Below are positions 1-35,526 of a stretch of 35,526 nucleotides of DNA, in pieces (position 1 is the stretch's first letter; every line of letters begins with the position of its first letter). The notes beneath the pieces were generated by a model. The model was not told where the DNA came from. It ran no database searches and saw nothing but the letters and a program-made list of their open reading frames with translations. The position numbers were made by a program, and so were the translations under genes. This DNA is from an uncultured Bacilli bacterium (GTDB taxonomy: Bacteria > Bacillota_I > Bacilli_A > RF39 > UBA660). The stretch lies in assembly GCA_947626515.1 (NCBI GenBank), contig CANQSL010000001.1:1-35526 (forward strand), written 5' to 3'.

Positions 1-14
1 TAATCAATTCCCTC

Positions 15-73
15 ATGTAACATTTTTACTTAAAATTCATTTTATTTGATGTAACATTTTTATTTAAAAATCA
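15..73. repeat. Two imperfect 25-nt direct repeats (ATGTAACATTTTTA[C/T]TTAAAA[T/A]TCA) at 15-39 and 49-73
   Basis: Read directly: 23/25 identical, 34-nt period, at the left window edge. Confidence 0.7.
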
Positions 74-103
74 CACATTATATTTAAAAAAAGCAATAAA
101 AAC

Positions 104-131
104 TTGACAAATTAATAAAATATGGTATAAT
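104..131 (+). promoter_or_regulatory. Sigma-A-type promoter TTGACA-N16-TATAAT with TGn extended -10
   Basis: TTGACA at 104-109, TGGTATAAT ending at 131; GGGGG ribosome-binding site then ATG at 162. Confidence 0.75.
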
Positions 132-161
132 TTATCTACTTTTTCAAAAAGGGGGATTTTT

Positions 162-1196
162 ATGGAAAGAGTGATAATTAAAAAGGAAAACGGTATAGTA
201 ACTAAATCTATACGTACATCTCAATTATCAAATAAAGCAAATTTAATAAATAATGAAAAATGTTTTAAAAATATTATAAATTATGATAATAATTATACAA
301 AAGAAGATTTTGCTAAAGCAAAAAAACTTATTTATACAATGATGAAAGAAATAAATCAATCTGGATATGGTCAAACAATAATAAACAAATTATTTGAAAT
401 TTTAAAAGTTGCTTCATCTAAAGAAGACTTAGTGGATATTCTTAAATATATAAATGAGGCATACACACAGATCATAATAACTAAAAAAACACCTAAAAAT
501 GGTCCATATATAGATATAAGAGATAGAATTAATTTTGATGACATGCTTGAAAATCACTTTGATATAATTATTTCTATAGCTATTAAAAAAATTGTTCTTT
601 CATATTATTTAAAAACTATTTTAGATTTAGGGAAAGATAAAATAAATAAGTTAGAACGTGAAAAAGTAAATGGAAAAGATATTTCTGAAATGTTATTAGA
701 AATTGGCGAAACTTTTAGTAATGAAGATAAAAATGGTATTAAAAATTTATCTTTAATGGTTTTTTCAGATTTAATAGATATTACTTTTGATCAAATGCAA
801 GTTCATTTATGTTGGGAAAACTGTAAAAATGCAACTGTAGGAAATTGTAGAAAAATACTGGAAGGCATAGAACATAACATAGAAGAATATGATTTTATTA
901 CAGATGGATATCAATTATGTAAGCCTGGTACTGAAAAAATAAATAAATTTATAGTTTCTAATTGTCTAAATTATGAAGAAGAAAAACGCAAACCTTTAAC
1001 ATTTGCACAAAAAGAAGAAATTAAAAAAATTAAAGATAGCATAAAAACTACATATTTTAATACTGAATCTATTGAAGAAGCTCACTTAATTCAAGATGAA
1101 TTAATTAATTCTAAAAGAATTAGAAATATTAGAGGAAGTAGACCTAATCCAGAATACATAAAACGTTTAAAAATAAAAAAAGAATTAGATATTTAA
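162..1196 (+). CDS. Hypothetical protein with Cys cluster CWENC-x7-C ... C ... C
   Basis: 344-aa ORF with strong promoter and RBS; no family recognised. Confidence 0.8.
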   Translation: MERVIIKKENGIVTKSIRTSQLSNKANLINNEKCFKNIINYDNNYTKEDFAKAKKLIYTMMKEINQSGYGQTIINKLFEILKVASSKEDLVDILKYINEAYTQIIITKKTPKNGPYIDIRDRINFDDMLENHFDIIISIAIKKIVLSYYLKTILDLGKDKINKLEREKVNGKDISEMLLEIGETFSNEDKNGIKNLSLMVFSDLIDITFDQMQVHLCWENCKNATVGNCRKILEGIEHNIEEYDFITDGYQLCKPGTEKINKFIVSNCLNYEEEKRKPLTFAQKEEIKKIKDSIKTTYFNTESIEEAHLIQDELINSKRIRNIRGSRPNPEYIKRLKIKKELDI

Positions 1197-1219
1197 AAAA
1201 TCACACATTGTGATTTTTT
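1195..1219. terminator. Bidirectional terminator, 11-bp perfect stem AAAAAATCACA-CAT-TGTGATTTTTT
   Basis: Inverted repeat with A/T tails on both sides, between convergent stop codons. Confidence 0.85.
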
Positions 1220-2339
1220 ATTTTTTTTTACCCATTTTATCCTCAATAATGCAATCTAAATCTCTAGCAAACATTTCATACCCAGTTTCTTCATTAATTA
1301 CAGCATCATATAATTTTTGAAAATCTTTTAATACTCTTAAATAATCACTGCCAAAAATATTTTCAAATTCATCGTCATAATAATCCCCATATGTCGATAG
1401 CATAAACCATTTCAAAATATCTTTACCTGCATATTTTATCAATTTGGCAGCTTTTTTTTCATCTATGCCAACCACATCCAAAGGTGCTTGTTCAATTTTT
1501 TCTAAATATTTACCTAAATCCAAGGTTACATCATTTCTCGACATAATTATTATATTAGCAAGAACTTCTGTAAATGCTTCTTCTAATCCATCACTATTCT
1601 CTAATTTCTCATGAATATTTAAAAGTTCCTGTTTTTTCGTTTTTTCCTTATCATAAAAACTAATATCAGAAACCACTGCAATATCAGTATCACCTACAAA
1701 GTTATCTTTTATAACATTAGAATCAAAAGCTTTAGTATTTAATATCTCACTAAGTTCAAGAATATATTTATCTATATCAGTAATATTTAATTTTAGATCT
1801 AAATTTAAAAATTCATTATAATTCTTTGTTTCATTATTATATGCAATAACTGATATAGTACCATCTTTATTAATTCTAGATTTTATAGGTATAAACTTTC
1901 CAAATTCATTTGCATATGGTTTTTTTAATACATCGACTAAAGCCTTTCTATATTCATCCAAATTATGTTCTTTTCGATTATTTTCTTGTTCTTCAAAAGG
2001 ACTTGTAACTTTTCCCCCTTCAATCATAATACTTCTATTTAAATGAAGCAATTCATGAACTATAGATAAAGCTATATTAAGTTGTATTCTTTTAGCACTA
2101 TTAGAAAGAGAATACTTTTTTAGAAAATTTTGTATATATGTTTCATTTATATAAATATTTCCTTCTTGTGGCTCATACTTTGCTATAACTTTTTCTTCCA
2201 TATTTTTTACTTGTATAGGTATTTTAAATAAATGTTCATAAGCTTCTGGATTAATATCTAGCAGTTTTAAAAAATTATTTATGCTAGTTTTAGCTAAATT
2301 GTATGAAATAGCAACTGTTTGTTTTTCTATTATATTCAT
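1218..2339 (-). CDS. Putative zinc metallopeptidase (HELLH motif; downstream EEAFTE)
   Basis: 373-aa ORF with 'SIVHELLHLN' and 'LEEAFTEVLA'; RBS GTGAGG upstream of ATG. Confidence 0.6.
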   Translation of the reverse strand: MNIIEKQTVAISYNLAKTSINNFLKLLDINPEAYEHLFKIPIQVKNMEEKVIAKYEPQEGNIYINETYIQNFLKKYSLSNSAKRIQLNIALSIVHELLHLNRSIMIEGGKVTSPFEEQENNRKEHNLDEYRKALVDVLKKPYANEFGKFIPIKSRINKDGTISVIAYNNETKNYNEFLNLDLKLNITDIDKYILELSEILNTKAFDSNVIKDNFVGDTDIAVVSDISFYDKEKTKKQELLNIHEKLENSDGLEEAFTEVLANIIIMSRNDVTLDLGKYLEKIEQAPLDVVGIDEKKAAKLIKYAGKDILKWFMLSTYGDYYDDEFENIFGSDYLRVLKDFQKLYDAVINEETGYEMFARDLDCIIEDKMGKKK

Positions 2340-2348
2340 AGTACCTCA

Positions 2349-3023
2349 CTAAATTACAATATCATCATTTTTAAATTCTTTATCTATTAATCCTTCATGA
2401 ATAAACTCTTCTTTTGTATTTAAATAAATATCTTCTATTCTATCTACTCTACATTTTTCTGCTATTATTATAGATTTAACTTTTTCAACAGCATCTTCTA
2501 ATTTATCATTAACTACTATATAATTATATTTTTTATACTCATTTATTTCATTATAAGCAGTTTTAAATCTTTCTAATATTTTATCTTTAGTTTCTGTATC
2601 TCTTTTAATTAATCTTTCCTTTAACACTTCCATACTTGGTGGCATTATAAATATAAAAAGAGCCTCTTTGATTTTTTCTTTTACTTTTAAAGCACCCTGA
2701 ATATCTATATTTAAAATTACACTTGTTCCAGAATTAATTGTTTCATCTAATTTTAATTTTGGAGTACCATAATATTGATTATCATGTACAGTGGCATATT
2801 CTAAAAACTCATCATTTTTTATTGCTCTTTCAAATTCTTGTTTTGTTACAAAATAATAATCTTTACCTTCAACTTCATTTTTTCTAGGTTCTCTTGAAGT
2901 CATTGATATAGACATTTTTATATTTTTCATACCTTCAATAATTTTATTACAAATAGTATCTTTTCCAGCACCACTTGGACCAGAAATAACAATTAATAAA
3001 CCTTTTGACTTTTCTTTAATCAT
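2349..3023 (-). CDS. gmk: Guanylate kinase
   Basis: P-loop 'VISGPSGAGKDTI', 'SMTSREPRKNEVEGKDYYFVTKQEFE', 'YYGTPK' and 'ILNIDIQGALKVK' are gmk signatures. Confidence 0.95.
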   Translation of the reverse strand: MIKEKSKGLLIVISGPSGAGKDTICNKIIEGMKNIKMSISMTSREPRKNEVEGKDYYFVTKQEFERAIKNDEFLEYATVHDNQYYGTPKLKLDETINSGTSVILNIDIQGALKVKEKIKEALFIFIMPPSMEVLKERLIKRDTETKDKILERFKTAYNEINEYKKYNYIVVNDKLEDAVEKVKSIIIAEKCRVDRIEDIYLNTKEEFIHEGLIDKEFKNDDIVI

Positions 3024-3076
3024 TTTATCACCATAGTTCGATTATACCATAATTTTTATTTCAAAATTTTAGAAAT

Positions 3077-3346
3077 TTATTTTCTTTTTAACCTTAAAGA
3101 CATATTATTTTCAATTTTTGGCATTTCTATATTAAATTTTTCCTTTACACTAGATATTTGCCTATCTATATCTTTATCTCTTTTTTGACTAAAAAATTCT
3201 TTGACCTTATTAGAAGAGACAACAAATGGTCTTTTAATTCTTTCATCACATTCTTTAGTTTCTCCTAATTCATTTATATTCATTACTAACGGATATTCGC
3301 AACTTATTGCCAATACATCTTCTTCTATTTCGTTTTGTTCGTTCAT
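3077..3346 (-). CDS. Small hypothetical protein (89 aa) upstream of gmk
   Basis: ORF with AGGAGG RBS just upstream of the start. Confidence 0.65.
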   Translation of the reverse strand: MNEQNEIEEDVLAISCEYPLVMNINELGETKECDERIKRPFVVSSNKVKEFFSQKRDKDIDRQISSVKEKFNIEMPKIENNMSLRLKRK

Positions 3347-3427
3347 AAATAATATCCTCCTTAAATATATTATAACCTATTATTGTTTAAAAGAAAATAA
3401 TATGATATACTTCATTTAAGGTGAAAT

Positions 3428-4636
3428 ATGAAAAATAGAAAAATTATAATAATATTAATTTTATCTTTAATCATTCTAAGCGGAACAATTTATTCCCTGT
3501 ATAAATATTACCAATATTTAAAAATTAAAAATGCTAAAATAGAAATTGTATTGAAAGACGATTTAACGTTAAAATTTTATGATAATAAAAAAGTATCCGA
3601 TTTTATATTATCAATTAACGGAAAAATATTAAATGATTATAAAATAGATTCTACTAGACTTGGAGAAAAAGTTATAAAATTTCAATTTATAAATGATGAA
3701 AATATTAAATTAAATTATGAATTTACTATAAATGTTATAGATGACGTTCCTCCTTTAATTTGGTTAAATGACACATATTCTATTTCTAAAAATAGTGATA
3801 TTGATTTAGTTGAAAATATACTATGTGGTGATAACTATGATAACAATCCAAAATGCTTTATTGAAGGAGATTATAATTTAGATGAAACAGGGAAGTACCC
3901 TTTAATATTTAAAGCAATAGATAATTCAAATAACGTAGCATCAAAAGAATTTATATTAAATGTATATGAACCAGACGGAACATCTTCAAATAATTATACA
4001 AGTAAAAAAATAGAGTTTAGTGAAGTTATAGAAAATTACAAAACAGAAAATACAAAAATAGGTTTAGATATTTCGGAATGGCAGGGTGATGTTGATTATG
4101 AAAAACTTAAAAATGCTGGAGTTGAATTTGTAATATTAAGAGTTGGAAGAACAAAAGGAATTAACGGTATATCTGTAATTGATGATAAATTCATTCAAAA
4201 TATCACAAATGCCAATAAAGTTGGAATAGATGTTGGACTGTATTACTATTCATATGCAAATTCTATAGCAAAAGCTAGAGAAGAAGCAGAATGGGTCATA
4301 AAACAAATAAAAGACTACAAAGTAGATTTACCAATTGCATTTGATTGGGAAGAATGGTCAAATTTTAATAAATATAATTTAAGTTTCTTTAATTTAACTA
4401 ACGTTGCAAATGAATTTATTAAAACAATTGAAAATGCTGGATATAAAGGAATGTTGTACAGCAGTAAAACATATTTGGAAAATATGTGGTTAAAAACCGA
4501 TAACATTACATGGTTGGCTCATTATACAGATAAAACTACATATAAAGGAGATTATTTATTATGGCAATTATGCAATACTGGAAGAGTAGATGGCATATAT
4601 GGAGATGTAGATATTAATGTTATGTATTTAAATTAA
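3428..4636 (+). CDS. Membrane-anchored GH25 lysozyme (muramidase) with N-terminal Ig-like/DUF5011-type region
   Basis: N-terminal TM; 'GLDISEWQGDVDYEKLKNAGVEFVILRVG', 'PIAFDWEEW', 'WLAHYTD...LLWQ' of the GH25 fold. Confidence 0.9.
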   Translation: MKNRKIIIILILSLIILSGTIYSLYKYYQYLKIKNAKIEIVLKDDLTLKFYDNKKVSDFILSINGKILNDYKIDSTRLGEKVIKFQFINDENIKLNYEFTINVIDDVPPLIWLNDTYSISKNSDIDLVENILCGDNYDNNPKCFIEGDYNLDETGKYPLIFKAIDNSNNVASKEFILNVYEPDGTSSNNYTSKKIEFSEVIENYKTENTKIGLDISEWQGDVDYEKLKNAGVEFVILRVGRTKGINGISVIDDKFIQNITNANKVGIDVGLYYYSYANSIAKAREEAEWVIKQIKDYKVDLPIAFDWEEWSNFNKYNLSFFNLTNVANEFIKTIENAGYKGMLYSSKTYLENMWLKTDNITWLAHYTDKTTYKGDYLLWQLCNTGRVDGIYGDVDINVMYLN

Positions 4637-4661
4637 AAAGAATCAATATTTGACTCTTTTT
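4635..4661. terminator. Bidirectional terminator between convergent GH25 and AI-2E genes
   Basis: AAAAAGA-a-TCAA-TAT-TTGA-c-TCTTTTT hairpin with one internal mismatch; AI-2E stop lies in the stem. Confidence 0.8.
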
Positions 4662-5755
4662 TTTACATCTTCTTTTATTAGTGCATATACTATACTTGCT
4701 ATTGGAAGGCCAATCAACATACCCAAAACTCCAAATAAACTACCACCCACAGTTACTGCAAGTAATGTTAAAAGAGGAGAAAGACCTACTGATTTGCCAA
4801 CAACTTTTGGATAAATAAAATTGCCTTCTATTTGTTGAATAACTAAAAATAATATTATAAATACTACTGCTCGTGTAGGGCTAGTAACTGCAATCAAAAT
4901 AGCTCCAATAACCATAGCAATTAATGCTCCAAATATTGGTATTAATGCTGTAATCGCTGTTAAAACACTTATTATTAATGCATAAGGGAATCTAAATACT
5001 GTTAATACTACAAAGAAAATTCCACCAAGTATCGCAGCTTCAACACATTGTCCAGAAATAAATTTAGAAAATGTTTTATTTGTAAGATCTGCAATTTCTA
5101 ATATTTTTTTTGATTGTTTTCTGTTTAAATACGCATTCATTACTTTTTTTATATTATTAGATAAATATTCTTTTTGACTCAACATATATACTGCAAAAAC
5201 TAATCCAGTAAATAAAGTTATTACACTTGATATAACAGTACCAATAAAATCAACAGCCCCATTAACTATGTAATTTAAAACCTTTACTATAATTGTATCT
5301 ATATTTGCATTTTGTTGGAATACATCTTTAAACCTACTTTGAATTTCTGGAACATTTTTCAATAAGTTAAGAATACTTTCTTCAATATTCTTTATAAAAG
5401 AAGGAATATTTGATATTAATAATTGAATATTTTCAATTAACTCTGGAATAAGTAAGAATGATATAAATAATATAATTGCAAACAATATAACTAATGAAAT
5501 TATAATAGCTATAATTCTTACAGAAATTTTACTAGCTTTGTTTTTCTTATATTTTTTTAAAAAATTTTCTATTTTTGTCATAGGAATATTCAATATAAAA
5601 GCAAGAACAACACCTAAGATAAATGGGAATAATACATCAATTATCTTTAATAAAAAATTAATAACTATTTTTAAATTATTTATACCACAATAGACTAAAA
5701 TGCCAACTGTAATAATTATTATCAATCTTTTTAGTTCATCATTATTTTTCATCAT
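4643..5755 (-). CDS. AI-2E family transporter / permease (PF01594-like)
   Basis: 370 aa, multiple TM; 'PFILGVVLAFILNIPM', 'FISGQCVEAAILGG', 'ALIPIFGALIAMVIGAI', 'IEGNFIYPKVVGKSVGLSPLLTLLAVTVGGSLFG'. Confidence 0.9.
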   Translation of the reverse strand: MMKNNDELKRLIIIITVGILVYCGINNLKIVINFLLKIIDVLFPFILGVVLAFILNIPMTKIENFLKKYKKNKASKISVRIIAIIISLVILFAIILFISFLLIPELIENIQLLISNIPSFIKNIEESILNLLKNVPEIQSRFKDVFQQNANIDTIIVKVLNYIVNGAVDFIGTVISSVITLFTGLVFAVYMLSQKEYLSNNIKKVMNAYLNRKQSKKILEIADLTNKTFSKFISGQCVEAAILGGIFFVVLTVFRFPYALIISVLTAITALIPIFGALIAMVIGAILIAVTSPTRAVVFIILFLVIQQIEGNFIYPKVVGKSVGLSPLLTLLAVTVGGSLFGVLGMLIGLPIASIVYALIKEDVKKRVKY

Positions 5756-6692
5756 CTGTTGTCCTTTCTATAAAGTATTTTGGTCTATTCTTTACCTCGT
5801 TATAAATTTTTCCAATGTATTCTCCTAAAATTCCTAAAAACAACATTTGTATACCACCAATTAACCATATTGAAATTGTAATAAATGTCCATCCAGGAAC
5901 AGTATGACCAGTAAATTTAACAATTAATGTATATACCATAATCATAAAACTAAAAATTGATACTATGAAACCGATTAAAGTTATTATACTTAATGGTTTT
6001 ACGGAAAAACTAGTTACACCATTCATTGCCAAATTAAACATTTTTTTTAAGGAATATTTTGACTTACCTGCAATTCTTTTATTTCTTTCATAGTACACAA
6101 TACTTGAATTTAAACCAATTTCACGAACAACACCTCTTATAAATAAATTCGATTCTTTATATTCTAGTAAATAAGTTAAAGCTTTATTACTAAGCAATCT
6201 ATAATCCGCGTGATTATAGATTGTATTAGCTCCCAAGACATTCATTATCTTATAAAAGAATTGTGCTGTAAATCTTTTTAAAAATCCATCATTTTCCCTA
6301 GAATCTCTGACTCCATATACTATTTCATAGCCTTTATAGTAATCATCCACCATTTTATCTATAGCATCTATATCATCTTGTAAATCTGCATCTATACTTA
6401 TACACATATCACACTTATCGCATACATATTCAAGTCCTGCCAGTAAAGCATTTTGATGTCCTTTGTTTTTAGAAAGCTTTATACCTTTATAAATACTATC
6501 TTTATTAGATAAATCCTTTATTATACTCCAAGTTTTATCTAAAGAACCATCATCGATAAATAATACTTTACTATCCTTGCTTATTTTTTTAGATTTTATT
6601 AATTGATTTATTTTATTCTTAAACTCTTTAGAAGAATCCTTTAAAGCTTCCTCTTCATTATAGCAAGGCACAATAATATACAAAGTCTCCAT
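5742..6692 (-). CDS. GT2 polyprenyl-phosphate glycosyltransferase (GtrB/CsbB-like) with two C-terminal TM helices
   Basis: 'IIVPCYNEEEAL', 'FIDDGSLDKTW', 'SIDADLQDD', 'GVVREIG', 'RIAGKSKYSLKKM'; ATG 6692 preferred over the ORF-track start at 6719. Confidence 0.88.
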   Translation of the reverse strand: METLYIIVPCYNEEEALKDSSKEFKNKINQLIKSKKISKDSKVLFIDDGSLDKTWSIIKDLSNKDSIYKGIKLSKNKGHQNALLAGLEYVCDKCDMCISIDADLQDDIDAIDKMVDDYYKGYEIVYGVRDSRENDGFLKRFTAQFFYKIMNVLGANTIYNHADYRLLSNKALTYLLEYKESNLFIRGVVREIGLNSSIVYYERNKRIAGKSKYSLKKMFNLAMNGVTSFSVKPLSIITLIGFIVSIFSFMIMVYTLIVKFTGHTVPGWTFITISIWLIGGIQMLFLGILGEYIGKIYNEVKNRPKYFIERTTDDEK

Positions 6693-6702
6693 AATGTCAT
6701 CT

Positions 6703-7716
6703 CTACTTTCTAAATACAAATAGTTTACTAATTATATAATTCCCAATTGTTACTATAACTTGAGAAATAATTTTACCTATTTTATCATTCAAATGTAACA
6801 CTGTAACAATAATAAACATAGTTAACATATCTAGCAATAAAGTAATTACTCTAGACCCTACAAAACTTGTTGCTTCTTTTATTTTATTTGGATTTTTACT
6901 TTTAAAGACAAAAACTCTATTAGTAAAATACGCAAAAGCGACCGCCAATATCCAAGATATTATATTAGCGCACTGTAATTCTATTGCAATATTTGGGTTT
7001 AAAAAAGTTAATACACAAAAATAATAGACAGCTAAAGCCACAACTGTTGTCAAAAATCCAACTATTAAATAATTCCATAACTCTTCATTTTTGTGATATA
7101 TTCCCCATCCCCAATTCCAAAATCTTTTAAATATATTTGGTTTATATAATGTATAATCGATTAATTTATTTTTTTTAACTATATATGATTTTTTAGCTAT
7201 ATCTAGTAAAGGTTTATCTGATATTTCATCATCACTATACATTTCTTCAATAATATAGTTTTTATATTGTTTGTTAATAAGTCTTAATTTTTCAACATCA
7301 TGACAATTTTTACCTTTTATTATTCCAGTTTTTTTATTAATATTAGTTGCAAACAAATCTAATATTTTATATTTTTCTTTAATAGGTTTTAACAAAAATT
7401 CTGGACTCGCTGATGCAATAATATCATTTTTATGACTTTTTTTATTAATAAAAAATTGTTTTATTTTATTTTCTTTTTTTGTCCAAAATTCATTAACTAA
7501 TTCATCAATATTATCAAAATATTTTACAATACTAAAAAAGTATTCCTTCATTTCCTCTTTTTCAATTAATTTAGTTTTATATTTAAAATAATAAAATGCC
7601 ATTTTTGGTAATCTAAAAAATAATTTTTTCTTTTTGCTCATTAAAAATTTAATAAAATCTATTGAAGAATCTCCATCGTATATAGTTTTATCAAAATCAT
7701 ATACATATACTTTCAT
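6703..7716 (-). CDS. Fusion of HAD-IB-type phosphatase and GtrA-like membrane protein
   Basis: N-term 'YDFDKTIYDGDSS', 'ASASPEFL', 'MYSDDEISDKPLL' (HAD motifs); C-term 'YLIVGFLTTVVALAVYYF...AYFTNRVFVFKSK...ISKLFVFRK' (GtrA/GtcA); RBS GAGGAAG before ATG 7716. Confidence 0.88.
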   Translation of the reverse strand: MKVYVYDFDKTIYDGDSSIDFIKFLMSKKKKLFFRLPKMAFYYFKYKTKLIEKEEMKEYFFSIVKYFDNIDELVNEFWTKKENKIKQFFINKKSHKNDIIASASPEFLLKPIKEKYKILDLFATNINKKTGIIKGKNCHDVEKLRLINKQYKNYIIEEMYSDDEISDKPLLDIAKKSYIVKKNKLIDYTLYKPNIFKRFWNWGWGIYHKNEELWNYLIVGFLTTVVALAVYYFCVLTFLNPNIAIELQCANIISWILAVAFAYFTNRVFVFKSKNPNKIKEATSFVGSRVITLLLDMLTMFIIVTVLHLNDKIGKIISQVIVTIGNYIISKLFVFRK

Positions 7717-7776
7717 ATTACACTTCCTCATCAATAGTATAACATAATATAATACCTAAAAATACTAAAAAAACTA

Positions 7777-9120
7777 TCAATTACTGATAATTTTTTTATT
7801 TTTTTTAAAATTATTTTTTTCTAAAGTACTTATCAATCTTTCAATTCCCAAACTAGATAATATAATTATTGATACTTGAGGATTAAAATAGTATCTAGCT
7901 GCTACTTCAATTAATAAATATATTCCAAAATAAATAAATATATTGATTAAAAAGAAATAATATACATTATTTATCTTTTTATTTTTAAATAAACCTATAA
8001 ATATAAATATTATTATGACTAAATTAATTATTTTGGCATAATTTAATATTAAATCAATTATACTTTTTGAAAATTGTTTATTATTTTTAACATTAAACGT
8101 ATTGTCCAAATCATCATATAGCCATTGAATTTTTATCTTTTGATAAAATAAATTAGGAAGTTTTTTAAAATCTGTAATTCTTCTAATTATTTCTTCATTT
8201 TCTTTTTTTGTATCGGTCAAATAAATTTCATCCTCTATGTTGTTTTTACCATCATATTTATAATTAAATCCTATTAAAAACTTCCATTGTGGATTTGAAT
8301 TTCTAAAACCTATCTCATTAATATTAAATTTTATCATGGCTAAAGAAGCACCATTTGTAACTATTAGATACATAATTAATATTAACATCACATTTTTTAA
8401 TATTTCTTTAAACTTTTTATTTGTAAAAATTATATATACTATTATTGTTAAAATATAAACTATTCCCTCTGGTCTTTCTAAATTACTTACTCCCATTAAA
8501 AAACCTACAAGTAATAAATTAACAATATTTCTTTTTTTGAACAAAAATATATATATGGCTATTAACATCAACATCATTGCTAGTTGTTGATTACCTAAAA
8601 TTCCATTTAAATATAATGGATATAAAGATATAGCATATAATAAACTTACTATTCTCGCACTTTTTTCACTAGAAATCTTTTTTACTATATTATAAATAAC
8701 AACTGTTATTACAGTACTATATATACAATTTAATATCTTTAAAAATATAATGTTGTTTATAAATTTTAACATCAAAGCTTGATAAAATACATGAAATAAT
8801 TGATAACCCCATTGTGTAAAATAAAACTTATTAACAAAACTTAAATCTTTAAATAATACTTTTTCAGATGCATCATACATAATATAATAATCTGCCAATA
8901 TTTGATTATTTAGTAATAATATTGCAACTATTTTGGTTACTAAACAAAATATTATTAAAAATAAAGAAAAACGTTTTATATTTACTTTCTTTACAAATAA
9001 ATAAATAACCACAATAGACAAAATAGATAATAATATTCCATTTTCTAAAGTAGATATTGATATAAACAATCCTATTAAAATAAGCATTACATAAATAAAT
9101 ATTTTTTTTATCTTTTCCAT
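7777..9120 (-). CDS. Polytopic GT-C-fold glycosyltransferase-like membrane protein (PMT/ArnT/GT39-like)
   Basis: 447 aa, many TM segments, 'MGVSNLERPEG', early acidic loop; sits next to GtrA/GtrB. Confidence 0.7.
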   Translation of the reverse strand: MEKIKKIFIYVMLILIGLFISISTLENGILLSILSIVVIYLFVKKVNIKRFSLFLIIFCLVTKIVAILLLNNQILADYYIMYDASEKVLFKDLSFVNKFYFTQWGYQLFHVFYQALMLKFINNIIFLKILNCIYSTVITVVIYNIVKKISSEKSARIVSLLYAISLYPLYLNGILGNQQLAMMLMLIAIYIFLFKKRNIVNLLLVGFLMGVSNLERPEGIVYILTIIVYIIFTNKKFKEILKNVMLILIMYLIVTNGASLAMIKFNINEIGFRNSNPQWKFLIGFNYKYDGKNNIEDEIYLTDTKKENEEIIRRITDFKKLPNLFYQKIKIQWLYDDLDNTFNVKNNKQFSKSIIDLILNYAKIINLVIIIFIFIGLFKNKKINNVYYFFLINIFIYFGIYLLIEVAARYYFNPQVSIIILSSLGIERLISTLEKNNFKKNKKIISN

Positions 9121-9181
9121 AAGTCTCCCTCATATAAATTAATTTAGCACTGTTAATCTAATATTATATTTTTATCCATTA

Positions 9182-9268
9182 TTAAAAGCTGCATATTCTA
9201 TTAATCTGATTCAAAACATTATCATCTACTGAAGTCTTCCATATATTAAAATCATTACCATTTAGACT
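9182..9268 (-). pseudogene. Possible C-terminal remnant of a decayed gene (SLNGNDFNIWKTSVDDNVLNQINRICSF*)
   Basis: Short coding-like open stretch without a start, in the 265-nt gap of a packed locus; weak resemblance to a sulfotransferase tail. Confidence 0.25.
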
Positions 9269-9385
9269 TCAACTCTAAAATGCATACAAACTTTGCATTT
9301 CTCTATTTTCTAATTGAAATATATCACATATCAAGTTTTGATTCAATTAAAATAATTTTTTTTTCTCCACATACAATTTTTATAA

Positions 9386-9410
9386 AAAAACATTATGCTC
9401 TAATGTTTTT
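9386..9410 (-). terminator. Terminator AAAAACATTA-GAGCA-TAATGTTTTT (minus strand) at the end of the triple-fusion gene
   Basis: 10-bp perfect stem, 5-nt loop, T-run; the gene's TAG stop overlaps the stem/loop. Confidence 0.8.
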
Positions 9411-12400
9411 CTTTAAATACTTTAAATAAAAATCTAATATTATATTTAATAAATCTAACTATTCTTTTTGGCTCTCTTAAAATTCTATATAGCCATTCTA
9501 AATTAAGTAAAATAAATATTTTAGGAGCTCTTTTTATTTTCCCACTTAAAACATCAAATGCTCCTCCAACTCCTACAAATATTCCTTTATCAAATAGCGA
9601 AAGATTTTCGTATATTAATTTTTCCTGCAACGGTATGCCCATGCCAACTAATACAACATCAGGTTTTGTAGTACTAATATACTCCATAACAGCTCGTTTG
9701 TCTTTAATATAACCATTAGTTGCACCTACAAGTTTTATTTTTGGATACTTTTTATTAATAATATTTTCAAATTTTTCTATTATTTCTTCCTTTGCACCGA
9801 ACAAATATACTTTATATTTTTTTTCATTAGCTAATTCCAACAAATATTCAGCTAAATCTACACCGGTTATACGCTTTTTCACTTTATAACCTAAATAATT
9901 AGCACATTTAACTACTGAAGCTCCATCTGGAATTATTAGATTTTTATGATCATATAATAAATTATTCATCTCAATATCGCTTCTTGCTAGCATATAAGTT
10001 TCTGGGTTAGATGTGACTATAAAAGTTTTTTCTTTATTTTTTAATTTATTTTTTACTATATCATAGAATTCTTTTTTAGTACCTAAATATAAATTATTAA
10101 ATAACCCATTTTCGTGAATGTTTGAAAAAAATTCTATATTATAACTTTCAACAGTTTCAAATGAATATTTTTTTGCTATATCTAATGACCTTTTTTGATA
10201 TTCTTTTCTCATATTTTCATCATCTATTAAAGAATTTATTGATTTTATCATTTCTTCTTTATTTCTATCTTTAATAAGTATTCCCTTATCATCAGATAAT
10301 ATTTCACATGCACCTAAAGCACTAGAAAAAGCTACTATTGGAAGTCCATGGCTAGCTGCTTCTAACAATACTAAACCAAAAGATTCTTCTAAAGAAGTCA
10401 TGACATATATTGACGAGTCACAATAAATTTCATTTAATTCTAAAGAATTCTTAAATCCTAATATTTTAACTTTATCATTTAAATCTAATTCTTTTATTAA
10501 AGATTTTAAATTACTTTTTTCTTTACCATCACCAACAATGTTTAATTCCCAATTAGGATGTTTATAAGATACCTCTTTAAAAAGATATATTAAATCGTCA
10601 AAACCTTTTTCTTTACTCAGTCTTCCAACAGATATAATTGATTTTTTATCTAGATTAGAAATACTTCCATCAGTTTCTACAAACATTTGATTAGTAACAA
10701 TTTTATAAGCATACTTTGTATATTTTTCTTTATAATAGTTAGTTAAATAATTACTGCTTGGCATTAAATAATCCACGCCATTTAATATTTTTTTTAATTT
10801 TTTAAAATAAGTTTTTTTATTATTATGGTAAATATGTTCTTGAGCAATTTTAATGTTTTTATAATTATTATAATTAATTAATTTTAATGAAAAATCAGCT
10901 CTAGTAGATATTATTATTTCACTATTACAGTCAATCATAGACTTTATAAGCATATTATTTTTATAATACAATACTTTAACAGAATATAATCCTTCCTTAA
11001 AAATATTAAATATATTTTTACTCTTCAAAGCTTTTAAAAACTTTGGTTTATTGGGATATATTTTTTTATCATTTAGATAAGTTATTTTTACATTATCTTT
11101 TATATTATAAGGCAATTTATCAAGTAAATTGTATACTGAAATAATTTCAACATTATAATTTTTAGATAACATATTAGCCTTATTTATAACATCTCTTTCA
11201 ATACCACCATAATTTAAATGAAGAGCATATATGCTAACTTTATTTTTCTCTATGTTTTGTTTTTTAGTATTTATCAATCCTAATTCATAAAATGCTAGAA
11301 TAAAATATAAAGAAATATATATACTTACAGCCGGAGCTATAAAAGCATGACCACTTATACATGATATACAAAATATCATTCCTAGCATCAAACTATAATA
11401 AATGATACTACTATTTAATTTTTTTAATTTTATCAATTTAAATAAATAATATAAATAAGGAAGAAATACAATTATAAATGCTATTAATCCAGAATGAAAA
11501 TAAATATCAAGTGGGTCTACTTCTATTAATTTTTCAATTCTTTTGTTATTTATAGCTGAAGTATTTACATATCCTAATCCTAAAAATAAAGTTTTTGCAC
11601 TCATATTTTTTTGTTGTATTAAATACGTGATACCATAATATTTGTTTCTGCCACTTAAAATTTTTCCTCCATACTTATTTATAAATTCTCCTAAAAAAAC
11701 TTTTTTATTTAATTCTTCTTCTAAAGCTGCAATCTCTTTTTCAATTTTTGTTTTCTTTTTTTGCTTTTTAGTAGTTGTTTGTGTTGTTTTCTTTGTTGTT
11801 TTTTCACTAACTTTTTCTGAAACTTCTTTATCTTGAATTCCTAAGGCCATTTTAAAATTATCTAAAGAATTAGATGTTGAAAAAATTAAAATAGACGCTA
11901 TAAACAAAATAGATGAAAATATAATAATTTTTTTATGATTATTTTTATTAGTTTTATAAAATAAGCTAATTAAAAATATAATAAAACAATCTATAATAAT
12001 TCCTACCATGCTAGCTTTAGTACCAATAGTAGAAATTATTAAAATTATTACTATTGGAAGAATTACCCAATAACTCTTTTTGGTTTTCAAAATACTATAT
12101 ATGTACGGGAATAATAAAACCAATATTATTGAAATCTCATTACCAGCAAAAAACCACCCTACCTTGCCAGGAATATCTCCGTCAACATATGTATCAAATC
12201 CAGTATTAGTTATCAAAGGTACAAATAATAATACGCAATACGTAATAAGCGTTATTTTTAAAATATTATCTAGTTCACCTTTTGATAGTTTATTATCATC
12301 AAAATAACAAAATAAACATGATAAAAGCATAGGAAAATATAATATTTTAGCTAAATACATTGTTTCAGTAACAAAACTATTTATTGTTAAGTATTTTATT

Positions 12401-12639
12401 TTACTTACATAATATAAAATTATATATATAAATATTAAAAATATATATCCTATACAAAGCTTCTTATATTTAGATGTACTTCTAAAGAATAAATAGAACA
12501 ACATTATTGCTAAAAATAATACTTTAATAACAATACCTAAACTTAATGGGGGATTATACAATCTAGTTGTTAATGAAGTTATTAAATCTATTATGGGAAG
12601 CAATAATAAAAATACATACATCTTTTTTTTATTAAACAT
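9400..12639 (-). CDS. Triple fusion: O-antigen ligase/polymerase-like membrane domain, GT4 glycosyltransferase, WecG/TagA/CpsF (GT26) domain
   Basis: Polytopic N-term with 'LSGRNKYYGITYLI' and 'DPLDIYFHSGLIAFIIVFLPYLYYL'; GT4 'LNYGGIERDVINKANML', 'SVGRLSKEKGFDDLI', 'SLEESFGLVLLEAASHGLPIVAF'; GT26 'VTSNPETYMLARSD', 'IPDGASVVKCANYLG', 'RITGVDLAEYLLELA', 'VLVGMGIPLQEKLI', 'VGVGGAFDVLSGKIKRAPKIF', 'NLEWLYRILREPKRIVRF'. Confidence 0.9.
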   Translation of the reverse strand: MFNKKKMYVFLLLLPIIDLITSLTTRLYNPPLSLGIVIKVLFLAIMLFYLFFRSTSKYKKLCIGYIFLIFIYIILYYVSKIKYLTINSFVTETMYLAKILYFPMLLSCLFCYFDDNKLSKGELDNILKITLITYCVLLFVPLITNTGFDTYVDGDIPGKVGWFFAGNEISIILVLLFPYIYSILKTKKSYWVILPIVIILIISTIGTKASMVGIIIDCFIIFLISLFYKTNKNNHKKIIIFSSILFIASILIFSTSNSLDNFKMALGIQDKEVSEKVSEKTTKKTTQTTTKKQKKKTKIEKEIAALEEELNKKVFLGEFINKYGGKILSGRNKYYGITYLIQQKNMSAKTLFLGLGYVNTSAINNKRIEKLIEVDPLDIYFHSGLIAFIIVFLPYLYYLFKLIKLKKLNSSIIYYSLMLGMIFCISCISGHAFIAPAVSIYISLYFILAFYELGLINTKKQNIEKNKVSIYALHLNYGGIERDVINKANMLSKNYNVEIISVYNLLDKLPYNIKDNVKITYLNDKKIYPNKPKFLKALKSKNIFNIFKEGLYSVKVLYYKNNMLIKSMIDCNSEIIISTRADFSLKLINYNNYKNIKIAQEHIYHNNKKTYFKKLKKILNGVDYLMPSSNYLTNYYKEKYTKYAYKIVTNQMFVETDGSISNLDKKSIISVGRLSKEKGFDDLIYLFKEVSYKHPNWELNIVGDGKEKSNLKSLIKELDLNDKVKILGFKNSLELNEIYCDSSIYVMTSLEESFGLVLLEAASHGLPIVAFSSALGACEILSDDKGILIKDRNKEEMIKSINSLIDDENMRKEYQKRSLDIAKKYSFETVESYNIEFFSNIHENGLFNNLYLGTKKEFYDIVKNKLKNKEKTFIVTSNPETYMLARSDIEMNNLLYDHKNLIIPDGASVVKCANYLGYKVKKRITGVDLAEYLLELANEKKYKVYLFGAKEEIIEKFENIINKKYPKIKLVGATNGYIKDKRAVMEYISTTKPDVVLVGMGIPLQEKLIYENLSLFDKGIFVGVGGAFDVLSGKIKRAPKIFILLNLEWLYRILREPKRIVRFIKYNIRFLFKVFKEKH

Positions 12640-12695
12640 AAACTTCACCTCGCATTTAATAAAATTATATCAAGACAATCAAAAAAGTGAAACAA

Positions 12696-15050
12696 TTATT
12701 TTTTTATAAAATAAAGTATTAATTTAAATATTATTATAAAAACTGAAAAAATAGATTTTATAAAAAATTTAATAAAATATATGAAATAGAATAATACATT
12801 TTTTACGTATTTTGCAAGTCCAAAAAGTAAATTATAAATAAATTTTTTAAAATTTCTTAAACAGTCTAAAATATTTTTTACTTCTGGCAAAATACCATAT
12901 TTCGAAATACTTTTTTTTATACTTTCTTTATTTTCATCCTTATATATAAATTCATTTTCGCCAGTAATTAAATCATATTTAAATTGTTTTTTATAGTATT
13001 CTCTAGTTAACCAAGAATGTAAATTATATTCTTGAATTAACACTAATTCACATATTTTTTCATATGAATCCTTAATTTTTTCATTTCCATCTTTTAATAA
13101 TAAATCAACTTCGCTTTCAAAATTACTAACTAAAGAATTAATGTTAAATTTATTTAAAATTATTTTTCTACAATTTTTCGATAATAAAGAATAATTACTT
13201 AAAACTTCATTTATTGAATTTTCATACAATTTTATTTCTTCTTTTTCATTTGAATAAGATTCTTTTATTATTTTTCCTACATTATCGTTAATTAATTCTG
13301 CTTGGCCTCCAACATTAGCTGAAACAACCGGCTTTCCCATTGATAATGCTTCAAAAGAAGTTAATGCCAATCCTTCTAATGAAGAACATATAATAACAAT
13401 ATCACTTACAGCATAAACTTCTTTTGAATTTGCCCATCCTAAGAGAATAACATTTTTATTTAAATTGTTAACTCTTATATATCTTTTTAATTCTTTGTAT
13501 AAAGGGCCATCCCCAGCTAATAAAAATAACAATTTTTTATTACTCTTTAACATTTTTTTTGCTAACTTAATAAAAAACAATGGACGTTTTTCATCGCTTA
13601 AACGACCTACAAAAGAAATTACTTTATAATCAGATGTAATACCGTACTTATTTTTTAAGAAAGAAATATCACAATCATTAATATTATATTTTTCAGGATC
13701 AGTTCCTATATATAATGTTTTTACATTTGATTTTTTAAAATAAGTTTCTAATTGACTTTTTGTAAAATTATTGCATGTATACGTTTTATCAATATAATTA
13801 TCAAAAAGTTCTGTATATCTTGCAAATCCACCTTTTCCATCATTTAACTCAATTGCATGAACATAATCTATTATCTTAATACTCGGAAATTTATTTTTAA
13901 TCGCAGGAAAAAAACTATATCCTTCGGCACTATTACTATCAAAAACAATTTTAATATTTCTTGACTCTACTAAATATAATACAAACTTCAAATAATCTTT
14001 TCTTTCTAAAAAAGATGCTAATTCATATATTTTATCACAATACTTAGTAAATTCATTCCTGATTTCATTTTCAGAAACTCTCGTTGTTATAATTATAGTT
14101 TCATATTTATTTTTATTTAACAATTTTATAAGATTTAAATTAAAAATATCTGCACCGCCAAGCTGCATCCAAGGTATAATAAATAATATTGGAATTTTTT
14201 TCGTATTCTTATAATAAGGAACTAGAAAATCTATATTTGTATCAACTAAAGGAGCAACATCCCCGATTTCAGGAAATTGAATCACTTTTAAATCATCATT
14301 TACTTTTGGCGTTAAAGAATTAATATAATTCATTGCCTTATCATTATTATTTTGTGCTCTGGAAAATTCTCCTTTTGAGGTTTTTCTATACCAAAATAGT
14401 GGAGTGCTTATTTTCATAGGGATTTTATTTGCAGCCATTAATTTTAACCACAATCCCCAATCTTCATACATATTCTTTTCTTTTATACCAAAACCGCCAA
14501 CTTCTAAAAATGCCGATTTTCTTACCATAGATGATATATATATAATATTATTTTCTTTTTCAAGTCTTGCATTTAAAAATGATTCACCTACATACTCTTC
14601 ATCTCCAAAATTTATAATTGCAGGGCAAACAAAATCTGCTTCTTTATTACATTCCAAACTCCAATATAATATTTCTAATGTTGTTGGTTCTATTAAATCA
14701 TCACTATCTAAAAAAAACAAATATTTTACACTAGATGAACTTTTATTAACTGCAAAATCTCTTGCAACCGAAGGACCTCCATTTGTTTTTTTATATACTT
14801 TTATCCTACTATCAATTTTATTTACCGTATCCAAAATTTTTAAACTATCTTTATCCGTACTACCATCATCAACAATAATCCATTCATAATACGGGAAAGT
14901 TTGAGATAATACACTATTTTTTGTTAACAAAAATTCTTCTTTTGAATTATAAAAAGGAGTTATAATCGCAATTAATGGTTCTTTTTTATTTATTGGTTCT
15001 TCCTGCTTTATTAATTTACTAGGTATATCTTTGAAATCTACTATTCTCAT
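12696..15050 (-). CDS. Bifunctional GT2-GT4 glycosyltransferase with C-terminal aromatic/basic tail
   Basis: GT2: 'IAIITPFYNSKEEFLLTKNSVLSQTF', 'VDDGSTD', 'FLDSDD', 'MYEDWGLWLKL'; GT4: 'SFVGRLSDEKRPLFFIKLA', 'CSSLEGLALTSFEALSMGKPVV'; GAGGAGG RBS. Confidence 0.92.
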   Translation of the reverse strand: MRIVDFKDIPSKLIKQEEPINKKEPLIAIITPFYNSKEEFLLTKNSVLSQTFPYYEWIIVDDGSTDKDSLKILDTVNKIDSRIKVYKKTNGGPSVARDFAVNKSSSSVKYLFFLDSDDLIEPTTLEILYWSLECNKEADFVCPAIINFGDEEYVGESFLNARLEKENNIIYISSMVRKSAFLEVGGFGIKEKNMYEDWGLWLKLMAANKIPMKISTPLFWYRKTSKGEFSRAQNNNDKAMNYINSLTPKVNDDLKVIQFPEIGDVAPLVDTNIDFLVPYYKNTKKIPILFIIPWMQLGGADIFNLNLIKLLNKNKYETIIITTRVSENEIRNEFTKYCDKIYELASFLERKDYLKFVLYLVESRNIKIVFDSNSAEGYSFFPAIKNKFPSIKIIDYVHAIELNDGKGGFARYTELFDNYIDKTYTCNNFTKSQLETYFKKSNVKTLYIGTDPEKYNINDCDISFLKNKYGITSDYKVISFVGRLSDEKRPLFFIKLAKKMLKSNKKLLFLLAGDGPLYKELKRYIRVNNLNKNVILLGWANSKEVYAVSDIVIICSSLEGLALTSFEALSMGKPVVSANVGGQAELINDNVGKIIKESYSNEKEEIKLYENSINEVLSNYSLLSKNCRKIILNKFNINSLVSNFESEVDLLLKDGNEKIKDSYEKICELVLIQEYNLHSWLTREYYKKQFKYDLITGENEFIYKDENKESIKKSISKYGILPEVKNILDCLRNFKKFIYNLLFGLAKYVKNVLFYFIYFIKFFIKSIFSVFIIIFKLILYFIKK

Positions 15051-15059
15051 TTTGCCTCC

Positions 15060-16241
15060 TCATTTCAAGAATTTGCTAATAATTTTTTTAAAATTACTCG
15101 TTTTTTTAGTATTATAGTTATTATATATTATTTCTATTTCCTCATATAAATTTTTGTAATTAATGTTTATAATATCATTAATTAAATATAAGTTATTTCT
15201 AATATCTAAATTTTTTTGTATAAATTTATAATTGAAATTTAAGAATTTTTTATAATCTTTAATATTTTTTAAATAGTCCATTGTCTCTTGATATGATGTA
15301 TCAGGTAAATTATTTCCAGAAAAATTCTCTGAACTTGCTATTTTTATATTATTTTTTGTCACTAAACCTTTAAATCCATTATATCCAGAAATAATTGCAA
15401 ATCTTTTCATTCCTATTGCTTCTAATATACATCTATCTACTCCTATAACTATATCAGATTTTTCAATATAACTAACAACATCGTCTGTAAAACCAAGCAT
15501 TTCATAATCCTTAATTTTATACTCATCTAATAATTCAATTATTTTATTATAACAAGGTCCGTCACCTAAAAATAATAATTTTACATTATTACTTGTTTTT
15601 TTATAAGTAGCAAAAAATTCAATTGCATTTTTTATGCCAAGCATTTTTTCTTCAGCAAATCTACCCATAATCAAAAATTTTTTTATATCCTTTACTATAT
15701 TTTTGCACATAAATGTATGAAGATCTAAAGAATTGTTTAATACAATATACTTATTGCTATTAATTTTAAATAATTCAGAGTGTTTTCTTTTTGTTTCTTC
15801 TGTAATAGTTACAATTTTATATGCATTGGAAAAATATATATTAAATAAATCTTTATATACAGGAAATGTATTAATAAACCAATTAAACACATCGAAAATA
15901 ATTGAATGTACGTATGCAACATATGGAATCCCTAACTTTATACAGGCAGGTAAAGTTGATAAAATACAGGGATATTGATTTATGTGTACTTCTGTTACAT
16001 TGTATTTTTTTATAATTTTTTCTATTATATTACTAGATTTAAAATCAATATTATATAATAATGGAAATTCATGATTTATTACTTTCGCACCTAATTTTTT
16101 TAATCGCTTATAATATGTTCCTTTTTTAGCTAAAATTATAACATTATGCCCTTGTTCAATAAAAATTTTGGTTTGATTGTAAACGTAAGTCTCTACTCCT
16201 CCTATGTTTAGTTGTTCTAAAACAATCAATATAGATTTCAT
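15060..16241 (-). CDS. GT4 family glycosyltransferase
   Basis: 'LNIGGVETYVYNQTKIF', 'LIMGRFAEEKMLGIKNAIEFF', 'VIGVDRCILEAIGMKRFAI'. Confidence 0.88.
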   Translation of the reverse strand: MKSILIVLEQLNIGGVETYVYNQTKIFIEQGHNVIILAKKGTYYKRLKKLGAKVINHEFPLLYNIDFKSSNIIEKIIKKYNVTEVHINQYPCILSTLPACIKLGIPYVAYVHSIIFDVFNWFINTFPVYKDLFNIYFSNAYKIVTITEETKRKHSELFKINSNKYIVLNNSLDLHTFMCKNIVKDIKKFLIMGRFAEEKMLGIKNAIEFFATYKKTSNNVKLLFLGDGPCYNKIIELLDEYKIKDYEMLGFTDDVVSYIEKSDIVIGVDRCILEAIGMKRFAIISGYNGFKGLVTKNNIKIASSENFSGNNLPDTSYQETMDYLKNIKDYKKFLNFNYKFIQKNLDIRNNLYLINDIININYKNLYEEIEIIYNNYNTKKTSNFKKIISKFLK

Positions 16242-16254
16242 ATATAACTCCTGT

Positions 16255-16986
16255 CTAACTCATTTGTCTTTTAAAATATTTGTCACAAACTTTATTAGCA
16301 TTTCCAATTTCTACAATTTTTCCATGATCTAACCAAATGACTTTAGAACAAATTTCCTTAATTGACTCTAAAGAATGTGAAACGTATAAAACTGTAGTTC
16401 CTCCCTTAATTAATTCCATCATTTTATTTTTACTTTTTTCTTGAAATTTAATATCGCCAACTGATAAAATTTCATCTACTATTAAAATTTCAGGATTAAC
16501 TATTGTTGCTATTGAAAAAGCTAATTTAGCAATCATACCAGACGAAAAATTTTTAACGGGCACGTCTAAAAAATCTACTAATTCGGAAAATTCTACTATT
16601 TCATCAAATTTTTCTTCTAAAAACTTTTTAGAATATCCCATTACTGCACCATTTAAATAAATATTTTCTCTTGCTGTTAATTCTAAATCAAACCCAGCTC
16701 CTAATTCTATCATAGGAGATACAACTCCATTAACTTGAATACTTCCACTTGTGGGCTTCATAACACCACTGACTATTTTAAGAAGCGTTGACTTCCCAGC
16801 ACCATTTGCGCCTATTAAACCAATTACTTCTCCTTTTTTTATATGAAAAGTAACATTATCCAAAGCCATAAAATATTCTTTTTTCTTCCTTTTTTTAAAA
16901 GATAATAAATTTATAAATGCTTCTTTAAAAGAATAATCTTCTATACCTAAGTCATATTTCATAGATACATTATTAACTGTAATCAT
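16255..16986 (-). CDS. Polysaccharide/teichoic-acid ABC exporter ATP-binding protein (TagH/Wzt-like, no C-terminal carbohydrate-binding domain)
   Basis: Walker A 'GLIGANGAGKSTLLK', signature 'VKNFSSGMIAKLAF', Walker B 'PEILIVDEILSVGD'. Confidence 0.93.
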   Translation of the reverse strand: MITVNNVSMKYDLGIEDYSFKEAFINLLSFKKRKKKEYFMALDNVTFHIKKGEVIGLIGANGAGKSTLLKIVSGVMKPTSGSIQVNGVVSPMIELGAGFDLELTARENIYLNGAVMGYSKKFLEEKFDEIVEFSELVDFLDVPVKNFSSGMIAKLAFSIATIVNPEILIVDEILSVGDIKFQEKSKNKMMELIKGGTTVLYVSHSLESIKEICSKVIWLDHGKIVEIGNANKVCDKYFKRQMS

Positions 16987-16995
16987 AAATACCTC

Positions 16996-17796
16996 CTATG
17001 CATAATATATAAATTTATCTTGTTTCATTTTAAAGATAATACATCCAAATAAAAATACTACTATAGCACTTCCAAAACACCATAACCAACAACTTAAAGT
17101 AGGTATATGATTATAAAGAATTATTTGTCTAGTAAAATCTATATAATGATATAACGGATTGAAATAAAATAATTTCTGTAAATTTGGAGCAATCATACTA
17201 ATATCATAAAATATTGGTGTATAATATTGCCATATAGTTAAAACGATACCAAAAATATAAAATATATCTCTTAAAAATACAGATATTGTGGATAAAATAA
17301 AACCTAATCCAACAGTAAATAAAAATAAACATAAATATGCAAAAGGTAAAAATAAATAATATATATTTAAAATACAATGAGTTTCTTGATTACCAGTAAA
17401 TAATATTATTAATAAAAGAGGAATCAAAGTTAATAAAAAATTAATTCCTACAAACAAACATTTAGATAAAGGGAATATATATTTAGGGATATATACTTTT
17501 TTCATTAAAGGGAAATTGACTACCAAACTTGTCATAGCGCTATTGCTAGCTTCACTAAAATAATTAAACATTACAAGTCCGGTCATTAAGTAAACTAAGT
17601 AATTTACACCTGGCATTCTAAATTTAAACATATAAGAAAATACTAAAGCCATAACAGACATTTGTAATAAAGGATATAATAAACTCCATAATACACCTAG
17701 AACACTTCTTTTATATTTAACTTTAAAATCTCTCGATACCATTTGACTCATTAAAAATGAATATCTTTTAAAATTAGCTAGTATCCTTCCTAACAT
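16996..17796 (-). CDS. Polysaccharide/teichoic-acid ABC exporter permease (TagG/Wzm-like, ABC-2)
   Basis: 'VSRDFKVKYKRSVLGVLWSLLYPLLQMSVMALVFSYMF', 'VFLRDIFYIFGIVLTIWQYYTPIFYD', 'NPLYHYIDFTRQIIL'. Confidence 0.93.
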   Translation of the reverse strand: MLGRILANFKRYSFLMSQMVSRDFKVKYKRSVLGVLWSLLYPLLQMSVMALVFSYMFKFRMPGVNYLVYLMTGLVMFNYFSEASNSAMTSLVVNFPLMKKVYIPKYIFPLSKCLFVGINFLLTLIPLLLIILFTGNQETHCILNIYYLFLPFAYLCLFLFTVGLGFILSTISVFLRDIFYIFGIVLTIWQYYTPIFYDISMIAPNLQKLFYFNPLYHYIDFTRQIILYNHIPTLSCWLWCFGSAIVVFLFGCIIFKMKQDKFIYYA

Positions 17797-17874
17797 ATAA
17801 TCACTCCCAAATACATACTAATTATACCCTATAGTTATTAAAAAATCTATTCCTTAATCTTATTATGCGTAAAT

Positions 17875-17908
17875 AAAAAAAAAGATAAACTAATAAAATT
17901 AATTTATC
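17875..17908 (-). terminator. Rho-independent terminator splitting the glycosyltransferase operon
   Basis: Minus strand GATAAATTAAT-TTT-ATTAGTTTATC (one U-G wobble) followed by T9. Confidence 0.7.
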
Positions 17909-17923
17909 AATATTACTCTATAA

Positions 17924-18859
17924 TCATTTAAACATACTATAAATACTACAATATATTTTAGAAATATTCTTATGACTTTCTATAAATCCTCTTATACCTC
18001 TACTTTTTATATATTTGCTATTTTTATAATCTATTTCATTTTCTTCTAAATATTTAAATACACTATCTATAAAATTATTTCTTATATTTTTATCTTTTTG
18101 ATATCTTTGTTGTATAGAATAATTAAAAAGTATAGATATAATTAATTCATTTAAGCATTCATTTTTATCATGTTTATAAATTTCTTTAACTAAATTTAAT
18201 TCCTCAAAAATATCAAAAACTTTACTATCTCTAGTTGTAGTTTCACTTAATTCATGAACTCTAAAATAATTTAAAGGTTTACTTACCTTCCCAATTCTTT
18301 TGCTAAAGTATAATAGACTTGCTACAAATGAAACATCTTCATATTTTAATGTTTCACTAAATTTAATATCATTGTTTACTATAATACTTTTTTTTACTAT
18401 TTTATTGCATGGCCCTAAAGGTATATTTACTAATAATTCAGGACTTTTTGACAAATTAGTTATTTGAAAATCTTTTAAAATAACTGGTGTTATTTTCCCA
18501 TTTTCAACATAATTATAATCGCATACTACTAAATCTAATTTATCGTTATGCAATTTATCATACATAAGTTGCAAAAAATTTTTATCTACATAATCATCTG
18601 AATCAATAAAACAAATGTATTCTCCTTTAGATTTTTTTATTCCTAAATTTCTAGAATACCCAATTCCCATATTATGTTTATTTTTTATATACGTAATTTT
18701 AGAAGAATTATAATTTTTTATTAATTCATCTATATTTCCTAAACTACAATCATTAATAATAATTATTTCGTAATTATTATATGTTTGTTCTAATAAACTT
18801 TTTATGCATTCTTCAATATACTTCTCTGTATTATAAACAGGTATAATTATACTAATCAT
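17924..18859 (-). CDS. GT2 family glycosyltransferase
   Basis: 'MISIIIPVYNTEKYIEECIKSLLEQTYNNYEIIIINDCS', 'CFIDSDDYVD'. Confidence 0.92.
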   Translation of the reverse strand: MISIIIPVYNTEKYIEECIKSLLEQTYNNYEIIIINDCSLGNIDELIKNYNSSKITYIKNKHNMGIGYSRNLGIKKSKGEYICFIDSDDYVDKNFLQLMYDKLHNDKLDLVVCDYNYVENGKITPVILKDFQITNLSKSPELLVNIPLGPCNKIVKKSIIVNNDIKFSETLKYEDVSFVASLLYFSKRIGKVSKPLNYFRVHELSETTTRDSKVFDIFEELNLVKEIYKHDKNECLNELIISILFNYSIQQRYQKDKNIRNNFIDSVFKYLEENEIDYKNSKYIKSRGIRGFIESHKNISKIYCSIYSMFK

Positions 18860-19767
18860 ATTCCTACCTCAAATTTAAATAAATAATATATTTTTTTTAA
18901 CTTTCTTTTAAACGTACTAGTATCTAAATAGTTTAATATTCCTAAGTATTTTACTTTTTCTTTATACTTTTTCTTTATCTCTTTATTTAATGAAAAGTAT
19001 TTACACATTAAGCTTGAAGAATAAAAGTGCATAAATTCTTTATATTTTTTTTCTTGAAAATAATCTTTTGAATTCTTATATATTTCTAAACAATCTTCAA
19101 ATTTTTTTATTTCTTTACTTCTATCACTCATAATACTATTATTTCTTATAACATAATTATATCCAATAAAATTAATTGATTTTATTTTTTTAGCCTTAGA
19201 TATTATTTTAGGTATTAAATCAAAATCTTCATGATAAATATTTTTCTTAAATTCGAAATTATTATTTCTATAAAAAGTCTTATTTATTAAATATAGTGGT
19301 GCTACATCTATATATTTATATTGTTCAAGCATATTAAATGCCATTATACCATCTGTTATATCAAAGGCATGTTCATAATAATCATAATTAGTATCTTTAT
19401 CTATTACCCTTAATTGATATCTAACAATATCTGGTTCATCTACTATATTTTTATATAATTCTTCTAGCAAATTTAATTCTATGTAATCATCACTATCAAT
19501 AAATAACAAATAATTTCCACTTGATTTATCAACTCCAGTATTTCTAGCTACACTTAATCCTTGATTTTTTTCTTTAACAATTTTGATTCTTTCATTTTGT
19601 TTATATTGTTCAAGTATTTTTTCACTTCCATCTGTAGAGCCATCATTTACTATAATAACTTCATAATCATCAAATGTTTGGTTTACTATACTCTCTAAAC
19701 ATTTTTTTAAATATTTTTCTGTATTATATACTGGAACTATAATTGAAAATAATGGTTTTTTATTCAT
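18856..19767 (-). CDS. GT2 family glycosyltransferase
   Basis: 'FSIIVPVYNTEKYLKKCLESIVNQTFDDYEVIIVNDGSTDGS', 'LFIDSDDYIE'; 4-nt ATGA overlap with the next gene. Confidence 0.93.
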   Translation of the reverse strand: MNKKPLFSIIVPVYNTEKYLKKCLESIVNQTFDDYEVIIVNDGSTDGSEKILEQYKQNERIKIVKEKNQGLSVARNTGVDKSSGNYLLFIDSDDYIELNLLEELYKNIVDEPDIVRYQLRVIDKDTNYDYYEHAFDITDGIMAFNMLEQYKYIDVAPLYLINKTFYRNNNFEFKKNIYHEDFDLIPKIISKAKKIKSINFIGYNYVIRNNSIMSDRSKEIKKFEDCLEIYKNSKDYFQEKKYKEFMHFYSSSLMCKYFSLNKEIKKKYKEKVKYLGILNYLDTSTFKRKLKKIYYLFKFEVGI

Positions 19768-20839
19768 TTATAACACCTACTAATATTTTTTTTCTTTTTT
19801 CATTTATTTTTTTTATATCAATATCTAAAATGTTTTGTTTATTTGAATCTATTATTTCTTTCATTTCTTCGACTAATTTATTTATATTATTGCTAACAAG
19901 TATTCCAAAATTATCTCCAATATTAATAGTATCATCACTAATTTTAAGTGTAGATATAACCGTCTTTTTTAATACTAATGCTTCATTAAAAATAACTGGA
20001 AAACCTTCATAATTGCTAGTTAATAATATATAATCACAATTTTTTATATAAGGATATGGATTCTCTTTATATCCTAATAACTTAACATATTTATTTAATT
20101 TATTTTTATCTATATAACTTAGATATCTTTCTTCATCTTTACCTACACCAATAATATATAATCTAATGTTATCATATTTATCTTTCAATCTTTTAATTAA
20201 CTCTAATTGTAAAAAAATATTTTTAGATTCCTCTTCTAGTCTTCCAACAAATAATAGATTTATATTATTTTTTTCAAATTTTATATTTAGCTTTTCTTTA
20301 GAACAAGTTATTATTTCATCACAATTTATTAAATTATTAATAACATATGATTTTTTTTCAATATTAGGATAATATTTTAATAAATTTTGTTTCATCTCAT
20401 TCGAAACAAAAATAATTTTTTTAAAACTATTTATATATCTTGTATCAAAAAAGTGTTTTAAATCAATTTCATCATAAATTTTAGTATAATCACTATGTAT
20501 AAATAAAATATTATTTTTACTAGATATTCTTGCTAATTTATTTGCTGAATAAGAATATGTTGCATAACATATTGAAGCATAATAATTATTATATTTAAAC
20601 TTCCATATTAATTTTCTAGTAAAATTAATAATTTTTCTTATAAATGGTATTTTAAAGTCACTAACTTTGAGTTCAATTATATTTATATCTTTTGGAACTT
20701 TATTGATTAATTCGCCCGTTTTTTTCTCTAAAACCAAATCAATTTTAAATTCGTCACTTAAATAATTTAAAACATTTATTAATGATTTTTCTATTCCTCC
20801 AATTTCTAAAGTATTAGCAGAAATAAGAACTTTTTTCAT
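19760..20839 (-). CDS. GT4 family glycosyltransferase
   Basis: 'NTLEIGGIEKSLINVLNYL', 'LLFVGRLEEESKNIFLQLELI', 'LLTSNYEGFPVIFNEALVLKKTVIST'; ATG 20839 preferred over GTG 20851. Confidence 0.9.
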   Translation of the reverse strand: MKKVLISANTLEIGGIEKSLINVLNYLSDEFKIDLVLEKKTGELINKVPKDINIIELKVSDFKIPFIRKIINFTRKLIWKFKYNNYYASICYATYSYSANKLARISSKNNILFIHSDYTKIYDEIDLKHFFDTRYINSFKKIIFVSNEMKQNLLKYYPNIEKKSYVINNLINCDEIITCSKEKLNIKFEKNNINLLFVGRLEEESKNIFLQLELIKRLKDKYDNIRLYIIGVGKDEERYLSYIDKNKLNKYVKLLGYKENPYPYIKNCDYILLTSNYEGFPVIFNEALVLKKTVISTLKISDDTINIGDNFGILVSNNINKLVEEMKEIIDSNKQNILDIDIKKINEKRKKILVGVINE

Positions 20840-20893
20840 ACGTTTCACCACTATTTATTATAATATAATTAGAATATAAAAAAAAGAAACAAC

Positions 20894-21958
20894 TCAATTT
20901 TTCTTTAATTTGCGCTTCTTTTCTTTACTATGTTGATATAATATATCCGTTTTAAATATAAATATCAATACAACTACCATTAATAGAATATATAGCCCTA
21001 CAGCAAGATTGGTTTTACCAATAGCGTAAAGAACTGATACAAAACTAAATAATGCATTTACTATATAAATAATTATTACAGATTTTTTTACTGATGATGT
21101 ACGTGCCAATAATTGAAAATGAATATGTTCTTTATCTGGTTTTCCAATTGATTGTCCTTTTATCAGTCTTCTTAAAATTGCTAAAAAAGTATCCAACAAC
21201 GGTATAAATAATATCAAAAGAGGTATTATGAAAGATGTCAAAGAGGCAGTTTTAAAACCTAAAAGAGATATAACAGCAAACATAAAACCTAAAAACATAC
21301 TTCCAGTATCTCCCATAAATATAGAAGCGGGATTAAAATTATATAGTAAAAAACCTAAAGTTGAGCCCAACATAATTAAACATAGTACAAAACCTAAATC
21401 ATTAAATCTTCCTAATAAAACCGAAATTATGGCAATAGTAATAAAATATATAGAACAAGTTCCAGCTGCCAAACCATCTAACCCATCTATTAGATTAATC
21501 GCATTTATACAAGCAACTATCATAAAAATAGTTAAAGGATATGCCCATAAATCTAAATTGATATCAATTCCAAAAAAAGATAAATCAGTCATATAAATTT
21601 TACCATAAAAAACTAAAATAAATGCTACAACTAACTGTCCCCATAATTTAGTGGTAGCTTTTAACGGATTTATATCGTCGATTATTCCTAACAAAATTAT
21701 TAAAAAACTACCAATTAATATAGAAATCATCTGAGTAGTAAGTGGAGCAAAAAACATATAGCCTATTAAAAATGATAAAAATATTGCAAGTCCTCCAAGT
21801 CGTGGCATAGGATATTTATGTACTTTTCGATTATTAGGTATATCCATTGCATTAATATGAATTGCAATATCTCTAATTAAAGGTACCAATATAATGCTTG
21901 ATACAAACGTTATCAATACTATGAAGTAAATATTAACACCGTTAACAGATATATTCAT
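20894..21958 (-). CDS. tagO: Undecaprenyl-phosphate sugar-1-phosphate transferase (TagO/WecA-like)
   Basis: 'DIPNNRKVHKYPMPRLGGLAIF', 'GIIDDINPLKATTKLWGQL', 'NAINLIDGLDGLAAG', 'FMGDTGSMFLGFM', 'DKEHIHFQLL'. Confidence 0.93.
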   Translation of the reverse strand: MNISVNGVNIYFIVLITFVSSIILVPLIRDIAIHINAMDIPNNRKVHKYPMPRLGGLAIFLSFLIGYMFFAPLTTQMISILIGSFLIILLGIIDDINPLKATTKLWGQLVVAFILVFYGKIYMTDLSFFGIDINLDLWAYPLTIFMIVACINAINLIDGLDGLAAGTCSIYFITIAIISVLLGRFNDLGFVLCLIMLGSTLGFLLYNFNPASIFMGDTGSMFLGFMFAVISLLGFKTASLTSFIIPLLILFIPLLDTFLAILRRLIKGQSIGKPDKEHIHFQLLARTSSVKKSVIIIYIVNALFSFVSVLYAIGKTNLAVGLYILLMVVVLIFIFKTDILYQHSKEKKRKLKKN

Positions 21959-22043
21959 ACTTATCACCTACAAACTTATTATATCTTTAATTATTAATAA
22001 TTACTACTAAAAATAGTATATTATTTACATTATTTTCTCTAAC

Positions 22044-22072
22044 AAAAAAGCTCTAACATAAAGTTAAAGCTA
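22044..22072 (-). terminator. Terminator after the DUF1292-like gene (AGCTTTAAC-TTTAT-GTTAGAGCTTTTTT)
   Basis: 9-bp stem with one wobble, T-run; overlaps the TAG stop. Confidence 0.7.
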
Positions 22073-22375
22073 ATTTTCTTCAGTTTCGTCTAAAATATCT
22101 CCAACTACTCCCATATAGTTATTAAGGAAATCAATCATTATAGCCTGTTTAAAATCACTTTCATCTAAAGCTGACATATATGTATCTCCATTTTCAACTT
22201 CTTCTTCAAAAACCTCATATTCAGTAGTAGGATTTTTAGTCTTTTCATCTATTTTTACAGCAAAGAAATACTTTGATCCTTCCACTTCTGTTTCATCTAA
22301 TAACACATAAGTTGTATTATCGTCCAAAGTAATCATCGTATCTTTTTCCATTTTCATACTAGTATCATTATTCAT
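22070..22375 (-). CDS. DUF1292-like small acidic protein
   Basis: 'ITLDDNTTYVLLDETEVEGSKYFFAVKID...TEYEVFEEE'; ATG 22375 preferred because GGAAGGGG RBS precedes it, not 22429. Confidence 0.75.
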   Translation of the reverse strand: MNNDTSMKMEKDTMITLDDNTTYVLLDETEVEGSKYFFAVKIDEKTKNPTTEYEVFEEEVENGDTYMSALDESDFKQAIMIDFLNNYMGVVGDILDETEEN

Positions 22376-22376
22376 T

Positions 22377-25235
22377 TTACATTCCCCTTCCGTGTGACAT
22401 TTCTTCCTCTGGAACAGCAATTGTTTCATTATTAATAGATAAATCTGCTTCAGTTAAAGAGTCAATTAATGCGTATTCTTCTCCCTCTTCTTTAAAGTGA
22501 GCAATAAATTCTTTTAACCCTTCAATACTTTTTATATTATGATTAATCATAAAATTAATTATTTTTCTCATAAAGATAGGTTTTGTAACTTCATTTTCAC
22601 CATATTTTTCATATTTATTGTAAACTTTAGCAAACTCTTCATATTCAGATTCTTCATCTATTGTTCTATCAGAAACATCCAACTTATCAAGTTTTTTCTT
22701 ACTTAAAGATAATCTTATTTTATCAATTATGTGTCTCTTAATTTGGAAAGCTGCAACACTTCCTATTCCTAAACGAGCTAATGCGGCCAACATATCTGTT
22801 GTTGCTTGTCCATATAAAGCAACTTTTCCAAGTTTCCAAAGTCCCGTAGCACCTTCAAATTTTGCAAGACCAAATGTAGATACCTTAGCTAAGCCAATGT
22901 TTACACTATGAAGTAAATTACATAAACCACCAGCATTTGCCAATGTTGCTCCACTTCCAGCTAGAGCATTCCATAAGAATGAATTAATTATCATAAATGA
23001 TTGAAGTAATAGTGGAATTCCTATCAAAAGTGCTAACCCTAAAACAATAGCTTTTAATTTATTATTTTTAATCCAATTGCCAATATTTTTTATTACATTT
23101 ACTACCTTATGTCTAAATTTAACAGGTTTTTTAACAGAATTTCCATTTAAAGAATAGTCTGCATTCATACTTAATTTTTTATTTTTTGTATTAACATAAG
23201 CATTCATATAAGGATATATTTTAGAATTATCTAAATTATTAGTTGTTACAAACTCTTTAAATTCTTTAACCTTATTATCATATTCTTCTTTTTCTATCTT
23301 ACCATCAATGTAATCATCTACAACTTCTTTAAAATTATCAACTTTTTCTTTTAATTCAACATTTGATTCAATATACTCTTTAGATGCCTTAACATCATTA
23401 ATGTGACTCCATAAATAAATACTTGTTAATTCTTTACTTTCATTGTATTTATCTACAATTTTTTCTCTTTTTATTTCAAATGCTTTATTCAATTTATCTT
23501 TAATGTTGTCATTAGGAGTAATTCCCTTTTTATTACATAAATCTATATATATTGTTGAATAATTGTAATCTTTATATAAATTTGCTTCATCTGACATTGT
23601 GCTATCTCTTTTTTCGACTAGACTCATTTTTTCGTCAAAAGTTAATTTTTTACTATTTAAATCTCTCTCAAATAAAGCCTGTTCTCCTAAATAAATGTCT
23701 TCAAGACATTGATTTACTTTAGTAATATCAATTTTAAATATTACAGATTTATTTTGAACAAATTTATTTTTAATAACACTTATCAAATCTTTCTTCGCAA
23801 ATTTAATATCTCTTTCATCACAATAGTTTTCTAATTTTTCAAATTCTTCTTCTACTCTTGATTTTAAATCATTAAATTTGTCACAATACTCTTTCTTTTT
23901 ATTATATAATTCATTCTTTATAGCTTCATAGTTTCTTTTACTTATAACATCTGTTTCATTCTCTTCATATATTTCTTTAGCCTCTTCAAATTTATCTTCT
24001 AAAGCTTTAATTTCTTCTATCTCTTCACTATCTATAGTCATCTCTTCAAATTCTTCTGCTAAATCTGATATTGTACTAATTTCAGGATAAGCATATTCTT
24101 TTGATTGAGCAACCATCTCATCTATTACAGATTTTAACTCTGTTATATCTAAATCTTCAAATAAATTTTCTATTTCTTCTAAAGTTGAGTCTTCTATTTT
24201 GTCAGATAATTTTGTAGAATTTGCCCATACTGGATCAATAGTTAATTCTTTTCTTTTATTAAAATCTTCTTTTATTTCTGAATAAACTTCTTCAAAAGCG
24301 GTTGATAATTGTTCTTTTAAAGAGTCTTCTAAAACTCTTACTTCAGCACATTTAGAAAAATCCAACCCACTTCCATCAAATGCAAATTCTTTTGAATAAT
24401 TCTCTAACCTAGTAATTCTATCATTTACAAAATCAATTTTACTATCGTCATCCATTTTTGACAATTTTATTTCAAATATATCTTGTTCTACATTATAAAC
24501 ATTTTTAACTTGTTCTTTTAAACTATCTATATATTTATCTATTTCTTTTCCATTTAAAATATTTGAAATCTCAGTTAAAGCATCATTTTTTTTATTATTT
24601 AATTCACTAAGTTTAAATTCATCGTATTTTTTTTCAAGAACTTCACTTAATTCAGAGTATTCTTTATTATATTTATTTAATTCTTCTTTTAATCTATCAA
24701 AATCAATTGGATTAGTAATAGCACTTGAAACATTATTCATTATATTTTCTATTCTTGATTTTAGACTTTCTGCCAATTTATTAGTATTTACTAATTGATC
24801 TATTATTACATTTTTAAAAAGATTACTTCTAAATCCATCATTTGATAAATTTATAAAATAATTATATATTTCATCGTCTGTACTAGATTCACTTAATCCA
24901 AAATTTGAATCTATCTCTTTAAATGCACTTTCTACTTCAGAAAAATCTATATTACCTTTTTTAAATTCAGCATACTTTTCAATAGAATCATTTAGTTTTT
25001 GATTTATATTTTCAATTGTTTCTTCATACAAAGAAATAACATAGGTATTAATTTCAGTAATATTACAATTTATAAATAAATTATTTTCATCATCTTTCTC
25101 AATAAATATTTCTGATAATGTTTTTCCCTCAGAATTTTTTACTTTTTCGAATTCTTCTTTTATATCATCAACTTTTAAATCATGATTATTGATTTTCTCT
25201 ATTATACTTTCTAAGTTTTTTTTGGTTTCAAACAC
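22377..25235 (-). CDS. Large acidic, predicted coiled-coil protein with C-terminal hydrophobic/membrane segment
   Basis: 952-aa ORF; Glu/Lys-rich helical repeats then 'AIVLGLALLIGIPLLLQSFMIINSFLW'; GTG start with GAGGG RBS. Confidence 0.8.
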   Translation of the reverse strand: MFETKKNLESIIEKINNHDLKVDDIKEEFEKVKNSEGKTLSEIFIEKDDENNLFINCNITEINTYVISLYEETIENINQKLNDSIEKYAEFKKGNIDFSEVESAFKEIDSNFGLSESSTDDEIYNYFINLSNDGFRSNLFKNVIIDQLVNTNKLAESLKSRIENIMNNVSSAITNPIDFDRLKEELNKYNKEYSELSEVLEKKYDEFKLSELNNKKNDALTEISNILNGKEIDKYIDSLKEQVKNVYNVEQDIFEIKLSKMDDDSKIDFVNDRITRLENYSKEFAFDGSGLDFSKCAEVRVLEDSLKEQLSTAFEEVYSEIKEDFNKRKELTIDPVWANSTKLSDKIEDSTLEEIENLFEDLDITELKSVIDEMVAQSKEYAYPEISTISDLAEEFEEMTIDSEEIEEIKALEDKFEEAKEIYEENETDVISKRNYEAIKNELYNKKKEYCDKFNDLKSRVEEEFEKLENYCDERDIKFAKKDLISVIKNKFVQNKSVIFKIDITKVNQCLEDIYLGEQALFERDLNSKKLTFDEKMSLVEKRDSTMSDEANLYKDYNYSTIYIDLCNKKGITPNDNIKDKLNKAFEIKREKIVDKYNESKELTSIYLWSHINDVKASKEYIESNVELKEKVDNFKEVVDDYIDGKIEKEEYDNKVKEFKEFVTTNNLDNSKIYPYMNAYVNTKNKKLSMNADYSLNGNSVKKPVKFRHKVVNVIKNIGNWIKNNKLKAIVLGLALLIGIPLLLQSFMIINSFLWNALAGSGATLANAGGLCNLLHSVNIGLAKVSTFGLAKFEGATGLWKLGKVALYGQATTDMLAALARLGIGSVAAFQIKRHIIDKIRLSLSKKKLDKLDVSDRTIDEESEYEEFAKVYNKYEKYGENEVTKPIFMRKIINFMINHNIKSIEGLKEFIAHFKEEGEEYALIDSLTEADLSINNETIAVPEEEMSHGRGM

Positions 25236-25312
25236 TTAAATCCCTCATTTCTACGCATATAATAGCATAAAATCAATCGATTTTCAATAAAAAAGACTTA
25301 TGATATAAATTG

Positions 25313-25342
25313 TTTACACTATTCTTTTTTTTATGATACTAT
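25313..25342 (+). promoter_or_regulatory. Candidate sigma-A promoter TTTACA-N18-TACTAT for the RluA gene (very short leader)
   Basis: Motif and spacing read directly. Confidence 0.45.
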
Positions 25343-25357
25343 ATATTTGTGATAAGT

Positions 25358-26011
25358 ATGAAAAAAGATGAAAAATTAGACATTCTTTTTGAAGATAAAT
25401 ATATAATTATTGTCAATAAACCAGCGCACTTATTAACTATTGCAACAGATAAAAATGAATTTAATACTTTATATAGAAAAGTATCGACCTATGTAAAAAA
25501 ACAAAATAAAAATAATAAAATTTTTATAGTGCATCGCTTAGATAAAGAAACAAGTGGAATCATAATTTTTGCCAAAACTCAAAATGTTAAATATAATCTT
25601 CAAAATAATTGGTCAAATACAAAAAGATATTATATTGCAATTGTAGAGGGTTTTTTAAAAAAAGATGATACTATAAAAAGTTACTTAAAAGAAACAAAAA
25701 CAAATTATACTTATAGTTCTAAAAATAAAGACGGCCTTTTAGCAATAACAAAATATAAAATTTTAACATCAAATAAAAATTATTCAAAACTAGAAATAGA
25801 AATATTAACAGGAAGAAAAAATCAAATAAGAGTTCATATGAAAGATATTAATCATCCAATAGTTGGCGATAAAATATATGGCTCCACTAAAAATCCTATA
25901 AGAAGACTTTGTTTGCATGCTTCTTTAATTATTTTTAATCATCCTGTAACAAAAAAAGAGATGAAAATAACATGTCCTATACCAACAATATTTGATAATA
26001 TTATAAAATAA
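25358..26011 (+). CDS. RluA/RluD family pseudouridine synthase
   Basis: 'VHRLDKETSGIIIFAKT', 'YYIAIVEG', 'GRKNQIRVHMKDINHPIVGDKIYG', 'LCLHASLI'; start assigned to ATG 25358. Confidence 0.92.
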   Translation: MKKDEKLDILFEDKYIIIVNKPAHLLTIATDKNEFNTLYRKVSTYVKKQNKNNKIFIVHRLDKETSGIIIFAKTQNVKYNLQNNWSNTKRYYIAIVEGFLKKDDTIKSYLKETKTNYTYSSKNKDGLLAITKYKILTSNKNYSKLEIEILTGRKNQIRVHMKDINHPIVGDKIYGSTKNPIRRLCLHASLIIFNHPVTKKEMKITCPIPTIFDNIIK

Positions 26012-26025
26012 GGAAAGGATATTAT

Positions 26026-26736
26026 ATGGAATTTATAGCTCATACTGCTGCAATAAATAAAGATGAAGACACACTTAAAAAGCTTATAGAAAATGATTAT
26101 TTTGATAAAATAGAATTAGACTTTATTCCTACTAAAGACAATATATTGATATGGTCACATTCTAATATGATAGGTTCTTTAAAAATAAATACAGCTTCAT
26201 ATAAAGAAATTAAAATAGAAGCTAATAATAATGCCAAAAAAATTTATACATTAAACGAAATATTAGAAATAGTTGATAATAAAAAAGCTTTACTGTTAGA
26301 AATCAAACATTTTATTAATATTAAAAGAGGTTACTTTGATATTTTAAATATTTTAAAACAAATAGAATCAACTAAAAATGTTATCCAAATACAAAGCTTT
26401 AATCAATATTTAATAAAATATTTATTGGATAATAAAAAAGAATTATTTAATATAGAAATAGGACTTATAATAAATTTATTCAAAACTTTTCTATATAGAA
26501 ATAACTCATTAGAAGAATGGAAAAATTTAGATTTTATAGCTTTATCTTCTGAATTGTTCGAATGGCCTTTTGTTGGAAAAGATTTTGAACTTTATAGAAA
26601 AAATATACCGAAAGCTAAACAATATGCATGGACATGGGATTTGGTATATAAAGAACACAAAAAAAGATTAGAAAATTATATTAATAATAATGTTGATGGA
26701 ATTATAACTTTATCGCAAGATATAAAAAAAATATGA
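26026..26736 (+). CDS. Diverged glycerophosphodiester phosphodiesterase-like (GDPD/PI-PLC fold) protein
   Basis: 'FIAHTAA...EDTLKKL', 'IELDFIPTKDNILIWSHS', 'LLLEIKH', 'AWTWD', 'VDGIITL' match GDPD motif order with substitutions. Confidence 0.8.
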   Translation: MEFIAHTAAINKDEDTLKKLIENDYFDKIELDFIPTKDNILIWSHSNMIGSLKINTASYKEIKIEANNNAKKIYTLNEILEIVDNKKALLLEIKHFINIKRGYFDILNILKQIESTKNVIQIQSFNQYLIKYLLDNKKELFNIEIGLIINLFKTFLYRNNSLEEWKNLDFIALSSELFEWPFVGKDFELYRKNIPKAKQYAWTWDLVYKEHKKRLENYINNNVDGIITLSQDIKKI

Positions 26737-26756
26737 CTTTACATATTTTTTTTATA
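26721..26756. terminator. Bidirectional terminator, 15-bp perfect stem, 6-nt loop, both convergent stops inside
   Basis: TATAAAAAAAATATG-ACTTTA-CATATTTTTTTTATA. Confidence 0.88.
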
Positions 26757-27332
26757 CCTATTATTTAATTCTTTATTCATGCTTACTTGCCTATAGCCTT
26801 TAAATGCATCAAATATAATATTTTCTATCTCTTCATCTGATAATTCCGAATTAGTCGTAGCTATCATAGATGCTATACCATGAATTATTAACCAAGTATT
26901 AATATAAATTTGTTTTGAAGCAGAAAAACTCAACCCAGTAGATTTTTGTATCATTTCAGCATATTTTCTACCACTTTCATTTTCTGCCATATCAAGTATA
27001 TTATTATTTTTAGAAGCTGAAGACATAAATAAAAATTTAAATAAATTTTTTTCCTTTTTAGCAAATTTTATATAAGATAATCCAACTCCAATAAAAGGAA
27101 CTTGATGATTATTTTCTTTATTTATATATTTATTATGAAAATCATATACAATATCATATACTGTCATTTTTAAATCTTCCATATTTTTAAATAGTCTAAA
27201 TATAGGTTGAGTAGAGCAACCTACCTCTTTTGCAAGATTTCTTGCTGAAAGATTTTCTATTCCCTGCTTTTTTATTATTTTAATAGATCCTTCAATTAAG
27301 GTTTCCCTTTCAATAATAGGTTTCGCACTCAT
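26739..27332 (-). CDS. TetR/AcrR family transcriptional regulator
   Basis: N-term HTH 'AIKIIKKQG-like...LSARNLAKEVGCSTQPIFRLFKNMEDL'; AGGAGG RBS places the start at 27332, not 27356. Confidence 0.9.
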   Translation of the reverse strand: MSAKPIIERETLIEGSIKIIKKQGIENLSARNLAKEVGCSTQPIFRLFKNMEDLKMTVYDIVYDFHNKYINKENNHQVPFIGVGLSYIKFAKKEKNLFKFLFMSSASKNNNILDMAENESGRKYAEMIQKSTGLSFSASKQIYINTWLIIHGIASMIATTNSELSDEEIENIIFDAFKGYRQVSMNKELNNRYKKNM

Positions 27333-27348
27333 ATAAAACCTCCTATCA

Positions 27349-27364
27349 AATAACACGTGTTATT
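27349..27364. promoter_or_regulatory. Perfect 16-bp palindrome AATAACACGTGTTATT, candidate TetR operator
   Basis: Directly upstream of the tetR RBS. Confidence 0.75.
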
Positions 27365-27402
27365 ACATTTTTATCTTATCATATCTTTAAAAAAAAATAA
27401 AG

Positions 27403-28068
27403 TTATTTATCAATTTTTTTTAATAATTTGTATTCTGAAGCATAACCACTTACTTCAAGATTTCTTTTTATAATCTTTAAACTCTTCTTTATTATTTTGG
27501 AAACATATGATTGAGAAACACCATATATAATCGCAATATCTTTTTGAGACATAGGAGTACAATTAAATCCAAAATATTTTTTTATTATAATAGAATCTCG
27601 CAAAGGCAAATTATCGATACTTTCTCTTATTATTTTATATTTTTCTTTTTGTTCATAAATAACATCTACTTGTTCAGAAGATGATACTGACTCATAATCA
27701 CTTTCTAACTTATACTTGTTTTCAGCATAAACTATTTCATCAAAATTATGTCTTTTTAAAGAATTAAAAAACATATAAATTTCGTTCAATATACATTTAA
27801 AAGAATATGTGTAAAAAGTAGCATTTTTTGACAAACTATAAGTATCAACACTTTTAATTAAGCCAATTAATCCTATAGAAACTAAATCACTTTTTTCTAT
27901 TTTTGAATAGAAAAACTTTTTAGAAACAACATCTAAAACTATAGATATATTGTTTATTATTAACTTTTCTCTTGCTAACTTGTCGCCTTGTTTCATCTTT
28001 AAGTATAAACTTTTAAATTCAATTTCTGATAATTTAGAATTAATATTTTCAATAAACCAATCTTTCAT
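27403..28068 (-). CDS. Sigma-70 family factor, sporulation-type (SigE/SigK-like)
   Basis: 'GDKLAREKLIINNISIVLDVVSKKF', 'DLVSIGLIGLIKSVDTY', 'TYSFKCILNEIYMFF', region 4 'SQKDIAIIYGVSQSYVSKIIKKSLK'. Confidence 0.85.
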   Translation of the reverse strand: MKDWFIENINSKLSEIEFKSLYLKMKQGDKLAREKLIINNISIVLDVVSKKFFYSKIEKSDLVSIGLIGLIKSVDTYSLSKNATFYTYSFKCILNEIYMFFNSLKRHNFDEIVYAENKYKLESDYESVSSSEQVDVIYEQKEKYKIIRESIDNLPLRDSIIIKKYFGFNCTPMSQKDIAIIYGVSQSYVSKIIKKSLKIIKRNLEVSGYASEYKLLKKIDK

Positions 28069-28099
28069 TTTCTATTCCCCTTTAAAACAAATATTTCGT

Positions 28100-28128
28100 A
28101 TAGTAACAAAATATTAATATAAAGTCAA
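28100..28128 (-). promoter_or_regulatory. Sigma-A promoter TTGACT-N17-TACTAT for the sigma factor gene
   Basis: Motif and spacing read on the minus strand. Confidence 0.6.
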
Positions 28129-28137
28129 ATATTATTA

Positions 28138-28164
28138 TTAGCACTCAGTATTGACAAGTGCTAA
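28138..28164. promoter_or_regulatory. CIRCE element (HrcA operator) TTAGCACTC-N9-AAGTGCTAA
   Basis: One mismatch from the consensus TTAGCACTC-N9-GAGTGCTAA. Confidence 0.95.
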
Positions 28165-28178
28165 TTTTTGAGTATAAT
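28151..28178 (+). promoter_or_regulatory. Sigma-A promoter TTGACA-N16-TATAAT of clpB, overlapping CIRCE
   Basis: Consensus hexamers; -35 lies inside CIRCE. Confidence 0.85.
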
Positions 28179-28201
28179 AAAACTTGAAAGGAGAAATATA
28201 T

Positions 28202-30310
28202 ATGGAACAAAATCCTTATGAAGAAAATTTAAAAAAACCATTAGAAAAATATGGAAGAGATATTGTAGCTTTAGCAAAAGATGGCAAAATTGAACCAGTT
28301 ATTGGAAGAGATGATGAAATAAGAAATATTACAAGAGTGTTGTCTAGAAAAACCAAAAACAACCCTGTTTTAATAGGCGAACCTGGCGTAGGGAAAACTG
28401 CAATTGTAGAGGGCCTCGCTTTAAGAATTGTTAAAGGCGACGTCCCTAATAGTTTAAAAGATAAACATATATGGGAATTAGATATGGGAGCTTTAGTTGC
28501 TGGAGCAAAATACAGAGGTGAATTTGAAGAAAGATTAAAAGCGGTATTAAAAGAAATAAAAGAATCAGATGGAGAAATAATTTTATTTATTGATGAAATT
28601 CATATGATTGTCGGAGCTGGTGCATTAGAAGGAGCTATGGATGCTGGAAACATGTTAAAGCCAATGCTAGCCAGAGGAGAAATTCATTGTATTGGTGCAA
28701 CAACACTCAATGAATATAGAAAATATATTGAAAAAGACGGTGCTTTAGAAAGGCGTTTTCAAAAAATCCAAGTTAATGAACCTACAGTTATAGATACAAT
28801 AACTATACTTCGTGGCTTAAAGAATAGATTTGAAGTCTACCACGGTGTAAATATAAAAGATAAAGCACTAGTAGCTGCAGCAACTCTATCTGATAGATAC
28901 ATAACTGATAGATTTTTGCCAGATAAAGCCATTGATTTAATTGATGAAGCTTGCGCAACAATTAAAGTTCAAATGGAATCTGTGCCAACAGAATTAGATT
29001 CTTTATCTAGAAAAATTATGCAATATGAAGTTGAAAAACAAGCTTTAAAACATGAAAAAGATGAATTAAGCAAAAAAAGAATAGAAGAAATAAATAAAAA
29101 ATTAGAAACATTAAAAGAAGATGAGCTATCTTTACGAAAAGATTGGGAAGAAGAAAAACAAATAAATGAAAAAATAAATAAAAAGAAAGAAGAAATTGAG
29201 CAAAAAAAATATGAATTAGAAGTTGCGGAAAACAATTATGACTTAGAAACTGCAGCTAAATTAAGACATGGAGTTATTCCCGCTTTAAGGCAAGAATTAG
29301 AAAATTTAAACAATTCAAACAAAAGAAATATTTTAAGTGATGTTGTCGATGATGAATCCATTGCAAAAATTATTTCTAAATGGACAAATATTCCTATCAG
29401 TAAATTAGTTGGTGGAGAAAGAGAAAAATTAATCAATCTTTATGAAAACATGAAAAAAAGAGTTAAAGGACAAGATGAAGCATTGATGTTAGTTAGCGAA
29501 GCTATAAAACGAGCAAGAGCTGGTATAAAAGATCCAAATCGTCCAATTGGCTCATTTATGTTTTTAGGTCCAACAGGAGTTGGTAAAACAGAAGTTGCAA
29601 GAACCTTAGCATATGAACTTTTTGATGATGAAAAACACATGATAAGAATCGATATGAGCGAATATATGGAAGCACATTCAGTTGCAAGATTAATTGGAGC
29701 TCCTCCTGGATATGTAGGTTACGATGAAGGCGGCCAATTAACTGAAGCAATTAGAAGAAATCCTTATAGTATTGTACTATTTGATGAAATAGAAAAAGCA
29801 CACAAAGATATTTTTAATGTATTATTACAAATTTTGGATGATGGTAGAATTACGGATGGACAAGGTAGAACAATCGATTTTAAAAATACTATAATAATTA
29901 TGACATCAAATTTAGGAAGCGAATACATGTTAAATAAAGATAATGATTATCAAGAAAAAATAGATTTAAGTATTAAATCGACATTTAAGCCTGAATTTAT
30001 AAATCGTATTGACGAAATTATTACTTTCAAACCATTGACTAAAGATGTAGTATATGAAATATTAAATAACATAATTAAAAACATCGAATTAAGATTAAGA
30101 GATAAACAATTAACTTTATCATTAACTGATAAAGCAAAAGATTATATTATAGAAAACAGCTTTGATTACAACTATGGAGCTAGACCAATAAAAAGATATG
30201 TATCTAGAAACATAGAAAGCCTTATTGCTAATGCAATAATCAACGATAAAATCATTTACGGAACTAACATAAATATAGATATTAAAGACAATAGTTTTTA
30301 CATAAAATAA
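28202..30310 (+). CDS. clpB: ClpB-type Hsp100 chaperone lacking the N-terminal domain
   Basis: '[27 protein letters not shown]', two Walker A sites ([18 protein letters not shown]), ClpB-like M domain; GGAG RBS before ATG 28202 (track start is an upstream TTG). Confidence 0.92.
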
Positions 30311-30332
30311 AAAGGCCTAGGCCTTTTTATTT
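30305..30332. terminator. Bidirectional terminator, 28-nt perfect palindrome AAATAAAAAGGCCTAGGCCTTTTTATTT
   Basis: Contains the clpB TAA and the convergent gene's TAG. Confidence 0.85.
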
Positions 30333-31372
30333 ATTTCTTTAACACAATAGGATGCTAAACCGATACCTGTTATCATTGAAATAAAGGAAATTAAACCACC
30401 AATATATGGAATGTAGCTTAAAACAAATATTAAAGCTAAACCAATTATTGTGCTTATATATTTATTCATACTCTTATTCATGAATTTCTTATCTATATAA
30501 ATTCCTAATACGTATCCACTAAATATATTAGATAGATAGACAATTATTCCAAACAATATTCCAAGTATTACACCAATTGGAGCTAAGAAACCAGTAAATA
30601 ACAACATTAATGAGACAATAGGAACTCCTATTAAAGCTGCCAATCCAATTGCAATAACTTTCCAAATATTATCTTTAGCAATAGTGTTGAATTTTTTAAA
30701 TATCTTCTCAAATAAGAATACTAATAAAATACTTAATATTGCCAATTGAATAAACGATTTTATTGCACTAGAAACTATTGATTTTAAATCTACCTGTTGA
30801 ACTTTAAAAGTTTCCTTTTTTATTTTATCATCTAAATTTTTTACTGATGCATCTTCATTATATTTTATTTTTCCTTTAATTGTTGCATTTTTAGCATTTA
30901 TAGTATTAGCTAAAACAGTTACATTTCCGTTAAATGTACCACTTAAGGTTACTTCTGATCCATAAATATAAATATTTCTATCAACCGTACCTTCTATAGT
31001 TAAATCTTCTGCAAAAATATATGCATCTCGAGAAAGTTTTGATTCCTTTTTTATCTTTACTATTGAACCTGCAATAAAACTATCATTTAAAACTTCTCCT
31101 TCAATATCAATATTTGCACCAGCAGTAAAAATATACTGTTGCTTCGCCCCAATTGATACATCATTTCCAGCAATAAAGCTAATTCCTTTAATAGGCTTTA
31201 AAACTTCCACTTTATTTCCAGCTAAAAACGCTGTTCCATCTAATTCTTCATTAATCTTTACTTTTTCACCAGCTTGAAACAAGTCTTTTATATAACCTTT
31301 AGCAAAAGTCGCTGTTGTAAAAATTAAAAAAGCTATTAAAAAGAAAATACTAAATTTTAATTTCTTTTTCAA
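30317..31372 (-). CDS. Membrane protein with signal peptide and bactofilin-like (polymer-forming) beta-repeat ectodomain
   Basis: Repeating 'FLAGNKVEV/FIAGNDVSI/FTAGANIDIEGEV/FIAGSIVKI' then several TM helices. Confidence 0.75.
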   Translation of the reverse strand: MKKKLKFSIFFLIAFLIFTTATFAKGYIKDLFQAGEKVKINEELDGTAFLAGNKVEVLKPIKGISFIAGNDVSIGAKQQYIFTAGANIDIEGEVLNDSFIAGSIVKIKKESKLSRDAYIFAEDLTIEGTVDRNIYIYGSEVTLSGTFNGNVTVLANTINAKNATIKGKIKYNEDASVKNLDDKIKKETFKVQQVDLKSIVSSAIKSFIQLAILSILLVFLFEKIFKKFNTIAKDNIWKVIAIGLAALIGVPIVSLMLLFTGFLAPIGVILGILFGIIVYLSNIFSGYVLGIYIDKKFMNKSMNKYISTIIGLALIFVLSYIPYIGGLISFISMITGIGLASYCVKEINKKA

Positions 31373-31448
31373 AAAATCATCTCCTTACCTATAATATTAC
31401 ACAAATAAATTTAAAATGCAATAAATTATTTTTTTACACATTAAAAAC

Positions 31449-31477
31449 TTGAATTATTTATTTATTTTATATATAAT
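31449..31477 (+). promoter_or_regulatory. Sigma-A promoter TTGAAT-N17-TATAAT
   Basis: Motif and spacing read directly upstream of ATG 31496. Confidence 0.65.
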
Positions 31478-31495
31478 AATTTTGGGTGATAGTAT

Positions 31496-31858
31496 ATGAG
31501 TAAAGGAAAAAATACTAAATCAAATACTAAAAAAAATACGTCCAAAAAAATAACTAAAAATACTAAAGAATATAAAGATGGAATAATTATTCCAGAAAAT
31601 GACGTCAATATAGAAATTCCTAAAAAAACTAAAAAAACAGTTAAACTGGAAGAAGCTAAAACAAAACCAAAGAATAAAAAACTTTTATTTATAGGATTTT
31701 TAATTTGTGTATTAGGTATAATTGCTCTATTATTATCAATAATAGCTAATAGAATAATCGATAGAAATTTTTTAAATGATTCAAGTGTATTAGCAATGAT
31801 AATAATAAGCATAATAATTGAATGTTTTGGAGCATTTATTATTATAAGTGAATCATAA
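31496..31858 (+). CDS. Small membrane protein with Lys-rich N-terminus and two TM helices
   Basis: 120-aa ORF, promoter and RBS GGGTGAT upstream. Confidence 0.7.
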   Translation: MSKGKNTKSNTKKNTSKKITKNTKEYKDGIIIPENDVNIEIPKKTKKTVKLEEAKTKPKNKKLLFIGFLICVLGIIALLLSIIANRIIDRNFLNDSSVLAMIIISIIIECFGAFIIISES

Positions 31859-31877
31859 AACTGTAGTGTGAGGTATT

Positions 31878-33305
31878 ATGAGAAAAAATAACAAAAAATA
31901 TAAAAAAGTTACAATACTATTATTATCAATTGTTTTTTTTGTAACTATTATGTTTTTTGTTTTTTTAATTTTTGGGGAAAAAGATATAGTTTTAACTTTA
32001 AGTGGAAAGAATATGTCATATATAAATTATGGAGAAAATTACAAAGAAGAAGGTTATAAAGCAATATACTGTAATAAATACATAAAAATATTTTGTAAAG
32101 ATATAACACAAAAAGTTACTATAACAGAAAAAAATAAAACTAATATATCATATTCAAAAGTCTATAACATAAATTTTAATGGAATGAATAAAACTATTGA
32201 AAGAAAAATATTAATTGTAGATAAAGAAAGTCCAGAAATTGAATTGGTAAACTCGGATTTACTAACTTGTCCAAACAAAGAATACGTTGAAGAAGGATAT
32301 AACGCAACTGATAATGTAGATGGAAATATTACAGATAAAGTTATAGCTACAGTTGAAAAAGATAAGGTTACCTATACTGTTGAAGATAGTAGTGGAAACA
32401 AAAAAACAATTGTTAGAAATGTTAAATATGGTGATAATGAAAGTCCAAAAATATCTTTAATAGGTGACGAAACAATTAATATACTTTTAAATAATGATTA
32501 TATAGAGCCAGGCTACAACGCTACGGATAATTGTGATAAAACTGTAGTTGTAACTACTAATACAAATTTAAATACAAACAAAGTTGGAGATTATACTGTA
32601 AATTACGAAGCAACTGACTCTAGTGGAAATAAATCAATTGCCAAAAGAAATATTAGAGTGATTGATAGCCAAAATATAGAAAAAAATGGAAAAGTAGTTT
32701 ATATTACTTTTGACGATGGTCCTGGTCCATATACAAAAGATATTTTAAATATATTAGATAAATATAATGTAAAAGTAACATTTTTTGTAACAAATCAATT
32801 TAGCAATTATGTCCCTTTAATAAAAGACGAATTCGAAAAAGGACATACTATAGCAGTACATACAGCTACTCACAATTTTGATAAAGTATATCAATCTGTT
32901 GATAATTATTTAGAAGATTTTAATTCGATGAATCAAATTATATATCAATATACAGGCAATTACACAAAGATGTTTAGATTCCCTGGTGGAAGTAGTAATA
33001 CTGCAAGTAAATTTAACCCAGGAATTGTTACACGTATAGCTAAAAAAATGACAGATCTTGGTTATATTTATTATGATTGGAATGTCGATAGTATGGATAC
33101 ATCTACAAGTAATTCAAAAACCATAGCAAATAATGTTATAAATGATATTGCCAAACATGACTATTCAATTGTATTAATGCATGATATTAAAAAAGCTAAT
33201 ATTGCAAGTATTGATGAAATATTAAGTGAAGGTATTTTAAAGGGATATACTTTTTTGCCCCTTACAGAAGCTTCTCCCACTAGTCACCATAGAATTAATA
33301 ATTAG
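31878..33305 (+). CDS. Membrane-anchored polysaccharide deacetylase (NodB/CE4) with DUF5011-like Ig repeats
   Basis: 'YITFDDGPGPYT', 'HTATH', 'RFPGGSSN', 'DWNVDSMD', 'VLMHD'; 'EEGYNATDNVDGNITDKV' and 'EPGYNATDNCDKT' repeats. Confidence 0.93.
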   Translation: MRKNNKKYKKVTILLLSIVFFVTIMFFVFLIFGEKDIVLTLSGKNMSYINYGENYKEEGYKAIYCNKYIKIFCKDITQKVTITEKNKTNISYSKVYNINFNGMNKTIERKILIVDKESPEIELVNSDLLTCPNKEYVEEGYNATDNVDGNITDKVIATVEKDKVTYTVEDSSGNKKTIVRNVKYGDNESPKISLIGDETINILLNNDYIEPGYNATDNCDKTVVVTTNTNLNTNKVGDYTVNYEATDSSGNKSIAKRNIRVIDSQNIEKNGKVVYITFDDGPGPYTKDILNILDKYNVKVTFFVTNQFSNYVPLIKDEFEKGHTIAVHTATHNFDKVYQSVDNYLEDFNSMNQIIYQYTGNYTKMFRFPGGSSNTASKFNPGIVTRIAKKMTDLGYIYYDWNVDSMDTSTSNSKTIANNVINDIAKHDYSIVLMHDIKKANIASIDEILSEGILKGYTFLPLTEASPTSHHRINN

Positions 33306-33315
33306 AGGTGTTTTT

Positions 33316-34170
33316 ATGAAAGTTTTTAATATATTATTATACATTTTTGGTATAACTTTACCAATTATACTACTTATAAGTTCTTTTATTAAACCTACTA
33401 TAAGAAAAATTATCAAAAATATATTTATAGCAGGAACAATATTTGCTTGTTTTTATATATTAAAATTAGGAGGAGATCACTTAATGAATAAAGATATCAT
33501 CGACAGTAAAGAACCAGAAGAAATAACTACTAATGAAATAAAAACTAGTGAAGAAAAAGTAAGTACTACTACAATGGACGAACATAAAATCATAAATAAA
33601 GATGGACTTTACTATATTGATGGATACCTAATTGTTAATAAAACTTATCCACTACCAGATGACTATGTTCCAACAAACACATATAAAGATGCAACAGGAC
33701 AAGATTATTGTCCAACATGTTTAGATATTGATACATATGAAAGCTATAAACTAATGGAAGCCGATGCTGAAGCTTTAGGATTAAATTTATGGATACAAAG
33801 TGGATACAGAAGTTATAATCTGCAAACAAGATTATATAATGATTATGTATCTAGAGATGGCAAAACTTTAGCTGATACGTATAGTGCAAGACCTGGACAT
33901 TCTGAACATCAAACGGGATTAGCTTTTGATTTAAATACTATTACTGATTCTTTCGCATATACTGATGAAGGAAAATGGGTAGATATGAATGCTTACAAAT
34001 ATGGATTCATATTAAGATACCCAAAATCTAAAGAGGAAATAACTGGTTACAAATATGAACCATGGCATCTTAGATATGTAGGAAAAGAATTAGCTGAAAA
34101 ACTTTATAATAATGGGGATTGGATAACTTTAGAAGAATATTTTAATCTAACAAGTACATATAGCGATTAG
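33316..34170 (+). CDS. VanY-type D-alanyl-D-alanine carboxypeptidase (M15B)
   Basis: 'SGYRSYNLQTRLYNDYV', 'ARPGHSEHQTGLAFDL', 'YEPWHLRYVG'; N-terminal TM helices. Confidence 0.93.
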   Translation: MKVFNILLYIFGITLPIILLISSFIKPTIRKIIKNIFIAGTIFACFYILKLGGDHLMNKDIIDSKEPEEITTNEIKTSEEKVSTTTMDEHKIINKDGLYYIDGYLIVNKTYPLPDDYVPTNTYKDATGQDYCPTCLDIDTYESYKLMEADAEALGLNLWIQSGYRSYNLQTRLYNDYVSRDGKTLADTYSARPGHSEHQTGLAFDLNTITDSFAYTDEGKWVDMNAYKYGFILRYPKSKEEITGYKYEPWHLRYVGKELAEKLYNNGDWITLEEYFNLTSTYSD

Positions 34171-34184
34171 CTATATGTTTTTTA
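34156..34184 (+). terminator. Terminator ACATATAGC-GATTA-GCTATATGT-TTTTTA with the vanY stop in the loop
   Basis: 9-bp perfect stem plus T-run. Confidence 0.85.
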
Positions 34185-34246
34185 TTGATAAAGAAAAAGT
34201 TATATGATATTCTAGAAATATCTTTTTTCAACAAGGAGATGTTATT

Positions 34247-35526
34247 ATGGCCAAAATAACTTTTTGTTATATATATGAAAAAAAAGAGATTAAATATCAA
34301 AGAAAAAAAATTAATGTTTTAATTATTAATGATATAGAATTAGGTATTTATTTTACTAATACTGACAATTTAATTGTTGCATCAGTTATTACTGGCAAGC
34401 ATAGTGGCAAAGCTTACCCAATACTTGGAAATGAATCTAGTGAAGATAAATATGTTATCGTTACAAAAGATATAGATATTGCAGCACAAAATACTGGGTA
34501 TGTAATGAATTTTAATATAATTAAAAAAAGATTAAAAGAACAGATATATTATAAGTACTACCAACCGGATAACAAAAAAAGTCCTGAAAGAGTTATTCCA
34601 ATAAAAGATAAAGATTTATTAAATTATCTAGATAATTTAGAAAATACTGTTGATTTAGATATTTCTAATATAAATGCAATCCATAATCAATTAAAAATTA
34701 ACTTTTTATATCAAGAAGATCAAATTAAAATGCTGTTATCCTCACTATATAAAAATAAACAATTGAATGATTCTTCATTAGATAAATCAGCAATATTGAA
34801 TTTAAAAGAAAATATTATAATATCTGGAGACGTGGGATGTGGAAAAACTTCTCTATTAAATCAAACACTAGAATACTTAAAAATTCCAAATATTACTATT
34901 GATATATCTGAATTAATAAATGAAACTATTACTATTAAAGAAATCCTTGAAAACTTATATTATAAATACGATGAAAATATAAAAGTAGTGGAAAGTGGAT
35001 GTATTATTTTAAATAATATTGATTTACTACAAAAAGAAAATAAAGATATTTCTAATGATAGCAAAATAGAAGTAATTAATAATTTATCAATATTATTAGA
35101 TGGAAATTCATTTATAATAAATGGTGAAGTGTTTAATACCGAAAAACTATCTATTGTAGGCATAGGTCAATTTGATAAAAATATTAAAACCAATGATAAA
35201 ACTGATTATAAAAAAATTGATTTAAATGATTATCAAGTTTTGGATTATCCTAATAACTTCATTTCTAAATTTAGTAAAGTAATATGTATGACTTCTATAA
35301 ATAATTTTGAGCAATTAAGAAATATTCTTATTGATTCTAATATTAGCCCTTTAAAATATTATATTGAATTTTTTAAAGAAATGAATATAACTTTAGAATA
35401 CGATGATGAATTTATTGACTATATTGTTCTTAAAGCTTCTAAATTAAATATGGGTGCACGCGGCTTAAAATTAGTATTAGATAACTATTTTAACGATACA
35501 TTACTTGACTTATTAAATAATAATAA
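34247..35526 (+). CDS. Partial ClpX-like AAA+ protein with degenerate catalytic motifs (runs off window)
   Basis: Manual translation from ATG 34247 (RBS AAGGAGA), no stop to 35526; 'IISGDVGCGKTSLLNQ', 'GCIILNNIDLL', 'MGARGLKLVLDNYFNDTLLDLL' align in order with ClpX; not in the ORF track. Confidence 0.82.
   Translation, partial: MAKITFCYIYEKKEIKYQRKKINVLIINDIELGIYFTNTDNLIVASVITGKHSGKAYPILGNESSEDKYVIVTKDIDIAAQNTGYVMNFNIIKKRLKEQIYYKYYQPDNKKSPERVIPIKDKDLLNYLDNLENTVDLDISNINAIHNQLKINFLYQEDQIKMLLSSLYKNKQLNDSSLDKSAILNLKENIIISGDVGCGKTSLLNQTLEYLKIPNITIDISELINETITIKEILENLYYKYDENIKVVESGCIILNNIDLLQKENKDISNDSKIEVINNLSILLDGNSFIINGEVFNTEKLSIVGIGQFDKNIKTNDKTDYKKIDLNDYQVLDYPNNFISKFSKVICMTSINNFEQLRNILIDSNISPLKYYIEFFKEMNITLEYDDEFIDYIVLKASKLNMGARGLKLVLDNYFNDTLLDLLNNN

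Follow-up and report, generated by a model that had tools for sequence, protein, structure and literature searches.

A fusion of a ligase/polymerase-like membrane domain with GT4 and GT26 glycosyltransferases in a genus of uncultured Bacilli

Introduction

Ligase-like enzymes, GT4 glycosyltransferases and GT26 glycosyltransferases are normally separate proteins, two of which act inside the membrane and one outside. Little is understood of how the polymerases and ligases of the outer face select the correct lipid-linked glycan, and the order of such pathways is mostly guessed from gene neighbourhoods. Among the enzymes and exporters relevant here, TagA uses UDP-ManNAc, the product of UDP-GlcNAc 2-epimerase (PF02350), WlaC works in an undecaprenyl-diphosphate (Und-PP) oligosaccharide pathway, and ABC-type exporters usually carry finished polymer without the need of Wzy.

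A single polypeptide with glycan-enzyme activities on the two faces of the membrane has already been published (PMC9938171): WadA of Brucella is a bifunctional GT25-O-antigen ligase that works with Wzm/Wzt (PMC9938171, PMC10920833). Ligases carry a histidine at the position of WaaL His313, and most inverting polymerase families carry Asp or Glu there (PMC10920833). In the GT26 family, TagA requires its C-terminal appendage for activity and the membrane for the active state (PMC6493773), and HfsJ uses a different lipid-linked acceptor, UndPP-Glc (PMC11340318).

The protein described here resembles WadA in joining, in one chain, glycosyltransferase activity predicted to be cytoplasmic to a 12-helix WaaL-like outer domain, and in lying near a Wzm/Wzt-type exporter. 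WadA has a single glycosyltransferase (GT25) at its N-terminus and keeps the ligase histidine, whereas neither an N-terminal GT25 nor this histidine was found in the fusion, which instead has two C-terminal glycosyltransferases (GT4 and GT26), a glutamate for the histidine, and a TagO-containing gene cluster.

Results

One reading frame encodes three domains

The window analysed (the whole stretch of 35,526 nucleotides) comes from a metagenome-assembled genome of an uncultured Bacilli bacterium (1.37 Mb, 95.6% complete, 61 contigs). The fusion gene, its start region and its domains are located as follows.

9400..12639, (-) strand: triple-fusion ORF, 1079 aa, start ATG at 12639, stop at 9402-9400
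12645..12651, (-) strand: putative ribosome-binding site GAGGTGA, five bases 5' of the ATG, read from the sequence
11284..12639, (-) strand: domain 1, PF13425 O-antigen-ligase-like/Wzy-like, residues 1-452, 12 helices (Pfam, AF2, fold match)
10123..11250, (-) strand: domain 2, GT4 glycosyltransferase, residues 464-839 (Pfam, EX7E motif, fold match)
9403..10104, (-) strand: domain 3, WecG/TagA/CpsF GT26 with C-terminal appendage, residues 846-1079 (Pfam, 7mpk alignment)

A mechanical reading of the same frame gives 9400-12648 (-), with a GTG start and 1082 aa. We dropped that start because the GTG at 12648 sits within the GAGGTGA ribosome-binding site and three congeneric proteins begin at the ATG position, which makes ATG 12639 the predicted true start. 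The ORF has no internal stops, and the order of its Pfam domains is PF13425 (residues 7-447, E 3.7e-49), PF00534 of the GT4 type (residues 664-820, E 1.5e-40, 139 bits) and PF03808 WecG/TagA (residues 903-1066, E 1.8e-54), each far above its gathering cut-off (residue ranges in the numbering of the 1082-aa reading). Structure prediction, which a sequence-only reading of this DNA had proposed as a check, gave an AlphaFold model of the full chain with a mean pLDDT of 87 and a pTM of 0.66, at which the relative placement of the domains is unreliable. In the models all three domains fold confidently, and alignments indicate that their catalytic signatures are retained. The sequence-only reading had described one uninterrupted ORF with ligase/polymerase-like, GT4 and GT26 domains; the Pfam matches, the lack of stops and conservation in the genus bear this out, and its domain boundaries agree with Pfam to within tens of bases.

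A fused gene pair and its relatives

All but one of the genus's five genomes contain the full three-domain protein; the exception is a genome that is 78% complete. The three congeneric proteins (1055-1079 aa) share 56-60% identity with the fusion over about 1050-1070 aligned residues, and those searched with Pfam show the same three domains. Scanning the source-genome contigs with the fusion protein identified one locus, and the one PF13425 domain found in that genome is the domain of the fusion. A sample of 385 genomes from the order yielded no other triple fusion (matches of E 1e-95 or better, with ORFs checked). Two apparent candidates were dropped: a GT4-GT26 fusion of 623 aa in G120 (tblastn) consists of separate ORFs with stops between them, and a "1542 aa" frame in G145 is two ORFs split by a TGA.

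Proteins with the first two domains (PF13425-GT4) occur often elsewhere in the family, in genomes G007, G022, G044, G052, G060, G085, G123, G140 and others. Those of G007, G022, G052, G123 and G155 have these domains in the same order as the fusion at about 28-41% identity; they differ in having no GT26 or in encoding it separately, often close by. An unfused GT26 gene adjoins the ligase-like-GT4 gene in G331 and G250 and overlaps it in G155 (11 bp) and G275 (1 bp), and the fusion protein aligns over both ORFs of such pairs with nothing lost at either junction. We conclude from these alignments that the fusion fixed a pre-existing gene pair, because relatives possess a ligase-like-GT4 protein together with a neighbouring or overlapping GT26 gene.

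In a GT26 tree the four triple-fusion copies form one clade (support 98/98). The ligase-like domain is joined directly to GT26 in two other proteins, one in G119 (717 aa) and one in G047 (1207 aa, with an extra sulfatase-like domain). Since the GT26 domains of both lie far from the triple-fusion clade in this tree, ligase-like and GT26 domains were joined at least twice. Across the family, PF13425 proteins above cut-off are present in 80 of 141 genomes, about thirty of which have frames of 560-1210 aa, and the fusion partners of PF13425 include the GT4 of the triple fusion, a second GT4 type, GT2, GtrA, an Alg14-like domain, GT26, a sulfatase-like domain and an N-terminal acyltransferase.

A membrane domain between ligases and polymerases

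The AF2 model of the membrane domain has a pLDDT of 84.5 and a pTM of 0.86. Its only credible fold match in the PDB (Foldseek) was WaaL 7tpg (probability 1.00, E 2.2e-3, TM 0.44/0.49), and by sequence the PDB likewise returned WaaL alone, below threshold (E 0.95). Residue conservation was counted over 64 distinct PF13425-type domains, one row of which is gapped at some positions, and highlights the following features.

11518..11877, (-) strand: long external loop, residues 255-374 (120 residues), between helices 9 and 10 (AF2 secondary structure)
12016..12018, (-) strand: Lys208 of a GTK motif, Lys/Arg in 64/64 domains, aligned with WaaL Arg191
11647..11649, (-) strand: Arg331, candidate second phosphate-binding residue, in 63/63 aligned domains
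11521..11523, (-) strand: Glu373 of an E-x-D motif, Glu in 63/63, at the place of WaaL His313

Both Arg331 and Glu373 lie in the long loop. Arg331 was equated with WaaL Arg265 by order along the loop, not through alignment, and the column that pairs Glu373 with WaaL His313 comes from a sub-threshold HMM segment (-3 bits) whose register fits the neighbouring helix. The second acidic residue of the E-x-D motif, Asp375, is Asp in 61 domains and Glu in 2.

The domain therefore shares the 7tpg fold, two basic residues and a long external loop with WaaL (GT121) and with the GT-C1 clan polymerases (Wzy, GT125-129). Of the features expected of an O-antigen ligase, the 12-helix fold, the long loop and the two putative Und-PP-binding basic residues are present, but the catalytic histidine is replaced by Glu in 63 of 63 aligned domains (in a column whose alignment to WaaL is weak), a substitution that matches the conserved Asp/Glu of inverting GT-C1 polymerases. 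Because glutamate stands where ligases have histidine (PMC10920833), the domain reads as polymerase-like rather than as a GT121 ligase, and on residue evidence the invariant Glu points at least as much to a Wzy-type polymerase as to a ligase. The earlier WaaL/Wzy assignment thus holds for the fold and the basic residues, but its ligase side is weakened by the glutamate.

Positive charge in the short loops is concentrated on the N-terminal side of the membrane (12 K/R and 1 D/E), compared with 3 K/R and 3 D/E on the opposite side. For this reason both termini are placed inside and the long loop outside, so the predicted topology is N-in/C-in, with GT4 and GT26 cytoplasmic and the long loop external, as in WaaL. 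The same arrangement had been proposed from the sequence, and the 12 helices of the AF2 model and the charge count uphold it.

The two glycosyltransferase domains and the donor of GT26

The second domain belongs to GT4 by both its PF00534 match and its EX7E motif (Glu752...Glu760). Its best fold matches are WlaC (6eji) and BshA; TarM ranks lower.

Membership of the third domain in GT26 is supported by PF03808 (184.5 bits, cut-off 27.4) and TIGR00696 (168.3 bits, cut-off 69), although the NCBIfam TarA equivalog NF041710 was not reached (183.1 bits, cut-off 350). The domain aligns with residues 19-236 of 244 of Thermoanaerobacter italicus TagA (7mpk, E 7e-34), and the residues named as important in TagA (PMC6493773) are conserved: Thr37, Asn39, Asp65, Arg83 and Gln167 correspond to T876, N878, D905, R923 and Q1005 of the fusion, and Glu168, Arg214, Arg221 and Arg224 to E1006, R1052, R1059 and R1062, the last three being the arginines of the appendage. 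The catalytic residues and the appendage arginines are also kept in the three congeneric fusion proteins. The residue aligned with the catalytic base is at:

9925..9927, (-) strand: Asp905, aligned with TagA catalytic base Asp65

In its near full-length homology, appendage and named catalytic residues, and in having TagO/WecA in the cluster, the domain is like TagA/TarA and WecG; it is unlike them in being fused to two enzymes, in falling below the TarA equivalog cut-off and in belonging to a genus with no detected epimerase. None of the five genus genomes has a UDP-GlcNAc 2-epimerase (PF02350) above cut-off; control genomes were positive as expected. In relatives PF02350 is often near GT26 (for example in G022, G044, G048, G052 and G088, and also in G120, G123, G128, G142 and G143). 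Loss of the epimerase does not mark the triple fusion cleanly, since G045 and G097 have GT26 without PF02350, and we dropped it as a marker. Because no PF02350 epimerase is above cut-off in the genus, ManNAc is a doubtful donor for GT26 here, and the sequence-only statement that TagA adds ManNAc is accordingly in question for this protein. Probably GT26 in this genus uses another donor, or UDP-ManNAc arises by an unrecognised route.

Surroundings of the fusion gene

The fusion gene lies in a cluster that comprises TagO, a GT4, two GT2, an ABC-2 permease and ATPase, a further GT4, a GT2-GT4 fusion, the triple fusion, a PMT_2 GT-C protein, a HAD-GtrA fusion and a GT2.

20894..21967, (-) strand: TagO/WecA-like polyprenyl-phosphate GlcNAc-1-P transferase, at the cluster start (Pfam and NCBIfam)
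16255..17796, (-) strand: ABC-2 permease and ATPase, of the TagGH/Wzm-Wzt-like teichoic-acid/O-antigen export type (profile matches)
5742..9120, (-) strand: GT2, HAD-GtrA fusion and PMT_2 GT-C protein, immediately downstream of the triple fusion

The TagO homologue would supply the TagO-made acceptor expected for a TagA/TarA enzyme, and with it the link to TagO suggested from the sequence alone finds a counterpart in the same cluster. The GT2, HAD-GtrA and PMT_2 genes are likely a polyprenyl-phosphate-sugar decoration module; PMT, HAD-GtrA and GT2 also adjoin the fusion in G147 (L079), and HAD-GtrA does so in G145 (L039). At the same locus in both genomes, TagO is 81% identical to that of the window. 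After TagO, the G145 locus continues with the genes of the window (the ABC subunits are 80-82% identical); between these and the fusion lie three CDP-glycerol glycerophosphotransferase-type genes, an IspD-type cytidylyltransferase, a second ABC pair and a second ligase-like gene. The G147 locus has TagO at one end and the fusion, PMT, HAD-GtrA and GT2 at the other, with a MOP flippase and other glycosyltransferases between. Across the genus genomes compared, the ends of the locus are thus constant and the middle, exporter included, is variable, which is the usual layout of surface-polymer loci. Elsewhere the source genome has two LCP matches, three MOP proteins and two PF04464 proteins.

Discussion

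From the observed architecture, conservation, topology, signatures and gene context we infer a set of reactions, their order and a polymerase role. We tentatively favour, at a little short of an even chance, a glycosyltransferase that works on both sides of the membrane, in a surface-glycan pathway begun by TagO, with an outer domain that is an inverting Wzy-like polymerase more than a ligase. Inside the cell, the product of TagO, GlcNAc-PP-undecaprenol, would receive its second sugar from the GT26 domain and a later one, probably the third, from the GT4 domain, which would act on the same lipid-linked acceptor. The remaining glycosyltransferases of the cluster would elongate the lipid-linked glycan, and an exporter (of the ABC type in the window, a MOP flippase in a sister species) would move it outward. 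There Und-PP-linked glycan would serve the N-terminal GT-C domain as the donor in a transfer onto another glycan. The fusion would tie the early sugars to the outer transferase, so that the core presented to the outer domain would be one that the inner domains of the same protein had made.

Consistent with this mechanism are the GT26 residues, the GT4 motif, the WaaL fold, the Glu signature, the topology, and TagO and an exporter in the cluster; coupling in particular is suggested by the adjacent or overlapping GT26/ligase-like pairs of G155, G275, G250 and G331 and by the independent fusions of G119 and G047. The points against it are that the window exporter is of the ABC type, that the two LCP proteins of the genome could perform wall attachment, that the Glu373/His313 match comes from a segment below threshold (-3 bits), and that the GT26 donor is in doubt. 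A further step, which we regard as possible rather than probable, is that three active sites on two faces make an invariant wall-polymer core inside and recognise the same core outside to polymerise or anchor it, with a GT26 that no longer uses ManNAc.

By analogy with WadA, the outer domain might instead be a WaaL-like ligase: the inner domains would build the linkage unit, and once the completed polymer had left through the ABC exporter, the outer domain would transfer it from undecaprenyl-PP to the end acceptor, either peptidoglycan or a membrane glycolipid. This is a real if rather doubtful possibility: Wzm/Wzt-type exporters are present in the window and in G145, WadA pairs a cytoplasmic glycosyltransferase with a ligase and uses Wzm/Wzt (PMC9938171), the fusion holds the sole PF13425 domain found in the source genome, and its retention with either an ABC exporter (window, G145) or a MOP flippase (G147) is as expected of a final ligase. 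Yet Glu takes the place of the ligase histidine in every aligned domain, the genome has LCP transferases, which are the usual ligases for wall polymers, and relatives with MOP flippases carry the domain at a point where one would expect a polymerase. The polymerase is favoured, then, by the Glu signature and the flippase-type clusters, and the ligase by the window ABC exporter and the WadA precedent.

It is also conceivable, although unlikely, that fusion gives only equal amounts or membrane recruitment, with the outer domain acting on a different glycan and no mechanistic coupling. The many partners of the ligase-like domain in the family could reflect a loose habit of fusion, and a fused membrane domain would supply the membrane that TagA needs for activity (PMC6493773); however, nearly all identified partners belong to types that serve the assembly of lipid-linked glycans, and in several genera the same two genes lie side by side, unfused and in an unchanged order. 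The sequence-only reading had raised the junctions as a possible artefact, and the source is a metagenome-assembled genome in 61 contigs. That the ORF stems from a sequencing or assembly error, or is a relic without function, is extremely improbable given the full-length architecture in four genus genomes, the retained catalytic residues and the single clade (98/98): the three additional full-length copies exclude chance or a chimera, and together with the overlapping split genes of other genera they led us to reject an assembly or frameshift artefact.

We found no published account of the three-domain architecture in a literature search that covered sources other than subscription papers and database-only annotations. 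The three-part version of a two-sided enzyme is thus apparently undescribed, as the sequence-only reading had supposed, but the two-face concept is known from WadA and two-domain versions joining a ligase-like domain to a glycosyltransferase are common in the family. What is new relative to WadA is the third domain, the GT26-GT4 pair, the reversed order, the Glu for His, the TagO setting and the genus-wide conservation, and new as well is the wide use of one outer domain as a fusion hub within one bacterial family.

With the fusion, the two-face case known from WadA now includes three domains, a probable Gram-positive-type wall and an outer domain that has at least seven partner types in the family. 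Repeated fusion of specific inner-face glycosyltransferases with an outer enzyme offers direct, testable pairings, here of GT26 and GT4 with one outer domain. In this one genus of uncultured small-genome bacteria the protein probably helps to build the cell-surface sugar coat, and, if the three-site reading is true, the start and the end of a lipid-linked glycan pathway would be physically coupled.

Locus layout around the triple fusion

By locus comparison, G147:C1 (loci L078, L040 and L079), from a genome of the same genus, is the counterpart of window positions 5745-21967. The ends of the locus are constant between the two, with TagO at one and the triple fusion, the PMT_2 GT-C protein (PMT), an HAD-GtrA fusion and GT2 at the other. 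The exporter differs, being a MOP flippase in G147 and an ABC exporter in the window, and the mid-locus glycosyltransferases of G147 also differ from those of the window.

Window 6703-7734: HAD phosphatase-like domain and GtrA, one fused protein
Window 12696-15050: GT2-GT4 fusion, adjoining the triple fusion upstream
Window 22377-25235: 952-aa protein, upstream of TagO

The HAD-GtrA fusion recurs close to the triple fusion in G147 and in the congeneric G145 (65-80% identity). The GT2-GT4 fusion has a counterpart in G145 and also in G035 (sequence partly read). A Pfam search of the 952-aa protein returned no match; a distant relative (28% identity) occupies the equivalent position in G147. The G145 cluster further holds three PF04464 (CDP-glycerol glycerophosphotransferase type) genes, a second ABC exporter and an unfused second ligase-like gene (L039:12734-14107), whose end lies just a few bases from the triple fusion, on its upstream side.

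Other fusions

TagO and GT26 were also found in other fusions:

L086:3795-5657 (G034): TagO and polysaccharide deacetylase domain
L019:1498-3366 (G048): GT26 and DHHW/AlgX-like SGNH domain

Within one family, the partners of the ligase-like domain in different genera included GT26, GtrA, GT2, an Alg14-like domain and an N-terminal acyltransferase.

L083:518-2668 (G119): with GT26
L086:2016-3776 (G034): with GtrA
L044:7623-10139 (G048): with GT2
L088, L119: with Alg14-like domain
L122: with N-terminal acyltransferase
L082:1356-4976 (G047): 1207-aa protein uniting PF13425 and GT26 with one additional short domain and a domain of the sulfatase family

The G047 protein is a separate triple fusion of independent origin.
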